This document shows, in pieces, positions 1 through 64,000 of a stretch of 64,000 bases of DNA. The notes beneath the pieces are model-generated. The model did no database searches. It had not been told where the DNA came from and worked only from the letters and a program-made list of their open reading frames with translations. The stretch is taken from assembly GCA_022826945.1 (NCBI GenBank), contig JAJDTY010000073.1, forward strand, positions 62,001-126,000, in the 5' to 3' direction. Position 1 is the first letter of the stretch. Every line of letters begins with the position of its first letter. Position numbers and translations under genes: made by a program. Source of the stretch: Candidatus Binatia bacterium. GTDB taxonomy: Bacteria; Desulfobacterota; Binatia; Bin18.

Positions 1-169
1 CCAGTATGAGAACGGTCAGGCCGTTGTCGAGCACGTGCTGCGTGACCTGCCAGCCGCTCGTGTCCATGGGTTGGCTCTGGCCGGACCGACCGTCGACCAG
101 GAGGACGAGTCCGCAAAAGAGCACGGAGAAGAATTTCAGCAATTGTCGCCGTATAACCATAGCAGTCAT
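1..169 (-). CDS. M16 family (insulinase-like) zinc peptidase, N-terminal part only
   Basis: The reverse strand reads ATG at 169 (a second in-frame ATG lies at 160) and stays open to the window edge. The first 30 or so residues form a Sec-type signal (basic RRQ, then hydrophobic LLKFFSVLFCGLVLL). They are followed by WQVTQHVLDNGLTVLIL, the first beta strand typical of M16 peptidases (V-L-x-N-G-L-x-V). The HxxEH zinc motif would lie beyond the edge, so catalysis cannot be judged. M16 proteins with signal peptides act in the periplasm, often as tandem pairs of an active and an inactive partner. The assignment rests on the short N-terminal signature and is moderately secure. Confidence 0.6.
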   Translation of the reverse strand, partial: MTAMVIRRQLLKFFSVLFCGLVLLVDGRSGQSQPMDTSGWQVTQHVLDNGLTVLIL

Positions 170-261
170 AGTTGCGAACGCCAGACTTGTTTGCAAGGGG
201 AGGGTGGTTCGGAATGAGAAGGGCAAAGACTCGGGACAAAAGTGAAGACAGGAGGGGCGGA

Positions 262-783
262 TCAGTATACCCATTCGCCTTTGGTGTAGCGAAAGATCTC
301 GGAGACCTGGCTGGTCTCGGCATGCTCAAACAGGCCGCTCATCGCCTGTTCTTTTGTTTTACCCACACTCCGCATGGTCTTTTTGTAATAGGTGAGGGTA
401 CCGATAAAAGGAGTCAACTCTGATTGGGTCAGCTTGATCGTCGTGTAGCGATAGGGAAGATAGCCGGTATACTCGGCGACGAATCCATCCTGTGTTTGTC
501 TGATCTGCATCCTCTTTTTCTGAAAGTCATCCGTCCTTACCAGCTTCTGCATCCATTGACGGGTAAAGAGATCGAAGCTCGCCCGTGCTCGGTCTTCCTC
601 TTCTTCCTCGACTGAAGAGGCAGGGCTGGGGGGTGGCTGGTTGTGGGGAGGGTGGGGCTCTCCCGGATGAAGCGACGGAGTGCCTTGCTGAGGAGGGGTC
701 TCTCCGGCCGTCGCCAAGCAGAAGAGGAGCAAGACCAACAGCCCGGAAGCGCCAATATGGAAAAGGTCTTTACGTGGCTGCAT
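262..783 (-). CDS. Hypothetical secreted protein with proline-rich linker
   Basis: I do not recognise the family. The frame is open from 867, but the ATG at 783 places a signal peptide right at the N-terminus (MQPRKDLFHIG, then a leucine-rich stretch ending LATAG), so I prefer it. After cleavage comes a Pro/His/Ser-rich linker, an acidic EEEEED patch, then about 100 residues of mixed alpha/beta character with many Tyr, Lys and Thr. No catalytic motif is visible. It follows the OmpA-like gene on the same strand, separated by a hairpin at 858-883, and an envelope location is likely. The function is unknown. Confidence 0.55.
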   Translation of the reverse strand: MQPRKDLFHIGASGLLVLLLFCLATAGETPPQQGTPSLHPGEPHPPHNQPPPSPASSVEEEEEDRARASFDLFTRQWMQKLVRTDDFQKKRMQIRQTQDGFVAEYTGYLPYRYTTIKLTQSELTPFIGTLTYYKKTMRSVGKTKEQAMSGLFEHAETSQVSEIFRYTKGEWVY

Positions 784-857
784 ACAGGTAGATGGGACGC
801 GAAAAGGGCGGGGCTGGTTTCTCGAACCAAGCACCCGCCCTGTTGATGCTGAAGAGG

Positions 858-883
858 GCTGAGACACGATTGTGTGTCTCAGC
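858..883 (-). terminator. Perfect 10-bp hairpin after the OmpA-like gene
   Basis: GCTGAGACAC at 858-867 pairs exactly with GTGTCTCAGC at 874-883 around a six-base loop. It lies just downstream of the OmpA-like stop (901) on the minus strand. There is no clear T-run, so it may be a factor-independent terminator of poor quality or an mRNA 3'-end stabiliser. Confidence 0.5.
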
Positions 884-900
884 CGGTTGAGAGCGACGGA

Positions 901-1593
901 TCATTCACCGGCAGTTTGAACGATCAGTTCAGTCCGTCGGTTCATGGCTCGGCCTTCCGAGTTGTCCGTCCCGTCGTCGTTCGTATTGGGGGCGACCGGG
1001 TCGTTTTCCCCACGTCCGACGGCTTCGAGACGATCCGCGTCAACGCCCTTATCGACCAAGTATGCCTTGACCGCCGCGGCACGTTCTTCTGATAAACTCT
1101 GGTTATAGGACTCAGAGCCTATCGAGTCGGTGTGCCCTTCGATAAGGACTGTGCGATCCGGATTGTCCTGAAGAATCTGGACCGCTTCGTCAAGAACCGG
1201 CTCGAACTCAGGATTCACATCCGACTTGTCAAAGTCGAAATTGATCCCGCGCAGGATGATCTCCTTGGGTTCCGGCGGTGGTGGCGGCGGTGGCGGCGGT
1301 GGCGGCGGTGGCGGTGGTGGCGGTGGTGGCGGTGGTGGCGGTGGTGGCGGTGGTGGATCGTCCACTGAATAATAACCTAAGACCGCACCGACCAGAGCCC
1401 CAATTCCGGCTCCGGCGCCAAGTGCTGCATCAGTATCTGTGTCACTCACTCCCGTTCCGGCCGCGGCTCCAATAGCGGCACCAAATGTGGCGCCATAGAA
1501 GGCACGTTTCTGCCTTTCCGTTGCGCAGCCCGCAACCAGAAAGAGGAGGGCCAAAACCCAGACAAAGTGAAAGCCTCTACCCCCTCGAATCAT
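901..1593 (-). CDS. OmpA-family peptidoglycan-associated lipoprotein with glycine zipper and polyproline linker
   Basis: This is an outer-membrane lipoprotein that probably tethers the outer membrane to peptidoglycan. The ATG at 1593 is chosen because AGGAGAG precedes it; the frame is open to 1629. Parts in order: signal peptide with lipobox LVAGC (Cys about residue 23), a glycine-zipper segment (GATFGAAIGAAAGTG and GAGAGIGALVGAVLG), a run of 28 prolines, then a C-terminal OmpA domain with FDFDKSDVNP, the peptidoglycan-binding region IEGHTDSIGS, LSEERA and NRRTEL. The length (230 residues) fits the YiaD/Pal-like class. The uninterrupted proline run is unusually long and should make translation depend on EF-P. 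The gene stands alone, upstream of the unknown secreted protein. Confidence 0.9.
   Translation of the reverse strand: MIRGGRGFHFVWVLALLFLVAGCATERQKRAFYGATFGAAIGAAAGTGVSDTDTDAALGAGAGIGALVGAVLGYYSVDDPPPPPPPPPPPPPPPPPPPPPPPPPPPPEPKEIILRGINFDFDKSDVNPEFEPVLDEAVQILQDNPDRTVLIEGHTDSIGSESYNQSLSEERAAAVKAYLVDKGVDADRLEAVGRGENDPVAPNTNDDGTDNSEGRAMNRRTELIVQTAGE
1273..1356 (-). repeat. Trinucleotide repeat (CCA/CCG) encoding 28 consecutive prolines
   Basis: On the plus strand the tract is 28 codon-sized units of TGG or CGG. On the minus strand all read CCA or CCG and encode Pro28 between the VDD and EPKE residues of the OmpA-like lipoprotein. The second half is a regular CGG-TGG-TGG pattern, which suggests expansion by replication slippage. 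Confidence 0.95.
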
Positions 1594-1734
1594 CTTCTGC
1601 TCTCCTTTCTTTCCTGTAAGCCCGTCCAAAAAGGACTCCTCCGACTGGAAATACTTCGCAAACCTCTAACAGAAAATATGCCCGCCGACAAGGTCGAATC
1701 TGAGGTTTCCGGAAACGTCAAACCGTTCAGCATG

Positions 1735-2922
1735 CTACGATCGTAATGCCGCCAGGCCGGGCAGGTCTCCCGATTCGAGAAAGGTTAAGGAAGCCCCGCC
1801 CCCGGTTGAGATATGATCGATTCGGTTGGCAAGGTTCGCTTGGCTCAAGGCGGCGACCGTATCCCCGCCCCCAGCAACACTGAAACAGGATGAGAGGGAA
1901 GCGACCGCTTCCGCAATAGCGCGGGTCCCCCGGTCATAGGGAGGCATTTCAAAAACACCCATAGGACCGTTCCAGAGAACAGTCCTGGCAGACGGCACAA
2001 CGGCCTGAAATGCAGCAATACTGCGTGGTCCGATGTCGACTCCGAGCTGAGTAGCGGGAATGTCGGCTCCGACCGTAGCCGTGGCAGTCGCCCCTGCCGT
2101 AAGCTCTGCCGTGACCACATGGTCTTGGGGCAGGTGAATCGTGACACCCTGCTGCTGGGCCTCTTGCAGCAGGGTTTTCGCTTCGTCAATTTTCTCCGGC
2201 TCGACCAATGAGCGGCCTGTTTTCACTCCTTGCGCGCGCAGGAGGGTATACGCCATGGCCCCCCCGATAATGATATCGTCTGCACGTGGCAGCAGGCTGT
2301 GGATGAGGCCGATTTTGTCCGACACTTTCGCTCCGCCGAGGATGGCTACAAAAGGGTGGTCCGGTGCGGACAGCAGAGATGAGAGCACCTCGACTTCCTT
2401 GCGCACGAGAAACCCGGCCCCTTTCTTCTCGAAATGTTGCACAACGCCCACGACCGAGGCGTGCGACCGGTGGGATGAGCCAAACGCATCATTCACATAG
2501 ACGTCGGCCAAGTCGGCCAGTGCGCGACTGAACGCCGGATCGTTGGCTTCTTCCTCAGAATGGAAACGGAGATTCTCAAGCATGACCACCGACCCGGTCG
2601 GAAGCTGGTCAACCTGCCGCCCGACAGTCGATCCAACACAATCCGGAGCGAGGCTCACCGGGCGACTCAGCAGGTCCTGGAGCAGCACCGCTACCGGTTT
2701 GAGACTGAACGCCGGCTTGACTGTTCCCCGAGGGCGCCCGAGGTGAGACGCGAGCAGGACGGTCGCACCCTGGGCGAGGGCGTGCTGTATCGTGGGCAGC
2801 GCTTCCCGGATTCGCGTTGCGTCAGCAACTCTGTGTTCCGGCGTCAGCGGCACGTTAAAGTCAACGCGGATCAGCACGCGCTTATGGGCCAGAGGGAGCT
2901 GATCAATGGTTTTGAGTTCCAT
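1735..2922 (-). CDS. pgk: Phosphoglycerate kinase
   Basis: This cytoplasmic enzyme interconverts 1,3-bisphosphoglycerate plus ADP with 3-phosphoglycerate plus ATP in glycolysis and gluconeogenesis. At 395 residues it matches the family's usual length. Visible motifs are the N-terminal RVDFNVPL with the substrate-binding SHLGRPRG, the hinge and nucleotide segment GGAKVSDKIGL near residue 200, and the C-terminal GGGDTVAAL and STGGGASL that bind the nucleotide phosphates. It lies 26 bases downstream of lon on the same strand and may be co-transcribed with it. Glyceraldehyde-3-phosphate dehydrogenase, a common partner, is not adjacent. Confidence 0.97.
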   Translation of the reverse strand: MELKTIDQLPLAHKRVLIRVDFNVPLTPEHRVADATRIREALPTIQHALAQGATVLLASHLGRPRGTVKPAFSLKPVAVLLQDLLSRPVSLAPDCVGSTVGRQVDQLPTGSVVMLENLRFHSEEEANDPAFSRALADLADVYVNDAFGSSHRSHASVVGVVQHFEKKGAGFLVRKEVEVLSSLLSAPDHPFVAILGGAKVSDKIGLIHSLLPRADDIIIGGAMAYTLLRAQGVKTGRSLVEPEKIDEAKTLLQEAQQQGVTIHLPQDHVVTAELTAGATATATVGADIPATQLGVDIGPRSIAAFQAVVPSARTVLWNGPMGVFEMPPYDRGTRAIAEAVASLSSCFSVAGGGDTVAALSQANLANRIDHISTGGGASLTFLESGDLPGLAALRS

Positions 2923-2948
2923 GCGCTGACCGTGAGACCCAACGCCCC

Positions 2949-5393
2949 TTACGAGGGCGGGACCTCGGGCTGGAATCCCGCCTGGGCGGCGGTGACGTCA
3001 ACCGTGGTGGCTTCCAGCGCATGCTCAAGCACCTCGTCGATAGCCTCAACAAAGCGAAACTGCATTTCCTCCCGCACCTTGGGCGGGACATCCTCCAGGT
3101 CTTTTTCGTTACGTTGGGGCAGGATGACGGTCGTGACGCCAGCGCGGCGCGCGGCCAAGACTTTTTCTTTGACCCCACCGATCGGCATGACCTTCCCCCG
3201 CAGGGTGATTTCGCCTGTCATGGCAACATCCTGATGGACTTTGCGACCGGTCAACAGGGAAGCCAGAGCCGTCACCATGGTAATCCCCGCCGAAGGTCCG
3301 TCTTTGGGAATAGCACCCGAGGGAACATGGATATGGATATCGCAATTATCATAAAAGTCGGCAGGAATATGCAACTGGTCGGCCTGGGAGCGGACGTAGG
3401 AGAGGGCGGTTTGAGCCGACTCTTTCATCACGTCTCCGAGGTGGCCGGTCAGGGTGAGGCCCTTTTTCCCCGCCATGCGGGTCGCCTCAATGAAGAGGAT
3501 ATCGCCCCCATTTGGAGTCCAGGCCAACCCGATGGCGACGCCGGGTCTTTGGGTGCGCTCGGCTACCTCCGGGAAGAATTTAATCGGCCCCAGCAGGTCC
3601 GAGACTTTTTCCTGCGTCACCGTGACCTTGTCCGTGTTCCCTTCAGTAACACCGCGGGCGACTTTGCGACACACGGCCCCAATCTCGCGTTCCAGGTTCC
3701 GCACACCGGCCTCGTGGGTATACCCACCGGCAATACTCAGCACCGCCTCATCCGTAAACTCGATCTGCTCATCGGTCAGGCCATGCTCGCCGACCTGTTT
3801 GGGCATGATGTGGCGCTTGGCAATTTCGAGCTTTTCCTCTTCCGTATAGCCGGCCAGTTCAATGACCTCCATCCGATCCTTGAGGGCCGGTGGAACCGGC
3901 TCCAGATAGTTGGCGGTGGTAATAAACATGACCTTGGACAGGTCAAAGGGGACTTCCAGATAGTGGTCGGAGAACGAGAAATTCTGTTCGGGATCCAACA
4001 CTTCCAGCAGGGCCGAGGCCGGGTCCCCACGAAAATCCATGCCCAGCTTATCAATCTCGTCCAACATGAACAGCGGGTTGTTGGAGCCGGCGGAACGCAG
4101 GGACTGAATGATACGGCCCGGCAGAGAGCCAATATAGGTTCGACGATGACCACGGATTTCCGCTTCGTCTCTGACGCCGCCAAGTGAGAGGCGCACAAAC
4201 TTGCGTCCCATGGCCCGCGCAATCGAGCGGCCCAACGAGGTTTTGCCCACCCCCGGAGGGCCAACGAAGCAGAGAATGGGTCCCTTCGAGTCTTGCTTGA
4301 GCTTACGGACGGCCAAATATTCGAGGATACGGTCCTTAATCTTCTCCAGGTCGTAATGGTCTTCGTCCAGGACCTGGCGGGCATGCGGAATATCCAGATT
4401 GTCATCCGTCGTGACCGCCCAAGGAAGATGGATAAGCCATTCGAGATAGGTCCGAACCATTGAGTGTTCCGCCGACTCGGGGGGAATGATTTTCAGGCGC
4501 TCGAATTCATTATTGGCGGCCTTGAGCGCCTCCTCAGGCATGTTGGCGTCGTCTATTTTCTCGCGCAGGTCATCCAGTTCGTTGGAACGGGAGTCTCCTT
4601 CTCCCAGTTCCTTTTGAATTGCCCGCATTTGTTGGCGTAAATAGAATTCTTTCTGGTTTTTGTTGAGTTCGCTCTGGACCTGGGACTGGATTTTATTCCC
4701 CAACTCAACAAGCTCGACTTCCCGATTCAGAATGGCGGACAGCTTTTCCAAGCGGGTGCGGACGCTTAGGGTATTCAGCAGGTCTTGCTTCTCATCAACC
4801 GAGATATTGAGGTTAGAGGCGATCAGGTCCGTCACCTTGGCCGGGTCTTTGATATTCATGACCACGCCCTGAAGTTCATCCGGCAGGTAGGGCACCATGG
4901 AGACGAACTTGGCAAATTGACTGACGAGGTGGGCCTGGCGCGCGTCCACATCTCGGGAGGCTTCCGCTTCGCTCTCCAGTGGCGTGACCTGCGCCCGATA
5001 ATAGGGCTCGATTTGTCCGTATTCCCGAATATCAATCCGCTTCAGTCCCTGGACCAGAATACGGACGCTGTCATCTGGATATTTCAGCATTTTCAGGATA
5101 CGACCGGCGCTCCCCCGAGAAAAAAGGGCCTGGGGATCGGGGGCTTCGTCTTCCGGGTTTTTCTGGGCGGCTAAGCCTAAGAGATTATTGCTTTTCCGGC
5201 AGTCTTCAACCAACTTGAGGGAGGACGCGCGCGAAATCAGGAGAGGAACGATGGCGGAAGGAAAGATAACGACGCCCCGCAAAGGCAGGATTGGGAGTTC
5301 TTGAGGAAGTTCGACATCACTCAGGTCTTCTTCAAACCCCACAACACTCTGTTCAGTGGCTTCTTCCCCTGCACCGACCTTGCTGTCTGCCAT
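2949..5393 (-). CDS. lon: ATP-dependent protease Lon
   Basis: A cytoplasmic AAA+ serine protease that degrades misfolded and regulatory proteins. The frame is open to 5834, but the ATG at 5393 has an ideal GGAGGAG upstream and begins the Lon N-domain sequence ([21 protein letters not shown]), giving 814 residues, the normal size. The order is: N-terminal substrate domain, coiled linker, AAA+ module with Walker [10 protein letters not shown] and Walker [10 protein letters not shown], then the protease domain. The catalytic Ser lies in PKDGPSAG (about residue 701), with its Lys in GGVKEK (about 742). It is divergent from the HAD gene across 171 bases, where its promoter must lie; I could not pick a convincing -35/-10 pair. 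Confidence 0.97.
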
Positions 5394-5564
5394 AGGTCTC
5401 CTCCAATATTCTTCCCAATACTCTCTCGACCTGTTCAAAACCATAATACATGGTCTCTGCTTGCACAAGTGGGAAACTCCGGTTACAAACTTCGGCACTT
5501 TCCCTCCTGTTGGGACGCGGCCGCGGAAGCGGAAAGACGCTCCGTGCATCCATAAAGGACTGGT

Positions 5565-6314
5565 GTGAAACATTACGACGCTGTGCTGTTTGACCTCTTT
5601 GGGACCATTGCGCTGTTTAATCCGGGGAAATTGCCGGTTTTTGAGTGGAAGGGGCAGACGACCCGCTCGACTATGGGCCGGCTGCGCGACGTGGTGACCG
5701 AGGTGGTTCCGGCCCTGCCTTTTGAACAGTTTCATCAGGCCCTGGGCGAAGTGAATCAGGAACTCGGCGCAATCCGCTCCACACACATGCGTGAAATCAG
5801 CTCTGCGGAGCGATTTCGTCGCACCCTGGTCCACGCCGGCCTGGACGACACCTCCGAAACCGCTCGTTTAGGAGCCTCTCTGTCTCTGGCCCATATGGAC
5901 CTGCTCGCCGCTGCGACCGAAGTCCCTCCCGCTCATACCCAGTTCGTCGTTCGCGTGAGTGACCAGTACCCGACCGCGCTGGTCTCAAATTTCGATCATG
6001 CGCCAACCGCGAGACGAGTCATCCAAGAAGGCCGGGTCGCCGACTGCTTTCGCTGTACGGTCATCTCGGCAGAACACGGCTGGCGCAAACCCCACCAAAA
6101 GATCTTTCATGACACGCTGGCCCAGTTGCAGGTTGCCCCCCAATCCGCCCTGTTTGTCGGTGATTCTCCGCACGACGATGTGATTGGTGCCCAACAGGTA
6201 GGGATGGACATCGCCTGGGTCAACGCCTCTGGGGGCGAGCTGCCTGCGCACTGTCCGCGCCCCCAGTATACGATTCAAGCTATCCCGGAGCTGGCGTCGC
6301 TGCTGTTTCCATAG
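5565..6314 (+). CDS. HAD-superfamily hydrolase
   Basis: A GTG start at 5565 is preceded by AAAGGA. The 249-residue protein has all four HAD motifs: nucleophile Asp10 in FDLFGT, motif II VSNFDH, a Lys in KPHQK, and the metal-binding GDSPHDDV. The FGT form of motif I, lacking the usual second Asp, resembles haloacid dehalogenases and some nucleotidases, so the substrate cannot be named. It is cytoplasmic. It starts a plus-strand run with the TIGR00725 gene 37 bases downstream. Confidence 0.85.
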   Translation: MKHYDAVLFDLFGTIALFNPGKLPVFEWKGQTTRSTMGRLRDVVTEVVPALPFEQFHQALGEVNQELGAIRSTHMREISSAERFRRTLVHAGLDDTSETARLGASLSLAHMDLLAAATEVPPAHTQFVVRVSDQYPTALVSNFDHAPTARRVIQEGRVADCFRCTVISAEHGWRKPHQKIFHDTLAQLQVAPQSALFVGDSPHDDVIGAQQVGMDIAWVNASGGELPAHCPRPQYTIQAIPELASLLFP

Positions 6315-6351
6315 GCATGGTGTGTGCGTACGACCAGCGGGACGACCGCCT

Positions 6352-6834
6352 ATGCCACGTAAGATCCAAATCGCCGTTATTGGTGACGGCCAGCCCTCGG
6401 CAGAAGTCGCCGGCTGGGCAGAGGAGGTCGGCAGGCTGATTGCTCAGCACGCCGCCGTCGTCGTGTGTGGCGGACTCGGCGGTGTGATGGCGGCGGCCGC
6501 ACGGGGCGCGGCACAAAACAACGGTACCAGTGTCGGTATTCTCCCCACGTATGAGGCGACGACCGCTGCACCCGGCATCTCGATCGCCATTCCCAGTGGG
6601 CTCGGGCACGCCCGCAATATGCTGGTGGCGGCCTCGGGTGATGCGGTGATTGCCCTGCCTGGCGCGACCGGAACGCTGTCCGAAATTGCACTGGCGCTGA
6701 CGCTGGGAAAAACCGTGATCGCCATACGTGCCTGGTCCCATATTCAAGGCGTGTCCGTCGTGCAGACACCTCAAGAGGCCGTGCAACAGGCGCTGCGCGC
6801 CGCCCGGGAACAGGTCTCAATGGGCGGAAATTGA
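6352..6834 (+). CDS. TIGR00725/LOG-like Rossmann-fold protein
   Basis: The start at 6352 (MPRKIQIAVIGDG) fits the family better than the earlier in-frame ATG at 6322. The 160-residue protein has the alternating beta/alpha pattern, VCGGLGGVM near residue 45 and LPGATGTLSE near residue 110. The second motif corresponds to the PGGxGTxxE nucleotide-binding motif of the lysine-decarboxylase-like/LOG superfamily. LOG enzymes release cytokinins from riboside monophosphates, but TIGR00725 members lack an assigned reaction, and the altered motif argues against a simple LOG call. A nucleotide-binding or phosphoribohydrolase role is plausible. Confidence 0.75.
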   Translation: MPRKIQIAVIGDGQPSAEVAGWAEEVGRLIAQHAAVVVCGGLGGVMAAAARGAAQNNGTSVGILPTYEATTAAPGISIAIPSGLGHARNMLVAASGDAVIALPGATGTLSEIALALTLGKTVIAIRAWSHIQGVSVVQTPQEAVQQALRAAREQVSMGGN

Positions 6835-6898
6835 GAAACGGTCGCGGACATCCTATAAAAGAGCTGCTCGGAATATATGAGGAAAGAAAGGAGAGCGC

Positions 6899-7171
6899 AT
6901 GCCGCCTAAGGATTCTCGTTCTGCAGATGAGACGGCCATCGTCATGAAACGGGTTGATAAATTTCTTCGGCTCCTGACCTTTCAGCTATTTTTTATCATT
7001 GCCCTTTTGGTCTATCTCGCCTACCGTCCGCAGGCCGGACGGTATCAAGTCATCTCTCCGCAATCGGTCATGGAGGGCACAATTATTATTTTTGACACGA
7101 TCACAGGACAGGCGGGTGGAACGTCGGTTGAGGTCCGTGATCGGGGCGACGCTCCCGTGCCTCTTGACTAA
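6899..7171 (+). CDS. Small single-pass membrane protein, unknown function
   Basis: Ninety residues starting at an ATG behind GAAAGGAGAG. The N-terminal 30 residues are polar, residues about 32-47 form one transmembrane helix (LLTFQLFFIIALLVYLA), and the C-terminal 40 residues probably face the periplasm. I do not recognise it. It lies 54 bases before a flavin oxidoreductase gene in the same direction. Confidence 0.6.
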   Translation: MPPKDSRSADETAIVMKRVDKFLRLLTFQLFFIIALLVYLAYRPQAGRYQVISPQSVMEGTIIIFDTITGQAGGTSVEVRDRGDAPVPLD

Positions 7172-7225
7172 GACAGGAATCCCCTCGCATCACCGGCCCT
7201 GTCCGGCCAGACAAAGGAAAGACGT

Positions 7226-8188
7226 ATGCATCCATTAGGTATTGTCCTCTCGACGGCAACCGCCGCCCCCCCGCAGGAGTTTGTTGAAATCGGTCGGATT
7301 GCCGAAGACAAGGGCTTTGCCGCTGTTTTTGTCAACGAGGGTCGGGGGGATGCCCTGGCGTGTGCCGAAGCCATTGCGCTGGGCACCTCTCGCATCAAGG
7401 TGGGAACGAATATCGCCAATATCTATTTCCGCCATCCGTTTTTGGCCGGCATGACCGCCACCACGATTTCGGAGCTCTCGCAGGGGCGGATGATTCTCGG
7501 ATTGGGGATGAGTCACCGCCCGCTGCTCGAATCCCTGGGCATCGCCATGGAGCAGCCGCGGCAGTATATGCGTTCATATGTGACATCGCTGAATACCCTG
7601 TTTCGCGGGGAGTCGCTGAGCGCCTTTCATCGTCCACAGCAGAGCAACTATCCCGTCCCTGTCTATGTCGGAGCGGTGACGGCTGAAAGCGCCGAAATCG
7701 GCGGCGAACTGGCTGATGGGATTATGCCGTTTCTCCCGGCCTTGCCCTATTTGACGCAGCTTGTTGAGGCGGCCAAAACTGCGGCGCAGCGCGTGGGGCG
7801 CGACCCGGACCAAGTGGGATGTATCGTGAGCATCCCGACATTTATTTCGGACGATATTGAGCAGGCCCGCTCCGCGGCGCGCTATAATCTGGCATTTTTC
7901 GGGAATCTGCCTTTCTATCGCAAACAATGGCGCCGCTGCGGTTTCAGGGACGAAGTCACCGCCATGCAAGAAGCCTGGAAAAGCGGCAACCGCAGAGCCG
8001 CGGCTGCCTGTGTGTCCGAACATATGGTTGATCAGGTCTGCGTGTTTGGTCCGCCCAGCCAGTGTCGCGAGCAGCTTGCTGCCTTCCACGAAGCCGGGGC
8101 GGCCATGCCGGTCCTGGCCGTCAGTCCGGTGAACGAAGACCGCCTGGTCGCCACCCGGAAAGCGCTCGACCTGCTGGCTCCAGGATAA
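7226..8188 (+). CDS. LLM-class (luciferase-like) flavin or F420-dependent oxidoreductase
   Basis: A 320-residue TIM-barrel protein of the bacterial-luciferase superfamily. Features include the opening GIVLSTATAA, GRIAEDKGFAAVFVNE (helix 1-strand 2), IKVGTNI, and the hallmark SQGRMILGLGMSH that binds the flavin or F420 phosphate. These enzymes oxidise small organics using FMNH2 and oxygen, or transfer hydride with F420. The sequence alone does not tell which, and no flavin reductase is adjacent. It is cytoplasmic. The ATG at 7226 has GGAAAG upstream. Confidence 0.85.
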   Translation: MHPLGIVLSTATAAPPQEFVEIGRIAEDKGFAAVFVNEGRGDALACAEAIALGTSRIKVGTNIANIYFRHPFLAGMTATTISELSQGRMILGLGMSHRPLLESLGIAMEQPRQYMRSYVTSLNTLFRGESLSAFHRPQQSNYPVPVYVGAVTAESAEIGGELADGIMPFLPALPYLTQLVEAAKTAAQRVGRDPDQVGCIVSIPTFISDDIEQARSAARYNLAFFGNLPFYRKQWRRCGFRDEVTAMQEAWKSGNRRAAAACVSEHMVDQVCVFGPPSQCREQLAAFHEAGAAMPVLAVSPVNEDRLVATRKALDLLAPG

Positions 8189-8218
8189 GGGCCGTCCGGG
8201 GCCGCGCCGTTCGGCCCT
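8188..8218 (+). terminator. Hairpin after the LLM oxidoreductase gene
   Basis: AGGGCCG at 8188-8194 pairs with CGGCCCT at 8212-8218, overlapping the stop codon and enclosing a GC-rich loop. There is no T-run, so termination is only a possibility. Confidence 0.3.
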
Positions 8219-8349
8219 GGTCCCGCTTCTTCGTCACATATAATCAAAGCTACTACAATTTTCACGAAGAATTCTTATTGCTTATATTGCTGAATGAACG
8301 TTCAGACTCTATAGTGCTGCAACACTGATGTTGGGGTAGGGTGGTACTC

Positions 8350-9708
8350 ATGTCCCGTAGCCGTATAGCCTGCTGTGTTCTGCTGATCTGTGTTGTCCTC
8401 GTATTTCCCCATTTTGTCCTAGGAGTGGGGGCGGAAGGCGAGACCAATGAGGGACAGGCAGTACGAGCCGAGCGCACGTGGAAAACAGTCGAAGAGATGT
8501 CAGAAGAAGAGTTGGCCCAGGTCCAACTTGAAGGCGATACGCCACGCCATGCCCAGATTCCATACCTTCCAGCCGAAGCTTATCCGTTCGTCCCGCCGTA
8601 TACAGCCGAGGAAATGGGCTACCGCGCCATGGAATTCACGCCGCGTACGCGCTGGTCGTCAGTCGTTGCCAACTCCTGGGCGTCTATTGCGCCGCAAGGG
8701 GTGCTGCTGAATCCCGGTACGTCTATCACCTTTGTCAAATATGATTCCGAAACAAGCGGAGTGCGCAAAGTCCTGTCTGCCGCACCCGGTGAAGAGATCT
8801 ATCGTTCACTGAGCCAAGCCATTGCCCCGCCCGCTGCCGAAGGCGGCCAGTGGCTGGCGATTCGGTATCGGACGGACAAAGAAGAGATTACCAAGGAGGA
8901 GCGCTTCGCCTACTCGTCTTCTATCCGGCGGGTGCGCCACCAAGCCCCGTTTCGGCGTCAGAGCAATTTCCCCAACATGGCGCTCACCCCGGACGATGCC
9001 TGGGGACGGGACGCCTGGGAGTTTTCCTGGCGACTGATCGGTACGGATGTGCTGTATCAGACGGTTCGTTTTCCGAACACGCGTCCGACCGTGATCCTTC
9101 GAAGCGGTGAAACCGGACAGTCTCAGACCGTGCAGACTGCGAATATCAAGCTGATGGGTGAGGTCTTTCCGCATTATACGCTGGACGGAGGGGTTGAATG
9201 CTATGTAGTTGAGGCGGTGGCACGAGAAGAGTGGTTGCCCGATTATTACATGCCCCGTTTTCTCTATTGGCTGGAGAAGTCCTCATTCTACCCGCTGCGT
9301 GGCGAGCAATACGGGCCGGACGGAGAGCTTGACCATATTGAGGTCAGGCTGGCCGAACTCTTCAATCCTGCGCTCGAAGAACTGGGCTATGGCACCCTGT
9401 TTATCTCCCACTGGGATCTGCGGACGGACATTATGTCCTATCTGGTCAATGACAGTCACAGGGTCATGGATTGGAAACCGGAAGAGGCAACGGTCTTTTT
9501 CAGCCCGGACTTCATGCGTCGCCAGTGGTATCTCGATACCTCCATTAAGACCCAGGCGGCCGTCTCTCATCCGGACGAGTACTTCATGCGTCCGGCAGTA
9601 GAGGCCGACAAATTCCCGAACGAGCGTCCGATCAATCTGCCGCCCGACATGGCTGCCCGGATTGAGACCCAGAACGCCGCCGGGCGTTTAGTCTTTGACG
9701 GCACCTGA
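8350..9708 (+). CDS. Secreted DUF1329-like (LolA/LppX-fold) protein
   Basis: The protein starts at ATG 8350, or at an in-frame GTG at 8341. A classical signal peptide (MSRSRIACCVLLICVVLVFPHFVLG) precedes about 425 mature residues. The body has many beta strands, with SSIRRVRHQAPFRRQ, WEFSWRLIGTDVLYQ and long runs of aromatic residues. The arrangement resembles DUF1329 proteins, outer-membrane lipoprotein-sorting relatives often found beside RND transporters and sterol or hydrocarbon catabolism genes. No transporter is adjacent here, so its partner is unknown. It is probably periplasmic. The family call is by resemblance and only moderately sure. Confidence 0.55.
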   Translation: MSRSRIACCVLLICVVLVFPHFVLGVGAEGETNEGQAVRAERTWKTVEEMSEEELAQVQLEGDTPRHAQIPYLPAEAYPFVPPYTAEEMGYRAMEFTPRTRWSSVVANSWASIAPQGVLLNPGTSITFVKYDSETSGVRKVLSAAPGEEIYRSLSQAIAPPAAEGGQWLAIRYRTDKEEITKEERFAYSSSIRRVRHQAPFRRQSNFPNMALTPDDAWGRDAWEFSWRLIGTDVLYQTVRFPNTRPTVILRSGETGQSQTVQTANIKLMGEVFPHYTLDGGVECYVVEAVAREEWLPDYYMPRFLYWLEKSSFYPLRGEQYGPDGELDHIEVRLAELFNPALEELGYGTLFISHWDLRTDIMSYLVNDSHRVMDWKPEEATVFFSPDFMRRQWYLDTSIKTQAAVSHPDEYFMRPAVEADKFPNERPINLPPDMAARIETQNAAGRLVFDGT

Positions 9709-9837
9709 GCCCAGCCGGTATCCCTTTTTATCATCCCCTCCGGGGAGGGGGTGGAAAAACTCATCTCTCGGAAGTGTAGCCTCGTGAGGGCCCCCTCTTT
9801 TCTTGCCCCCATGCCCCGCATGGGATAGGCAACGGAT

Positions 9838-10392
9838 ATGCGTGTGCGCTACGGCATGGTCCACGGTCGCTTTCAGCCCGTTCATACCGGCCATTTACAC
9901 TACACCCTGGAGGCGCTTAGGCGCAGCGAGCATCTGATTATTGGCATCACCAATCCCGACCCAGCCGAAACACAGGTGGAAGCTGTGGATACGCAGCGGC
10001 ATACACTGGAGGCCAACCCCTTTACCTTTTTTGAGCGACAATGGATGATTCGGGCCGCCCTGGTCGAGGCAGCGGTTGAGATGGATCGTATCTCCATCGT
10101 GCCCTTTCCGATTCACGCGCCCGAGCGCTGGGCGTATTATTGCCCCAAGGAGGCCGTGCAGTTTATCCGCGTATTCTCGGAATGGGGACGAGAGAAAATA
10201 GCCCGCCTCCAGGCGGCCGGGTGGCAGGTCGAGGTCCTTGATCCCGGCGCGACCAAGCAGGAGAGCGGTCGTGCGGTCCGCCGCTGTCTACGCCAGGGAT
10301 GCGGCTGGGAACACCGCGTGCCGCGCAGCGTAGGCACAGTCCTGAAGCAGATGGGGGCTCCCGAGCGACTGGCTGGCCGCGCGCGCTCGTAA
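9838..10392 (+). CDS. Nicotinamide-nucleotide adenylyltransferase, archaeal NadM type
   Basis: Condenses NMN with ATP to give NAD in the last step of NAD synthesis and salvage. At 184 residues it is small, as in the NadM group. The nucleotidyltransferase signature GRFQPVHTGHL lies at residues 10-20, followed by LIIGITNPD. A C-terminal KQESGRAVRRCL sits where the ISSTxIR phosphate-binding motif is expected, so that motif is degenerate. The gene ends nine bases before the archaeal-type phosphoglycerate mutase, so the two are likely one transcript. Another small-molecule cytidylyl- or adenylyltransferase remains possible. Confidence 0.75.
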   Translation: MRVRYGMVHGRFQPVHTGHLHYTLEALRRSEHLIIGITNPDPAETQVEAVDTQRHTLEANPFTFFERQWMIRAALVEAAVEMDRISIVPFPIHAPERWAYYCPKEAVQFIRVFSEWGREKIARLQAAGWQVEVLDPGATKQESGRAVRRCLRQGCGWEHRVPRSVGTVLKQMGAPERLAGRARS

Positions 10393-10401
10393 TCACTGCT
10401 C

Positions 10402-11736
10402 ATGCCAGCTTTGCCTATCCTTTTCATTATTCTTGACGGACTGGCCGACCGGCCACAGTCGGTCCTGAACGGCAAAACTCCGCTTGAGGCAGCTCATACC
10501 CCACACCTGGATCAACTGGCCGCTCTCGGCACCACCGGTTTGCTCACACCGCTCGCTCCCGGCGTTCCCCTGGAGAGTGAAACTGCGCACTTCATTCTGT
10601 TTGGCTATGGGTTGGAGCAATTCCCCGGCCGGGCCGCATTTGAAGCCATTGGCCGGGGAATTGAGGTGCCGTCCGGGTCTGTCGTGCTGCTGGCAAGTTT
10701 TGCCGAAACAACGGTCATTGACGGCAAAGTACGTCGGGACGCTCTCTTGTGGGAAAAACGGCAAGCCCAGGATGAGGAGGCGTGTGACCGGCTGTGTGCA
10801 GCCATCGCCGCGTACGAAACCCACGGGTTGCAATTTGTCTTGACCTCCTGCGGGCGCTGCGAAGCCATCCTGACGCTGCACGGCCATCCGAGCCGAGACA
10901 TTACCGATGTCGATCCATTCCATAACAACGCCTGTGCTGTGCGCGCTCAGCCCCTGGCGGAATCCCGACACCCGCAGGATGCCGCGCGCACCGCCGCCGC
11001 ACTCAATGCCTATCTGGGCTGGGTGCATCACCAACTCAGCCCGCATCCGCTCAACCGGGAGCGCCAGGCGCGCGGCTGCGCCAGCATCAATTTTGTCCTC
11101 ACCAAGTGGGCCGCGGTGCGGCCCGATGTCGCGCCGTTTCAGGAGCAAAACGGCCTGCGTGCGGCCAGCATTGAGAACCATCCCTTATACGTCGGCATTG
11201 CCCGCGTGTGTGGCATGACGCCGGTCTCCACCCCGCGGGAGACCAATACCACCGCGGATTTCAGGCAGAAACTGTGCACTGCGGACGCGCTCTTGGCCCA
11301 GGGGTATGAGTTCGTGCATGTCCATTCCAAGGGCCCGGACGTGGCCGCCCATCGCAAAGACCCACTCGGTAAAATGCAGGCCATTGAGGCGCTTGATGCC
11401 GCGCTCGGTCCGGTTGTCGAGCGAGTGACCAATCAATCCGACTTCATCGTTGTAGTGACCGGCGACCACGCCACGCCGAGCAGTGGGCCGCTCATCCATT
11501 CGGGCGAAGCAGTGCCCATCCTGCTTGCCGGTGGTCCCAACGTCTTGTCCGACCCGGTGAGCACGTTCCACGAACGGGCGGTGATCCGCGGCGGACTCGG
11601 TCATATCCGCGGGACGGATGTTATGCCGCTGCTGCTCAATGCGACCGATCGCATCCGCTTACACGGTGTGCGGCACCAAGCCGAGGCCCGGCCGTATTGG
11701 CAGCGACGGCCCGAACCGCTCCGGCTGAAGGGGTGA
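10402..11736 (+). CDS. apgM: 2,3-bisphosphoglycerate-independent phosphoglycerate mutase, archaeal type
   Basis: A metal-dependent enzyme of the alkaline phosphatase superfamily that interconverts 3- and 2-phosphoglycerate. The 444 residues show LFIILDGLADRP (first metal Asp), the nucleophile region LESETAHFILFGYG, HVHSKGPDVAAHRKDP with a K-x-x-x-IE-x-x-D follow-up, and VVTGDHATPSSGPLIHSG (metal Asp and His). The residue after the presumed nucleophile Ser is Glu, where archaeal enzymes usually have Asp. A relative acting on another phosphonate or phosphate ester cannot be excluded. It is co-directional with the NMN adenylyltransferase. Confidence 0.8.
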   Translation: MPALPILFIILDGLADRPQSVLNGKTPLEAAHTPHLDQLAALGTTGLLTPLAPGVPLESETAHFILFGYGLEQFPGRAAFEAIGRGIEVPSGSVVLLASFAETTVIDGKVRRDALLWEKRQAQDEEACDRLCAAIAAYETHGLQFVLTSCGRCEAILTLHGHPSRDITDVDPFHNNACAVRAQPLAESRHPQDAARTAAALNAYLGWVHHQLSPHPLNRERQARGCASINFVLTKWAAVRPDVAPFQEQNGLRAASIENHPLYVGIARVCGMTPVSTPRETNTTADFRQKLCTADALLAQGYEFVHVHSKGPDVAAHRKDPLGKMQAIEALDAALGPVVERVTNQSDFIVVVTGDHATPSSGPLIHSGEAVPILLAGGPNVLSDPVSTFHERAVIRGGLGHIRGTDVMPLLLNATDRIRLHGVRHQAEARPYWQRRPEPLRLKG

Positions 11737-11814
11737 CCGCACGCCTCAGACAACAAAATCGGACATGATCTTCTAAACAAGCCAATTTAATGCCTTGCGA
11801 GTCGCACTTCCCTT

Positions 11815-11844
11815 CGGTCTATCCCCGCGTATGCGGGGGAACCG
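11815..11844. repeat. Solitary type I-E-like CRISPR repeat
   Basis: Thirty bases beginning CGGTCTATCCCCGCG and ending GCGGGGGAACCG. They contain the palindrome CCCCGC-GTAT-GCGGGG and complementary CGGT/ACCG ends, and resemble the E. coli-type I-E repeat almost base for base outside the loop. No second copy, spacer array, leader or cas gene is seen nearby. It lies between the convergent apgM and the 39-residue gene, so a hairpin or terminator role is an alternative. Confidence 0.6.
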
Positions 11845-11872
11845 ATCGCGGGTTTGAAACATGACAGACCCA

Positions 11873-11992
11873 TTATTTCACCAGCAGGTAAAGGCCGTAT
11901 ACACCGCCAGCTAGGGCAAAAGGCGCAAGGGGTGAAGGGGTAAAGCCGAGAGTGACGGCAAGGCCAATAAGTACGATTGCGAGAAGCTTCAT
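11873..11992 (-). CDS. 39-residue hydrophobic membrane peptide
   Basis: On the minus strand ATG at 11992 is preceded by AAGGAG eight bases upstream and runs to TAA at 11873. The product is MKLLAIVLIGLAVTLGF, then a Pro/Ala-rich turn, then FALAGGVYGLYLLVK: two short hydrophobic segments, or one signal-like helix plus a second helix. It is too small for a family call. The good ribosome site and clean two-helix pattern support real translation. Its promoter would lie between 11993 and the palindromic element at 12088. Confidence 0.55.
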   Translation of the reverse strand: MKLLAIVLIGLAVTLGFTPSPLAPFALAGGVYGLYLLVK

Positions 11993-12087
11993 ACGCCAAC
12001 TCCTTACAAAGATGAAATATCCCACTCCCTTCGAGTTTCGATAGCTAGAACAGTTTACGATAAGGTGTAGTCACATCGCTCCCCCTC

Positions 12088-12215
12088 CGTCATGCCGGAC
12101 CCCGGATCGTGTCCGGGGCAGGCTTTGATCCGGCATCCAGCGGGCGGGGATTGGGGCTGGATTCCTGCCCCGTATCAAGTACGGGGTGACGTTCTTCCGC
12201 AGGAATGACGGGCGG
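12088..12215. repeat. Mosaic palindromic intergenic repeat
   Basis: It contains two hairpins of the same design: CCCCGGA (12100-12106) with TCCGGGG (12112-12118), and CCCCGTA (12168-12174) with TACGGGG (12180-12186). They are separated by GATCCGGCATCCAG and GGCTGGATTCC, and bounded by CCGTCATGCCGG and GGAATGACGGGCGG. This is the typical look of dispersed intergenic elements (GTCAT...ATGAC) of proteobacterial genomes. It sits just downstream of the glutathione transferase gene. Confidence 0.7.
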
Positions 12216-12237
12216 CTACACAGCATCGCAATTTGCT

Positions 12238-12933
12238 CTAGCGTTTCTCGTACTGACCGGCACCGAACAGCAGATTCTTGGCCTGCTGGTCCATCTGCTG
12301 TGGGGAGCGGCTCTCTTCTTCGAGCACGGCGAGCCCTCGCTGGACCGCTGGCCGCGCGCTGATGGCATCGTACCAGCGCTTGAGGTGCGGATAGTCCTCC
12401 AGCTTCTGACCCTGATTTTCGTGGTAGCGCAGCCAGGGGTAGGTCGCCATATCGGCAATCGAATAGTCCCCGGCCAAATACTCGACCTCGGCCAGCCGGG
12501 TGTCCACCACGCGGTACAAGCGGCTGGCTTCATTCGTATACCGATTAAAGGCATAGTCGATCTTTTCCGGTGCGTATAATCGAAAGTGATGGGCTTGTCC
12601 CAGCATGGGACCGATCCCACCCATCTGAAACATCAGCCATTGGATGACCGTATAACGCTCGGCCATGCTCGAAGGCATGAAGTGGCCGGTCTTCTCCGCC
12701 AGATAGAGCAGCATGGCGCCGGATTCAAATACCGCATACGGCTTGCCGTCCGGTCCGTCGCGGTCCACCATAGCCGGCATTTTATTGTTCGGGCTGATCT
12801 TTAAGAATTCGGGGTCGAATTGATCCCCGGTTAAGATATTCACCGGAATGACGGTGTATTCCAGCCCCGTCTCTTCCAGGAAAATATGAACCTTATGCCC
12901 GTTCGGTGTCGGCCAGGTGTACAGATCGATCAT
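12238..12933 (-). CDS. Glutathione S-transferase family protein (YfcG/YghU-like)
   Basis: The start at 12933 (MIDLYTWPTPNGHKVHIFLEE) follows AAGGGGGA; the frame is open to 13020, but the extra residues look non-coding. The 231 residues comprise a thioredoxin-like N-domain with TPNGHKV, where nu-class enzymes bind glutathione through Thr/Asn, and NKMPAMVD, the cis-Pro segment. The all-helical C-domain includes YSIADMATYPWL. Nu-class members act as glutathione-disulfide oxidoreductases or detoxify electrophiles in the cytoplasm. It is divergent from an LLM oxygenase gene 152 bases away. Confidence 0.9.
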   Translation of the reverse strand: MIDLYTWPTPNGHKVHIFLEETGLEYTVIPVNILTGDQFDPEFLKISPNNKMPAMVDRDGPDGKPYAVFESGAMLLYLAEKTGHFMPSSMAERYTVIQWLMFQMGGIGPMLGQAHHFRLYAPEKIDYAFNRYTNEASRLYRVVDTRLAEVEYLAGDYSIADMATYPWLRYHENQGQKLEDYPHLKRWYDAISARPAVQRGLAVLEEESRSPQQMDQQAKNLLFGAGQYEKR

Positions 12934-13085
12934 GCCGGGTGTCCCCCTTTTGAATGATGCTACTGCGTAGCCTAGCCAAGACTGACAGCGGTGTCGATCT
13001 CGGCGTTTCCACACAAACATCCCGGCCTTGTCAGAAACGGTCTATATGTGACAATACAGACAGTCGTCAAAAGAAGGATAGCCGC

Positions 13086-14177
13086 ATGTCACAACCCTTG
13101 CGCTTTGGCACCTATGTCGAGTTTCAGTGCCCCCCCGGTAGAGACCACGCCCAGTTAATCGAAGACGTGATCGCCCTCGGTGTTCATGCCGACCAGAACG
13201 GTTTCTCCGTTTTCACCACGCTCGAACATCCGTTCTTTGAACAATTCGCCATCAATCCCAATCCGCTGGCCCTGTACTGTACCCTGGCCGAGCGAACCAC
13301 CCAGATTCGCTTCCGCACGCTGTGCCATACGCTGCCGCTCCATAATCCCATGATACTGGCCGGCGAAATCGCGGAGGCGGACATTCTGACCAAGGGACGG
13401 ATCGAGTGTGGGGTCGGGCGGGGGCACGCCTGGCTGAATGAACCGGCCAATATCGTGCTGGAAGAGAATCAGGAGCGCTATGTTGAGGCGCTCGATATTC
13501 TGATCAAGGCCTGGACCGAAGAGCGGTTCTCGTACGACGGCAAGTATTACCAGGTCAAAGACCTGTCGGTGGTGCCCAAACCCTACCAGAAGCCACATCC
13601 CCAAATTTTCCAAGTCGGCACCAGCGCCAAGTGGTTCAGCCTGGCGGCTCAAAAAGAGTGGGGTGTATGCATTGGGGGACCGGCTCCAACCTCGGTGTTT
13701 CGGGAACCGGCCAATATGTATCGCCAGGCCTGCCATCAGGCCGGAAAACCCTCTTACCTTGGCTGGGTCAAGGCCATCTATATTGCCGAGGATGATCAGA
13801 CCGCTCTGCGCGAGGCTGAGCAGCCGGTCCGTAATTTTATCGACTTCAACGTGTCGCCCATGGACTCGCTGGCCAGAAGCACTCCGGCAGAAAAACAGCG
13901 CCTGATCGACGCTGGCTATGCGTTTTACGCCGCGGACGATTTCCCGAACCTCCGTAATCTCTCGTACGAGGAACTCGTCGAGGCCGGTATTGTGTGTGTC
14001 GGGTCGCCGGACACCGTGGGCAAACAACTGCTCGCGCTGTGGAAAGAGTTCCGGTTCGACGAAGTGATTGTGATCAGCCATTATGGCGGCATTGATAAGG
14101 ACCGTGCGCTGAGAACCCAGGATTTATTTGCCAAAAAAGTCATGCCCTTGATGCAGGCTGAAGTGCAAAATGCGTAA
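13086..14177 (+). CDS. LLM-class flavin-dependent monooxygenase
   Basis: The ATG at 13086 follows AAGGATAG; upstream in-frame sequence is the intergenic region. The 363-residue luciferase-like barrel has FGTYVEFQCPPG, DQNGFSVFTTLEHPFFE (the HxxF region near the flavin) and KGRIECGVGRGHAWLNE, the flavin phosphate loop. A C-terminal segment, SPDTVGKQLLALWKEFRFDEVIV, is typical of the group A LLM monooxygenases. It starts a run of six plus-strand genes reaching 18199 that includes a Rieske oxygenase and formamidase, so it probably oxidises the cluster's (unknown) substrate. The reduced flavin source is not encoded nearby. Confidence 0.85.
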   Translation: MSQPLRFGTYVEFQCPPGRDHAQLIEDVIALGVHADQNGFSVFTTLEHPFFEQFAINPNPLALYCTLAERTTQIRFRTLCHTLPLHNPMILAGEIAEADILTKGRIECGVGRGHAWLNEPANIVLEENQERYVEALDILIKAWTEERFSYDGKYYQVKDLSVVPKPYQKPHPQIFQVGTSAKWFSLAAQKEWGVCIGGPAPTSVFREPANMYRQACHQAGKPSYLGWVKAIYIAEDDQTALREAEQPVRNFIDFNVSPMDSLARSTPAEKQRLIDAGYAFYAADDFPNLRNLSYEELVEAGIVCVGSPDTVGKQLLALWKEFRFDEVIVISHYGGIDKDRALRTQDLFAKKVMPLMQAEVQNA

Positions 14178-14265
14178 ACCGGCCAGTATCTGCCTATCGG
14201 TTGGCAGGTGCGGTTACGTACTCAGGACCACAACGCGTTATCCGGTGTCCATATAGGGGAGGGAT

Positions 14266-15492
14266 ATGACAACCGCTATCTTTGATGTCAATAAACGCTG
14301 GTCGGAAGAGTATCCTGAGTTGGGAACCGACCCCGTGCCGACCGAACCCTGCATTTCTCCCGCTTATTTTGCGTTGGAGCGCGAACGGGTGTTCCGCAAG
14401 GTCTGGCTGTACGTGGGCCGTGCGGAAGAAATCCCCCGTCCCGGCGACTACATGGTGCGTAACCTCAAGGCCTGTCGGACCTCGATTATTTTTGTCCGTG
14501 GACAGGACGACACCATCCGCGGCTTTCATAATATCTGCTCGCACCGCGGCAATAAGCTGGCCTGGGAAGAGCGGGGAAGCTGTCAGAACTTTTCGTGCAA
14601 ATTCCACGGCTGGGTCTATGATACGCACGGCCAGTTGGTCGGCGTGCCTGATGAAGCGTTTTTTCACAACCTCGATAAAGCCGCCAATGGCTTGGTGCCG
14701 GTGGCGACCGAACTCTGGCAGGGTTTTCTGTTTGCCAATGTAGACCCGCAGCCGGCGCAGTCGTTGGCGGACTATCTGGGTGAGATGGGCCAGCGCATGG
14801 GCAGCTTTCCGTATGCCGACCTGACGGCGCGGTACGCTTATCAGACCGAGATCCGGTGTAACTGGAAAGTCGCCCTGGACGCCTTCTCCGAGGGGTATCA
14901 TGTGAATGTGATCCACGGCCGGTCCTATCCGGACACGTTTACGGGCAAGAACAACCCCATGTGTCATCTGCCCGAGGTGCGCTTCTATGGTCCACACCGC
15001 TCCTGCATTGTGTACGGCAACCCCAACCACAAGCCGAGCCCGGCCGCAGCCGTGGCCTACCGGTTTGGCGAGACGGTGACAAAGCGGTCTGCGGCTCAAG
15101 ATCAACTCCCGCCCGAGGTCAATCCTACCCGCAGTGCGGAATTCGGCTTTGACCTGGACGTGATCTTTCCCAACCTGATTCTGCATGTTCTGCCGGGCAT
15201 GTGGTTCACGCATCAATTCTGGCCGCTCGACGTGGACCGGACGCTGTGGGAAGGGCGCGCCTACTGGCCGCCAGCCACAACGCCGGGCGAACGGTTTGCC
15301 CAGGAGTTTAATAATACCGTACTGCGGAACGCCTGGCTCGAAGACACCGGAACCATGGAAGCCACCCAGGAGGCGCTCTCCTCCGGGGTGAAAACCCACT
15401 TCCATCTGCAAGAGCAGGAAATCCTGATTCGGCACAGCTATAAAGTGCTCGAAGACTACGTTGGCTTTTACGCCGCCAACGGGAATGCCTAG
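14266..15492 (+). CDS. Rieske non-heme iron oxygenase, alpha (oxygenase) subunit
   Basis: At 408 residues this has the standard architecture. The N-terminal Rieske domain has CSHRGNKL and CKFHGW, binding the 2Fe-2S cluster through Cys-His/Cys-His. The catalytic domain has bridging Asp and iron ligands in ALDAFSEGYHVNVIHG (two His) and a likely Asp ligand in LEDTGTMEATQEAL. The family hydroxylates aromatics or removes N- or O-methyl groups, using electrons from a reductase that is not encoded nearby. The setting with formamidase and other C-N enzymes hints at an N-containing substrate, which is inference. The start is behind GGGGAGGG. The next gene begins ten bases after its stop. Confidence 0.9.
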   Translation: MTTAIFDVNKRWSEEYPELGTDPVPTEPCISPAYFALERERVFRKVWLYVGRAEEIPRPGDYMVRNLKACRTSIIFVRGQDDTIRGFHNICSHRGNKLAWEERGSCQNFSCKFHGWVYDTHGQLVGVPDEAFFHNLDKAANGLVPVATELWQGFLFANVDPQPAQSLADYLGEMGQRMGSFPYADLTARYAYQTEIRCNWKVALDAFSEGYHVNVIHGRSYPDTFTGKNNPMCHLPEVRFYGPHRSCIVYGNPNHKPSPAAAVAYRFGETVTKRSAAQDQLPPEVNPTRSAEFGFDLDVIFPNLILHVLPGMWFTHQFWPLDVDRTLWEGRAYWPPATTPGERFAQEFNNTVLRNAWLEDTGTMEATQEALSSGVKTHFHLQEQEILIRHSYKVLEDYVGFYAANGNA

Positions 15493-15501
15493 GAGCGAGC
15501 C

Positions 15502-15843
15502 ATGGCCACCACCTTACCCACACCGTTTGCCGACCTCGAAGTCTTTGTGGCTGACTGGTCCCTGGCGACCCAGCGTGAGCGGGAACGGCAACGCGCTGTC
15601 AGCACCGCCGGAGAGCTCACCACTCTATACCAGGTCCTGCTGCCCCGGCTCGATGCCATGCTGGAATACTTGAACCAGTACGAACTGGACAAGCTTCCGG
15701 CCGACGCCAAGCGACTCTTTTATCTCAGTCTGTCGTTTGCCGAGATCGCCCCGTTTGTCGAATGTTATAAGGGCGAACCACGGGTGCCCAACAGCTTTGA
15801 CGAGTCCCGTTTTATTGCGGTCCACGCCGACCGCTTACCTTGA
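15502..15843 (+). CDS. Small helical protein of the Rieske cluster, unknown function
   Basis: 113 residues, ATG preceded by AGGAGCGAG and only ten bases after the Rieske gene, so it is almost certainly co-translated. It is mainly amphipathic helices (QRERERQRAVSTAGELTTLYQVLLPRLDAMLEYLNQ), followed by a short hydrophobic part. It has a single cysteine, in FVECYKGE. It does not resemble the beta subunit of ring-hydroxylating dioxygenases. No function can be given beyond a possible accessory role to the oxygenase. Confidence 0.65.
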   Translation: MATTLPTPFADLEVFVADWSLATQRERERQRAVSTAGELTTLYQVLLPRLDAMLEYLNQYELDKLPADAKRLFYLSLSFAEIAPFVECYKGEPRVPNSFDESRFIAVHADRLP

Positions 15844-15858
15844 AGATGGAGAGGACTG

Positions 15859-16368
15859 ATGGGCGAAGTCGATGTTCAGCAGCTCGCAGCCCGCGTGCAG
15901 CGCCTTGAGGACATTGAAGCGATCAAGCTTCTCGTGGTGCGTTACGCCCAGGGCGCGGACCGGGGCAATGATCCCGACATCATGGTTCCCCTGTTTGCGG
16001 ACACCGGGGTCTGGGACGGCGGGGAGCGCTTTGGGGTCTATACCGGCAAGGAAGCCATTCGGCAGTTTCTGGCCGAGTCAGGCGCGTTTATCGGCTGGAC
16101 CCTGCACTATATGGTCTCGCCCGCGGTAGACGTGGACCCTGGTGGCCAGACGGCCAGAGCGTTCTGGTATTTATGGGAAACGGCTAATATGCCCAACCGG
16201 GAGACTGGAGAAGACGACGCCTTTTGGATCGGTGGCACCTATGAGAGCGAACTGGCCAAACAGGCCGACGGGGCGTGGAAGTTTACCCGCGTGGCCCTCA
16301 ATCTCAAACTGCTGAGCCCGTATGCGGAAGGCTGGGCCAAGAAACAGTTGCCCGATGAAGAGCCGTAA
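15859..16368 (+). CDS. SnoaL/NTF2-like protein
   Basis: 169 residues beginning behind ATGGAGAGG. The pattern is the SnoaL-like opening: helix LEDIEAIKLLVVRYAQGADRG, then DIMVPLFADTGVWDGG, the YTGKEAIRQFLAE helix, and strands LHYMVSPAVDVD and ARAFWYLWE, ending in KFTRVALNLKLLSPY. The cone-shaped alpha+beta barrel serves as small hydrolases, isomerases, or beta subunits of ring-hydroxylating oxygenases. Given the Rieske alpha subunit two genes upstream, a beta-subunit-like or subsequent-step enzyme role is possible but unproven. Confidence 0.75.
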   Translation: MGEVDVQQLAARVQRLEDIEAIKLLVVRYAQGADRGNDPDIMVPLFADTGVWDGGERFGVYTGKEAIRQFLAESGAFIGWTLHYMVSPAVDVDPGGQTARAFWYLWETANMPNRETGEDDAFWIGGTYESELAKQADGAWKFTRVALNLKLLSPYAEGWAKKQLPDEEP

Positions 16369-16388
16369 ATGAGGGGAGACGAAAGACC

Positions 16389-17513
16389 ATGAGCATTGAG
16401 ACTGCCGCCTATATTGCGATCGACCGCTCCAAAACACTCCAGGAAGAACCGGCCTGTGGGCACAACCGTTGGCATCCCGATATCGAGCCGGTCGCGGAAG
16501 TCGAGCCGGGCCAGGTGATCGGGCTGGAAACCCGGGATGCCTTTGACGGTTTTATCAGCCCGGCAACCACGGCGGCTGATTTGCAAAACGCCAACCTGGG
16601 TGTCGTCCACCCGCTGACCGGACCGGTCTATGTCAAAGGCGCGCAACCCGGCGACATCCTGGAAGTTACCCTGGTTGAGGTTGAGCCCCAACCCTTTGGC
16701 TTTACCGTCCAGGTGCCGGGCTTCGGGTTTTTGCGGGATGACTTTACCGAGCCGTATATCGTGCGCTGGACGATCGAGAACGGCTTTGCAACCTCCGACG
16801 ACCTGCCCGGAGTGCGTATTCCCGGCGCGCCGTTTATGGGTGTCATCGGCCTGGCGCCCTCGCATGAACTGCTCCGACAGATCAACCAGCGCGAAGCCGA
16901 CTTGGCCGAACGCGGGGGCGTGGTCCTGCTGCCGGAGGCTAAAGACGCGATTCCTGCAGATGTGGGTATTGCCTCCACCGCCATGCGCACGATTGCCCCG
17001 CATGAGACGGGCGGGAATCTCGATATCAAGCAGCTCACCAAGGGGACGACCATCCGTTTCCCCGTCTCTACGCCGGGGGGCTTACTCTCGGTTGGCGATG
17101 CCCATTTTGCTCAGGGAGATGGGGAGTCCTGCGGGACCGCGGTCGAGATGGGGGCCACCTGTTACTGCTCTTTCAACATTCTCAAGGGCCTGGCCGCTCA
17201 GCACAATATCCGTGAGGTGCAGTTCTACCGCGAGGACTATTATACGTCGCCGGAAATGGCCGCGCCCAAACGTTTCTTTGCGACCACCGGCCAGTCGTAT
17301 ACGCGTGACGGTGTGGCCCACTCCGAAGACGCCACCCTGGCCGCGCGCAACGCCCTGCTCAATATGATCGACCACTTGGTGAGCGAGCGCGGCTATACCC
17401 GCCAGCAGGCCTACGCCATTTGCAGCGTGGCGGTGGACCTGAAAGTCAGCGAACTCGTCGATGTCCCGAACTTTGTGGTCTCGGCGTTCTTGCCGCTCGA
17501 TATTTTCGTGTGA
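16389..17513 (+). CDS. Acetamidase/formamidase family amidohydrolase
   Basis: Hydrolyses short amides such as formamide to formate and ammonia; cytoplasmic homo-oligomer, probably metal-dependent. The 374-residue sequence matches FmdA/AmdA proteins: PACGHNRWHPDIEPV near the N-terminus, NLGVVHPLTGPVYVKGAQPGD, RTIAPHETGGNLDIKQL, and VGDAHFAQGDGESCGTAVEMG. Unlike many family members it has an N-terminal extension of about ten residues. It follows the SnoaL-like gene by 20 bases in the same operon-like run. In context it probably releases ammonia or a one-carbon acid from an oxidised N-compound. Exact amide preference is unknown. Confidence 0.88.
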   Translation: MSIETAAYIAIDRSKTLQEEPACGHNRWHPDIEPVAEVEPGQVIGLETRDAFDGFISPATTAADLQNANLGVVHPLTGPVYVKGAQPGDILEVTLVEVEPQPFGFTVQVPGFGFLRDDFTEPYIVRWTIENGFATSDDLPGVRIPGAPFMGVIGLAPSHELLRQINQREADLAERGGVVLLPEAKDAIPADVGIASTAMRTIAPHETGGNLDIKQLTKGTTIRFPVSTPGGLLSVGDAHFAQGDGESCGTAVEMGATCYCSFNILKGLAAQHNIREVQFYREDYYTSPEMAAPKRFFATTGQSYTRDGVAHSEDATLAARNALLNMIDHLVSERGYTRQQAYAICSVAVDLKVSELVDVPNFVVSAFLPLDIFV

Positions 17514-17536
17514 AGCTGACAGTGGAGGAGCAGCCG

Positions 17537-18199
17537 ATGAAACGTATCCGCCACGACTTCATGCAAACCGCCCGCGACCGGGCCAAAGCCGCTATTCAGG
17601 ACGGCCGCACCCAAGACGCGCTGAAGGCCGTTGACGACATCTGGGAAGAGGGTCGTCCGATTCACGACCTGTACGGTGATATGTCCGCGGTCTTTCTCGA
17701 CTACATCCAGGAAAAGCTGGGCGAGGACGCGGTAGAAGACGCCTGGCGCTATGTGGGCGAAAAACTCTGGCGGCCGGTGTTGGAAGCCTACCGGGATAAA
17801 GACCCGGCTCTGCTGGCCACAACCTATGCCATGTTCCTGCGCTCGCACGGCTACGACTTCACCTGTGAAGAAGACGATGAGAAGTTTCAGTTTTTTCTGC
17901 ACTACTGCCCGAGCGGCGGACGCATGCTCCAGGAAGGCAAGGCCGCAACCTCCGTGCGTCATCCCACGGCGCTGGGGGTGACAAAGCAGCCGCACGCCTG
18001 GAGTTTCCACCAGAAAGATGTCCTGTATTACTGCGGGCATACCAAGCTCTGGTTTGACACCCAGCCCAGGGAATGGGGCATGGATGTGTTCCAATCGGAG
18101 TACGGCGAGTTCAACGATAAAGGCGAGGTCGTCGGGCGGCCCTGTGCGGTCACGATTTATAAAAGAGCGGGGGATGGTGCTGCATCCGGGACTCAATAG
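17537..18199 (+). CDS. Possible L-2-amino-thiazoline-4-carboxylate hydrolase-like protein
   Basis: The ATG at 17537 is preceded by GGAGGAG; the frame is open upstream into the formamidase gene, but that part is shadow. The 220-residue protein starts with about 90 helical residues, followed by YDFTCEEDDEKFQFFLHYCPSGG, RHPTAL, HAWSFHQKDVLYYCGH and IYKR. The spaced Cys/His pairs suggest a metal or thiol active site and vaguely recall ATC-hydrolase-like proteins (PF14196), a weak resemblance. It is the last gene of the six-gene run, 23 bases after formamidase. Confident points: real gene, cytoplasmic, Cys/His-rich centre. Confidence 0.6.
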   Translation: MKRIRHDFMQTARDRAKAAIQDGRTQDALKAVDDIWEEGRPIHDLYGDMSAVFLDYIQEKLGEDAVEDAWRYVGEKLWRPVLEAYRDKDPALLATTYAMFLRSHGYDFTCEEDDEKFQFFLHYCPSGGRMLQEGKAATSVRHPTALGVTKQPHAWSFHQKDVLYYCGHTKLWFDTQPREWGMDVFQSEYGEFNDKGEVVGRPCAVTIYKRAGDGAASGTQ

Positions 18200-18303
18200 T
18201 CGCGTGGCGTGCATTTCTAGATTATCGGAGCAATTGCCAACAGAGAGATCATTGCCTCTGGGAGCCGTATTCGAATACTCTCGTTGCTCAGAAAACAGTA
18301 CGG

Positions 18304-18442
18304 ATGGGGGCGTCGGTGAAAGCTGAAGGGGGTCGCCTGGGTTCGGCTCTCTGACGGGACGCTACGCCGGGCAGAAATCCCCTGGTTTGAGGCGCATGGA
18401 ATTGGTAGAAAGAAAATGAGGATGAAGAGATTCTTGGATTGA
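18304..18442 (+). pseudogene. Frameshifted small conserved protein
   Basis: From ATG 18304 one frame gives MGASVKAEGG. After a GGGGG run (18328-18332) the reading continues in another frame as VAWVRLSDGTLRRAEIPWFEAHGIGRKKMRMKRFLD and ends at 18442. The second part resembles a small protein family I have seen in many bacteria (V-R-L-x-D-G ... E-A-H-G-I-G-R). Neither frame alone carries a normal start for it. Either a one-base insertion in the G-run has killed the gene or the run holds a sequencing error. Confidence 0.5.
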
Positions 18443-18447
18443 CCCGT

Positions 18448-18681
18448 ATGGCTGCTCCGGTAAATTCCAGGCAAAAGTTTGCAATCTGCAGCCATTCCGA
18501 CGACGCGCACTTGCTGACCCCCCGTCGCGTTTATGAAGCGCTGCCTGATGAAGGCGCAGCTCAATCTCAAGACATTCGCGTCATAGATAACGAAGGCGAA
18601 GACTATCTCTCCCCTCTAAAGAATTGTGTTTTCAGAGATATTCCTCCAGCAGTTGAAGAGGCGTTGCGGCGGGCCTCCTGA
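18448..18681 (+). CDS. Small conserved protein of the RVID-x-x-GEDYL type
   Basis: About 77 residues from ATG 18448 (an in-frame TTG at 18439 overlaps the preceding frameshifted gene). The sequence runs KFAICSHSDDAHLLTPRRVYEALPDE, then DIRVIDNEGEDYLSP and IPPAVEEALRRA. It matches a widespread small-protein pattern that often sits directly after the EAHGIGR-type protein, as it does here. The function of the pair is unknown to me; a toxin-antitoxin-like unit is one idea. The protein is soluble, with no membrane segment. Confidence 0.6.
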   Translation: MAAPVNSRQKFAICSHSDDAHLLTPRRVYEALPDEGAAQSQDIRVIDNEGEDYLSPLKNCVFRDIPPAVEEALRRAS

Positions 18682-18710
18682 GCGCTACAAAGAGCAGCGC
18701 TGGAATAATA

Positions 18711-19391
18711 ATGGCAAGAGGCGACCATCTCAGCGTGCGGCGTAGCTGGTACGCCCACCACGCGATTGATCTCGGCGACGGCTATGTGGTGCAATACGGA
18801 CGCGGTGTGTCGGATGGTGGCGGCGCAACCGTCCAGGTCAGTCCCTATCAAACATTCTCCAAAGGCCGCCCGATTGAGGTGGTCGCCTCTCCGGCCTTGT
18901 ATGAGGCGCATGAGATTGCGCTCCGGGCGCTGAGCTGCCTCGGGGAGCGGAACTATCATCTTCTATGGAATAACTGCGAGCATCTCGTCACCTGGTGCCG
19001 CAGCGGTAAACGCGAGAGTCAGCAGGTGGACCGCTTCATGCAGACCGCCTCTGAAATCGGGACAAAGGCGACCGTTCACTTGGCCGCCACGGGTGCGGTC
19101 AGATTGGCTCTCAAGGCTTCGTCCAGACTCTCAACCAAAGCTGCGGGCCGGGCGGCAGCGACCCCCTGGCTGATTGCCGCGGATGCCGCCCAACTGATTG
19201 CCGAATTCGCGGCGAGCGCACTCGGGCGGGAGAAGGACGTGGCGAAACGGACCGGCCAGGCGGTTGGGGCCGGCACCTCGGCTGGGATAGGAGCGCTCAC
19301 CGCCGGTCCGGTCGGCGCGGCGCTCGCCGTCGGTCTGTGGGCGGCCGGTGAAGCGGTCGGAACGGCGCTCTCGTCGAGGGGGAAAGGCTGA
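18711..19391 (+). CDS. LRAT-domain (NlpC/P60-related) protein with hydrophobic C-terminus
   Basis: 226 residues. The N-terminal 100 form a permuted papain-like LRAT domain: a catalytic His region WYAHHAIDLGDGYVVQYG and the cysteine motif NNCEHLVTWC, plus YQTFSKGRPIEV between them. These enzymes transfer or remove acyl groups on lipids or peptides. The C-terminal half is rich in Ala and Gly (GQAVGAGTSAGIGALTAGPVG) and forms one or more membrane-associating glycine-zipper helices. There is no N-terminal signal. It lies 11 bases before the aminotransferase gene, so the two may be co-transcribed. Target and location are not known. Confidence 0.75.
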   Translation: MARGDHLSVRRSWYAHHAIDLGDGYVVQYGRGVSDGGGATVQVSPYQTFSKGRPIEVVASPALYEAHEIALRALSCLGERNYHLLWNNCEHLVTWCRSGKRESQQVDRFMQTASEIGTKATVHLAATGAVRLALKASSRLSTKAAGRAAATPWLIAADAAQLIAEFAASALGREKDVAKRTGQAVGAGTSAGIGALTAGPVGAALAVGLWAAGEAVGTALSSRGKG

Positions 19392-19402
19392 GAAGGAAAA
19401 GC

Positions 19403-20290
19403 ATGGCGCACGAACCTCTGGTGTATCTCAACGGCGAGTATAAACCCCTGAGTCAGGCCAATATTTCCGTGCTCGATCAGGGATTTCTGCTGGGCGACGG
19501 CGTGTTCGATGTGGTCTCTGCCTGGCAGGGCACGATCTTCAAGCTGGACGAACATCTCGACCGGTTTTTTCAGTCTCTTCAGGCCGCCCGGCTGACGACC
19601 GCCATGACGCGAGAAGAGTGGTGCCAGGCGATCATTGAAACCGTGCGCCGTAACGAACTGCACGATGCTACTATCCGTTTTATTGTGACACGGGGCATCG
19701 CCAAACAGGTGGTCGCCGACCCGCGCGATTACGACCCGACCGTCATTATCTGGGCGGCGCCCTATATCTTCCTGGCCGACGAGGAAAAGCGGAATAACGG
19801 TATCCGCCTGTTTATCAGCCATTTACGCAGCTTTACCCCTGACACGCTCGACCCGCGCTATAAATGTCTGGATCGTCTGCATTTTCAGCTCGCCAAGATT
19901 GAGGCGCTGGAGGCCGGTTACGACGATGTGATCTGGCTGTCCGCCGACGGCTATGTGAGCGAGGGTCCGGCCTCGAACGTTTTTCTGGTCCGACAGGGGA
20001 CACTCTACACCCCCGGACGCCAGGTGTTGCGCGGCATCACCCGCCAGACTTTTCTTGATCTGGCCCGCGAGGCCGACATCCCCACGGTTGAGGGTGATGT
20101 CACGGCCTTCGATCTCTACTCTGCGGACGAGGTGTTCACCTGTAGTACGGCGGGCGGAGCCTTGGCGGTGCGAGAAGTGGCCGGACGCCCCTTGCAGGGT
20201 GCGGTACCCGGTCCGCTGACTCAGCGCCTCAATAGTCTGTATTGGCAGGTGCGCGAGTCCGGGAGGCATGGGACGCCGATCTATACCTAA
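19403..20290 (+). CDS. Class IV aminotransferase (D-amino acid or branched-chain type)
   Basis: A fold-type IV PLP enzyme of 295 residues. The N-terminus VYLNGEYKPLSQANISVLDQGFLLGDGVFDVV is standard. The Schiff-base Lys is in YKCLDRLHFQLAKIEA (about residue 154), and the cofactor phosphate loop is VSEGPASNVFLV and GITRQT. Sequence around the Lys resembles D-alanine aminotransferases and related lyases more than branched-chain transaminases, but the substrate is not certain. It is cytoplasmic. Translation starts behind AAGGAAAA, 11 bases after the LRAT gene, and the SET gene follows by 28 bases. Confidence 0.88.
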   Translation: MAHEPLVYLNGEYKPLSQANISVLDQGFLLGDGVFDVVSAWQGTIFKLDEHLDRFFQSLQAARLTTAMTREEWCQAIIETVRRNELHDATIRFIVTRGIAKQVVADPRDYDPTVIIWAAPYIFLADEEKRNNGIRLFISHLRSFTPDTLDPRYKCLDRLHFQLAKIEALEAGYDDVIWLSADGYVSEGPASNVFLVRQGTLYTPGRQVLRGITRQTFLDLAREADIPTVEGDVTAFDLYSADEVFTCSTAGGALAVREVAGRPLQGAVPGPLTQRLNSLYWQVRESGRHGTPIYT

Positions 20291-20318
20291 ATACGTCTGA
20301 GCCGCGAGCAGAGGATGC

Positions 20319-20720
20319 ATGCCTAAAAAGAAAATCGTGCATACGGCTGACAGTTTTGAAATCAAAAACTCTCCTGGCCGCGGAAAGGGCGTGTTTGCCA
20401 AAATCCGCATCAAGAAAGGCGAGACCATAGGCTATTATACCGGTGAGATCATTCGAGACTGGCACTCGAACCGGGAACCCTACCGTTCCTCGCGCTATCT
20501 GATGTGGGTGTGCAAAGATCATTGGATTAATGCAATTGGCCCACGGTCGAACTACACACGCTATATCAATCACAGCGACACGCCCAACGCCGAACTGATC
20601 GTTTCGACGCGTTGGAAAACCGCTCGGATCGTTAGCCTACGTACCATTCGACCCAGCGAGGAGGTTTTTTACAGCTACGGTGACGAATATTGGGAGGCTA
20701 TGGAGATCGATCCGCTCTGA
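20319..20720 (+). CDS. SET-domain protein (putative lysine methyltransferase)
   Basis: 133 residues that consist of a minimal SET domain. RGKGVFAKIRIKKGETIGYYTGEII is the opening segment, NYTRYINHSDTPNAELIV is the NHS-containing S-adenosylmethionine pocket, and EEVFYSYGDEYW carries the catalytic Tyr. It lacks the pre-SET and post-SET zinc regions of eukaryotic histone methyltransferases. Bacterial stand-alone SET proteins modify ribosomal, DNA-binding or unknown proteins and are scattered by transfer. The gene is co-directional with the aminotransferase. Confidence 0.88.
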   Translation: MPKKKIVHTADSFEIKNSPGRGKGVFAKIRIKKGETIGYYTGEIIRDWHSNREPYRSSRYLMWVCKDHWINAIGPRSNYTRYINHSDTPNAELIVSTRWKTARIVSLRTIRPSEEVFYSYGDEYWEAMEIDPL

Positions 20721-20828
20721 CACGCGCATTCACAATCCGCACCCCTGTCTTGAGCGATTGTATCCGAAAATGGTACATTCCGGCCTAACCGTGATGAGTC
20801 ACCGGAAACACGTCAGGAAGAGGAGGGT

Positions 20829-21389
20829 ATGATGGCTAATCGGCGAGAAACCGCAACCCTGGGAGCAGGCTGTTTCTGGTGTGTTGAGGCGGTGTATTTG
20901 GAGGTTGAGGGCGTTGAGAGCGTGGTGTCCGGGTATACGGGCGGCGCGGTCGAACATCCCAGCTACGAGGCGGTCTGCTCGGGGACAACCGGACACGCCG
21001 AGGTCGCTCAGATTGTCTTTGATCCCGAGATTATCTCGTTTGCGGAAATCCTGGAAATCTTCTGGCAGACCCACGACCCGACAACGCTCAATCGACAGGG
21101 CAATGATGTCGGAACGCAGTATCGCTCGGCCATCTTCTACCATGATAAAGAGCAGCAGCGCATAGCCGAGCAGTCGAAAAAAGAGGCTGATGCTTCCGAG
21201 CTGTGGATCAATCCGATTGTCACCGAGATCGTCCCGCTGACCACCTTTTATCCCGCGGAAGGCTATCATCAGAACTTCTATCAGCAGAATCCCTACCAGC
21301 CGTACTGCATGATGGTAATTCATCCCAAGATGCGGAAGTTCCGCAAGGAGTTCAAAACCAGACTGAAAGCCTCGGCCTCGGCGGCCTAA
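20829..21389 (+). CDS. msrA: Peptide-methionine (S)-S-oxide reductase MsrA
   Basis: Repairs methionine-S-sulfoxide in oxidised proteins. The catalytic GAGCFWCVEAVY lies at residues 12-23, followed by GVESVVSGYTGG, TTGHAEVAQIVFDPE, WQTHDPTTLNRQGNDVGTQYRSAIF and a Tyr-rich C-terminus (YHQNFYQQNPYQPYC). A Cys near the C-terminus could serve as resolving residue. 186 residues without signal peptide indicates a cytoplasmic enzyme. It starts behind AGGAGGG. No msrB is adjacent. Confidence 0.95.
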   Translation: MMANRRETATLGAGCFWCVEAVYLEVEGVESVVSGYTGGAVEHPSYEAVCSGTTGHAEVAQIVFDPEIISFAEILEIFWQTHDPTTLNRQGNDVGTQYRSAIFYHDKEQQRIAEQSKKEADASELWINPIVTEIVPLTTFYPAEGYHQNFYQQNPYQPYCMMVIHPKMRKFRKEFKTRLKASASAA

Positions 21390-21439
21390 GATCAGCCTGC
21401 CGCTATACGAGTGGAGCGTGTGGGCAGGAGGGGAGGGGC

Positions 21440-22327
21440 ATGACTGCGACCCTGGACTGGATGGGGTGTGCCACCTTTCGACTGACGCTGGACAAGCAGG
21501 TCGTCATGCTGGACGCGTATATTGACCGCGTACCCAGCGCCGCGTCAACTGGAGTAACAGTTGATGGTATTCGGCAGGCCGACTGGATCGTGGTCGGTCA
21601 CTCCCATTTCGACCACCTCTACGGAGCCGAGCGGATTGCCAAAAATACAGGTGCGAAAATTATCGGCTCATACGAGTCGATCCGGATTATGGCCGCGCAG
21701 GGTGTTCCCGAAGAGCAACTCCTGCCCGTAGCCGGCGGCGAAACCGTCCGCCTTTCCTCGGACGTAACGGTCACCGTCTACCCGAGTCAGCATTCCTGCG
21801 TGTGGAGTGCCGATCCGTTACCTGAGTCGGACGCGGTATGTATTGGCGAGTTGGGTGTCACCTACCAGGAACAGCAGGAGAAGCTGGCGGGCTTGTGGGA
21901 GCAGCTCAACGCCATGGGCGACGAAGTGATCGCGCACCTGCAAGCCTCCGAGCAAGGTGGCCGGGGGGACGGCGGCGCCCTGATCTATCTGTTTGATACG
22001 CCGGACGGCACCCTGCTGTATCAGGATACGTCTGGTCACTGGCAGGGAATCCTGCATGGCCTCCGACCGGACGTGGCGATTCTGGCCGCGGCCGGGCGTG
22101 GCAATGTCGACGGCGAACCCATTCAGGGCACACTGGCCCAGTTCATCGCCCAGCAGGCCGCGCTGCTCCGTCCGCGGCGCGTTATCCTCAGCCACCACGA
22201 CGACTGGCTGCCTGGCTTTTCCCGCCAGATCGAAACCGCGCCCATCAAGGCAGAAATAGCCCGCCGGGCCCCGCATACCGAGCTGGTCGAGCTGGGCTAT
22301 ATGGACGGGCACACGCTCTTTGCATAG
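21440..22327 (+). CDS. Metallo-beta-lactamase-fold hydrolase (UlaG-like)
   Basis: The ATG at 21440 follows GGAGGGGAGGG; the longer open frame is shadow of msrA. The 295-residue protein starts LDWMGCATFRL, has HSHFDHLYG as the zinc motif, SQHSCVW, DTPDGTLLYQDTSGHW and a late ILSHHDDW that supplies the last His. The layout fits UlaG/RomA-like soluble MBL hydrolases. The substrate is unknown; lactonase or phosphoesterase activity is common in the group. It is convergent with the second MBL gene, with only three bases between the stops. Confidence 0.85.
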   Translation: MTATLDWMGCATFRLTLDKQVVMLDAYIDRVPSAASTGVTVDGIRQADWIVVGHSHFDHLYGAERIAKNTGAKIIGSYESIRIMAAQGVPEEQLLPVAGGETVRLSSDVTVTVYPSQHSCVWSADPLPESDAVCIGELGVTYQEQQEKLAGLWEQLNAMGDEVIAHLQASEQGGRGDGGALIYLFDTPDGTLLYQDTSGHWQGILHGLRPDVAILAAAGRGNVDGEPIQGTLAQFIAQQAALLRPRRVILSHHDDWLPGFSRQIETAPIKAEIARRAPHTELVELGYMDGHTLFA

Positions 22328-22330
22328 CTG

Positions 22331-23239
22331 CTAAGAGCGAAAGACAAAACGAAAACTCCCGTTATTGCTGACGATCTGTCCTGCCGTTGGTGTCGCGAAA
22401 TGGGCCGGAAGGATCAGCGCGTTCGAGTCGGCGTAGTGCTCAACAAATTTTCGGCGCGTCTGACGGGACTGCTCCGGGTCAAAGCAAAAGGCGCTGGAGA
22501 CCTCCGGATACACAACCTGGAGGGGATGGTGTATCACGTCGCCAGAGAGTACGGCGTGTAAGCCGTCCCGCTCTATCCTGAGTATAGCGTTGCCCGGGGT
22601 GTGGCCGGGCGTGGCCTCGATCCAAATTCCCTTCTCAATATGGTGTCCGTCGGTAATCAATTCGGATTGCCCAGCTTCGACCACCGGTAAAACACTGTCC
22701 CGGTAGGAATCCCGCAGCACCTGCCGAACCGGTGGAGGGTAGGGGTCGTCCGGGCCAGCAGGGTCTGTCGCATAGGCATGCCAATGCTCCCATTCCCGCC
22801 TGGCAAAAAGATAGGTCGCATTGGGAAAGGTTGGCACCCAGCGGCCATCATCCAGGCGTGTATTCCAGCCGATATGATCGACGTGCAGGTGGGTGCAAAA
22901 GACAAAATCCACGTCTTCGAGCGCGATCCCCAACGCGTTGAGGTTTTCGACATAGGGCGTGCGTTGATGATGCCAGTCGCCGAAATCTGGCCGGTGTTTA
23001 TGGTTGCCAACACAGGTATCGACCAGAATGACGTGCTGCGGAGTCCGGATAATAAAGGTGTGCAGGCTCATGACCAACAGGCGCGTTTCCGGGTGAAAAA
23101 ATCGAGGGGTAAGCCAGGCGCGGTGTTCTTCTACGACCGACTCGTCCAAGTCGGGAAGGAGCACCCGCAGGGGGTACAGAGGGCCTTCTGACTCCACTAG
23201 CCGCTCAATGCGGATGGTGTCGGTGATAATTGGTTGCAT
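22331..23239 (-). CDS. Metallo-beta-lactamase-fold hydrolase (AHL-lactonase/PqsE-like)
   Basis: 302 residues on the minus strand. Motif HLHVDHIGWN (HxHxDH) lies near residue 117, with ATPGHTPGNAIL and SGDVIHHPLQ giving the third His and the bridging Asp, and LPAHFATPTAG the last His. The N-terminal RIERLVESEGPLYPL and the SLHTFIIRT/VLVDTCVGN segment match quorum-quenching lactonase-like and dienelactone-like MBL enzymes. It is cytoplasmic, not paralogous-looking to its convergent MBL neighbour, and divergent from the FAD monooxygenase, with 86 bases between. Confidence 0.87.
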   Translation of the reverse strand: MQPIITDTIRIERLVESEGPLYPLRVLLPDLDESVVEEHRAWLTPRFFHPETRLLVMSLHTFIIRTPQHVILVDTCVGNHKHRPDFGDWHHQRTPYVENLNALGIALEDVDFVFCTHLHVDHIGWNTRLDDGRWVPTFPNATYLFARREWEHWHAYATDPAGPDDPYPPPVRQVLRDSYRDSVLPVVEAGQSELITDGHHIEKGIWIEATPGHTPGNAILRIERDGLHAVLSGDVIHHPLQVVYPEVSSAFCFDPEQSRQTRRKFVEHYADSNALILPAHFATPTAGQIVSNNGSFRFVFRS

Positions 23240-23325
23240 AGTGGTCGTCCTTTTGAGAAAGTGACTTCTCTTGTAAAGGATACTCTACTCTTTCGGACCG
23301 CTTTCTCCAACGTAGAGGTCGATGT

Positions 23326-24507
23326 ATGGCAACCGGACACGCTGAAATTGCCGGGGCCGGCTTTGCCGGTCTTGTGGCCGCGATTGCCTTGGCCGATCGC
23401 GGCTGGACCGTACGGGTGCATGAACGGACGCCGTTTTTGCGAGCCGAAGGGTTTGCGTTGACCATCCACGGCAACGGGGTGAAAGTCCTCAAGGCGCTCG
23501 GCGTTTTTGAGCCTGCGGTAGCGGGCGCCATGCGAATCAGCCGCCTGGAAACGCGGAACGCCCGAAACGAGACGACCCTGGCCCTGACTCCTGCGAGTGC
23601 GCTGTACCGCATTTCCCGCCAGCATCTGATTGCGACTCTGGCCGCGGCGGCCGAGCGGCGTGGAGTTGAAGTCCTGGTTGACTCTCCGGTCGGGTCTGCC
23701 AAGCCGGATGGACAATTAGTGTTGGAAAATGGTCGGGGCTGCAAAGCCGACTTGGTCATTGGAGCCGAGGGGGTCAACTCGCGGGTGCGCGATACTAGCG
23801 GTGTTCGTGTCCGTCGCATTTTTCTCCAGGCGGGCGGCGCGTGCCGTATGGTCGTTCCTCGGAGCGATGCCGAAAAGACGCTGGAGCCAGGAGACGAGGC
23901 GGTCAATTACGAATATTGGTCGGGTACGCGTCGTATCATCGCCAATCCGTGTAGTCAGGACGATCTCTACCTCGCCTTGAGCTGTCGGGATGCCGATGCC
24001 TCGGGCAAACGGATACCGCTCGACGTCCCGTCCTGGCAGAAGGCATTTCCGCATTTGGCTACGGTCATCGAGCGCGTTGGGCGGGATACCGATTGGGAGC
24101 GGGTGCTGTGGGCGCGATTTACTATTATCCAACTCTCGCGTTGGTCTGCGGGCCGTGTCGCCATGGTCGGTGACGCCGCCCATTCCATGCCTCCGGACCT
24201 GGGGCAGGGTGGGGGGACCGCCATGATGAATGCGTTGGCGCTTGCCGTCGCCTTAGCGGAATCGGCCGATGTCGAGTCCGGTCTATCACTGTGGGAACAA
24301 CGCGAACGGTCGTTGACCGAGCACACCCAGCGCGTGGCACGGATCTATAACCATTCGACCCTCTGGCCGGAACGTGTGCGCACAGGCGTGTTTAAGCTCA
24401 TCGGTCGCACGGCTTTTTTGCGGGCACAAGTGCAGCGAACAGCAAACCACACGCCGCGCGGATACCAGAACGAAGGAGGAGGCCATGTTTGTCGATCTCA
24501 CGGCTGA
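23326..24507 (+). CDS. FAD-dependent monooxygenase, salicylate-hydroxylase/PHBH type
   Basis: Group A flavoprotein hydroxylase, NAD(P)H-dependent. Features are the N-terminal AEIAGAGFAGLVAAIALADRG (Rossmann GxGxxG), the DG-like VIGAEGVNSRVRD, and the GD motif GDAAHSMPPDLGQGGGTAMMNA. 393 residues fits the class. Its C-terminus overlaps the next start by 23 bases and the last 20 residues look like out-of-family sequence. The two genes are translationally coupled, so the hydroxylase and the acyl-CoA-dehydrogenase-like protein probably act on one substrate. Substrate unknown. Confidence 0.87.
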   Translation: MATGHAEIAGAGFAGLVAAIALADRGWTVRVHERTPFLRAEGFALTIHGNGVKVLKALGVFEPAVAGAMRISRLETRNARNETTLALTPASALYRISRQHLIATLAAAAERRGVEVLVDSPVGSAKPDGQLVLENGRGCKADLVIGAEGVNSRVRDTSGVRVRRIFLQAGGACRMVVPRSDAEKTLEPGDEAVNYEYWSGTRRIIANPCSQDDLYLALSCRDADASGKRIPLDVPSWQKAFPHLATVIERVGRDTDWERVLWARFTIIQLSRWSAGRVAMVGDAAHSMPPDLGQGGGTAMMNALALAVALAESADVESGLSLWEQRERSLTEHTQRVARIYNHSTLWPERVRTGVFKLIGRTAFLRAQVQRTANHTPRGYQNEGGGHVCRSHG

Positions 24508-25642
24508 CCAGGAGCGCATTATCAATATCGCCAAGGAGCTTGCGGCTGAGTTTGCCGAACGGGCCGAGCAGCACGACCGCGAGGGCAGCTTTCCGTTTGA
24601 GAATATCGCTCGGCTCAAAGAGACCCGCTATACGACCATGACCACGCCGCGGGAGTTCGGCGGCTGGGAGGCCAGCCCGCTCACTTTTGTGCTGGCTCAG
24701 GAACAGCTCGTCCAAGGCTGTGCGGCCACCGCCTTTGCCATCAATATGCACTGCAACAGCGTGGGATTTTACACGCCGTTCATGACGCAAGCGCAAAAGG
24801 AACTGTATCTGGGCAACGTCGGTCGGAAGAAAATGCTTCTGAACGGCTTTTATACCGAGGGTGGCGGAGCGCGCTCGATCATGTCGCCGGCCTCGACCGC
24901 GCGGAAGGTGTCAGGCGGCTATAGCCTCAACGGCAAGAAGGTTTTTTCCACACTCGTCCCGGCCGTGGATTATTTTGGCGTCAGTGTCTCGCTGGAAGGC
25001 TACACCGGCCCAGGTTCCGGGGGCTGTATTTTTCTTGTGCCGCGCGACACACCGGGTCTGGAGGTCGAGGAAACCTGGGATGCCATGGGCATGCGGGCCA
25101 CCGGCAGCCATACCATTACCATGCAGGACGTCTTTGCCACGCCCGAGCATCGCATTGGTGAGGAAGGGCGCCTGGCCGAAGAGTTCGCGCAAGTCGCACA
25201 CTGGTACTGTCTGTCGTTTTCCGCCTGCTATCTGGGTATCGGTCAGGCCATGTATACCCACGTCCTGGACTACGCCCGGACGCGCAAGGTCCAAAAGACC
25301 GGCCAGCGGGTTGGTGACCTGGCCTGGAATCGGTTTGCCATAGGCGAAATGTATAACCGTTTGGAGGCGTGCCGCACGCTGCTGTACACCACCGCCCGGG
25401 AAATCTCAGAGCAACGTCCGTATGGAGAGCGTCAGATTCCTACGGTTGAGATGCTCCGCACCTATATGGCCGAAAACATGCTGGAGGTCGGCAATCTTGC
25501 CACCCGCATCGCCGGCGGGCTTGGCTACCTGAAGGGCAGTCCGGTAGAGCGGGCCTTCCGCGACCTGCGCTCCGCCCCGTTGCATACCCTGAAGCGCGAC
25601 GAAGTACTGGAACTGCTGGCCGAAATGGAGTTGGGGTTTTAG
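24485..25642 (+). CDS. Acyl-CoA-dehydrogenase-like flavoprotein
   Basis: The ATG at 24485 has GGAGGAGG immediately upstream and lies inside the end of the monooxygenase gene. The 385-residue protein shows the acyl-CoA dehydrogenase fold: helical N-domain (LTADQERIINIAKELAAEFAERAEQHD), middle beta domain with GFYTEGGGARSIMS and ATGSHTITMQDVFATPEHRIG, and C-terminal helices with GGLGYLKGSPVERAFRDLRSAPLH. The usual catalytic Glu cannot be placed with confidence. The family also includes FMN-dependent monooxygenases (DszC-, SfnC-, DnmZ-like), which given the coupled hydroxylase is a real alternative. Convergent by four bases with the next gene. Confidence 0.82.
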   Translation: MFVDLTADQERIINIAKELAAEFAERAEQHDREGSFPFENIARLKETRYTTMTTPREFGGWEASPLTFVLAQEQLVQGCAATAFAINMHCNSVGFYTPFMTQAQKELYLGNVGRKKMLLNGFYTEGGGARSIMSPASTARKVSGGYSLNGKKVFSTLVPAVDYFGVSVSLEGYTGPGSGGCIFLVPRDTPGLEVEETWDAMGMRATGSHTITMQDVFATPEHRIGEEGRLAEEFAQVAHWYCLSFSACYLGIGQAMYTHVLDYARTRKVQKTGQRVGDLAWNRFAIGEMYNRLEACRTLLYTTAREISEQRPYGERQIPTVEMLRTYMAENMLEVGNLATRIAGGLGYLKGSPVERAFRDLRSAPLHTLKRDEVLELLAEMELGF

Positions 25643-26679
25643 GCCGTCTCCGAAAGCGTCACCCGCTCACCGGCCTCGTTATAGACTTTATCGCCTAAGG
25701 CAAAGTTCTCTTCCAGAAACCATTGGAGATAGGCCGCACTGGTAATGGGTGGTTCTTTGGCCGGATTCTCCGGCCCGCAACACGTGGGCAGACATTCGAT
25801 GACGGTCTCCGGGGTCGGGTGCAAGAAGAACGGAATGGAATAGCGATAGGTATCCGACGCGTTAATCACCCGGTGTGGGGTGGACAGCACGCGGCCGTTC
25901 GACCAGCGGGTCAGCATATCCCCGGAATTGATGACAAAGGCATCCGGAATGAGCGGCATTTTCAGCCAGCGGCCGGACTGGCTGAGGATTTCAAGTCCAG
26001 GCTGGTCTGACGTGGCCAGCAACGTCATAAACGAACTGTCTGTGTGTGGCCCCACGTTGAATTCGTTCTCATCCAGCCTGTCGGGCGGCATCCGCGCAAC
26101 GCGCAGAAAGTTCAAACCTTGATATCTGGGGAATTTATCGTCAAAGAAATCCGGCTCCAGGTCCAGAGCCAGGGCATACAGCGGTAACATGCGGATACTC
26201 AAATCTTCCGCGGCCTCAAAGAATTCCATCACGGTCGTGCGAAAGCCCCTCTCATTCTCGGGCCATTGATTCTGCGTGGGCCGATGACTGGGGCCCCAGT
26301 CACGCTGGAGAAGATAGCATTCGCTCACATCAGGCTTTCTGGTTCCAGTGTAATATGGCGAAGTTTTGAGCAGTTCACCCCGGGTCGGGACATACCCGTT
26401 GCCTTCTTCATTCACTTTGAGGGCCATCTTCTGTTCGAGCGGCAGGGCGTAAAAACGGGCGGTGGCCTCCACCAGTTTATCCCGAAGGGATTTGGGGATG
26501 CCGTGATTGATAATAAAAAAGAAGCCGATGCGTTCAAGGGCGTCGCGCATCTCGGCAGCCGTCGTGCGAGCCGCTCCCGGCTCTTCGGCCAGGAAAGGGC
26601 CGAGGTCAATAATCGGAACGGTTTCCCCGGCAATCGCGTACTCTTCCTGTAACGCGTGTTTGTCTTGTGCGGTCTGCAT
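25639..26679 (-). CDS. Isopenicillin-N-synthase-family 2-oxoglutarate/Fe(II) oxygenase
   Basis: 346 residues with the N-terminal DIOX_N segment (VPIIDLGPFLAEEPG, GFFFIINHGIP) and the jelly-roll core. Iron ligands appear in PHTDSSFMTLL (H-x-D) and LSTPHRVINA (distal His); the co-substrate Arg is in YRYSIPFFLHP (R-x-S). These enzymes hydroxylate, desaturate or cyclise small molecules using oxygen. It is downstream of the dimethylformamidase-like genes on the same strand (15 bases), so it likely shares their transcript. A demethylation or hydroxylation role on an N-alkyl substrate is inference. Confidence 0.87.
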   Translation of the reverse strand: MQTAQDKHALQEEYAIAGETVPIIDLGPFLAEEPGAARTTAAEMRDALERIGFFFIINHGIPKSLRDKLVEATARFYALPLEQKMALKVNEEGNGYVPTRGELLKTSPYYTGTRKPDVSECYLLQRDWGPSHRPTQNQWPENERGFRTTVMEFFEAAEDLSIRMLPLYALALDLEPDFFDDKFPRYQGLNFLRVARMPPDRLDENEFNVGPHTDSSFMTLLATSDQPGLEILSQSGRWLKMPLIPDAFVINSGDMLTRWSNGRVLSTPHRVINASDTYRYSIPFFLHPTPETVIECLPTCCGPENPAKEPPITSAAYLQWFLEENFALGDKVYNEAGERVTLSETA

Positions 26680-26694
26680 ACTGCCCCTCCCTGG

Positions 26695-28932
26695 TCAGCG
26701 CACAAACGGCGCTGGGTCAAGAAACCGCTCCAGCACGTTGTGCGTAATACGCGAAACATTATTGTCGTAATGATTGTGTGACAGACTGCCGGCCCAGGCA
26801 ATCGAGCTCGACGACCACACCGCCCCGCCGTTGGGGGTTTCATAGAACACCATGTCCGCCCGGACCAGTTCGTTCTCGGTCCCGCCCAGACCCGGTGTGG
26901 TGACCAGTAATTCCTCGCACACCACCAGATAGATATCCGTATGACCGCCCTGGGAGGTTGCCAGCACCAGGGTGTGCGGGGGGGTGCCCAGGCGCTCGTC
27001 CGCCCGGTCGATTTCCAGACCCGCGGCCCCGCCGCCGATCAGCCCGAAATCGCCGATCACCTCGTCCTTGCCGATGCCCGCAAAAATAAAGGCCGCCCGC
27101 GCGTCAAAACTGCCCGGCAGACGACGGTACGGCGCCGAAATATCAAAGCCTTGGGCGCTAAACCCCGTGCCCAGCATGACCTGAGGAGCCCGGCCCTGAT
27201 TGCGCCACAGGCCGCCGTATTCACCGGTGAAGCTGTGGTAGTATTCGCCCGGGTCGGCAGCCCAGGTCCGAATGCCACCCTCGTTCCGCCGCACTTCCAT
27301 GAGCCCCGGACAGTCGGGATGAAAGGCCACCCGCCAATACCAGCCGTTGGCCCCCATATACATGAGTCGTCCGCCCTGATGCTGATACGCCTTCATCGCG
27401 TCCCACATCTGGAGGGAGTGGTATTCCGGATGGGTGCCGGACAGAATCACTTGGTAGGGCTTCAGCAGGGCGAGCCCCTCATAGTGCAAATCCTCATCGG
27501 TAATGACATCAAAGTCATAGCCCTTGGTCTCAAGCCAGTCGGTAATATGCGTGTCCGCATTAAACTGCCACAGGGACGAGCCGTCCCCGCCCAGGGCGGA
27601 GATATGCTTGGGCCGCATATTCAGAATGGGCCGCAAACGGGACGAATAACACACACCCGAGCCGTCCGAGTGGGAGTCATAGCACGAGCCGCCGTACTCG
27701 CGGTGTTCGTTGAGAAACAGGCTGTTCTTATCGAGTGGAGCCAGGCGGCCGCTGAGCAGTTCGATCAGGCCGGCGTTGGTGGCCATATGCTCGTTGGCAT
27801 AGGCCATATAGCTGGCGGTGGGGAGCAGAAAGGCCAGCTTTTTTTCCTTGCCTTTGGCCGGTTTGACGACAAACGGAATATAATCCTCCTCGCTTCCCGA
27901 ACGCAGCCGGGCGGCGTACAGGCCGCTCTTGAGGTCCGCCGGAACGGTCAGCGCAAAATCGACCTCCCAGCCGGCGTCGTACACATCGTCATCGTGGAAG
28001 TGGATCGCCCCGTACTGTTCCGGCGTCTGTTTCCAGTCCATGCTCTCGCCGTTCCAGTTATGGCCCTTCATGCCCCGCGCCGGCATGTTGACCGTCTCGC
28101 CGTGCAGCCGATTGGGAGACGTGTCGGTCACCCGGGTCGCACTGATATCCTGGGAAAAATCCCAGGCGCCAACCACGCTCCGCTGGAGCTGGGCGGGGAC
28201 GCCGCGCTTGAGTTGTTCCATCTCGGCCCGCTCCAGGACGCGGTTAGCCAGGCGTGGACCGTCTATTTTACCGTTGAATTTCTGGTCGAGCCTGCCGCGA
28301 CCCGAACCCGCCCGCAGCGCGCCGAACATCAGCGCCGACTGATTGGAGCCCACGCGTTCGAGTTGGATTTTCTTGCGGGTGCGGCCTGCGTCCGCAACCG
28401 TGGGATAGTCGGTCTGAGGTTCTTGATACAGGGTGACCCGCCGGGTTTCCGCGTCATAGCTCGCCGCCACAAAATACCACTGCCGGGCGAGGAGTTGTTT
28501 GTTGGTGCTCACGACTTCGACGTTGCCTTTTCCGTCGCCCAGTTGCAGGGTCAGCCGTCCGGCCTGAATCACCAGCGCAAAGCCCGAGCGCCGCCGGTCC
28601 TGCCACTTCGACACAATGGCCTGGCTGCCCTTGTCCGGCGTGGTCGGCCACAGCATGGCCTGGACGGTAAAGCTCTTGAGGTCTTGCAGCGGCGGACTGT
28701 TCGAGATCAGCACATATGAGCCCGATTCGATCGTCTGGGAGCGGCCCTTATACGATTTATTGGCCGGTGTTGGCACGACATGTTCCCTGATCCCCGGACC
28801 CTCGGGATTCAGGTCACCGCAGACCAGACGAACAATGTCGGCCCGATAGCGTGGGCGTTCGCAATTGACCATGAACTGCAGCGTTTCACCGGGGCGCGCG
28901 CTGATTTTATCGGCGTAACCAGTAATTTTCAT
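26695..28932 (-). CDS. N,N-dimethylformamidase-like large (beta) subunit with LamG domain
   Basis: 745 residues. After a short N-terminal beta region (MKITGYADKISARPGETLQFMV), residues about 75-230 form a concanavalin/LamG-like domain (VQAMLWPTTPDKGSQAIVSKW, WYFVAASYD, KIDGPRLANRVL). The remaining 450 contain the catalytic part with REYGGSCYDSHSDGSGVCYSS, LSGTHPEYHSLQMWD and GANGWYWRVAFHP. Known DMFase large subunits combine these parts and hold a mononuclear iron bound by tyrosines and a glutamate. The enzyme would hydrolyse DMF or a related N-alkyl amide to formate and amine. The small-subunit-like gene lies just upstream on the same strand, 33 bases away. Confidence 0.8.
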   Translation of the reverse strand: MKITGYADKISARPGETLQFMVNCERPRYRADIVRLVCGDLNPEGPGIREHVVPTPANKSYKGRSQTIESGSYVLISNSPPLQDLKSFTVQAMLWPTTPDKGSQAIVSKWQDRRRSGFALVIQAGRLTLQLGDGKGNVEVVSTNKQLLARQWYFVAASYDAETRRVTLYQEPQTDYPTVADAGRTRKKIQLERVGSNQSALMFGALRAGSGRGRLDQKFNGKIDGPRLANRVLERAEMEQLKRGVPAQLQRSVVGAWDFSQDISATRVTDTSPNRLHGETVNMPARGMKGHNWNGESMDWKQTPEQYGAIHFHDDDVYDAGWEVDFALTVPADLKSGLYAARLRSGSEEDYIPFVVKPAKGKEKKLAFLLPTASYMAYANEHMATNAGLIELLSGRLAPLDKNSLFLNEHREYGGSCYDSHSDGSGVCYSSRLRPILNMRPKHISALGGDGSSLWQFNADTHITDWLETKGYDFDVITDEDLHYEGLALLKPYQVILSGTHPEYHSLQMWDAMKAYQHQGGRLMYMGANGWYWRVAFHPDCPGLMEVRRNEGGIRTWAADPGEYYHSFTGEYGGLWRNQGRAPQVMLGTGFSAQGFDISAPYRRLPGSFDARAAFIFAGIGKDEVIGDFGLIGGGAAGLEIDRADERLGTPPHTLVLATSQGGHTDIYLVVCEELLVTTPGLGGTENELVRADMVFYETPNGGAVWSSSSIAWAGSLSHNHYDNNVSRITHNVLERFLDPAPFVR

Positions 28933-28965
28933 ACGTCTTCCCTCTGCTTGTGCATTGACGGCCGC

Positions 28966-29271
28966 TCAGTCCTTCTCGCCGGCATGCATCTCCCAGCGGC
29001 GCCGAAATATCTCCCGCTCCGCATCCGCAACCGAAGTGAAAACCTGGTCCTTGAACATTCTGACCGGCTTACCCCGTTCACCGGTGAGCTGGCCGAGCGT
29101 CCACTCCTTGTGGGGTTTGGTGCAGATGAGCACATATTTATCCCGAACCGGTTGGCCGCGGATGACGTTCAGCACGCGCTGTAAGGCGGGGCTGTGGTGC
29201 CCAATCGGCTTGGCGTTGAATTCCTCGACCACGGCTCGGTCGTCCGCACTAATCTGATAGACCGTATGCAT
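28966..29271 (-). CDS. N,N-dimethylformamidase-like small (alpha) subunit
   Basis: 101 residues, soluble, no signal. The sequence has the NAKPIGHHSPALQRVLNVIRG helix, then strands YVLICTKPHKEWTLGQL, a glycine-lysine loop and a C-terminal charged helix (DAEREIFRRRWEMH). I assign it mainly from position and size: in characterised DMFase operons a gene of about 130 codons precedes the large subunit, as here. It is a little short. If not the alpha subunit, it is a partner of unknown type. Confidence 0.6.
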   Translation of the reverse strand: MHTVYQISADDRAVVEEFNAKPIGHHSPALQRVLNVIRGQPVRDKYVLICTKPHKEWTLGQLTGERGKPVRMFKDQVFTSVADAEREIFRRRWEMHAGEKD

Positions 29272-29423
29272 GCGCCCCCTCCTTTGACTGGCAGGTCAAT
29301 ACAGACGGAGACTAGCACACCGCTCTGTCACAAGTCGAGAATTATGGAGTATCCAGCCGGAGACCTAGACCCTGCCGTCTGCATTTGAAAGGATACGGCA
29401 CCCCAAAGCATCAGGAGGAGGGC

Positions 29424-30518
29424 ATGAAAGCGGCGGTCTTATACGAGGTTGATACGCCCCTCAAGGTCGAAGACGTGGAGCTGGACAGTCCCAAGAGCGG
29501 AGAGGTCAAGGTCAGGATTGTTGCCAATGGGGTGTGTCATAGCGACTACTCGATTATTCATGGGGTCTTGCGCAGTCCGCTGCCCATGGTCCCCGGCCAC
29601 GAGGGTGCGGGCATTGTCGAAGAGGTCGGACCGAACGTCTCCCTGGTCAAGCCGGGCGACCATGTGGTCCTGTCGCTCGCTCCGTATTGCGGCCACTGTT
29701 ACTACTGCGCCATCGGCAAGCAGAATCTGTGCGTCAATATGTTTCAGACCATGGTGAAGGCCGCGATGGTTGACGGGACGTGTCGCCTCAAGAAAAACGG
29801 TAAAGACATTCACCACATGGCCGGCATCTCCAGCTTTGCCGAGCAGGCCGTGGTCGCCGAACAGGCCTGTATCAAGGTGCCGGACGAGGTGCCGCTCGAC
29901 GTGGTGTGCTTGATCGGCTGTGGCGTCATGACGGGGGTGGGTGCGGCTATGAACACGGCCCAGGTTGAGCCGGGCAGTAGTGCGGTCGTGATCGGCTGTG
30001 GCGGCGTGGGGCTCAACGTCATCCAGGGCTGTGTGCTCGCCGGCGCCAGTACGATTATCGGGGTGGATTTACTCGATAATAAATTAGACTATGCCCTCCA
30101 GTTCGGCGCCACCCATACCATTAATCCGAGTAGGGATGAGTTGGTGCGATCGGTGCGCAAGCTCACCGGGGGCCGGGGCGCGGATTACGCCTTTGAGGTT
30201 ATCGGTCTGTCCCAGACCGTGGAGCAAGCCTACGCCTGCACCCGCCAGGCCGGCACGACGATTGTGGTCGGAGCGGGGTCGCGGCGGGATACGGTTTCCA
30301 TTCCGATGGGGACTTTCCTGACCGAGAAGATCATCAAGGGCTCGGGTTATGGCTCGGCCCGTCCCCATATCGACATGCCTCGCCTAGTCGAGCACTACCG
30401 GAACGGGCGGCTCAAACTGGACGAAATGATTACCCGGACCTATGCGCTGGAGGAAGTGAACGAGGCCATGACCGCGCTGGAAAAGGGTGAAGTAGCGCGT
30501 AGCGTCGTGGTCATGTAA
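29424..30518 (+). CDS. Zinc-dependent alcohol dehydrogenase (class III-like MDR)
   Basis: The ATG at 29424 has AGGAGGAG upstream; an earlier ATG at 29385 lacks a site. The 364-residue medium-chain dehydrogenase has catalytic zinc ligands in GVCHSDYS and GHEGAGIVEEVG, the structural zinc lobe CGHCYYCAIGKQNLC, and the cofactor fold GCGGVGLNVIQGC. Resemblance is to class III/NDMA-dependent enzymes, which oxidise formaldehyde adducts or primary alcohols. It is divergent from the DMFase-like genes and 40 bases before the molybdo-enzyme. Formaldehyde disposal is a sensible role here but is inference. Confidence 0.9.
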   Translation: MKAAVLYEVDTPLKVEDVELDSPKSGEVKVRIVANGVCHSDYSIIHGVLRSPLPMVPGHEGAGIVEEVGPNVSLVKPGDHVVLSLAPYCGHCYYCAIGKQNLCVNMFQTMVKAAMVDGTCRLKKNGKDIHHMAGISSFAEQAVVAEQACIKVPDEVPLDVVCLIGCGVMTGVGAAMNTAQVEPGSSAVVIGCGGVGLNVIQGCVLAGASTIIGVDLLDNKLDYALQFGATHTINPSRDELVRSVRKLTGGRGADYAFEVIGLSQTVEQAYACTRQAGTTIVVGAGSRRDTVSIPMGTFLTEKIIKGSGYGSARPHIDMPRLVEHYRNGRLKLDEMITRTYALEEVNEAMTALEKGEVARSVVVM

Positions 30519-30558
30519 GACACTATTCCAGTCTGTCATTTCAGAGGAGACTTGAAGT

Positions 30559-32913
30559 ATGAGCACAGTGCAGGTTGACCCATCCATTTCCAAGGTGCCG
30601 ATTGAAACCAACGCCAAGGACCAGACGACCGTCTGTGTGCTGTGCAGTCACAACTGCGGTCTGACGGTCGATATCAATGAAGGGCATATCGAGAATATCC
30701 GGGCCGACGCTTCCAGCCCGATCTCGCACGGTTATATCTGCAATAAGGGCTTCAGCGTTGACCATTATGTTAACCATGCCCAGCGGCTCAGCCATCCGCT
30801 CAAACGCAAGCCGGACGGCGGGTTTAAACAGATCGGTTGGGACCAGGCCATTGCCGAAATAGCCGAAAGGCTCACCTCTATAATTGCTCAACATTCCCCG
30901 CGTGCCTGTGGTCTGGTTGGCATTGGCGGCCAGGCTAACCACCTGGACGCGCCGTATGGCGTCACGTTTCTGTCGTTGATGAAATCCCGCCGTTTTTTCA
31001 ACTCGCTGGCCCAGGAGAAGAGCCAGCACTGGCTGGTCGAAAAATGGATGCTGGACAGCTCCTCCGGCACCATGCTGCATCCCGACCACGACCACGCCGA
31101 CTTTCTGCTGGTCATGGGCACCAACCCCCACATCAGCAACCGGGGCCATAAGCCCACCGACGCGCTGAAAAGTCTGGCCCGCAACGAAAACCGGACCATG
31201 GTGGTGGTGGACCCGCGCATTACCGAAACCAGCCGTCAGGCCGACCGTCACCTCAGGGTCCGGCCCGGCACGGACATCTATCTGCTCCTGGCCATGGTCA
31301 AGGTCATCGTCGAACAAGACCTCGGAGACGCCGAGTTTATCGCCAACAAAACGCTCGGTTACCAGGAACTCAAAGCCCAACTGGCGGACGTGGATATCGC
31401 CGACATGGCCCAGCGCTGCGGCCTTGAGGTCGCCGACGTCGTAGCCACAGCCACCGAATACGCCACCGCCAAGACGGCCGCGTTGTTGTGGGACCTCGGG
31501 GTGGAGATGACGCTGTTCTCGACCCTGAACTCTTATCTGATTCATCTGCTGATTGCCCTGACCGGCAATATGGGGCGCCGAGGAGGCAATGTCTTCACCT
31601 CGAATTTGAACCCGCCCACGCCGGACAATCGGCGGCACGATGAGCCCGAACGCGCCCTGGCTTCCGGCATTAGCGCGATCTCGGCCCTGACCCGGCTGGG
31701 CATCTTCTCGCCGGTGCTGGTGCCCGAGGAAATCCTGCACGACCATCCCGAACGGCTGCGGGCCTTGATCGTGGAAGGCTCCAATCCGCTCTTATCCTTT
31801 CCCGACACCCAGCGCTGGCTGGAGGCGCGGGAACACCTCGACCTGCTGGTCGTGATCGAACCGACCATGACCGAGACGGCCCTGGTGGCCGACTACATTC
31901 TGCCGACCCCGACCGGTTACGAAAAATGGGAAATGGCCAGCTTCCCGCGCGGCTATCCGCGCGTGCAGACGCAGTTGCGCCCCCCCATCCTGCCCGCGCC
32001 GGGCGCGGCCCTGCCCGAAGGCGAAATCTATAATCGGCTGGCCGAGGCCATGGGTCTGGTTCCCGCACCACCCCCGGAACTCTCCGAGTTGGCGAAAGAC
32101 GCGCATCAACCCGCAGGGGCCGCGGCCTATCTGAAGACGCTCCAGACCGCGGCCAAGGCGGTGAAGTTCTCGGCTCCCTTGTACTGGGCCTACCGCACTC
32201 TGGGGCCGCAGCTCGATTCGCCGGTGCTGTCCAGCGTCTGGTTTCAGGCTGTGATGAACGGGGTTGTCCGCAAAGACTCCGTGACACGTGTCCTCGGGCC
32301 GGAATGGCGGGACAGAGATGCCTTTGCCGTCGGCCTCGAGCTGTTCCGGCGTCTCCTGGCCCATCCCGAGGGAATCGAGGTGGCCGAGCTCGATATGGAC
32401 GCCAACCTTGACGAAAGTATTGGGTTTGAAGACGGAAAAATTCGCCTCATGCCCGAAGACATCGTGGCCGAGTTGGGCCGCGCCGTTACAACCCGGCCAG
32501 CCGAAGACCCGGACTATCCCTTCGTGCTGGCCTCCGGCCTGCGGACCCGCTGGACTGCCAACACCATTCAGCGCGACCCGAGCTGGCGCAAGGGCCGCGG
32601 TCCCCACTGCGCCCTGAACCTCTCTCCCGGAGATGCCCAACGCATGGGGGTGATCGACGGCGACCGGATTCGGCTGCGTACCCGGCGGGGACAGGTCGAA
32701 CTGCCGGCCGTTGTGGACAAAAAACTGATGGAGGGGCATGTCTGGATGCCGAACGGTTTCGGCATGATCTATCCGACAGAGGGCAACGGTACAAACGCGG
32801 ACCTGAACGGCGTCAATATGAACGCCTACACGGATACGGCCGCCCGCGACCCCTTTACCGGCTGCCCCTATCACCGCTTTGTGCCGTGTCAGATTGAGCG
32901 CGTCCCGGATTGA
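30559..32913 (+). CDS. Molybdopterin-dependent oxidoreductase (formate dehydrogenase/nitrate reductase superfamily)
   Basis: 784 residues, cytoplasmic (no twin-arginine signal). Near the N-terminus is a 4Fe-4S site CVLCSHNCGL with a fourth Cys in GYICNKG. The molybdopterin domains follow with GLVGIGGQANHLDAP, DFLLVMGTNPHISNRGH, VVVDPRITETSRQADRHLRVRPGTD, and ALTGNMGRRGGN. The C-terminal beta barrel has LNLSPGDAQRMGVIDGDRIRLRTRRG and WMPNGFGM. The Mo ligand position (near EKSQHWLVEKWML) has neither an obvious Cys nor an in-frame TGA selenocysteine. Formate dehydrogenase is one possibility because formate is a product of the local amidases. No electron-transfer subunit is adjacent. Confidence 0.88.
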   Translation: MSTVQVDPSISKVPIETNAKDQTTVCVLCSHNCGLTVDINEGHIENIRADASSPISHGYICNKGFSVDHYVNHAQRLSHPLKRKPDGGFKQIGWDQAIAEIAERLTSIIAQHSPRACGLVGIGGQANHLDAPYGVTFLSLMKSRRFFNSLAQEKSQHWLVEKWMLDSSSGTMLHPDHDHADFLLVMGTNPHISNRGHKPTDALKSLARNENRTMVVVDPRITETSRQADRHLRVRPGTDIYLLLAMVKVIVEQDLGDAEFIANKTLGYQELKAQLADVDIADMAQRCGLEVADVVATATEYATAKTAALLWDLGVEMTLFSTLNSYLIHLLIALTGNMGRRGGNVFTSNLNPPTPDNRRHDEPERALASGISAISALTRLGIFSPVLVPEEILHDHPERLRALIVEGSNPLLSFPDTQRWLEAREHLDLLVVIEPTMTETALVADYILPTPTGYEKWEMASFPRGYPRVQTQLRPPILPAPGAALPEGEIYNRLAEAMGLVPAPPPELSELAKDAHQPAGAAAYLKTLQTAAKAVKFSAPLYWAYRTLGPQLDSPVLSSVWFQAVMNGVVRKDSVTRVLGPEWRDRDAFAVGLELFRRLLAHPEGIEVAELDMDANLDESIGFEDGKIRLMPEDIVAELGRAVTTRPAEDPDYPFVLASGLRTRWTANTIQRDPSWRKGRGPHCALNLSPGDAQRMGVIDGDRIRLRTRRGQVELPAVVDKKLMEGHVWMPNGFGMIYPTEGNGTNADLNGVNMNAYTDTAARDPFTGCPYHRFVPCQIERVPD

Positions 32914-32956
32914 GCGGGATGGCCCAGCGTCAAACCCGGCCGTATAGGAGGTCTGC

Positions 32957-33340
32957 ATGGCGACACAAGTTGAGATCCGACCGCCGGTTGCCATCGGTCA
33001 TGCCACGCTGCAGGTGACCGATATTGCCCGGGCAACCGAGTATTTTGTCTCATTGGGGATGCGCTTTATTCATCAATCGGACACGATTGCCGTGCTGGAA
33101 TTGCGAGGTGGCACGCACGTTGTGTTGCGTCCAACCGACGAGTCCATCCCTCCACGGACAAAAGCCCCCTTTGATCTGATGGTCGATGATGTTGAGGCGA
33201 CAAGACAGACGTATATGGATATGGGCCTACAGCCATCGGAAATCGAATCGGGCACGGTCCATCGCTGGTTTACGCTCGTCGGGCCGGACGCCTACGAGTT
33301 GACCATCACTTCATCGCACGCGGGAAAGCGGGCGGTGTAA
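32957..33340 (+). CDS. VOC-superfamily (glyoxalase/dioxygenase-like) protein
   Basis: 127 residues, a single vicinal-oxygen-chelate unit: IGHATLQVTDIARATEYFVSLGM, then DTIAVLELRGGTHVVLRPTD, FDLMVDDVEATRQTYMDMGL and HRWFTLVGPDAYELTITSSH. Candidate metal ligands are the first His and a late Glu. It would act as a dimer; the reaction cannot be deduced. Start is behind AGGAGGTC, 43 bases after the molybdo-enzyme and co-directional. Confidence 0.83.
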   Translation: MATQVEIRPPVAIGHATLQVTDIARATEYFVSLGMRFIHQSDTIAVLELRGGTHVVLRPTDESIPPRTKAPFDLMVDDVEATRQTYMDMGLQPSEIESGTVHRWFTLVGPDAYELTITSSHAGKRAV

Positions 33341-33366
33341 ATCAAGCCTGACGATGGAGAGGACCT

Positions 33367-34338
33367 ATGCAGCAGCGCGTCCTGGGCAAAACCGGTTTTT
33401 CCGTCTCGGCCATTACCTTGGGTGGAGGCGGGATTGGGATGGTATGGGGAGCAACGACCGAAGACGAGTGTATTGAGACGGTTCAGTACGCCGTGGCCAG
33501 CGGGATCAATATCATTGATGTCGCTCCCGTGTATGGAAAGGGGAAGGCCGAGGAGGTCGTTGGAACGGCCTGGTCCGATCTGGCCGTCAAGCCGCTGCTG
33601 GCCACCAAGGTCCTGATCCGCCCCCGGGAGCGGAGCGATCTGTCCGGAGCCATCCGACGCTCTCTGGAGGGCAGCCTCACCCGTTTGGGACGCGAACAGA
33701 TCGATATATTCCAGCTGCACAACCAGATTGAATCCCGGGAGCCGGTCGCTCCGCTCCGACTGACCCTGCAAGAGGTGGTTGGAAGCGGTGGGGTGCTGGA
33801 GACTATGCAGCAGCTCAAGGAAGAAGGACTTGTCCGAGAGCTTGGGTTTACCGGTATTGCGCGCCACGATGTGGTGAGGGAACTCTTTGCCGATGGTCGG
33901 CTGGCGACGGTTCAGCTCGTGACCAACATCCTCAATTCGGAAGGAGAGATGGGGGTCGCAGAGGATGGGCCGTACCGCGATCATCTGGAAATGGTTGGCG
34001 TGGCGCGGTCCGCACAGTTCGGCGTATTTGGCATCCGGCCCTTTGCGGCCGGCTCCCTGACTGCGGCCGTTGATCGCTCGCTGCCTGCGGATCATCCCGT
34101 GGCCGTAGATTTTGCTTTCGGGCGGCGGCATTTGGGTTTCCTGACTGCCGAGACCGGTTCTTCTCTGGCCGTCGCAGCCATGCGCTACGCGTTGAGTGTA
34201 CCTGGGGTGAGCACGGTCGTAACCGGCGCCAAAAACCGGGCCGAACTCGATGACGCCATAGCCGCCGCTCAAGCAGGGCCCCTCCCGTCCGCTCTCATGG
34301 AACGGATTGCAACCCTCCAACAGACACGCACGCCGTAA
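33367..34338 (+). CDS. Aldo/keto reductase
   Basis: A 323-residue NADPH-dependent TIM-barrel reductase. Catalytic tetrad elements are visible: Asp and Tyr in DVAPVYGKGKAEEVVG, Lys in LLATKVLIRP, and His in DIFQLHNQ. C-terminal cofactor loop is GVSTVVTGAKNRAELDDAI. Related to D-threo-aldose/galactose dehydrogenase types. It starts behind GGAGAGG. Substrate unknown; likely cytoplasmic. The unknown 164-residue gene follows 21 bases later. Confidence 0.9.
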   Translation: MQQRVLGKTGFSVSAITLGGGGIGMVWGATTEDECIETVQYAVASGINIIDVAPVYGKGKAEEVVGTAWSDLAVKPLLATKVLIRPRERSDLSGAIRRSLEGSLTRLGREQIDIFQLHNQIESREPVAPLRLTLQEVVGSGGVLETMQQLKEEGLVRELGFTGIARHDVVRELFADGRLATVQLVTNILNSEGEMGVAEDGPYRDHLEMVGVARSAQFGVFGIRPFAAGSLTAAVDRSLPADHPVAVDFAFGRRHLGFLTAETGSSLAVAAMRYALSVPGVSTVVTGAKNRAELDDAIAAAQAGPLPSALMERIATLQQTRTP

Positions 34339-34359
34339 GGAGAAAAGGGCGTTGTACGC

Positions 34360-34854
34360 ATGAGCACCACGCATTCAGACGACCTGCCCAGCATTGCCGG
34401 TGTCCTCGCCCCGGTTGTGGCCCGCTTTCCGCGCCAGCAGCAGAAACTCCTCATTGCCTGGGCCGAACGCCAGGCCGCCAAAAGATATCAAAGCTGGGCC
34501 GAACAGGTCGGCGATTCGGAGCGCGCCGGCTTTCTCGGGTGTGCCGCGCGGGAGGAAGATATTGCGGCCCGGATTGAAGCCCTCGCCCCGGACGCCGCCG
34601 TCACCCAGCAACAACTCCTGGATGAGTTGCCCGACCTGGAGGCCCAGGTCCTAGCGGTCTATGCCGACCGATCGCTTGAAGAGCAGTGGGAGATCCAACG
34701 CCGGGGCGAGCGGGCCGGGAAAAAAACCTGGGAGGCTTTCGCCGCTGCGGAGGATGATGCCCAAGTCCATGCCGTGCTGCTGGCCTGCGCCGCCCTGGAA
34801 GACGAAAATGCGAGTTTTTTGCGTCGCGTCTTAGAGAAGCGGGGAGGGCGGTAG
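34360..34854 (+). CDS. Hypothetical all-helical protein
   Basis: 164 residues I do not recognise. Sequence is rich in Ala, Glu, Gln and Arg; it forms helices such as QQQKLLIAWAERQAAKRYQSWAEQVG and LEEQWEIQRRGERAGKKTWEAFAAAEDDAQVHAVLLACAALEDENASF. One cysteine pair is widely spaced. Length and helicity would suit a ferritin-like bundle, but paired E-x-x-H iron motifs are absent. It ends three bases from the convergent DUF1028 gene. Confidence 0.6.
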   Translation: MSTTHSDDLPSIAGVLAPVVARFPRQQQKLLIAWAERQAAKRYQSWAEQVGDSERAGFLGCAAREEDIAARIEALAPDAAVTQQQLLDELPDLEAQVLAVYADRSLEEQWEIQRRGERAGKKTWEAFAAAEDDAQVHAVLLACAALEDENASFLRRVLEKRGGR

Positions 34855-34857
34855 CAT

Positions 34858-35625
34858 CTAGTCCCGCTCGATATCAACCTCGTCCGCGTGAAAGTGCGGC
34901 ATGTCCAGAACGCCGCGCTCCTTAATAAAATCCCAAAAGGTATCCGGATGATGCTGCATGCCCTCATAGTAATGGTCCAGCGGCTGGGCGTACTCGTACA
35001 GCCGCCGCAGTTGGGTCACCGCATGCGGATGGTAGTCCACCCGCAGGTCAACCTTGGGATACGGATTTTTCCCGTCGGCCACAAAAACGGCGCACGACAG
35101 CTCGCCCCAGTGTTTGCCCGTTCTGGCATCACCCTGTCCGCCCGCATCCCGGCCCGCCTCAAGGGCGCGGACAATCCGCTCGCCCAAGGGCTGACCCGCA
35201 CTCTCCCGCATTGAGGTCGCCATGCCCTCAACGGTCTTGCTGCTGGTCAGGGCATTCCCGGACACGGCCCACTGACCTTCCACAATATGGCCGGCGTACT
35301 CAAACGCCTTGTCGCCGGTATGCACCCAGAGGTCGCCGGCGACGGTGAGCACACTGTACTGGCGATAGCTGAAATACGGGTCCGTTTTCGGGAGTTCCGC
35401 CTTGAGCTGTTCCAGGCTATAGCCCTGCTCAAGCAGCCGAAACGTGTCGTACGCCAACTGCCGATTGGCATACGAATGGGGCAGGACGATGGCTCCACTC
35501 TCCTGGAAGGTCGGCAGCAGGCCGCTGACGACCGGGCTCACACGCCCGACATTCACTGAAAAGGTTGTCATTCCGGCACCGACGGCTCCGGTTTCCGGGC
35601 ATTTCCCGATGACGGCAAAGGTCAT
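34858..35625 (-). CDS. DUF1028 family Ntn-hydrolase-like protein
   Basis: 255 residues beginning MTFAVIGKCPETGAVGAGM, the standard opening of DUF1028. Other shared segments are SPVVSGLLPTFQ, GHIVEGQWAVSGNALTSSKTVEGM, AGRDAGGQGDARTGKHWGELSCAVFVAD and DLRVDYHPHAVTQLRRLYE. The GAGMTTFS stretch would place a Thr or Ser for an N-terminal-nucleophile-type fold after processing, but catalysis is unproven in the family. DUF1028 genes commonly neighbour peptidases and amidohydrolases, as here. Starts behind AGGAGAC. Confidence 0.85.
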   Translation of the reverse strand: MTFAVIGKCPETGAVGAGMTTFSVNVGRVSPVVSGLLPTFQESGAIVLPHSYANRQLAYDTFRLLEQGYSLEQLKAELPKTDPYFSYRQYSVLTVAGDLWVHTGDKAFEYAGHIVEGQWAVSGNALTSSKTVEGMATSMRESAGQPLGERIVRALEAGRDAGGQGDARTGKHWGELSCAVFVADGKNPYPKVDLRVDYHPHAVTQLRRLYEYAQPLDHYYEGMQHHPDTFWDFIKERGVLDMPHFHADEVDIERD

Positions 35626-35762
35626 GTCTGTCTCCTCTCGATTCGGATGGCTCGCCGACCGATCCTAGTCTTTTTTTTTCAGCGGTAACAGATGTCTCCT
35701 TCATTGCCGGGGAGTGCTGTGCTACAGCTCTCACCATACAGACGGACTCTGGAGGGGCGGTC

Positions 35763-36503
35763 ATGACTCGGAAGACTCCACGGCTACTCGTCTTTCAGCA
35801 TCTCAACGTTGAACACCCCGGCGTCTTCCGGGATTTCATGCGGGAAGACGGTATCGAATGGCAGGCGGTCGAACTCGACCGGGGCGAGTCCATTCCCGAC
35901 TTGAGCGACTACGACGGGCTGTGGGTGATGGGCGGGCCCATGGATGTCTGGGAAGAGGAGCAATACCCCTGGCTGAAGACGGAGAAAATGGCTATCCGCG
36001 AGGCCGTCGTCGAGCGGCAGATGCCCTTTCTGGGAGTCTGCCTCGGCCACCAGCTGCTGGCGGATGCGCTCGGCGGTCGGGTGGGTCCGGCCGCTGCCCC
36101 GGAGGTTGGCATCTATGAAGTCGAGAAAACCGCGGCTGGTGAAACGAGTCCGTTTCTGCTGGGTCTGCCCGGCACGATGAAATGCCTCCAGTGGCACGCC
36201 GCCGAAGTGCAGCAACCCCCCGACGGCGCATCTGTCTTGGCGACGAATGCCGGGTGTGCCATCCAGAGCCTGTCGTTTGGCGAAAAAGCGCTCAGCACCC
36301 AGTATCATACGGAAATATCGGCCGTGACGGTCGCCGAATGGGCCAGTATTCCCACCTATCGCGCCGCGCTGGAAAAAATACTCGGTCCGGATGCGCTCTC
36401 TCGGTTTGAAGCCGAGACCAATCAACATCTCACGCTCCTGACCCAATCCGCCCGTCGCCTGTTCGACAACTGGAGGGCGATTGCGTTTGGAGCGTTCGAG
36501 TAG
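35763..36503 (+). CDS. Class I glutamine amidotransferase-like protein
   Basis: 246 residues. The triad is visible: Cys in FLGVCLGHQLLADALGG (about residue 97), His and Glu in STQYHTEIS. YDGLWVMGGPMDVWEEEQYPWL supplies the oxyanion-side GGPMD. It resembles GuaA-like stand-alone amidotransferases and gamma-glutamyl hydrolases such as PuuD-like or YfeJ. With no synthase domain attached, it could hydrolyse gamma-glutamyl amines. Such a step would fit the GMAS pathway nearby, although this is speculative. Confidence 0.85.
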   Translation: MTRKTPRLLVFQHLNVEHPGVFRDFMREDGIEWQAVELDRGESIPDLSDYDGLWVMGGPMDVWEEEQYPWLKTEKMAIREAVVERQMPFLGVCLGHQLLADALGGRVGPAAAPEVGIYEVEKTAAGETSPFLLGLPGTMKCLQWHAAEVQQPPDGASVLATNAGCAIQSLSFGEKALSTQYHTEISAVTVAEWASIPTYRAALEKILGPDALSRFEAETNQHLTLLTQSARRLFDNWRAIAFGAFE

Positions 36504-36567
36504 GGTGGTGAGGTGAAGCTGCCTTTCGGTGTAGTGTTTCATAGGGATGAGTGAAAGGGGATCGGGT

Positions 36568-38277
36568 ATGACAATCCGTCAACGACGAGCTCCTGCAGAC
36601 ACTGTACTGCTTAACGGGACCATTTTGACTGTTGACAAGGCGTTCAGTCGGGCCAAGGCAGTTGCGATGTCCGGGGGGAGGTTTGTGGCTGTTGGCAAGA
36701 ACGCCGAAGTGAAGAAGCTGGTCGGTCCTGACACAAGAGTCCTTGATTTGGCGGGGAGAACCGTAGTCCCTGGCTTTATTGATACCCATGGGCATATCGG
36801 CTTATTTGGCTTGGAGACCCTGGCTGTTTCCCTGGCCGGCGCTCGGTCGATTCCTGAGATACAGCAGCGTATAGCCAGCCGAGTAAAGGAGACTCCCCCC
36901 GGCCAATGGATTGTGACCCTGCCGGTTGGAGATCCTCCGTACTTTTTCAACGTTCCGAACATTCTCCAGGAAAATCGCTTTCCTCATCGCTGGGATCTCG
37001 ACCCCGTATCCCCAGATCATCCGGTCTATATTACTGCACCAACGAATCGGGTGCCGAATTCGGCCGTGCTGAATAGTCAGGCTCTCCATTTAGCCGGTAT
37101 TACGAAGGACACGCCGCAACCAGAGCATATAGAAATTGTCAAAGACCCCGACACGGACGAGCCGACAGGAGAGTTGCGTGGCGCCCTGCAGCCGATTTAC
37201 AACCCGAATCCTTTCTTTGCCGAATTGACCAAACTGATCCCTCCGCCAACCTATGCGCACGTACGTGAGGGCATCAAAAGACTTGCGCCAGAATTCCTTG
37301 CTGGAGGCACAACGACGTTACTGGAGGCGCATTTAAATTCTCCAGAGGAGCTCCGAGCTTACGCTCAGCTTCAGGCGCAAGGCGAGCTTCCCCTGCGGAT
37401 ATTCTATACCTATGAAATTGATCCGCATCAGTCGCTTGAAACGATTGCCGACTATCTGCGGACGGTGAGCTTTGCTGCGGGACGTGGCTTTGGGACAGAC
37501 CACCTCAAGGTCGTTGGTGTGAGTATCGGGCTCGACGGCCCCTATTGGCACGGGGCTGCGGTGAACGATGCTCCCTATATCGGACCGTTCGGTCAGAAGG
37601 TAGATCCGGAACCTCTGGTACCGTGGGAAAAATATGTGGCGATTCTACGCCTGGCGGCGGAGTTCGACCTTCGCGTGCATGCCGAAGCCGCGGGTCGAGG
37701 TTCGATTGAGATCGCGCTCCGTGCTATGCGCGAAGCCCACGCGGTGACGCCGATCCATGACAAACGCTGGGTCATTGAACATGTAGAATTTCCCACCCAG
37801 GAGCAGATTGCGCAATGTCGGCAGCTTGGCGTGATTCCTACGACGGCAACAAATTTCATTTGGGGGAAAGGGGCAGAAGTCTATAAGGACCGCCTCGGGC
37901 CGCGCTACGCCAAAGATGCGATTCCTCTGCGGTGGTGGCTCGATGCGGGTGTGCCCGTGAGCCAAAGTACGGACTGGGGGCCGCGTGGGGCACTGTTCAC
38001 GCTCTGGCAGTCAATTGCTCGGCAAGCTGGATTAACCGGCGAAGTCGTTGGACCAGCCCAGCGCATCTCACGTGAAGAGGCCCTCAGGATTTTTACCAAT
38101 AACGGAGCGTATGCCTTATGGATGGAAACCGAGCTAGGCTCCATAGAGGTTGGTAAACTTGCCGACTGTGTGGTGCTTTCCGACAATCCTCTTAAAGGAA
38201 AACGTGACGCCATTCGAGATATCCAGGTTGATCTCACTATAGTAGGGGGGAATGTCGTCCACGGGGAACGCCTTTAG
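36568..38277 (+). CDS. Amidohydrolase family protein, YtcJ-like (Amidohydro_3)
   Basis: The start at 36568 is preceded by GAAAGGGG; an ATG at 36547 has none. The 569-residue protein opens NGTILTVDKAFSRAKAVAMSGGRFVAVG, has metal His residues in FIDTHGHIGLFG, the LAGARSIPEIQQRI helix, HAEAAGRGSIEIALRAM, WVIEHVEFPTQEQI, and Asp in QSTDWGPRGALF, ending in KLADCVVLSDNPLKG. It would hydrolyse an N-acyl or cyclic amide substrate. Base composition is a little more AT-rich than its neighbours, and it lies next to a Tn3 transposase remnant, so transfer is possible. Confidence 0.87.
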   Translation: MTIRQRRAPADTVLLNGTILTVDKAFSRAKAVAMSGGRFVAVGKNAEVKKLVGPDTRVLDLAGRTVVPGFIDTHGHIGLFGLETLAVSLAGARSIPEIQQRIASRVKETPPGQWIVTLPVGDPPYFFNVPNILQENRFPHRWDLDPVSPDHPVYITAPTNRVPNSAVLNSQALHLAGITKDTPQPEHIEIVKDPDTDEPTGELRGALQPIYNPNPFFAELTKLIPPPTYAHVREGIKRLAPEFLAGGTTTLLEAHLNSPEELRAYAQLQAQGELPLRIFYTYEIDPHQSLETIADYLRTVSFAAGRGFGTDHLKVVGVSIGLDGPYWHGAAVNDAPYIGPFGQKVDPEPLVPWEKYVAILRLAAEFDLRVHAEAAGRGSIEIALRAMREAHAVTPIHDKRWVIEHVEFPTQEQIAQCRQLGVIPTTATNFIWGKGAEVYKDRLGPRYAKDAIPLRWWLDAGVPVSQSTDWGPRGALFTLWQSIARQAGLTGEVVGPAQRISREEALRIFTNNGAYALWMETELGSIEVGKLADCVVLSDNPLKGKRDAIRDIQVDLTIVGGNVVHGERL

Positions 38278-38560
38278 ATCTCTAAATAGGCGTGCTTCCA
38301 AGCATCGTTCCAAGTCTGCCAGGTGTTCGCGAATAGGCTGTTTGAGGCTGGTCAGACCCGTTTATGCGATCAGCGCGTCTTGGCTTGCCAGTGCTGCCCG
38401 TCGAGCAAATCATCCTCAAAGCTGCAAAAGCGTACGCTCTCCCGACAGAAGATGCCGCCTGCTTCCAGGCCATTGCGGAGCCGACGATAGACCAAAAATT
38501 CGTGACGGTCTGGTACCAGGCTCTTATGGGGCGCAGACGAAGCGAGCGTGCTTGATGAGG
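38278..38560 (-). pseudogene. Decayed Tn3-family transposase fragment
   Basis: On the minus strand one frame reads PDRHEFLVYRRLRNGLEAG followed by GIFCRESVRFCSFEDDLLDG and stops at 38370. A second frame continues LTSLKQPIREHLADLERCLEAR to the edge of the amidohydrolase gene. The first block matches the region of Tn3-type TnpA with the pattern Y-E-L ... L-K-N-A-L-R-S-G-D-I-W-V-x-G-S-R. Stop codons and a frame change between blocks show decay. No terminal inverted repeats or resolvase were found. About 310 bases here have no intact gene. Confidence 0.55.
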
Positions 38561-38588
38561 GAGGTGGTGACGAACTCGAGCACGGCAG

Positions 38589-39080
38589 TTATGGTCGTCC
38601 ACTCTCCTTCAACTGCGCCACCCTGTCCTGGAGGGCTTCATTCACTTTATCATAGGCTGGCTCCACCCAACTCGAATCCCAAAACGGCACCCATAGGCCG
38701 CGGTATTCCTCCTTTTGAATGACGCGCGTCCCTCCATCGACAGGTTCCAGCAGATAGGTGTGGCTAAAGGTCAAAACTCCAGGAAAGCCGCCATATTGGT
38801 TCAACTCTTTGTTGGGAACCAATTTTTTCACGGTCGCCTGCACAGCCATTTGTTCCGCGTCAGGTGGTTTCATCTGATATTGGAGCGTTCCCCCTTCCCG
38901 GTATTCACCTTCGACGTGAACAAAGACCGGGTTCCACTCTTGATATCCCTGGGCATCTGTTAAGATGGGCCAAATTTCTTCGGGACCGGCTGGGATCGTC
39001 AGTTCTGTATATACAGAATGACAGCCCCCCACAGTCAGCAGCAATAGCGACAGAAACCATTTTGAATGTAATAGAGTCAT
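38589..39080 (-). CDS. SRPBCC-fold lipoprotein
   Basis: The ATG at 39080 follows GAGGAAA (an in-frame GTG lies at 39089). The product is a 163-residue protein with signal and lipobox (SLLLLTVGGC). The mature part, YTELTIPAGPEEIWPILTDAQGYQEWNPVFVHVEG, and GGTLQYQMKPP, FSHTYLLEPVDGGTRVIQKEEYRGLW are the SRPBCC polyketide-cyclase/START-like helix-grip fold, here exposed in the envelope rather than cytosolic, which is uncommon. It lies nine bases after the 77-residue gene on the same strand. Confidence 0.8.
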   Translation of the reverse strand: MTLLHSKWFLSLLLLTVGGCHSVYTELTIPAGPEEIWPILTDAQGYQEWNPVFVHVEGEYREGGTLQYQMKPPDAEQMAVQATVKKLVPNKELNQYGGFPGVLTFSHTYLLEPVDGGTRVIQKEEYRGLWVPFWDSSWVEPAYDKVNEALQDRVAQLKESGRP

Positions 39081-39089
39081 TTTCCTCAC

Positions 39090-39323
39090 TCACAAAATCT
39101 GGTCCACGACCATGAGCCCGGCAGTGGTTTTCTGCTGTTTTGCTTCGTTCTTCCACACAACGACGACGGCAAGATCACCATCATACAAGGCATGCTGCAA
39201 GAAGAAGGTTGCAGCTTCAGGTGCCGACGCTTCGATGGCTTTGATTTGCTCTTGCAGCGATGGCAGGACTGCCTGGAGAGTGCTTGCAGAAGATCGGATA
39301 CGTATGAGTTCAATCCATTTCAT
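39090..39323 (-). CDS. Small hypothetical protein (77 residues)
   Basis: Reads MKWIELIRIRSSASTLQAVLPSLQEQIKAIE, then EAATFFLQHALYDGDLAVVVVWKNE, ending in LMVVDQIL: a helix followed by beta strands, a ferredoxin-like dimeric alpha/beta possibility. No recognised family. It is separated from the downstream lipoprotein gene by nine bases and could be its operon partner. Confidence 0.55.
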   Translation of the reverse strand: MKWIELIRIRSSASTLQAVLPSLQEQIKAIEASAPEAATFFLQHALYDGDLAVVVVWKNEAKQQKTTAGLMVVDQIL

Positions 39324-39353
39324 GTTTTATCTCGTAGCTGTTCTCCACGACGT

Positions 39354-39590
39354 CTAACCCATCTCGGCGAGCCTGCTGGCCATGTCCTGCCCTCGTTTTA
39401 TGGAACCGGGCGTCCACGCCGGATACTCAGGAGCAAGCTTACTCACCTCGTCGAGGCGACCCATGTCGTCGGCCGAGAGCGCGAGTTTGGCTGCTCCCAA
39501 GTTGTCGAGCAGTTGCTCCGCTTTGCGGGCACCGACGATCACACTCGTAACACCAAGCTTGTGGAGCAGCCGAAATCCTCCAGATGAATC
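39354..39590 (-). pseudogene. C-terminal fragment of an aldo/keto reductase
   Basis: The minus strand encodes GGFRLLHKLGVTSVIVGARK followed by AEQLLDNLGAAKLALSADDMGRLDEVSKLAPEYPAWTP, the cofactor-binding end of an aldo/keto reductase (G-V-T-S-V-I-V-G-A-R). The catalytic N-terminal two-thirds is missing, and upstream in-frame residues do not belong to the family. The open frame persists to 39794 only by chance. Confidence 0.7.
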
Positions 39591-39649
39591 CCAGCACGCT
39601 ACGCTTTCGGATGAAGAAACTGGGACTGAAAAAGGTGCCAGGACGTTAT

Positions 39650-39750
39650 CTGTAGCGCTCAATATACTTTTTCGAAGGATTGGGCAAAAACCCCCCAATA
39701 CCTGAGAATGTGCGGCTCGACTGCGCCGTCCGGTCACTGCTGCCAGAGGG
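39650..39750 (-). pseudogene. Fragment duplicated from the end of the neighbouring lipase-like gene
   Basis: The translation PLAAVTGRRSRAAHSQVLGG and following PILRKSIL matches the end of the gene at 39797-40948 (ALAAVTECDSQAEHSQVLND and VIRNSIF). At the DNA level both share CTGGCAGCAGTGAC and CATTCTCAGGT blocks. It is a diverged partial copy beside the parent. Confidence 0.6.
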
Positions 39751-39796
39751 TGTTCTCCATCACTGCATTGACTCCCCGAGAAGGTTGAAAACACTA

Positions 39797-40948
39797 CTAG
39801 ATATCTAAAAACGCGAAGATACTGTTCCTGATTACGCGGTCGTTCAACACCTGAGAATGTTCGGCTTGACTATCACACTCAGTCACTGCTGCCAGCGCGT
39901 GTGTATAGGCCGAGGGCAGTTGGGCCGACTGAACGCTGACTGTCTCATCCCCGTCTTCAAATAGCGCTCGGTAGGGCTGGCGTGGCAGGTGCTTGGCAAA
40001 CTCGTCTCTGTGGAAAAGCAAGGTCGGAGCAGGCTCAGCGTCGAGCAGAACCGCCCGCGCAAGCGTAGGGTGCGACCTGGCAAAGACGTACAGCATCTGC
40101 GTTGCCAGTCGCGGTGAGTGCCCGAGAGGGGCGTGGAGTCGCTCATACAGGTGTTTGCCCCGGCGTAGCGCGGTTGTTACCAGTGCCAATCTTTTTTGCC
40201 TGGTGTGTCCCGACACGCGTGTGGCTGTGTTCAGGAAACCCCAACCATACCGCTCCCACAGCTCGCTCTCATACAGCGTATGGGGGAGGGGGTTGAGCCC
40301 GCCATCGAGAAGAACCGGCGTATACGTAGGCATTATTTCATAGACCGATGGAAAAGTCGCAAACGCCTGGGCCTTTATCAACGTGGTGTTGAGACCAAAG
40401 CGAGCGCCGTGCTTCATATTGTGGAAGGCGGTCATGGAGCCTTTGAAGGGCACGGTCGCGAGCACGACCTTGTCTATATGGCTTGCTCCCTCCCAGGTTT
40501 CGACGGCCTCTTCGGGGGCCTGAGACCCATAGCGCAAATAATAGCTCGTAATGAGTCCACCCATGCTATGGGCGATAATGGTAATTGACGCAGCGCCTCG
40601 ATGATGCAGCTCGGAGACCAGACGGGCCAGTTGTTTCACCGCCGTAAAATAATCCTCGCGCCAATCGTAGGCGAAGAGATGAATTCGGGGGCGCGTCCCG
40701 AGTCGGGCTCGAAGCTTACCGAGAAATGCGGCGTAGACATCCTTGCTATAGATGCCAGGGATGACGGGAATGCAGTCCAGTACCGTACCGGGAACAAGAG
40801 ATCTTTCCCCGGCTACTCCCAATCCGGTGCGCGCTGCCGTCTTTGAACCGAACAGGGCCTGCCAGGCCGAGAGCCAGACGACTTTCCGGTCGCCTGTTTG
40901 GATGAGTCGCGTTCCGTAAAAACCTGGGATAAAGATGAGGTGCTGCAT
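39797..40948 (-). CDS. Lecithin:cholesterol-acyltransferase-like lipase
   Basis: Start taken at ATG 40948 (MQHLIFIPGFYGTRL), because the extra residues to 41014 are not family-like; the ribosome site is weak. 383 residues of alpha/beta-hydrolase type: LIFIPGFYGTRLI (oxyanion side), IHLFAYDWREDY, nucleophile serine in IIAHSMGGLITSYYLR, HIDKVVLATVPFKGS, and FEDGDETVSVQSAQ likely giving the Asp, with a late His (EHSQVLND). This matches LCAT-type phospholipases and acyltransferases. There is no signal peptide. It is divergent from the symporter gene, 94 bases away. Confidence 0.8.
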   Translation of the reverse strand: MQHLIFIPGFYGTRLIQTGDRKVVWLSAWQALFGSKTAARTGLGVAGERSLVPGTVLDCIPVIPGIYSKDVYAAFLGKLRARLGTRPRIHLFAYDWREDYFTAVKQLARLVSELHHRGAASITIIAHSMGGLITSYYLRYGSQAPEEAVETWEGASHIDKVVLATVPFKGSMTAFHNMKHGARFGLNTTLIKAQAFATFPSVYEIMPTYTPVLLDGGLNPLPHTLYESELWERYGWGFLNTATRVSGHTRQKRLALVTTALRRGKHLYERLHAPLGHSPRLATQMLYVFARSHPTLARAVLLDAEPAPTLLFHRDEFAKHLPRQPYRALFEDGDETVSVQSAQLPSAYTHALAAVTECDSQAEHSQVLNDRVIRNSIFAFLDI

Positions 40949-41042
40949 GTCCGTAGTGTACCGTGTGAGCGGTCTTCGGCCCGTGATACTACGTGGCGGT
41001 GAAGCGAGAGCCAAGCGCCAGAGTGCAGCCCCCTAACTGACC

Positions 41043-42383
41043 ATGTCCATACCACCCATTGACGCCTGGAGCGTGTTTATTGACCTGGGCTGTGTCTCGG
41101 TTCTGATCTTAATCGGATTTGCCATTCGGACTGCGTCCGTGTGGGTGCAGCGGTTGTTTCTTCCCACCAGTGTGATTGCCGGGTGTGGTGGCTTGGCGTG
41201 CGGGCCGAACGGGCTCGATATTCTACCGTTTTCGAGCTTGCTGCCGCAGTATCCCAGCGTCCTGATTACGCTGGTGTTTGCCGCTTTGCCGTTCACCTCC
41301 CGGTCTGTCAGCCGGGAGACCGGTCCGCGACGCGCCGTTGAGCTCGGGTCGTATTCGGCCGCTGTCGTCCTGCTGCAATGGGGATTGGGGGTGCTGTTCG
41401 GTCTGACCGTGCTGGCCTTCGTCTGGCCGGATTTGCCGCACGGCTTCGGAACCATACTCGCCAGCGGTTTTGTGGGCGGGCACGGTACCGCCGCGGCGCT
41501 GGGTACGGCATTTAACAGCCTGGGTGAGCAAAGCTGGTCCGAGGCCGGTGCCTTAGCCATGACCTCGGCCACGGTCGGCATTCTGAGCGCGGTGGTTGGC
41601 GGCATGCTGTGGGTACAGTGGGCGGCCCGAAACGGCGCCACCCGGTTCCTGGCCCGATTTGACGACCTGCCCGACGAACTGCGTACCGGTCGCGTTCCCG
41701 ACAGCAGGCGCAGCCCGCTCGGCTACGAAACCCTCTCGCCCTTGGCGCTCGATCCGCTGATTTTTCATGTCGCGCTCGTTGTCACGGCGGCTCTTGGCGG
41801 CTACCTGCTCACCGGTTTGAGCGGCATATATCTGGGGGCATACCGACCGCCGAGCTTCTGCCTGGCGTTCGTGTGTGGCTTTGGTCTCAAACATCTATGT
41901 ACTCGCCTGCGGTTCGCAGACACCGTGGACCGCAGGGTCATGCTCCGGCTGAGTGGTGCGCTTACCGACGTGCTGATCGTGTGCGGCATTGCCGCGGTCA
42001 GTCTTGAGATCGTAGCCCGTCATGCCCTGCCGCTGCTGGCGCTGTTTATCTTCGGTCTGGCGCTGTGCTGGGCGGTGTTCTATGTCGGTGGTCCGCGTAT
42101 ATTTCGTGATCTCTGGTTTGAAAAGGCGCTGTTCACCTGGGGCTGGGTGACCGGTGTGATGGCCATCGCCCTGGCGCTGCTGCGCGTGGTCGACCCGCGT
42201 GACGAGTCGGAGATTCTGGACCCGTTCGCCCGCGCCTATCTGTTCGTGGCGCCGCTGGAGGTCGGTCTGGTATCGTTTGCGCCGCTACTGATTGTGCAGG
42301 GCTTTGCCTGGAGCTTCGCCGGCGCGACCGTTCTTGCTGGTTTCGCCGCCCTGCTGTGGGGCGGATGGCGAAATGCGAGGTGA
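41043..42383 (+). CDS. Sodium/glutamate symporter family protein (GltS-like)
   Basis: 446 residues with about ten transmembrane helices (for example VFIDLGCVSVLILIGFAIRT, VVLLQWGLGVLFGLTVLAFVW). The hallmark GSGFVGGHGTAAALGTAF-type loop is present (ASGFVGGHGTAAALGTAF), which forms the re-entrant substrate and sodium site in GltS. Imports glutamate with sodium in the characterised members. Convergent with gmaS, 104 bases apart. Since GMAS consumes glutamate, a supply role is attractive but unproven. Confidence 0.85.
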   Translation: MSIPPIDAWSVFIDLGCVSVLILIGFAIRTASVWVQRLFLPTSVIAGCGGLACGPNGLDILPFSSLLPQYPSVLITLVFAALPFTSRSVSRETGPRRAVELGSYSAAVVLLQWGLGVLFGLTVLAFVWPDLPHGFGTILASGFVGGHGTAAALGTAFNSLGEQSWSEAGALAMTSATVGILSAVVGGMLWVQWAARNGATRFLARFDDLPDELRTGRVPDSRRSPLGYETLSPLALDPLIFHVALVVTAALGGYLLTGLSGIYLGAYRPPSFCLAFVCGFGLKHLCTRLRFADTVDRRVMLRLSGALTDVLIVCGIAAVSLEIVARHALPLLALFIFGLALCWAVFYVGGPRIFRDLWFEKALFTWGWVTGVMAIALALLRVVDPRDESEILDPFARAYLFVAPLEVGLVSFAPLLIVQGFAWSFAGATVLAGFAALLWGGWRNAR

Positions 42384-42487
42384 GACGCGAGTCAGTCTAT
42401 CACGATTTAGGATAGTGGCTCAGTTTCAGATCTTTAGCAGGAGGCAGCCACCCTGCCGCTGACGCGACACCCCTCCCAGGCGCGGAC

Positions 42488-43825
42488 TCAGTACAACCCG
42501 AGATAGTTCTCCACTTCCCACTGTGAGACGGAATCGTGGTAGCTCTTCCACTCGTCGCGTTTCACCTGGATATAATACTCGGCGTACTCGCGCCCGAGCG
42601 CCTCTTTGATGACCTCGTCCTGCGCAAGCTCGTCAAGCGCTTCGCTCAGGTTGGTTGGCAGAAAACCAATCCCCTCGGCTTTCAACTCTGCTTCCGGGAC
42701 TTCATACAAATTACGGTCGTTGCGACTCCCGGCTTCCATTTTGTGCTCAATACCGTCGAGACCGGCGGCCAGCATGACGGTCGGGGCCAAATACGGGTTG
42801 GCCGCGCCGTCCACGGTCCGGTTTTCCATCCGGCCCGGACCGGGAATCCGAATCATCTGGGTCCGGTTTGACGCGCCATAGGTCACATAGACCGGGGCCC
42901 AGGTCGCCCCCGAGAGCGGGGCGCCGCGAATCAGCCGTTTATAGGAGTTCACGATGGGGGCGGTTACCGCAGCGATCGCCCGGGCGTGGTGTTTGAGACC
43001 GCCGATGAAATGATAGGCCGTCTCGGACAGGCCGTTTTCGTCGGACTCGTCGAGAAACAGATTGACCTCGCCCTCAGCATCCCACAGGCTGGTGTGAAAA
43101 TGGCAGCCGTTGCCGGTCAGATGCGAAAACGGCTTGGGCATGAAGGTGGCGATACTGCCCCGTTCTTCGGCCAGGGTGCGCACCATCCAGCGAAAAAAGG
43201 TGTGCCGGTCTGCGGTGGTCAGGCAGTCGGAGTAGGTCCAGTTGATCTCGAACTGACAGTTGGCGTCCTCGTGATCGTTGGCGTACGGGTCCCAGCCGAA
43301 CCCCTGCATATAGCTCAGCAGAGTCGTGGTGAAATCCAGGTTGCGGTTCAGGGCACGCAGGTCGTAACAGGGCTTGCTCAGCGTATCCAGCGCATCAAAC
43401 GGTTCAAAGCTGCCCTGCTCGGTCCGCCGGGTCAGAATGAACTCCGGCTCAACCCCGGTTTTGAAGCTATAGCCCTTGTCGCGGACCGCGGCTAATTGAC
43501 GCTGTAAAATCGTGCGCGGGCAGTAGGGCCAGGCTTGGTCGTCGACGGTGATATCGCTGGCGACCCAGGCCACGTTGGGGCGCCAGGGTAAAATGGTGAG
43601 GCTATTAAAATCCGGCATGGCCAGCATATCGGTATCGTGCGGGCCCTGGCCCATATTGCCCGCGGCAAACCCGGCAAAGCCGGCGCTGCCCTCGGCCATG
43701 TCCTGGAGATGGACAGCCGGCACTACCTTGGCCTTGGGCGCTCCACTCATCTCCACAAAGGAGCACAGAAAGAACTCGATACCGTTGTCCTGAACAATTT
43801 TTTCCACGTCTTGCACTGTTGCCAT
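42488..43825 (-). CDS. gmaS: Gamma-glutamylmethylamide synthetase (GlnA-type ligase)
   Basis: Joins methylamine to glutamate with ATP, giving gamma-glutamylmethylamide, the entry step of the N-methylglutamate pathway. The 445-residue protein is a glutamine-synthetase fold: N-terminal beta-grasp (VEMSGAPKAKVVPA), catalytic metal residues in GVEPEFIL, and GNGCHFHTSLWD, NSYKRL and the Arg-rich NRTQMIRIPGPGRMENRTVDGAANPYL. Sequence alone also fits type III GlnT. The seven preceding genes encoding every NMG synthase and dehydrogenase subunit make GMAS the better call. It starts behind AGGAGGG, 33 bases after mgdA on the same strand. Confidence 0.85.
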   Translation of the reverse strand: MATVQDVEKIVQDNGIEFFLCSFVEMSGAPKAKVVPAVHLQDMAEGSAGFAGFAAGNMGQGPHDTDMLAMPDFNSLTILPWRPNVAWVASDITVDDQAWPYCPRTILQRQLAAVRDKGYSFKTGVEPEFILTRRTEQGSFEPFDALDTLSKPCYDLRALNRNLDFTTTLLSYMQGFGWDPYANDHEDANCQFEINWTYSDCLTTADRHTFFRWMVRTLAEERGSIATFMPKPFSHLTGNGCHFHTSLWDAEGEVNLFLDESDENGLSETAYHFIGGLKHHARAIAAVTAPIVNSYKRLIRGAPLSGATWAPVYVTYGASNRTQMIRIPGPGRMENRTVDGAANPYLAPTVMLAAGLDGIEHKMEAGSRNDRNLYEVPEAELKAEGIGFLPTNLSEALDELAQDEVIKEALGREYAEYYIQVKRDEWKSYHDSVSQWEVENYLGLY

Positions 43826-43858
43826 GAGCCCCTCCTTTTGGTGTCGAATTGATATTGC

Positions 43859-45070
43859 CTAATGCGACACGGCGGCCGCGGCTTTCTCTCCTACTAAGCG
43901 GTCTTCGTAAAATCGGGACAGCGCAAATGGCTCGATCAAGGTCGGCGTTTTATTGGTCACAATCAACTCGGCCACTGTCTTTCCGCCCGCCGGACCGGCC
44001 TTGAAACCATAGGTGCCCCAGCCGACATTCAGGATAAACCCTTTGACTTCCGGTACAGGGCTGATGATGGGGCTGAAGTCGGGTGTCATATCACAGATGC
44101 CGCTCCACTGGCGCAGGACACGGGCTTCTTCCAATATCGGAAACAGCTCCAGGGCGTGGGCGGCCATCATCTCCAGAGTGGGCAGCGTGGAGGCACTGTT
44201 ATACGAGGCGTAGGGGTCGATCTCCGCACCGATGACCACCTCTCCCCGGTCGGTCTGATTCACATACACGTGCAGCGTGGCCGACACGATAACCTTGTCC
44301 AGAAAGGGTTTTAAGGGCTCGGTGACACAGGCTTGGAGCGGATGGGAGACAATAGGCAAGTCCACGTCCACCATGCGCGCAATGGTCGAACACCAGCCCG
44401 AGGTGGCGTTGACGACGGTGTTGGTCGCAATGCAGCCGCGACTGGTATGGACCGCGCTAATCTGACCGTTGTCGGTATCGAGAGCGTGGACTTCCGTGTG
44501 CGGATGGAGCTCGATGCCCATCCGGTCCACGCCGCGGGCATAACCCCAGACCACCGCATCATGCCGGATGATACCGCCCGGGGGATGATAGAGCGCCGCC
44601 TGGATAGGGGCATGGGCCGCTTTGCTGACATCCATGGCCGGCACAAGACTTTTGATCTCCTCGGGGAAAATGAGCCGGCTGTTGACGCCAAGCAGAGCAT
44701 TGGCCTCGGCCCGGACGCGCAAACCATCAACGCCGGTGTCCGTATGCGCCAGCGTCAGATGACCAATCTGAGAGAAAAGAACGTTAAAGTCGACTTCCCG
44801 AGACAATTCCTGATACAGCCGCAGACTCTCATCATAAAAGGGAATAGCTTCGGCCGTACGATAATTCGCCCGCAGAATAGCGGTATTGCGGCCGCTATTG
44901 CCTCCGCCGAGATAGCCGCGGTCGAGCACCGCGACGTTTTTTATCCCTTGTTTGCCGAGATAATAGGCGGTCGCCAGGCCGTGGACGCCGGCCCCGATAA
45001 TCACGACATCATAGCGATCTTTCAGATCATGTCGGCGCCACATCCGTTGGGTGCGAAAGAGCTGCAACAT
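43859..45070 (-). CDS. mgdA: N-methylglutamate dehydrogenase subunit A (sarcosine-oxidase beta-like)
   Basis: 403-residue FAD-dependent amine oxidoreductase of the DAO family. DVVIIGAGVHGLATAYYLGKQG is the dinucleotide-binding motif; GGNSGRNTAILRANY, TSGWCSTIARM and NVGWGTYGFKAGPAGGKTVAEL follow. It holds the substrate-oxidising flavin in the heterotetramer. Related heterotetrameric sarcosine oxidases would look the same; the flanking mgs genes and gmaS point to N-methylglutamate as substrate. Stop-to-start spacing of three bases after mgdD shows tight coupling. Confidence 0.85.
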   Translation of the reverse strand: MLQLFRTQRMWRRHDLKDRYDVVIIGAGVHGLATAYYLGKQGIKNVAVLDRGYLGGGNSGRNTAILRANYRTAEAIPFYDESLRLYQELSREVDFNVLFSQIGHLTLAHTDTGVDGLRVRAEANALLGVNSRLIFPEEIKSLVPAMDVSKAAHAPIQAALYHPPGGIIRHDAVVWGYARGVDRMGIELHPHTEVHALDTDNGQISAVHTSRGCIATNTVVNATSGWCSTIARMVDVDLPIVSHPLQACVTEPLKPFLDKVIVSATLHVYVNQTDRGEVVIGAEIDPYASYNSASTLPTLEMMAAHALELFPILEEARVLRQWSGICDMTPDFSPIISPVPEVKGFILNVGWGTYGFKAGPAGGKTVAELIVTNKTPTLIEPFALSRFYEDRLVGEKAAAAVSH

Positions 45071-45073
45071 GAC

Positions 45074-45829
45074 TCATCCTTGCGGGTGCAACTGACGCTG
45101 GGCGGCCAGGCCAAACGGGAGCGCGCCGAACTCCTGGCCCGCGTCCAGCAGGGCGTCCCACACATAGGCGCCAAACTCTCGTCCACAATAGACCTGGTAG
45201 GCCAGATGTGCCTGCATGTCCGCACGCAGGACCAGGGCATGGATACTTGCCAGGCTGCCTTGCGCGCAGGATAAGTCCGGGAACTGGGCGGGCCTGAGGT
45301 CCAGGGCCGTGAGCTTCCGCAATAAATCCCGACTGCGTGGCCCTACAATCTGTACGGCGGTAAAATTTGAGGTGACATCTGTCAGGTGGACGCAGGCGGG
45401 ATCTGCTGTCTGTTGTATGACTGATTCAACACGGGCGTGGACGGCGTTGGCTGTCCCGGGCGGAGAGATGAGCCGCGCGTGGTTCCCAGCCAGGGAGCAC
45501 AGCAGTCCGCCCGTCTGTGGGTCGAGTTGAAGGGCTTGGGCAGGGATGCGCACAACCCGTCCGACCGGGACGGTCTCAAGTGAAAGCCCGAACGAAAGCC
45601 CCAGTGAGAGCTTTTGTCCGAGCGAGGCGAATATATCGTTACCTTGGATATCGAGCTTGGCCAGCGGACTGATATCGCTGAGTCCGACCTGTTCCCGGAT
45701 TGCCTGTACTTCGGCGTCAACCGAGCCGTAGGAGTCGGCACACTGCCAGCCGTGGTCTTCGATCATGCTGGCCTCAGCCAGATGATAGGCATGCAGCGCC
45801 GAGCGTCGAATGAGGGGTACCGCTGCCAT
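45074..45829 (-). CDS. mgdD: N-methylglutamate dehydrogenase subunit D (sarcosine-oxidase gamma-like)
   Basis: 251 residues related to sarcosine oxidase gamma subunits and the GcvT C-terminal fold: GSVDAEVQAIREQVGLSDISPLAKLDIQGND, CVHLTDVTSNFTAVQIVGPRSRDLLRKL, and HLAYQVYCGREFGAYVWDALLDAG. It pairs with subunit C in the complex. Three bases separate it from the preceding mgdC stop. Confidence 0.85.
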   Translation of the reverse strand: MAAVPLIRRSALHAYHLAEASMIEDHGWQCADSYGSVDAEVQAIREQVGLSDISPLAKLDIQGNDIFASLGQKLSLGLSFGLSLETVPVGRVVRIPAQALQLDPQTGGLLCSLAGNHARLISPPGTANAVHARVESVIQQTADPACVHLTDVTSNFTAVQIVGPRSRDLLRKLTALDLRPAQFPDLSCAQGSLASIHALVLRADMQAHLAYQVYCGREFGAYVWDALLDAGQEFGALPFGLAAQRQLHPQG

Positions 45830-45832
45830 ATC

Positions 45833-48760
45833 CTAGCTCCTGAGGCGCGCTCCTTGCGGATCGTAGAAGGCGTCATCAATGACATCGGCCTGGGCATCCG
45901 TTCCGTTGATGCGGATCTGAAACGGATGAGTGCCGCTCGCCACTTCAACCGGCACCCAGGCGAGGCCGACACACTTCCCGGCAGTCGGGCTGAAGGCTGC
46001 GCTGGCGACCCGGCCGGCCGGTTGCCCGTTCACCACGACCGCTTGACCGCCTTCCGCCATACCGGAGTCGCGGAGGGCAAAGCCGACCAGTTTGTGACGC
46101 GGTCCGCGTTCCTGTATGGCCTGGAGGCCGCGTTTGCCAATAAAATCGTCTTTGTTGAATTTGACTACCCATTCCATGTCGGCTTCCAGGGGATTGGACA
46201 GCGCGTCCGTATCCTGGCCGACAATGACATGTTTTTTCTCCAGACGTAAAATGCGTTGCGCCCCGACGCCAAACGGGACAATCTGAAACCCGGCTCCGGC
46301 CGCCATAATGGCGTCCCAGACCTGCTCCCCGCATTCGGCCGGCACATGAATTTCCCAGCCGGTCTCTCCGACAAAGCCGATGCGCAGCAGCAGGGCCGGA
46401 GCCCCGGCCACGGTGGCGCGCCGGCAGGCCATATAGGGAAAAGCCTCAGAAGACAGGTCAGTATCCGTGAGCTGACCGAAGACCTGTCTGGCCTGCGGTC
46501 CGGCGATATTCATGGCCGCCAGCCCGCCGGTCATATTGGTCACATGCGCACACAGGTCCGTGCCGGCCGTCCACCATTTGAGCCATTGCTCGACGAATTC
46601 GACATTGCCGGTCGTGGTCGTCAAAAAGAAATGGTCGTCGGCCAGACGGGAAACCGTGCCATCATCAATAATGATCCCACTGTCGTCGCACATTACCCCA
46701 TACCGGATACGTCCGACCCGGAGCGTCGAAAAGGTATGGGTGTAGACTTTATCCAACAAGCGCGCGGCATCCTTGCCCTTGACTTCCAGTTTTCCCAGGG
46801 TGCTGACGTCTATGATGCCGACCCGTTCGCGAACCGCCTGATGCTCCTCGCTCGGCGTGGTATACGCATACGGTCGCTTCCAACTGCCGAGCAGCATCAT
46901 CTCCGCTCCAAGCGCGATATGGCGATGGTGCAGGGGCGTGTGTTTTTCCGGCTGATGCCCACGTCCGGCCAGCACGCCGAGGGGAACCGGCGTTACGGGT
47001 GGACGGGCCGTGGTCGTCCGCGTTGCCAGCTCCGCGCCGGCGTATCGGGCACAGATCCGGGCCGACGAAGTCGCGCACATGCGACCCTGACACGGCCCCA
47101 TTGAAAACGTGCTGTAGCGCTTGAGAGTCTCGACCTCGTCAAAGCCCTCGGCGACCCCCTGAGCCAGGTCCTTATGGGTAATATCTTCGCAGACACACAC
47201 GAACTGTTTTTTGTTGGCCCAGGCATGACTGAGCTGGGGGTAGGGCTCATAGTGATGTCGATACTCCCGCTCCAGGGTATCGAGTTCGTGTTGCAAGGTC
47301 TGGATGTGAGAAGAAGCAGATGTTTCTGAAGCGCGCAGACTGTGGGCAGCCCGGAGCCCGGCCACGCGCCCTTGGACCAGGGTTGCCGGCAAATGATGAA
47401 TGCCGGTCACGTCTCCCGCACAGAACACCTCGGGAGGGAGCTGTTGCGGAACCGTCTGCCCTAGTGTTGTGTCGTAGCCGAGTTCGCCTCCGCTCTGCGC
47501 CACCAGAGCGGCCGTTGGCGCCCGGTCGGTCGAAAGACAAATCAAGTCGCACGGAATAAAACGGCTGGCCTGCGGAAAAGGGTTGCGCTGGGCATCAAGA
47601 GGAACAACCAGGGCGCCCTCAACATGCTTCGTTCCGCGGGCTGCCTGGATAGCGTAGGAGGTGAGCACCTCGACGCCGCTGCGCCGGAGCTGTTCTCCGG
47701 GGTCCGGAGCGTCCGGCAGTCTATAGCGAGAGTCCACAACCGCCGCGACCCGGATGCCGGCACTGAGCAACTCCCCGGCAAGCGTCCAGCCGGTCTCATC
47801 CTGACAGACCACCACCGCTCGGGTACCGGGCTGCACTCCGTAGAGGTGCAGCAGTCGCCGCACACCGCTGCCGAGCATGACGCCAGGTAAGTCGTTGTTT
47901 GCAAAAACGGCGGGATATTCGTGGCTCCCGGTTGCAATAATCACGCGTTGGGTGCGCAGATGGATCAGCCGCTTGGCCTGCATCACGCCCAGCAGACCGC
48001 CTTCATAGCCGCCGAAAACGGTTGCGGATGATAGCACATCAATGTTCGGCTGGGACGTGACCTGCTCTCGGAACGACCGGGCCAGGGCAAATCCGGTCGT
48101 ACCGCTCTGCTCGCCGATGCTCTCGTAGGTCCTCGTCTGAAACCGCAGGTGACCCCCGAGTTCCGGCTGATCGTCAACCAGCGTCACCTGACAGCCGAGG
48201 GTGGCAGCCTCATACGCTGCGGTCAGGCCGGCCGGTCCACCGCCAATAACGGTAATATCGGTGTGGCGGTACTCGTGGTCATAGCCGCCTTTTGGCTTTG
48301 CCTGAGTATTGATTTCTCCTAAACCGGCGGCCCGGCGGAGAAATTTTTCTGCCAACGGCCAGAAAAAACGCGGACGGATAAAGGTCTTATAGTAGAAGCC
48401 AATCGGCAACAGCCAGTCGAAGCGGTCGATGATGGACAGCAGGTCGTGCCTGAGCGAGGGCCACGCATTCTGTGGCTGGACGCGCATCCCCTGCCGGACG
48501 GGCTCGGTACAGGCGCGGACACTGGGGGTACCATCCACATTCATCAGACAGTTCGGACACTGCCCCGCGCCGCATAACAGGCCGCGCGGGCGATGATATT
48601 TGAAGCTCCGACTGAAAGTCCGTCGGCCTGCGGCGTAGAGCGCCGAGGCGATGGTATCGCCCGCCCGTGCCTGTATGCGTTCCCCGGCAAAAGAGAAGGT
48701 CAGGGTGTGTTCGGGGTCGATGACGTGGGCCGGGTGGGGCGGGAGTCTAGTCGTGCTCAT
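45833..48760 (-). CDS. mgdC: N-methylglutamate dehydrogenase subunit C (sarcosine-oxidase alpha-like)
   Basis: 975 residues. Start is placed at ATG 48760, which overlaps the mgdB end by 14 bases; an upstream ATG at 48793 lacks support. The order is: N-terminal 2Fe-2S-ferredoxin-like segment with CGAGQCPNCLMNVDG, an FAD/NAD Rossmann module (DITVIGGGPAGLTAAYEAATLG), a bfd-like Cys cluster (FVCVCEDITHKDL and GPCQGRMC), then a C-terminal GcvT/aminomethyltransferase half that in homologues binds tetrahydrofolate and captures the methylene group as 5,10-methylene-THF. This is the full domain set of the large subunit. Confidence 0.88.
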   Translation of the reverse strand: MSTTRLPPHPAHVIDPEHTLTFSFAGERIQARAGDTIASALYAAGRRTFSRSFKYHRPRGLLCGAGQCPNCLMNVDGTPSVRACTEPVRQGMRVQPQNAWPSLRHDLLSIIDRFDWLLPIGFYYKTFIRPRFFWPLAEKFLRRAAGLGEINTQAKPKGGYDHEYRHTDITVIGGGPAGLTAAYEAATLGCQVTLVDDQPELGGHLRFQTRTYESIGEQSGTTGFALARSFREQVTSQPNIDVLSSATVFGGYEGGLLGVMQAKRLIHLRTQRVIIATGSHEYPAVFANNDLPGVMLGSGVRRLLHLYGVQPGTRAVVVCQDETGWTLAGELLSAGIRVAAVVDSRYRLPDAPDPGEQLRRSGVEVLTSYAIQAARGTKHVEGALVVPLDAQRNPFPQASRFIPCDLICLSTDRAPTAALVAQSGGELGYDTTLGQTVPQQLPPEVFCAGDVTGIHHLPATLVQGRVAGLRAAHSLRASETSASSHIQTLQHELDTLEREYRHHYEPYPQLSHAWANKKQFVCVCEDITHKDLAQGVAEGFDEVETLKRYSTFSMGPCQGRMCATSSARICARYAGAELATRTTTARPPVTPVPLGVLAGRGHQPEKHTPLHHRHIALGAEMMLLGSWKRPYAYTTPSEEHQAVRERVGIIDVSTLGKLEVKGKDAARLLDKVYTHTFSTLRVGRIRYGVMCDDSGIIIDDGTVSRLADDHFFLTTTTGNVEFVEQWLKWWTAGTDLCAHVTNMTGGLAAMNIAGPQARQVFGQLTDTDLSSEAFPYMACRRATVAGAPALLLRIGFVGETGWEIHVPAECGEQVWDAIMAAGAGFQIVPFGVGAQRILRLEKKHVIVGQDTDALSNPLEADMEWVVKFNKDDFIGKRGLQAIQERGPRHKLVGFALRDSGMAEGGQAVVVNGQPAGRVASAAFSPTAGKCVGLAWVPVEVASGTHPFQIRINGTDAQADVIDDAFYDPQGARLRS

Positions 48761-48998
48761 AGGTTTCTTTGACGAGATTGGTGCGTGTATCACGAACGGC
48801 TAAAAACCAGCGCCGACAGCCCAACTGATGATACCACCACTCGGTCGTCTCGCCGGCCTCATTTTTTCGGAGATACAGGTAGCGCGTCCATTCCTGCGAC
48901 GAAACCGATGCGGGTGGGCGTTGCCGAAATTCCCCGCCCGAGCGAAACTCGTACACGCTCCGCTCTCCGCAGTTCGGACAGGCCAGAAGAAATGACAT
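48747..48998 (-). CDS. mgdB: N-methylglutamate dehydrogenase subunit B (sarcosine-oxidase delta-like)
   Basis: 83 residues, the size of SoxD. N-terminal zinc-knuckle-like CPNCGERSVYEFRSGGE is followed by WTRYLYLRKNEAGETTEWWYHQLGCRRWF, which matches sarcosine oxidase delta subunits (structural zinc site). It overlaps the mgdC start by 14 bases and follows the mgsC stop by five. Confidence 0.88.
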   Translation of the reverse strand: MSFLLACPNCGERSVYEFRSGGEFRQRPPASVSSQEWTRYLYLRKNEAGETTEWWYHQLGCRRWFLAVRDTRTNLVKETYEHD

Positions 48999-49003
48999 GG
49001 AGA

Positions 49004-50350
49004 CTACCGTTCGGACGACGGTTTCCAGCCCGGCCCTCCGGCAAAGACCACGTTGGTTCCGGCCAGGGGAATCCCGGTGATCATGGAGGACTCCAGCGTT
49101 AAGGCCCGCAGGTCTTCGGGCTCTAAGGCATGGACATCCGATTTCCCGCAGGAGCGGGCGAGCATCTGGATTTCCAGGGTCATGGCGTTAAAGAAGTTGC
49201 CCACCCGCTCAACGCCCGCGTCAATATCCAGTCGTTTCATCAACTCTGGGTCCTGCGTAGTAATGCCGACCGGGCAGCGGCCGGTATGACAGTGATGGCA
49301 GGCGTAGGGCTCGGCACCGATGGCGTGATAGTCGTCCACGTACAGCGGCTTGTTACAGTTCAAGGCAATCAAAGCCGCGGTGCCGATATAAACGGCATCC
49401 GCGCCGAGTGCCAGCGCTTTCGCCGCGGCAGGGCCGCTGTGTATGCCGCCGGCAATAATGAGCTGGACCGTGCCGTACAGACCGCACTCCTCCAGGGCCA
49501 CGCGCGCTTCGCTCACCGCGGCCAGAGTCGGAATCCCGGTATGGTCCAGCAGGATGTCCGGCGAAGCGCCCGTGCCGCCCTCCATCCCATCAACCACAAC
49601 CACGTCGGCTCCCGCCTTGGCCGCCAACTTGACGTCGTCATACACGCGGGCCGCGCCCATTTTGACAAAAATCGGCACCTGCCAGTCGGTTGCCTCGCGC
49701 AGTTCCTCGATTTTTGTCAGCATATCGTCCGGGCCGAGCCAGTCCGGATGCCGGCACGGACTGCGCTGGTCAACTCCTGGAGGCAGGTCACGCAACTCGG
49801 CGATTTCGTCCGAGACTTTAGACTCAAGCAGCAGCCCGCCCGTGCCGGGCTTTGCCCCCTGTCCCACTGTCAGTTCAATCGCGTCGGCCTGCCGAAGATG
49901 ATGCACGTTGATGCCGTAGCGGCTGGGCAAGACCTCGTAGATGAGAATATCCGAATGCTCGCGCTCGGCGGCCAACATGCCGCCATCGCCGGTTGTCGTC
50001 GACGTTCCGGCGCGCGCTGCGGCTTTGGCGAGGGCCACTTTGGCGTTATAGGACAGCGCGCCATAGCTCATCCCGGTCACCATAATGGGGATGTCGATCT
50101 CAATCGGCTTTTTGGCAAAACGGGTGCCGAGGACGGTCTTGGTCGAACATTTTTCACGGTAGCCTTCGAGGGGCACCCGGGTGAGGGTACAGGGCACAAA
50201 CGTCAGGTCGTCAAAAGAGGGCAGGGGACGGTCGCGCAAGGCGCTAAAGCCTCGAATACGATAGCGGCCCAGGTCGGCCTTGGCCTGGATGTCCTCTATG
50301 TTCTCGGGTTTCCAGATGGTGCTGTGTCGGACAACAGGACGCTCGCTCAC
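49004..50350 (-). CDS. mgsC: N-methylglutamate synthase subunit C (glutamate-synthase-like FMN protein)
   Basis: 448 residues related to the FMN-binding central and iron-sulfur part of glutamate synthase: VTGMSYGALSYNAKVALAKAAARAG, TTTGDGGM, QGAKPGTGGLL, VDGMEGGTGASP, GGIHSGPAAAKALALGADAVYIG, and the 3Fe-4S-type CHHCHTGRCPVGITTQDPEL. MgsC with MgsA and MgsB uses gamma-glutamylmethylamide and 2-oxoglutarate to make N-methylglutamate. Start overlaps the mgsB stop by four bases (ATGA), indicating translational coupling. Confidence 0.88.
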   Translation of the reverse strand: MSERPVVRHSTIWKPENIEDIQAKADLGRYRIRGFSALRDRPLPSFDDLTFVPCTLTRVPLEGYREKCSTKTVLGTRFAKKPIEIDIPIMVTGMSYGALSYNAKVALAKAAARAGTSTTTGDGGMLAAEREHSDILIYEVLPSRYGINVHHLRQADAIELTVGQGAKPGTGGLLLESKVSDEIAELRDLPPGVDQRSPCRHPDWLGPDDMLTKIEELREATDWQVPIFVKMGAARVYDDVKLAAKAGADVVVVDGMEGGTGASPDILLDHTGIPTLAAVSEARVALEECGLYGTVQLIIAGGIHSGPAAAKALALGADAVYIGTAALIALNCNKPLYVDDYHAIGAEPYACHHCHTGRCPVGITTQDPELMKRLDIDAGVERVGNFFNAMTLEIQMLARSCGKSDVHALEPEDLRALTLESSMITGIPLAGTNVVFAGGPGWKPSSER

Positions 50351-51036
50351 AGGGCCTCCCGCCAGGTGTCAAAATCTTTTTTGTCAAACTGCCATAAGCG
50401 TCTGCCGGAGACGATTTTTTGAAAGGAGGCCGGCGCTTCGATCGCGTACTGGGCAAGTGTCGTTGTCAGAAAGGCCCGGTCCTGGTCCGTGACCTCCTCA
50501 ATGACCGCATCATTGCCCAGGTCCGAGATGCGGCCACCCACGAAGATTCGTCCCTCATACATGGAATCACCCAGCGCTTCGGCCGTATCGCCGCAGACAA
50601 TGATCGTGCCTTTTTGCATCATGAAACCGGTCATATAACCACTATTGCCCTGAACAATGAGCGTCCCGCCCTTCATGGCAATACCGGCGCGTGAACTCGC
50701 ACTCCCCCGGACCACGACCGTTCCGCCTCGGATGGATGCCGCGGCGCTATTGCCCGCGTTCTGGCTCACGATGACCGTGCCGCTCAGCATGCTTTCCGCC
50801 AAGCCCCAACCGCAACTTCCCTGCACCTCAATGCGCGGCCCGTCAATAAGCCCGCCGCAGTAATAGCCCACACTCCCGGTAATGGTCAGGCTGACCGGCT
50901 GGAGAACCGCTACGCCGAGATTATGGCGTGCCTGGGGATGATGGACGCCTATCTCGGTTTCGCCAGCCTGGATATGATGGCGGATTTCCTGATTGATGAT
51001 GCGGGAGGTTTTGTCCGTACAGTCGATGTCTTTCAC
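50347..51036 (-). CDS. mgsB: N-methylglutamate synthase subunit B (GXGXG-domain protein)
   Basis: 229 residues of right-handed beta-helix GXGXG repeats: GSVGYYCGGLIDGPRIEVQG, GGTVVVRGSASSRAGIAMKGG, GTLIVQGNSGYMTGFMMQKG, and GTIIVCGDTAEALGDSMYEG. This is the C-terminal domain of glutamate synthase as a separate subunit (GlxC-like). It is nine bases after mgsA and overlaps mgsC. Confidence 0.88.
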   Translation of the reverse strand: MKDIDCTDKTSRIINQEIRHHIQAGETEIGVHHPQARHNLGVAVLQPVSLTITGSVGYYCGGLIDGPRIEVQGSCGWGLAESMLSGTVIVSQNAGNSAAASIRGGTVVVRGSASSRAGIAMKGGTLIVQGNSGYMTGFMMQKGTIIVCGDTAEALGDSMYEGRIFVGGRISDLGNDAVIEEVTDQDRAFLTTTLAQYAIEAPASFQKIVSGRRLWQFDKKDFDTWREAL

Positions 51037-51045
51037 GGTACGTCC

Positions 51046-51972
51046 TTAGGAACCGAGGCCATTCTCAATCGTCCAGGTCATGACGGTATTCACCCCTGGC
51101 TCCCACACCGGAAAGTCATCGCCCAGGGCGGAGCGCAGGGCCTGTTCTTCGGTGGCAATGGCGACATAGGCCGGCGTGTCGGTCACCACCAGGGGTTTGA
51201 AGGCAAACGGGTCTTTGACATAGCCCAGACTGTCCGCAGTTGCGGCCAGATAGCTGAACGCCCCGTCAAAGTCGGTCAGCGAGGTCTGGAGCGCGTCGGC
51301 AAAGCTGACACCCTGCGCCATGCGGTCGGCGAGATACAGGCCGATAATTTCCGAGTCATTCCCCGTGTAAAAACGATGTCCCTGCTGTTCATAGACACGC
51401 CGCATCTTGTGGTAGTTGGTGATATGCCCGTTATGGACGACGGCAACGTCGGCGCGGCCATGCGCCCAAAAGGGCTGCGAATGGCTGAGGTCAACGCGAC
51501 TCTCCGTAGACATGCGGGTATGGCCAATACCGTGTGTGCCCACATAGGACGAGACCGCGTATGTGGCTTCAAGGTTTGCCGGAGATCCGACCTGTTTGAC
51601 CAACTCAAGGCGGTTGCCCAGGCTCACGACTTCAATGCTACTTCCCACTGCTTCAATGGCCTGTTCCAGGGATTCCGGGTTCTCCGGAGGCGTGGCGACT
51701 AAACGCAGAGACGGGCCCTGGACGTCTACCGCGGACACCGAAACGAGGCTTTTGACCCGTTCGACAACCAGGTCGGCGAGGGTCTCGAACGGTCCGTGCT
51801 CGCCCAGCTTGATCCGCAGGACACAGGCGTCCGCGCCACGGTCGGCATAAACGGCAACCCCACTCGAATCCGGGCCACGGCGGTCAAGGGCCGACAACAT
51901 GTCGAGCAAGGTCTGCCCTACTGCTGCCTGGCGATTGCCGCTTTTGTCTAAAAATCCGACGATGCCACACAT
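51046..51972 (-). CDS. mgsA: N-methylglutamate synthase subunit A (class II amidotransferase-like)
   Basis: Start at 51972 gives N-terminal Met-Cys-Gly-Ile-Val-Gly-Phe, so Cys is the nucleophile after Met removal; the frame beyond that up to 52194 is not coding. The 308-residue protein has the PurF/GltB-type domain: SALDRRGPDSSGVAV, GHTRMSTESRVDLSHSQPF (substrate Arg), VVHNGHITNYHKMRR and TGNDSEIIGLYLADR. In this pathway it probably releases methylamine from gamma-glutamylmethylamide. It is the first gene of the eight-gene run; the promoter lies in the 51973-52184 region. Confidence 0.88.
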   Translation of the reverse strand: MCGIVGFLDKSGNRQAAVGQTLLDMLSALDRRGPDSSGVAVYADRGADACVLRIKLGEHGPFETLADLVVERVKSLVSVSAVDVQGPSLRLVATPPENPESLEQAIEAVGSSIEVVSLGNRLELVKQVGSPANLEATYAVSSYVGTHGIGHTRMSTESRVDLSHSQPFWAHGRADVAVVHNGHITNYHKMRRVYEQQGHRFYTGNDSEIIGLYLADRMAQGVSFADALQTSLTDFDGAFSYLAATADSLGYVKDPFAFKPLVVTDTPAYVAIATEEQALRSALGDDFPVWEPGVNTVMTWTIENGLGS

Positions 51973-52184
51973 GTGTCTTCTCGTTCGGTTTGGTCTTCGG
52001 TGTTTAGGACAACGAGGCTTTCGATGTGTATACGGCCTACCGGCGCAGGGTGTCAAGTTTGAAAACCGCCGTGACGCCGTAGGCATATGGACGGCTTGGC
52101 CCGACAGGGAGTGAGACGCTGAATGACTGCATGAATAGCCAACGGAGGCTTGATGTGACGCATATGTCAGAATATATGTACGGC

Positions 52185-52427
52185 ATGCATACAAAGCTCA
52201 CCTTACGCATGGATGAAAGCCTCATCGAAAAAGGAAAATTTGAGGCAGCTCGCCGAGGCAAATCGGTCTCTCAAATGGTTGGCGATTTTTTTGATTCTCT
52301 CAGCTCGCCCGACCAGCCAGTCGCCCAGAAACTCCCTCCCCTTACGGCCTCGCTTGTCGGCGTGTTGAGAGGACACCGGATGAAGGTGGACTCATACAGA
52401 GCGCATCTCCGGGAGAAATATCTGTAA
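52185..52427 (+). CDS. DUF6364/RHH-type antitoxin-like protein
   Basis: ATG 52185 begins MHTKLTLRMDESLIEKGKFEAARRGKSVSQMVGDFF, the ribbon-helix-helix pattern of DUF6364-like antitoxins (K-L-T-L-R-x-D). Other in-frame Met codons upstream (52164, 52176) have no ribosome site; GGAGG at 52144 is too distant. The tail of about 80 residues would mask the toxin. The stop overlaps the first codon of the PIN gene, the usual layout of a coupled pair. Confidence 0.7.
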   Translation: MHTKLTLRMDESLIEKGKFEAARRGKSVSQMVGDFFDSLSSPDQPVAQKLPPLTASLVGVLRGHRMKVDSYRAHLREKYL

Positions 52428-52855
52428 AAATACTGATCGACACAAATGTCGTGCGTGACGCTCTATTGGATCGAGAGCCGTTTGCGCAATAGGCCGCCCA
52501 AATCTTTGCTCTGACCGAGCAATTCCGACTGGAATCCTATCTCTGTGCAACCACGGTCACGACTGTCGATTATCTCTTATCGTAGGCGCTGGAAAAATCC
52601 GAAGCACGCTCCGCCTTAGAGCGTTTGATAGAACTCTTTGAAATCGCGCCAGTCAATCGACCGGTGATTGAGGCTGCGCTCAGAAGCAAGATAACAGATT
52701 TTGAAGACGCAGTGCTGGAGCAAGCGGCGTATCTGATCGGCGCGCAGTCAATAGTCAGCCGGAACATCAAGGATTTCAAGAAGTCAATCGTCAAGGTTCT
52801 CGACCCTACGGAGTTGTTGACCTCGCTCAAACTTCAGAGGTCGGCCAGCGTCTGA
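52424..52855 (+). pseudogene. PIN-domain toxin with two amber stops and a lost start
   Basis: In the frame from 52424 the translation reads KILIDTNVVRDALLDREPFAQ, amber TAG (52490), AAQIFALTEQFRLESYLCA, DYLLS, amber TAG (52583), then ALEKSEARSALERLIELFEIAPVNR and ITDFEDAVLEQAA, ending at TGA 52853. PIN acidic residues (LIDTN and DFEDA) are kept. The position of the initiator is GTA, where GTG or ATG is expected. The rest is well conserved, so inactivation looks recent or the codons are read through. Confidence 0.8.
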
Positions 52856-52875
52856 ACGAACGGTTTGCGCTCCCT

Positions 52876-53865
52876 TCATTGCATGAAATTCAGCGGACTG
52901 CCGGCGATGAGGGGTTGCAGGTTGCGACGATACTCCTCCGGTTTCGCAACCTCCTCGACCAGCCACTCAATATCGCGTTCGTAAAAATACGACATCAGGG
53001 TAAACAAGGTGTTATAGGCATCGACATAGCGGTTGCATACATACGCGACCGTCTCCGCCCCGCGGCGTTCGACCGGGGCGTAGTGGGTGATCAGATCGGC
53101 GTCGCTCATCGCCCGCTGGGTATCATCGTCGACAAAGCGTTGATTTTCCTGCTCCATGTCGGTCACCAGGTCATTCGCCTCGTGGCACAGATCAAGCTCG
53201 ACCGTGACCGGTAAGACCATATCCAGGGTGGGCGGTTTCCGTTTGGCGAACCGCTGCAGGGCGCGTCGGGCACCCTCGCGAATGCGGGCGTGGCTCTCGC
53301 TCAGGGGAAGATGCAGGCCCTTAAAATAGCCGAGCGATTTTTTGACCTCGACATATTCGATGTCGCCGAGCAGCGGACGGGCCTGCTCAATAGTTTTATC
53401 GTCACCGGACAGCATGAGAATCGGTACACCGAAGCTGCTGACCAGAAAGCCGTTCAGGCCATACTCCCCAACCGACAGGCCGTTTATCCGCACATCCTGA
53501 AAGGCCGGAATCCAGGTGTGGCTGAGGATGCCGTCCTGCGTCCCGGCTTTAGAGTGATAGCCAATGAACAGGGCTCCATCAAAGCCGGGGTTGAAGCCCT
53601 TGAACTGGCATAAATTGCGTTTCATCCCGGACTTCAGGGTGGCTTTACGATGCACGTCCTTGGGGCGAATATTGCACATATAGCCGTGCGAGTCTGAGAC
53701 CACAATGTCGGACGCCCCCCCTTCGATCGCACCCTGAACGGCGGCGTTCACGTCCCCGGCCATGATCTGTCGAAAAGTTTTATAGCCCGGCAGGCCCTGA
53801 AAGACCTCCTCCACGGTTTCCACTCCGGAGATGCCTTCCATATCCACCGATATGAAGATTCGCAT
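52876..53865 (-). CDS. M55-family D-aminopeptidase (DppA-like)
   Basis: 329 residues. Zinc ligand region: ISVDMEGISGV at the N-terminus (Asp, Glu), VSDSHGYMCNI (Asp, His), FIGYHSKAG (His), and SHTWIPAFQDVRINGLSVGEYGLNG further in. M55 enzymes form a self-compartmentalising decamer that cleaves D-amino acid or dipeptide ends. It starts behind AAGGAGG; the polysaccharide-deacetylase-family gene lies upstream on the same strand. No dipeptide ABC transporter is in the window. Confidence 0.92.
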   Translation of the reverse strand: MRIFISVDMEGISGVETVEEVFQGLPGYKTFRQIMAGDVNAAVQGAIEGGASDIVVSDSHGYMCNIRPKDVHRKATLKSGMKRNLCQFKGFNPGFDGALFIGYHSKAGTQDGILSHTWIPAFQDVRINGLSVGEYGLNGFLVSSFGVPILMLSGDDKTIEQARPLLGDIEYVEVKKSLGYFKGLHLPLSESHARIREGARRALQRFAKRKPPTLDMVLPVTVELDLCHEANDLVTDMEQENQRFVDDDTQRAMSDADLITHYAPVERRGAETVAYVCNRYVDAYNTLFTLMSYFYERDIEWLVEEVAKPEEYRRNLQPLIAGSPLNFMQ

Positions 53866-53898
53866 ATGGCCTCCTTGTTCCGTTCGTTCAGGTAGAAC

Positions 53899-53931
53899 GC
53901 CTGTCGGGCAGGTCAGCCCAACCCGACAGGC
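53899..53931 (-). terminator. 10-bp perfect hairpin between the deacetylase and M55 genes
   Basis: GCCTGTCGGG (53899-53908) pairs exactly with CCCGACAGGC (53922-53931). It is 16 bases past the polysaccharide-deacetylase stop on the minus strand; a weak T-containing tail (GTTCT) follows. Probably an attenuating or terminating hairpin. Confidence 0.5.
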
Positions 53932-53946
53932 GCGCGCCCTCGCCAG

Positions 53947-54861
53947 TCACTCATCGTCCTGCCAGGCTGCGGCCGCCTCGCGCATGGTTGTGAACCAGAC
54001 GCCGGGCTTGGCATAGACGTGTTGGATCACGCTCTCCAGCCACGCCGGCTTAAAGTCCCGTCCGCAGCACTGCGGGTGGAGGATGGTATTCCATATGCCA
54101 CCCGGGACGTGTTCATAACAATAGTCGAAACTCGACGTGAAAATTTCCTTCGACTGGGAAGGGGTGTGGAAAGGGGCCGGGTTGAACCAGGGATTTTTGG
54201 GATCGAGATAATAGCCCATGAATTCAAACTGGGCGAAATCATTGGTATCCCAGTGCAGCGGAATCTCAAGCAGTTCCGAAGGCTCCCCCCAAGTGACCTC
54301 AAAGGGCTCCTCGGTCTGGATCGTATCACCAATCCGCAGTCGATAGGGCAAAAAATCGTGGCCCTGCAGACTGCTGTCATAGACAAAATCCAGGTCGATC
54401 AGATACTGCGGTACATGCTCACCCAACCAGTCGCCAATGGGTGAGCGGAACCCGATGGGCCGTTCGCCAACGGTTTTCTCCAACAGCTCAATCTGTTGTT
54501 CCAGATAGGCGCGTTGCTCGTCCGGCGAGGCCGGCTCGACCCCACTCATGGCCAGACCGACCTCGGAAGGTTGGTGATACATGCTATGGGCCGCGATTTC
54601 ATGGCCTCGACGATGCGCTTCCTGCACGACATCTCGAAAAAGTTTGGCACTATGACCGGGAGTAAAGAAGGTCGCTTTGATGGAATATTTATCGAGGATG
54701 TCCAGGATACGCGGCATGGCCACCCGAGGACCGAATTCTCCGCGTGAAAGGGGGTTGGCCGTCGGAGAGCGGAAAAACCCCAGCCACAAGGCCATGGCAT
54801 CGATATCGAAACAAAAACAGCAGGCCATTTTTTTGCCGTCCGGCATCTGTACCTTGCCCAT
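53947..54861 (-). CDS. Polysaccharide deacetylase/PuuE-like hydrolase
   Basis: 304 residues of the NodB-like fold with CFCFDIDAMALW (catalytic and metal Asp), FFTPGHSAKLFRDVV, HEIAAHSMYHQPSEVG (metal His pair), FRSPIGDWLGEH and LHPQCCGRD. Cytosolic, no signal; with this pattern and the EIAAHSMYH motif it resembles the allantoinase/cyclic imidase-like branch as much as chitin deacetylases. An amide or ring-opening role would match its neighbours. Start is behind AAGGAGGG. Confidence 0.8.
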   Translation of the reverse strand: MGKVQMPDGKKMACCFCFDIDAMALWLGFFRSPTANPLSRGEFGPRVAMPRILDILDKYSIKATFFTPGHSAKLFRDVVQEAHRRGHEIAAHSMYHQPSEVGLAMSGVEPASPDEQRAYLEQQIELLEKTVGERPIGFRSPIGDWLGEHVPQYLIDLDFVYDSSLQGHDFLPYRLRIGDTIQTEEPFEVTWGEPSELLEIPLHWDTNDFAQFEFMGYYLDPKNPWFNPAPFHTPSQSKEIFTSSFDYCYEHVPGGIWNTILHPQCCGRDFKPAWLESVIQHVYAKPGVWFTTMREAAAAWQDDE

Positions 54862-55034
54862 AGACCCTCCTTAGTCCGAGCGTTGAGACTTCTTTATCGT
54901 GTGGTCTGTGCCGTCGTGTGATATGCCTCTTGGTCTGTCCCTCCTTTTTGTGTGTTCCTGCTCATTTTCTTCTACTGAACCTGAGAAGAGGAAGGCAAGG
55001 GCGCGTGTCAGAATTTTTCGCCGAGTCGCGCCGG

Positions 55035-56096
55035 CTACCGAAAATGGGGAATGACTTTCTCCGCGAACAGACGCATCGAGCGTTCAACCCGGTCCTGCGG
55101 CAGCCCTCCAAAATTCATCCAGCACAGCAGTTCCCCCACCCCGGCCTCCTGCATTTCACGCACCCGGTCCACAATTCGCTCAGGTGAACCAAACAGTACG
55201 GTTTCTTCTATAAGCTGCTCCCAGGTGATGGTGGCTAAGCGGTCGGCCAGCGCACGAAACTGGGGTTGCAGGGCAGGGGGGGCGGCCTCGATATGCTCGG
55301 GAACGAGAAAGCGGGCCAGGGCTTGTTGATACCACAGTTCGGCCGCTTGAGCCTCGCGCAGGGCCTGGGTGTCGGTTGGCGCGACATAGATATGGCGTGA
55401 CACTCCCCACGACCGGAGCGCCGCCTGTATGGCGGCCTCGGAGTGTCCGGCTTCCCCCAGGGCGGAGGTATAGATATCCCGATTCTGCTCGATTTGACTG
55501 AACGGACCGAACAGAATGGAATTCAACATGGACCAGCCGCTTCTGGCGGCCAGTTGGATGGTCTCGGGACTGACGCAGACGAGCGACAGCGGGGGATGCG
55601 GTTTCTGGTGGGGCTTGGGAATGACCGGGATATCGTCAAGGGTAAAAAACTTCCCGTGATAGGAGACGCGCTCCTGGGTCCAGGCCTGAATCATAACGGC
55701 CAGGGTTTCGCTAAAGCGCTCGCGATTTTCTATCTGCGGAACCCGATAGCCAACAAACTCGATGGGACGATTGCCCCGGCCCACCCCGACGCGCAAGCGG
55801 CCGCGGCTGAGAATATCGACAAAGGCAATTTCTTCGGCCAGACGAATGGGATCGTGAAAGGGCAGGATTACAGCGGCCAGCCCGATGGTGAGCCGTTCCG
55901 TTCGAGCGGCAATTGCTGCGGCCAGTGCCATGGGGCTGGTGGAAATGCCGTAGTCAATAAAGTGGTGCTCGGTCAGCCAGACGCTATCGTAGCCGAGTTC
56001 CTCGCTGAGCAGAATCTGAGCAAACTCCCGGTGAATGACCTCTTCGTGAGAGCTGTCCGGTGGAGCCTGAAGAAAATAGTAGGTGCCAAAGCGCAT
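55035..56096 (-). CDS. LLM-class flavin-dependent oxidoreductase
   Basis: Start at ATG 56096 (MRFGTYYFLQAPP) behind AAAGGAA; the open frame to 56192 is not family-like. 353 residues. DSVWLTEHHFIDYGISTSPMALAAAIAA, LTIGLAAVILPFHDPIRLAEEIAFVDILSRGRLRVGVGRGNRPIEF and FFTLDDIPVIPKPHQKPHPP are standard. The C-terminus has GSPERIVDRVREMQEAGVGELLCWMNFGG. It resembles luciferase-like monooxygenases and is closely preceded by an amidase gene (11 bases). Confidence 0.87.
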   Translation of the reverse strand: MRFGTYYFLQAPPDSSHEEVIHREFAQILLSEELGYDSVWLTEHHFIDYGISTSPMALAAAIAARTERLTIGLAAVILPFHDPIRLAEEIAFVDILSRGRLRVGVGRGNRPIEFVGYRVPQIENRERFSETLAVMIQAWTQERVSYHGKFFTLDDIPVIPKPHQKPHPPLSLVCVSPETIQLAARSGWSMLNSILFGPFSQIEQNRDIYTSALGEAGHSEAAIQAALRSWGVSRHIYVAPTDTQALREAQAAELWYQQALARFLVPEHIEAAPPALQPQFRALADRLATITWEQLIEETVLFGSPERIVDRVREMQEAGVGELLCWMNFGGLPQDRVERSMRLFAEKVIPHFR

Positions 56097-56107
56097 AACA
56101 TGTTCCT

Positions 56108-57280
56108 TTACTGAGGAGTCAGGCCTACCGCAATCTTCAGGAGCAACATATCCGCTCCGCGCGGTCCAACGAGGGATAAGCCGGTCGGGCAATCATCAAG
56201 AGTGCCCAACGGCAGGTTGACTTGAGGCAGACGGGCCAGGCCGGCGATACATAAGAGACTCAACGCCTGAGCCCGAAACGCCTCCAACTCATCTAAAGGT
56301 GTATTGCAAAGCGGGGCGATGCCTGGTGCGGTAGGGAGACATAAGACGGTATCTTCTCCGAGGAACGCGTCCATTCGCGCGGCAACCTGTTCCCGTTTTT
56401 CCTTGGCGATATCGACCTCGGCTTGCTGAATTGTGGCCGTCCACTCGAAGCGTTTATGAATATCCGGCCCGAAAGCGGGCTGAACTTCGCGAATCCAAGC
56501 GCCGTGATTGGCCCAGATCTCCGCCCCTTGCAGGACACGGAAAAGCTGCATCCATTCCGAGAGTCCCTCAGGACTGACGGCGACAGACTGTGCTGGACCA
56601 ATGGCTTGGCTGAGTTTTGTGACTGCGGGCTGGAATGCCGCGGTGACAGCATCGCCGGCCAGAGTAAACGCGTCTGAGGCCAAGAGCAGTTGGCGTGGAG
56701 GCCGAGCGTCGCGCTGATCGTCCAGGAGCACCCGACCGACCTTTTCCAAGAGGCGCGCGTCTCGGGCAAACCAACCGACTGTATCAAAGCTTGAGGCGAG
56801 TGGGACTATCCCGTCGAGCGGAATACGCCCGTGGGTCGGTCGAAAACCAAAGATCCCACAGTAGCTGGCCGGCAAACGCACCGAACCGCCACAATCGGTT
56901 CCAATGGCAAAATCCACGAGACCGCCAGCGACCGCAGCAGCCGAGCCACTGGAAGAGCCTCCTGGGATACGACCCGCTGCGTTCGGATTCACCGGAGTGC
57001 CGTAGTGGACATTTTCGCCATTGAGACTGTAGGCCAGTTCATCCGTATGCGTTTTGCCCACAATATGGGCGCCCGCATCAAGGAGACGTTGCACTGCCGG
57101 AGCGGTTGCCGCGGCTGCGGGATGGGTTCGTAGCCAGTCTGGATTGCCAGCTCCCGTCCGGTGCCCTTTGATGTGGAAAACGTCTTTTACCGCAAGAGAC
57201 AGACCGACGAGCGGCCCGGTCTCTGAACCGGAAAGCGTGACGTGGGTGGAGCGACAGAATGCGCCTAAGGTCTCGTTCAT
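56108..57280 (-). CDS. Amidase-signature family amidase
   Basis: ATG 57280 (MNETLGAF) is preceded by TTGAGG and lies seven bases downstream of the amidohydrolase stop; sequence up to 57439 is shadow. The 390 residues hold the Ser-cisSer-Lys triad: Lys in AHIVGKTHTDEL, cis-Ser and nucleophile in IPGGSSSGSAAAVAGGLVDFAIGTDCGGSVRLPAS. It is shorter than GatA (about 480) but complete. Hydrolyses an amide, perhaps the product of the adjacent deaminase-like enzyme. Cytoplasmic. Confidence 0.9.
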   Translation of the reverse strand: MNETLGAFCRSTHVTLSGSETGPLVGLSLAVKDVFHIKGHRTGAGNPDWLRTHPAAAATAPAVQRLLDAGAHIVGKTHTDELAYSLNGENVHYGTPVNPNAAGRIPGGSSSGSAAAVAGGLVDFAIGTDCGGSVRLPASYCGIFGFRPTHGRIPLDGIVPLASSFDTVGWFARDARLLEKVGRVLLDDQRDARPPRQLLLASDAFTLAGDAVTAAFQPAVTKLSQAIGPAQSVAVSPEGLSEWMQLFRVLQGAEIWANHGAWIREVQPAFGPDIHKRFEWTATIQQAEVDIAKEKREQVAARMDAFLGEDTVLCLPTAPGIAPLCNTPLDELEAFRAQALSLLCIAGLARLPQVNLPLGTLDDCPTGLSLVGPRGADMLLLKIAVGLTPQ

Positions 57281-57287
57281 GGTGGCC

Positions 57288-58514
57288 TCAAGGTCGATGC
57301 AGTTCCACCGGTTTTCTGGTGAATGTCTGCCGCCCGCGTTTGAAGCCGTACAGCGGGGCGGCCACTTCTGCCACAGCGGCTGCGGGGACCGTACAGTCCA
57401 AGACAACCAGATCGGCCGCTTTTCCGACCTCCACACCATAGTCTTCGAGTCTCAGTATGTGGGCTGAACATTGAGTGACCATATCAAAGCAGGCCTGAAC
57501 TTCCGCCTGATTATCCACCTGGCAGATATTGGCATACAGGTTGGCCATGCGCATCAACGAACAGTCGCCAAACGGCGTAAAGGGATTGAGAACATTATTG
57601 GTCGAGAGTGAACAGGTCACGCCTCGCTGTATGAGTTTATGCACCGGGGTAACGCCGCGGATAATATTATGATCCTGGTGACGACCCATCAGGTAGAGAT
57701 CGGTCGCGGGCAGCACGGTGACCGCAACGCCAATATCTGCCAAGCGTTGAGCGATGGTGGAAAATCGCTCTGGAGAAATGGTTGACAGTTTGGTCACATG
57801 GCCGACGGTGACCCGGCCCCCATAGCCGAACTTTTCCGTCAGATCGCATACATATTCAATATCCATCTCGTCCGAGGTATGGCCGAAGTCCAAATGCATA
57901 TCGATATCAACGTTGAACTCACGGGCCAGTGCAAAGATGCGATCGATCTGACCGTGTGGATCCGTGTCCGTATAAGGAGCGGCACCAATAACGCTCGCGC
58001 CCCGATTGAGTGCGGCAACTAAAAGTTCATCGGTCCCTGGATTATTGAGCAAGCCTTCTTGCGGAAAGACACACACCTCAAGGTCCAGCGCCCACTTATA
58101 TTCCTGGATGAGGGGGAGCACCCCGTCGAGACCCCGCAGCCCGATGCCTGGGTCAACCTCAAGGTGGGTACGGACATGGGTGGTCCCGTGCCGTATACAT
58201 TTTTCCAGGGTACGGGCTGCCCGTTGGTGTACGTCTTCTGCTGTGAATGCCTGTTTGGCCGCCGTGACTTGAGCCAGGACTTCCTCCAGATTTCCTTCGG
58301 CCGACTGGCAACGGTCCAGGATGCAGGACTTGTCCAAATGGATATGGGTTTCAATGAAGCCGGGTGCGACTAAACGACCCCGCAGGTCAAGCGCGCGCCC
58401 TTCGGCTGACAGATCGGATTCTATCGCTGCGATGTGGCCGTTCTGGATACCAATATCAACGGTCGTTGGGTCATCCTGTCCGACAATGCGCCCATTTCTG
58501 AGGATAAGATCCAT
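57288..58514 (-). CDS. Cytosine-deaminase-like amidohydrolase
   Basis: 408 residues. Metal ligands: ETHIHLDKSCILDR (HxH), HLDFGHTSDEMDIEYV (His with catalytic Glu region), TVGHVTKLS, and Asp near VTVLPATDLYLMGRHQDHN. The overall sequence with the N-terminal NGRIVGQDDPTTVDIGIQNGHI fits the CodA-like and N-isopropylammelide-like hydrolases of the amidohydrolase superfamily, which deaminate N-heterocycles. Substrate is not certain. Followed closely by amidase and LLM genes. Confidence 0.85.
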   Translation of the reverse strand: MDLILRNGRIVGQDDPTTVDIGIQNGHIAAIESDLSAEGRALDLRGRLVAPGFIETHIHLDKSCILDRCQSAEGNLEEVLAQVTAAKQAFTAEDVHQRAARTLEKCIRHGTTHVRTHLEVDPGIGLRGLDGVLPLIQEYKWALDLEVCVFPQEGLLNNPGTDELLVAALNRGASVIGAAPYTDTDPHGQIDRIFALAREFNVDIDMHLDFGHTSDEMDIEYVCDLTEKFGYGGRVTVGHVTKLSTISPERFSTIAQRLADIGVAVTVLPATDLYLMGRHQDHNIIRGVTPVHKLIQRGVTCSLSTNNVLNPFTPFGDCSLMRMANLYANICQVDNQAEVQACFDMVTQCSAHILRLEDYGVEVGKAADLVVLDCTVPAAAVAEVAAPLYGFKRGRQTFTRKPVELHRP

Positions 58515-58632
58515 GCTGGCCCCCTTTTCCGCTCATCCTTCCTACTGGCTGAGCCGAACTCGAACGGCGTCCGATTGTGATGCAGATGTCGTCTCCACCA
58601 GGGTTCCTCCTTGTCGGATGACTGCCGTCTGC

Positions 58633-59646
58633 TCACATGGTCGCGGCTTCCTTGCCCCCGAGGTCGGTATAGCGTCCTTCCGACAGCTTCTTGGTACGGT
58701 GGGCGCCTGAGGTCGTGTGCCCATATTTTGGTGGATTATCTGGCCCGCAGCAGGTCTCGAGACACTCGATAACCGCGTCGTAGTTCGGTTGATGGAAAAA
58801 GCCGAGTGAGAGCCGATCCTGGTGCGCCTGCGAACGCGGGGGGTTCACGACGCGATGCAGTGTCGAAACCCAGCGGTCGTTCGTCCACTCTGCCATCAGA
58901 TCACCCAGATTCACCACAAAAGTCCCTTCGACGAGCGGCACGTCAACCCACCGCCCTCCTCGCGTGTAAACTTGAAGACCTCCGGCTCCACTGTCCGGAC
59001 ACAGAATGGTCAAGCTCCCCAGGTCCGAGTGTTCACCTGCTCGCAATTGGTCAGACTCAGGCTCTGCCAACTGGGCGGGATAGTAGAGTGCGCTGAAATT
59101 GGTGATGTGTTTATCGATTTTGTTGTTGAAATAGGTCTCGGGCAGATCAAGGGCGAGGGCGAAGCTTTGCAGCAGGGCGTCGGCAAGGCCCTCCATTGCC
59201 CGGTAGTACCCCTCCCAGGCAGAGCGCATGCGGGCGGGTCGCTCCGGCCATTGATTCGGGGCAAAATAAGTCCCGGCTTGGGGACCGGTATGGTATGCGT
59301 CCGTGGGGACATCAATCGGTCCTATGCTGAAGTGTTCAACCAGATCGGGCGGGGTCTCAACGCCCCGCGTTAATGCGGCGGTCTGGCCTCCAAGGAGAAG
59401 GTAGCCCCGGTAACGGTCCGGCGGCATACGAAGCTGGATTTTCTCTTCAAGCGGTAAGGCGAAATACGCGCGCGATACGGCTCGCATTGCTTCTACGCTC
59501 GACGGCGAAACCTGATGCCCACCGATCAGAAAGAAGCCAATCTGTTCACAGGCGTGGCCGATCTTCCGGGCGACTGATTGTTTCTCCGCCTGGCCGCCTT
59601 CGAGAAACGGCTGGAAGTCGATAAGAGGAATAACTGACTGCCCCAT
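58633..59646 (-). CDS. Isopenicillin-N-synthase-family Fe(II) oxygenase
   Basis: ATG 59646 is behind GGAGGG (the frame opens at 59661). 337 residues. VIPLIDFQPF and GFFLIGGHQV are the N-domain; iron ligands are in GEHSDLGSLTILC (H-x-D) and STLHRVVNPP (His), with RLSLGFFHQP (R-x-S). A paralogue-like relative is at 25639-26679, sharing the same C-terminal DAVIECL ... CCGPDNPPKY pattern. Lies upstream of the deaminase-like gene on the same strand (118 bases). Confidence 0.87.
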   Translation of the reverse strand: MGQSVIPLIDFQPFLEGGQAEKQSVARKIGHACEQIGFFLIGGHQVSPSSVEAMRAVSRAYFALPLEEKIQLRMPPDRYRGYLLLGGQTAALTRGVETPPDLVEHFSIGPIDVPTDAYHTGPQAGTYFAPNQWPERPARMRSAWEGYYRAMEGLADALLQSFALALDLPETYFNNKIDKHITNFSALYYPAQLAEPESDQLRAGEHSDLGSLTILCPDSGAGGLQVYTRGGRWVDVPLVEGTFVVNLGDLMAEWTNDRWVSTLHRVVNPPRSQAHQDRLSLGFFHQPNYDAVIECLETCCGPDNPPKYGHTTSGAHRTKKLSEGRYTDLGGKEAATM

Positions 59647-59859
59647 CTTGGTTCCCTCCATTTCAATCCTGAGACTTGAGCCGTTCCGGTCTCATTATAG
59701 GGAGATACGGGTTTGGGGGAAACAGTGACGCAACCAGTGGTGAGGTTCTCATGAGGCGACGAACGTATCGGGCGAACCTGACTCCCGTCCGCTCTCTGGA
59801 CGAGCGGGTATAAGTGGTGATAGACGGCCTGGGCACTTGCACGTCGGGAGGGTGAGGGT

Positions 59860-60729
59860 ATGCGTCATATCGCCGCTGTCGTAAGTCTGTTCGTTTTGTT
59901 TCCGTCATACGTCACCGCTGAACAGATCAGTGTCGCGACCTGGAACATCCAGCATCTCTCAGAACGTGGAGAGAGGAAGCGCACGCCCGAGGACTACACG
60001 CGGTTGCGTCAGATTGCAGAGAGTCTGGAAGCCGATGTCATTGCGCTCCAAGAAGTGGATGACGACTTTGTCGGGAAGGTATTCGATCCCGCTATCTACT
60101 ACCTCGAACTCTCCGGTCGGGACAGCGCGCTGAAGACCGGATTGGCGATCCGCCGGGGCGTCCAATACGAACGCAAGGCCGATGTCACCGCCTTGGACGT
60201 GGGGGACCTCCGGTACGGGACCTACATCGAGCTCCAGGTCGGACCCCACCGTATCGACGTGCTCAGCATTCACCTCAAGTCCGGCTGCTTCAGCCATAAA
60301 GAGGATGAAAGAAGCGCGGCTGAGAACGCGTCTCAAAGACTCAGGACCGCCTGTCGCAAGCTCACTGAGCAAGTGCCCATTCTGGAAGACTGGATCGACA
60401 AGCGATTGCAGGCCGGGCAGGCGCTCCTGGTCCTCGGTGATTTCAACCGGCGTCTGACGCTGGAGAATGACCGCGTGTGGCGTGAGATGGCCGACGGAGA
60501 GCCAGGAACGATCACACTAGCCACTGCGCACACGAAACCACGCTGTTGGGATGGCTACTACCGGGAGTTCATTGACCATATCCTCGTTGGTCCGCAGACG
60601 GCGCAATGGCTGTCGAGTTTTCAGGAGGTGGTCTTTAGCGAGGCAGCAACACAGGAAGGGCGTGCTGTCTGGGAGGATCGACTATCGGATCACTGCCCGC
60701 TGCGGGCGACGTTCAATGTTGAGGAATAA
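59860..60729 (+). CDS. Secreted endonuclease/exonuclease/phosphatase-family protein
   Basis: 289 residues with a signal peptide (MRHIAAVVSLFVLFPSYVTA). Catalytic features of the EEP fold: VATWNIQHLS (Asn), IALQEVDDDF (metal Glu), VLSIHLKSGCF (His), LVLGDFNRR (Asp-x-Asn), EFIDHILVG and LSDHCPLRATF (final Asp-His). Activity may be on nucleic acid or phospholipids in the periplasm. Divergent from the oxygenase gene by 213 bases, which hold only intergenic sequence. Confidence 0.88.
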   Translation: MRHIAAVVSLFVLFPSYVTAEQISVATWNIQHLSERGERKRTPEDYTRLRQIAESLEADVIALQEVDDDFVGKVFDPAIYYLELSGRDSALKTGLAIRRGVQYERKADVTALDVGDLRYGTYIELQVGPHRIDVLSIHLKSGCFSHKEDERSAAENASQRLRTACRKLTEQVPILEDWIDKRLQAGQALLVLGDFNRRLTLENDRVWREMADGEPGTITLATAHTKPRCWDGYYREFIDHILVGPQTAQWLSSFQEVVFSEAATQEGRAVWEDRLSDHCPLRATFNVEE

Positions 60730-60859
60730 ACCGCTCCCTCCTTGATTAGGACACTCACATCCCACATCAGGACCGATGCCACCAAATGAGGACAGCGCCT
60801 GACCAGTTGTCCTCATTGACCATCACCCCTACAATCCTACCGACTATAAGGAGGACGGC

Positions 60860-62272
60860 TTGGGCTCTCATATTGCGCCACTCAAAACCGCGGACCTGCC
60901 GCCGCGGACCCGCTCGTTCTGGCAGTTAGCTGGGCCGGGGGCTGTCCTGGTCGGTCTTTCCATAGGCGCCGGCGAACTGGTGATGTGGCCGTGGATTACG
61001 GCCAAATTTGGGGCCAGCATGATCTGGGCCGCGGCGCTGGGGGTCTTTCTGCAACTCTGGGTCAACTTGGAGATTGGCCGCTGGACCATTGTCACCGGCG
61101 AAGCGCCGTATACCGGCTTTGCCCGGGTCTGGATGGGCTTTATTTACATCCTATTGTTTCTGACTTTTGCCGGACTGTTTCTGCCCGGCTGGGCGCGGGT
61201 TTCCGGCGCGGCCCTGAAGGGCCTGATTTTCGGACCGGACGGCCCCGGAGCGGACTGGATGTGGACCGGCCTGACCTTTGTGTTGATCGCCGCCATGCTG
61301 TTTGGCCCCAAAGTCATGTACCAGGCTATGGAGCGGATCGTCATCGGCATGGTTGTCTTCATTACGTTGGGGCTGATTTTTGTGGCCTTCCAGGTCGGAA
61401 CAATGGAACATGTTTCCGAGATGGCTCGCGGACTGGTGAACTTCGGCCACATCGAACTGACGGAGGATTTCCCCTTCAGCCGCTTTTTCGGGGCCGTGGT
61501 GTTCGCCGGTGCCGGTGGGGCTGGCAACCTGTGGTACGCCTTTTATCTGCGTGACAAAAATATCGGCATGGGGGCACGTATGCCGCAGCTCCAAAATCCG
61601 TTGCGGGGCGGGTCGAACGAAGAGGAGGCAACCGGCTATCTGTACCCGGAGACGGAAGCCAACCAGCGCGCCTTCAAAGGCTGGTTTTGCTGGATACGCC
61701 TGGACCAGTGCCTGTTCTTTTGGGGGCTGAACAGCTTCACCATGTTCCTGTTCATGTTCGGGGTGCTGTGCGTCTTACGCCCCAGCGGCGTCGTTCCGGC
61801 CGAGGGGCGCATTATCTGGGATATGTCGCTGATTCTGGAAAACTCCATGGGCGCGGTGGGGCATTATCTCTTTCTGGCGATCGGCATGGCCACGCTCTTC
61901 AGCACGCAGTTGGTCAGCGTCGACGGCAACGCCCGTGTCTGGTCCTATATTATTCGCACCTCCTTCCCGTTCGGGGCGAAGGTCGACCAGGCCAAATTAT
62001 ACATTCCCTTTGCCGTGCTTTTTATGGTCGCCGGTACGGTCAGCACCTGGTTTTTTGAGCGTTTTGCCGTCACCGGCCTGGGCTTTCTGTTCAACGCCGC
62101 TCTGCTCAGCGGTCTGACCATGGCCCTGTACGTGCCCTTGATGCTGTATATGAATCTGCGGAACTTACCACCCTCGGCCCGACCGGGGCCGGTGTCGATT
62201 GTCATGATGCTCATCGCGTCCGTGGTATACGGCAGCTTTGCGCTGTACTCGCTATGGGTCACGATTTTCTAA
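60860..62272 (+). CDS. Nramp-family transporter-like membrane protein
   Basis: TTG start at 60860 with AAGGAGGA upstream. 470 residues and about 11 transmembrane helices. The first helix has GPGAVLVGLSIGAGELVMWPW, the position of the metal-binding DPGN of Nramp. The Asp and Asn of that motif are missing here, so it may be one of the Nramp-related carriers that move something other than manganese or iron. WYAFYLRDKNIGMG and LFSTQLVSVDGNARVWSY follow. Confidence 0.8.
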   Translation: MGSHIAPLKTADLPPRTRSFWQLAGPGAVLVGLSIGAGELVMWPWITAKFGASMIWAAALGVFLQLWVNLEIGRWTIVTGEAPYTGFARVWMGFIYILLFLTFAGLFLPGWARVSGAALKGLIFGPDGPGADWMWTGLTFVLIAAMLFGPKVMYQAMERIVIGMVVFITLGLIFVAFQVGTMEHVSEMARGLVNFGHIELTEDFPFSRFFGAVVFAGAGGAGNLWYAFYLRDKNIGMGARMPQLQNPLRGGSNEEEATGYLYPETEANQRAFKGWFCWIRLDQCLFFWGLNSFTMFLFMFGVLCVLRPSGVVPAEGRIIWDMSLILENSMGAVGHYLFLAIGMATLFSTQLVSVDGNARVWSYIIRTSFPFGAKVDQAKLYIPFAVLFMVAGTVSTWFFERFAVTGLGFLFNAALLSGLTMALYVPLMLYMNLRNLPPSARPGPVSIVMMLIASVVYGSFALYSLWVTIF

Positions 62273-62295
62273 AGGTGACGCGAACTTTCGTCGCG

Positions 62296-62709
62296 TCAAC
62301 GTGGCGTTGACGGCGGCTGTCGTAGCGAGGGGAAGGCGAAGCGCGGCGAAGGCTGTGACAATTGATCATGCCAGCGATCTTTCCCATCCAGAAGAGCGAG
62401 AATCGTTCCTGTATCAATGGTCCGTGTGTGCGCATGTCGCTCTCGAATTTTTTGACGAACCCGCTCTTTTGCCTGTGTTGCCAGATCGGGGTCTCCACTG
62501 CTCAGCGTGCCGAAACACTCTTGGGCGGCGGAGTGTAAACGCTGCTGTTGTTCGTCCCCCCCATTGAGCGAGGAAGATTCTTGCAACCACTTGCGCACAA
62601 TAGAGTCAAGCAATTGGGCAACGCTGGTCTTTTCGGTCCGAGCGACTTGTTCGAGGGCACTTTTCAAGTTGGTGTCCACCCGCCGGCTATACACTTCTGT
62701 CTTGTTCAT
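62296..62709 (-). pseudogene. Antitoxin-like protein fused to a truncated PIN toxin start
   Basis: From ATG 62709 the first 75 residues resemble an RHH/VapB-type antitoxin (MNKTEVYSRRVDTNLKSALE, TSVAQLLDSIVRKWLQE). After KERVRQKIRERHAH the same frame continues TIDTGTILALLDGKDRWHD, the N-terminal strand-helix of a PIN domain, then ends in unrelated residues overlapping a hairpin near the Nramp stop. It looks like a decayed antitoxin-toxin pair merged by a small indel and truncated downstream. Confidence 0.6.
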
Positions 62710-62806
62710 GCACGACAGTGTAGTGCACCATCGGTGAGGGGTCAAAAAGGGATTGGTGTGGGTACTGGGCTAATTAGCCAGTGCAAATTGAAAATGTCCA
62801 GTTGGT

Positions 62807-63043
62807 CTATTTCTTCCAGAATTTGGGCCCTGATATTCTTCCCTCGTCATATCTCTTTGTCTTCGGCTCCGGTGTCCCCTCAGGGAGCGGGCTGAATCTG
62901 CTCTCCCGCTCGGATGGACAGCGGCCCTCCGGCCCGAGTAGGACCGGGGCACAGCCGAATCCGCCCGGCTCTTCAGTGGGGAAGGGCGTGCAGGCGCTCG
63001 AGACGAACACGAGGCTCAGCAGCAGGGCGGCAGGGCTGTTCAT
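62807..63043 (-). CDS. Small lipoprotein, unknown function
   Basis: ATG 63043 follows a very strong GGAGGAGAGAA. The 78-residue product begins MNSPAALLLSLVFVSSAC, a classic lipobox (SSAC with Cys18), then PTEEPGGFGCAPVLLGPEGRC and a Lys/Pro-rich tail. The longer open frame to 63160 is ignored. A second pair of Cys residues may form a disulfide. No family recognised. Confidence 0.55.
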   Translation of the reverse strand: MNSPAALLLSLVFVSSACTPFPTEEPGGFGCAPVLLGPEGRCPSERESRFSPLPEGTPEPKTKRYDEGRISGPKFWKK

Positions 63044-63214
63044 TTCTCTCCTCCGGCCTCCTTGTAGCACCCGCAGCCGCGGCGGCCACGCCACCGGGGG
63101 GCACCGGGGGCCGCCGCCCCCCGGTCGTTGGCGTTTGGCCCCTTCCAAGCAACACGTCAATCCGAGGCCCGACGGAGGTGCCCGCCTTTGTCCGGTATTT
63201 GTTCAACTTGGTTT

Positions 63215-63243
63215 GGCCGCCCCAGATACCAACGGGGGCGGCC
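63215..63243. terminator. GC-rich 9-bp hairpin
   Basis: GGCCGCCCC (63215-63223) pairs exactly with GGGGCGGCC (63235-63243). It lies in the gene-poor stretch 63044-63532, upstream of the small lipoprotein on its strand. Its function is uncertain; it has a short GGCTTT tail on the plus strand. Confidence 0.4.
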
Positions 63244-63390
63244 GGCTTTCCGGTACTACCCTAAGCAGAACCCTCTCATCATGGTTAGGTACAAAGACGG
63301 CAACTTTACCGTTCAGAGCTCCTGCAAAGACATCCTCTGGATCATCCCCGCTTGTCACTTGCGGCTCTAGCACCCAGTAAACTTGTCACA

Positions 63391-63420
63391 TTGTCCAGTT
63401 CACGTTCAAATTGTCCAGTT
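63391..63420. repeat. Direct repeats TTGTCCAGTT, with a third partial copy at 62795-62803
   Basis: TTGTCCAGTT occurs at 63391-63400 and again at 63411-63420, twenty bases apart, with a TGTCCAGTT copy 600 bases earlier. This spacing recalls multiple end-repeats of IS21-like elements, but no transposase gene or fragment was seen between them. The 63044-63532 stretch has no gene I can support. Confidence 0.5.
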
Positions 63421-63532
63421 AGGGCTCAAACTAGTTCAGTACCCTGGTGTGACCCGGCTAACGTGAGGAAGTAGGTTGCGGGGCACAGCACTTCTGGGTA
63501 GAAGTTCCTCACTATATTGTCTGGAGGTCGAT

Positions 63533-63595
63533 ATGTCCCTGCTGATAAAAATGGCCGGACTCCTGCTGCTCTCTTTTGGTGGGATCATCTGCTGA
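63533..63595 (+). CDS. Possible 20-residue hydrophobic peptide
   Basis: ATG 63533 has GGAGG seven bases upstream and encodes MSLLIKMAGLLLLSFGGIIC before TGA. A single hydrophobic helix with C-terminal Cys. It ends 30 bases before the SDR gene, so it may be a leader peptide or a chance ORF. Confidence 0.35.
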   Translation: MSLLIKMAGLLLLSFGGIIC

Positions 63596-63625
63596 GTCTG
63601 CACGGACGGCGAGAAAGGAAAGAGT

Positions 63626-64000
63626 ATGGCTGGACCTGTGTGTTTGATTACTGGCGTGGGCCCTGGAACCGGAGCATCACTTAGCCGCCGCTTTGCCCAA
63701 GGCGGCTATCGCGTAGCCATGCTGGCCCGGACTCAGGAGCGTTTGTCGCAACTGGAAAAAGAAGTTGTAGGCTCTCGTGGCTATGTGTGCGACGTGTCTG
63801 AGGAGGCCGCCGTCAACGCCACGGTCACTCGGGTGAAAGAAGAAATGGGCGCGCCCGAAATCCTGATCCACAATGCGGTGGGCGGCGCGTTCGGCACCTT
63901 TCTCGAAATCGATCCACAAACGCTGTCCGATAATTTTCAGGTCAATACGATGGGGCTGCTGTATCTGGCCAGAGCAGTCGCTCCGGACATGATCGAAGCC
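63626..64000 (+). CDS. Short-chain dehydrogenase/reductase, N-terminal part
   Basis: ATG 63626 follows GAAAGGAAAG and the frame is open to the window edge, giving 125 residues. CLITGVGPGTGASLSRRFAQGGYRVAMLAR is the SDR cofactor-binding motif (G-x-G-x-G-x-x-x variant), followed by YVCDVSEEAAV and ILIHNAVGGAFGTFLEI (N-A-G-like N-A-V-G) and NFQVNTMGLLYLARAV. The catalytic Ser-Tyr-Lys lies outside. NAD(P)-dependent; substrate unknown. Confidence 0.88.
   Translation, partial: MAGPVCLITGVGPGTGASLSRRFAQGGYRVAMLARTQERLSQLEKEVVGSRGYVCDVSEEAAVNATVTRVKEEMGAPEILIHNAVGGAFGTFLEIDPQTLSDNFQVNTMGLLYLARAVAPDMIEA

Follow-up and report, generated by a model that had tools for sequence, protein, structure and literature searches.

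The dmfS-dmfL operon

The window, by which we mean the whole 64,000-nucleotide stretch analysed here (G000:C17:62001-126000, where G000 is the genome that carries it), contains a two-gene operon on the reverse strand. Its first gene, dmfS (28966..29271, 101 aa), ends 33 bp before dmfL (26695..28932, 745 aa), which is predicted, from domain matches, a match to 6lvb_A and an AlphaFold2 model, to encode the large subunit of a two-subunit Fe(III) amidohydrolase. A LamG/pentraxin domain (approximately residues 71-237) and a catalytic DMFA2_C domain (287-724) were identified in the dmfL product by domain search (Laminin_G_3, E=4e-12; DMFA2_C, E=3.8e-106). The large subunit of the Paracoccus dimethylformamidase (DMFase; 6lvb_A) matches residues 3-743 (E=4.8e-179), and the preliminary description of a DMFase-like large subunit with a LamG domain is thereby borne out. 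An N-acetyl-(R)-beta-phenylalanine acylase (8huy) also matches over the full length (E=2e-164, 552 bits), the identity being 41.7% to the DMFase large chain and 39.2% to 8huy. The AlphaFold2 model (pLDDT 85) superimposes on 6lvb_A with a TM score of 0.92 and on 8huy with 0.86; it is of low confidence at approximately 549-574 and 669-680, both of which are part of the pocket.

In the Paracoccus enzyme the iron is held by Tyr399, Tyr440 and Glu521, while His519 and Asn547 are catalytic (PMC7686228). The two tyrosines and one glutamate that the preliminary description had singled out for alignment are all present in the dmfL product: Tyr378, Tyr418 and Glu503, the predicted ligands, align with those of DMFase, and His501 and Asn529 correspond to His519 and Asn547 (alignment, 6lvb numbering).

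The dmfS product matches the DMFase small subunit (6lvb_B) with E=4e-4 as a single sequence and with E=8e-14 when a family profile of 26 sequences is used. A Foldseek search with its predicted fold returned the DMFase small subunit (E=1e-5, probability 1.00, TM 0.72) and no other significant PDB match. A DmfS homologue lies directly upstream of dmfL at all loci of the window clade with the exception of L061, L068 and, in L059, the second copy, a pairing that spans Binatota, Myxococcota and Proteobacteria; none was found beside paralogues B and D of the window genome, the Chloroflexi copies or the acylase-like Pseudomonas copies. Since the pair is kept across the window clade and no DmfS homologue accompanies these other copies, there is strong evidence that dmfS encodes a true subunit, as its earlier recognition as a small-subunit-like partner had suggested.

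By its domains, its ligands and its small subunit, the dmfL product is a member of the DMFase superfamily (DMFA2_C, two-subunit type). It shares with the Paracoccus enzyme (DmfA1/DmfA2; 6lvb, 7w8j; plasmid pAMI2) the domain order, the 2-Tyr-1-Glu ligands, the essential His and the position of the small subunit gene just upstream. The small subunit, however, is shorter in the window (101 aa, against 132 aa in Paracoccus), and no LuxR regulator gene precedes the window dmfS.

Separation from the proven dimethylformamidases

Four dmfL paralogues, the window copy included, are encoded in the window genome. Orthologues of the window copy occur in six congeners (91-97% identity) and in other genera of the family (72-74%). 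In the tree, the proven DMFases (6lvb and DmfA2 of pAMI2) lie inside a 14-row group (100/99) together with paralogues C and B, whereas the window copy is not a member of this group and clusters with copies from marine and sponge proteobacteria, Myxococcota and other Binatota. A topology that unites the window copy and DMFase in one clade was rejected (delta lnL 54, AU p=0.000193), and the branches were also separate in a quick tree.

We defined as DMFase-specific the 28 positions at which at least 90% of the family share one residue and DMFases have another. The window copy carries the family residue at all 28 and the DMFase residue at none; among these (window/DMFase) are His311/Trp331, Ser425/Arg447, Arg432/Trp454, Glu571/Arg588 and Trp576/Phe593. 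Some of the DMFase-specific substitutions may represent drift, given the long DMFase branch (length 1.27). Outside this set, the window copy has Val677 in place of DMFase Phe693, a residue that constricts the DMFase pocket and restricts larger amides (PMC7686228).

Phylogenetic placement shows that the window enzyme is not a DMFase orthologue and that its branch is distinct from that of the proven DMFases. Assignment as an N,N-dimethylformamidase proper (EC 3.5.1.56) is not supported, given the separate clade, the lack of all 28 specific residues and Val677, and the identity as a DMFase or N-methylformamide hydrolase put forward in the preliminary description lacks support on the same points. 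The window clade represents the non-DMFase form of this two-subunit enzyme; it is widely distributed, and its pocket is apparently wider.

Two of the other paralogues have distinctive surroundings. Paralogue C (G000:C20:134852-137499, L045) has its own small subunit and groups with DMFase and with a copy on an Aminobacter plasmid (pcAMD1); an amidase gene lies near it. Judged by this grouping, paralogue C is the likelier DMFase-like enzyme of the window genome. Paralogue D (L044:7489-14744) is situated between a carbonic-anhydrase-like gene and a gene for a flavoenzyme of the TMADH/dienoyl-CoA-reductase type, which is closest to TIGR03997 (mycofactocin OYE 2) and is followed by a FadJ-like gene.

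Neighbouring genes and the methylamine locus

A divergent zinc dehydrogenase and a molybdopterin enzyme had been placed beside the pair in the preliminary description, and both genes lie at or next to the positions given there. The zinc alcohol dehydrogenase (29385..30518 (+), likely start 29424) is class III-like and divergent from dmfS; among the loci of relatives that were compared, such a neighbour of dmfS-dmfL (hereafter dmfSL) was seen only within the genus. The molybdopterin oxidoreductase (30559..32913 (+)) is a cytoplasmic-looking protein of the DMSO-reductase superfamily with one 4Fe-4S site and without the Cys/Sec-His ligand motif; in all five sequences aligned (this protein and four homologues) AQEK(S/T)QH stands at the Cys/Sec-His position of formate dehydrogenases. 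It scores 234.7 bits against the formate dehydrogenase profile, for which the cut-off is 666, and an Fdh-alpha above the cut-off is encoded elsewhere in the genome (G000:C4). A formate dehydrogenase role for the molybdo-enzyme was rejected on the grounds of this Mo-site motif, the protein at G000:C4 being the stronger candidate.

Nor is the dehydrogenase/molybdo-enzyme combination a conserved partnership, since outside the genus the molybdo-enzyme is divergent from dmfSL only in G007, where the alcohol dehydrogenase is absent. The molybdo-enzyme also has homologues in G017, G018 and G020, genomes without a dmfL match, and no recurring partner was found around them. The handling of one-carbon products previously proposed for the two enzymes is therefore not supported: the motif is missing, a true Fdh-alpha lies elsewhere and the dehydrogenase neighbour is confined to the genus. 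Further along the same strand are genes for a VOC/glyoxalase-like protein (32957..33340 (+)) and an aldo/keto reductase (33367..34338 (+)), neither of which was found in the G006 flank.

On the other side of the operon, a 2OG-Fe(II) oxygenase gene (25639..26679 (-)) starts 15 bp after dmfL on the same strand. It is present in G003, G004 and G005; G001 and G006 lack it, and it was not detected behind dmfL in G002. The slot behind dmfL is occupied by a different gene in G001 and G006 (L047, L050/L036:7851-8690), in G006 a NYN-domain gene. Because it is missing in some congeners, with the slot taken by another gene, the oxygenase was rejected as an obligatory step.

The N-methylglutamate (NMG) locus, with gmaS, mgd and mgs genes, occupies 42488..52194 (-), with a gap of approximately 13.2 kb to the dmfSL operon. 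This pathway (gmaS, mgsABC, mgdABCD) is known in Bin18, a sponge-associated order (both described in PMC8262859), and the gene set in the window is the one known for it. The window genome is that of a Candidatus Binatota bacterium and probably belongs to this order, judging by its closest named relatives, which are Candidatus Binatia/Binatota MAGs and include bin18. The distance between gmaS and dmfL is approximately 10-25 kb in the window genome, G004 and G006; it is approximately 497 kb in the closed congener G001, and in G003 the two genes are on separate contigs. With a threshold of E<=1e-100, no gmaS was found in G005, G007, G009 or G010, all of which have dmfL. Since the genes are distant or unlinked in some genomes and gmaS was not found in others, linkage is not a conserved feature and coupling of the NMG pathway to dmfSL was rejected; the comparison thus yields no evidence of a joint pathway. 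The association of dmfSL with the methylamine pathway looks accidental, and the idea that the pair feeds the NMG locus is not supported by the comparison.

The step from dimethylamine to methylamine is indeed missing within the window, as had been noted. The genome contains a haem N-demethylase alpha-like (HODM) domain outside the window (E=4e-77), and such a gene is present in the seven genomes of the genus and in most family members searched, unlinked to dmfSL; no partner-subunit genes were identified beside the alpha-like gene in its partly annotated neighbourhood. We take this gene to belong to the family of dimethylamine monooxygenase, and the homologue could cover dimethylamine, which would weaken the argument from a missing step. 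One of two PF00724 matches in the genome is the OYE-type gene beside paralogue D; the signature of trimethylamine dehydrogenase is the Cys30 flavin link with Tyr60, Tyr169 and Trp264, and these residues are replaced in the alignment, so that the gene was rejected as a trimethylamine or dimethylamine dehydrogenase.

The window also holds 2OG-Fe(II), FAD and LLM oxygenase genes. A cluster encoding an LLM monooxygenase, a Rieske oxygenase, a SnoaL-like protein and a member of the FmdA/AmdA formamidase family (12954..17513 (+)) lies approximately 9 kb from dmfL, and genes for FmdA-family proteins and LLM monooxygenases occur near dmfSL within the genus, in G008 (L042:10753-13669) and in marine proteobacteria (L064:13385-15234). 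In the marine proteobacterial relatives, dmfSL adjoins genes for an FmdA-like protein, an LLM monooxygenase and an amidase, the FmdA and LLM neighbours being distant homologues only. Two marine single-cell genomes have a nitrile hydratase divergent from dmfS-dmfL (L072:8295-9556, L091:8293-9620); its alpha and beta subunits were recognised by Pfam in L072, and L091 has the same gene clusters. An amidase-cluster gene is located approximately 4 kb downstream in both of these loci. Elsewhere, hydantoinase A/B genes stand beside dmfL relatives (L055, L071), or an LIV-type ABC transporter is in line with dmfL (L060, L067). No single consensus neighbourhood was found for the window clade, the contexts varying by lineage. 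They fit amide scavenging in general, without pointing to one substrate.

Proposed function and competing readings

We propose that dmfSL encodes a two-subunit Fe(III) amidohydrolase for a scavenged N-substituted amide bulkier than DMF, and give this reading a probability of roughly two in three. Fe(III) on Tyr378, Tyr418 and Glu503 would polarise the amide carbonyl, and His501, with Asn529 nearby, would assist the attack of water, with a carboxylate and an amine as the products of amide cleavage. The small subunit would be placed at the dimer interface and the active-site entrance, and the cell would import the amide for its nitrogen or carbon. The substrate is most likely bulkier than DMF because His311, Ser425, Arg432, Glu571 and Trp576 are kept and Val677 replaces the gating Phe693; this estimate of size comes from a few pocket residues, partly in low-confidence regions of the model. 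The hydrolytic activity, the larger substrate and the scavenging role are all inferred.

According to the original suggestion, dmfSL would split DMF or an N-methylformamide into formate and di- or monomethylamine, with the NMG pathway taking the amine and the molybdo-enzyme and alcohol dehydrogenase taking formate or formaldehyde. The iron ligands, the small subunit, the nearby NMG locus and the haem N-demethylase homologue agree with such a route, as does the acceptance of N-methylformamide by the Paracoccus DMFase (PMC7686228). The position of the window copy outside the DMFase clade, where paralogue C groups and the window gene does not, its lack of DMFase-specific residues, the loss of NMG linkage in G001 and G003, the failure to find gmaS in four dmfL genomes and a molybdo-enzyme that is not of the formate dehydrogenase type nevertheless make it quite unlikely. 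The gene order, in which 2OG oxygenase, dmfL and dmfS face the dehydrogenase, would also accommodate a three-enzyme deformylation cassette: the oxygenase would hydroxylate an N-methyl amide, the dehydrogenase would make the N-formyl from the N-hydroxymethyl compound, and dmfSL would free formate. Hydroxymethyl adducts are substrates for dehydrogenases of the class III type. Formyl amides are preferred by DMFase (PMC7686228). We consider this scheme highly improbable, as G001 and G006 keep dmfSL and the dehydrogenase without the oxygenase gene, and the dehydrogenase neighbour does not extend beyond the genus.

The relationship with the 8huy acylase leads to another reading, in which the substrates of dmfSL would be amides that bear a carboxylate, such as N-acyl amino acids, with Arg432 binding the carboxylate at the position where Trp454 marks the DMFase branch. 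The window copy shares with the acylase the full-length homology, the iron ligands, the absence of the gating Phe and the motifs HSDGSGV, SSRLRP and GEYGGLWR, which are changed in DMFase; some relatives also adjoin amino-acid genes, such as those for D-amino-acid dehydrogenases on a B. vietnamiensis plasmid. The two proteins lie on separate deep branches. Against this reading, identity is slightly higher to DMFase, and the carboxylate-binding role of Arg432 is putative. The acylase entries list the large chain only (in 8huy, chains A and B of one kind), whereas the window pair has a conserved small subunit, and an enzyme of the N-acetyl-(R)-beta-phenylalanine acylase type was rejected for this reason. 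We regard the wider reading as unlikely.

The annotation "dimethylformamidase" by itself should not lead one to infer metabolism of DMF or methylamine. Before industry there was no DMF in the environment, and to our knowledge no natural precursor of DMFase is known. The fold of DMFase is distinct and its 2-Tyr-1-Glu iron site unusual; the window clade bears on the natural role of this fold. It is possible, though unlikely, that the clade hydrolyses a class of N-substituted amides of natural origin, such as formamides produced by sponges or elsewhere in the sea; if this were true, it would show the role of the DMFase fold before man-made DMF.
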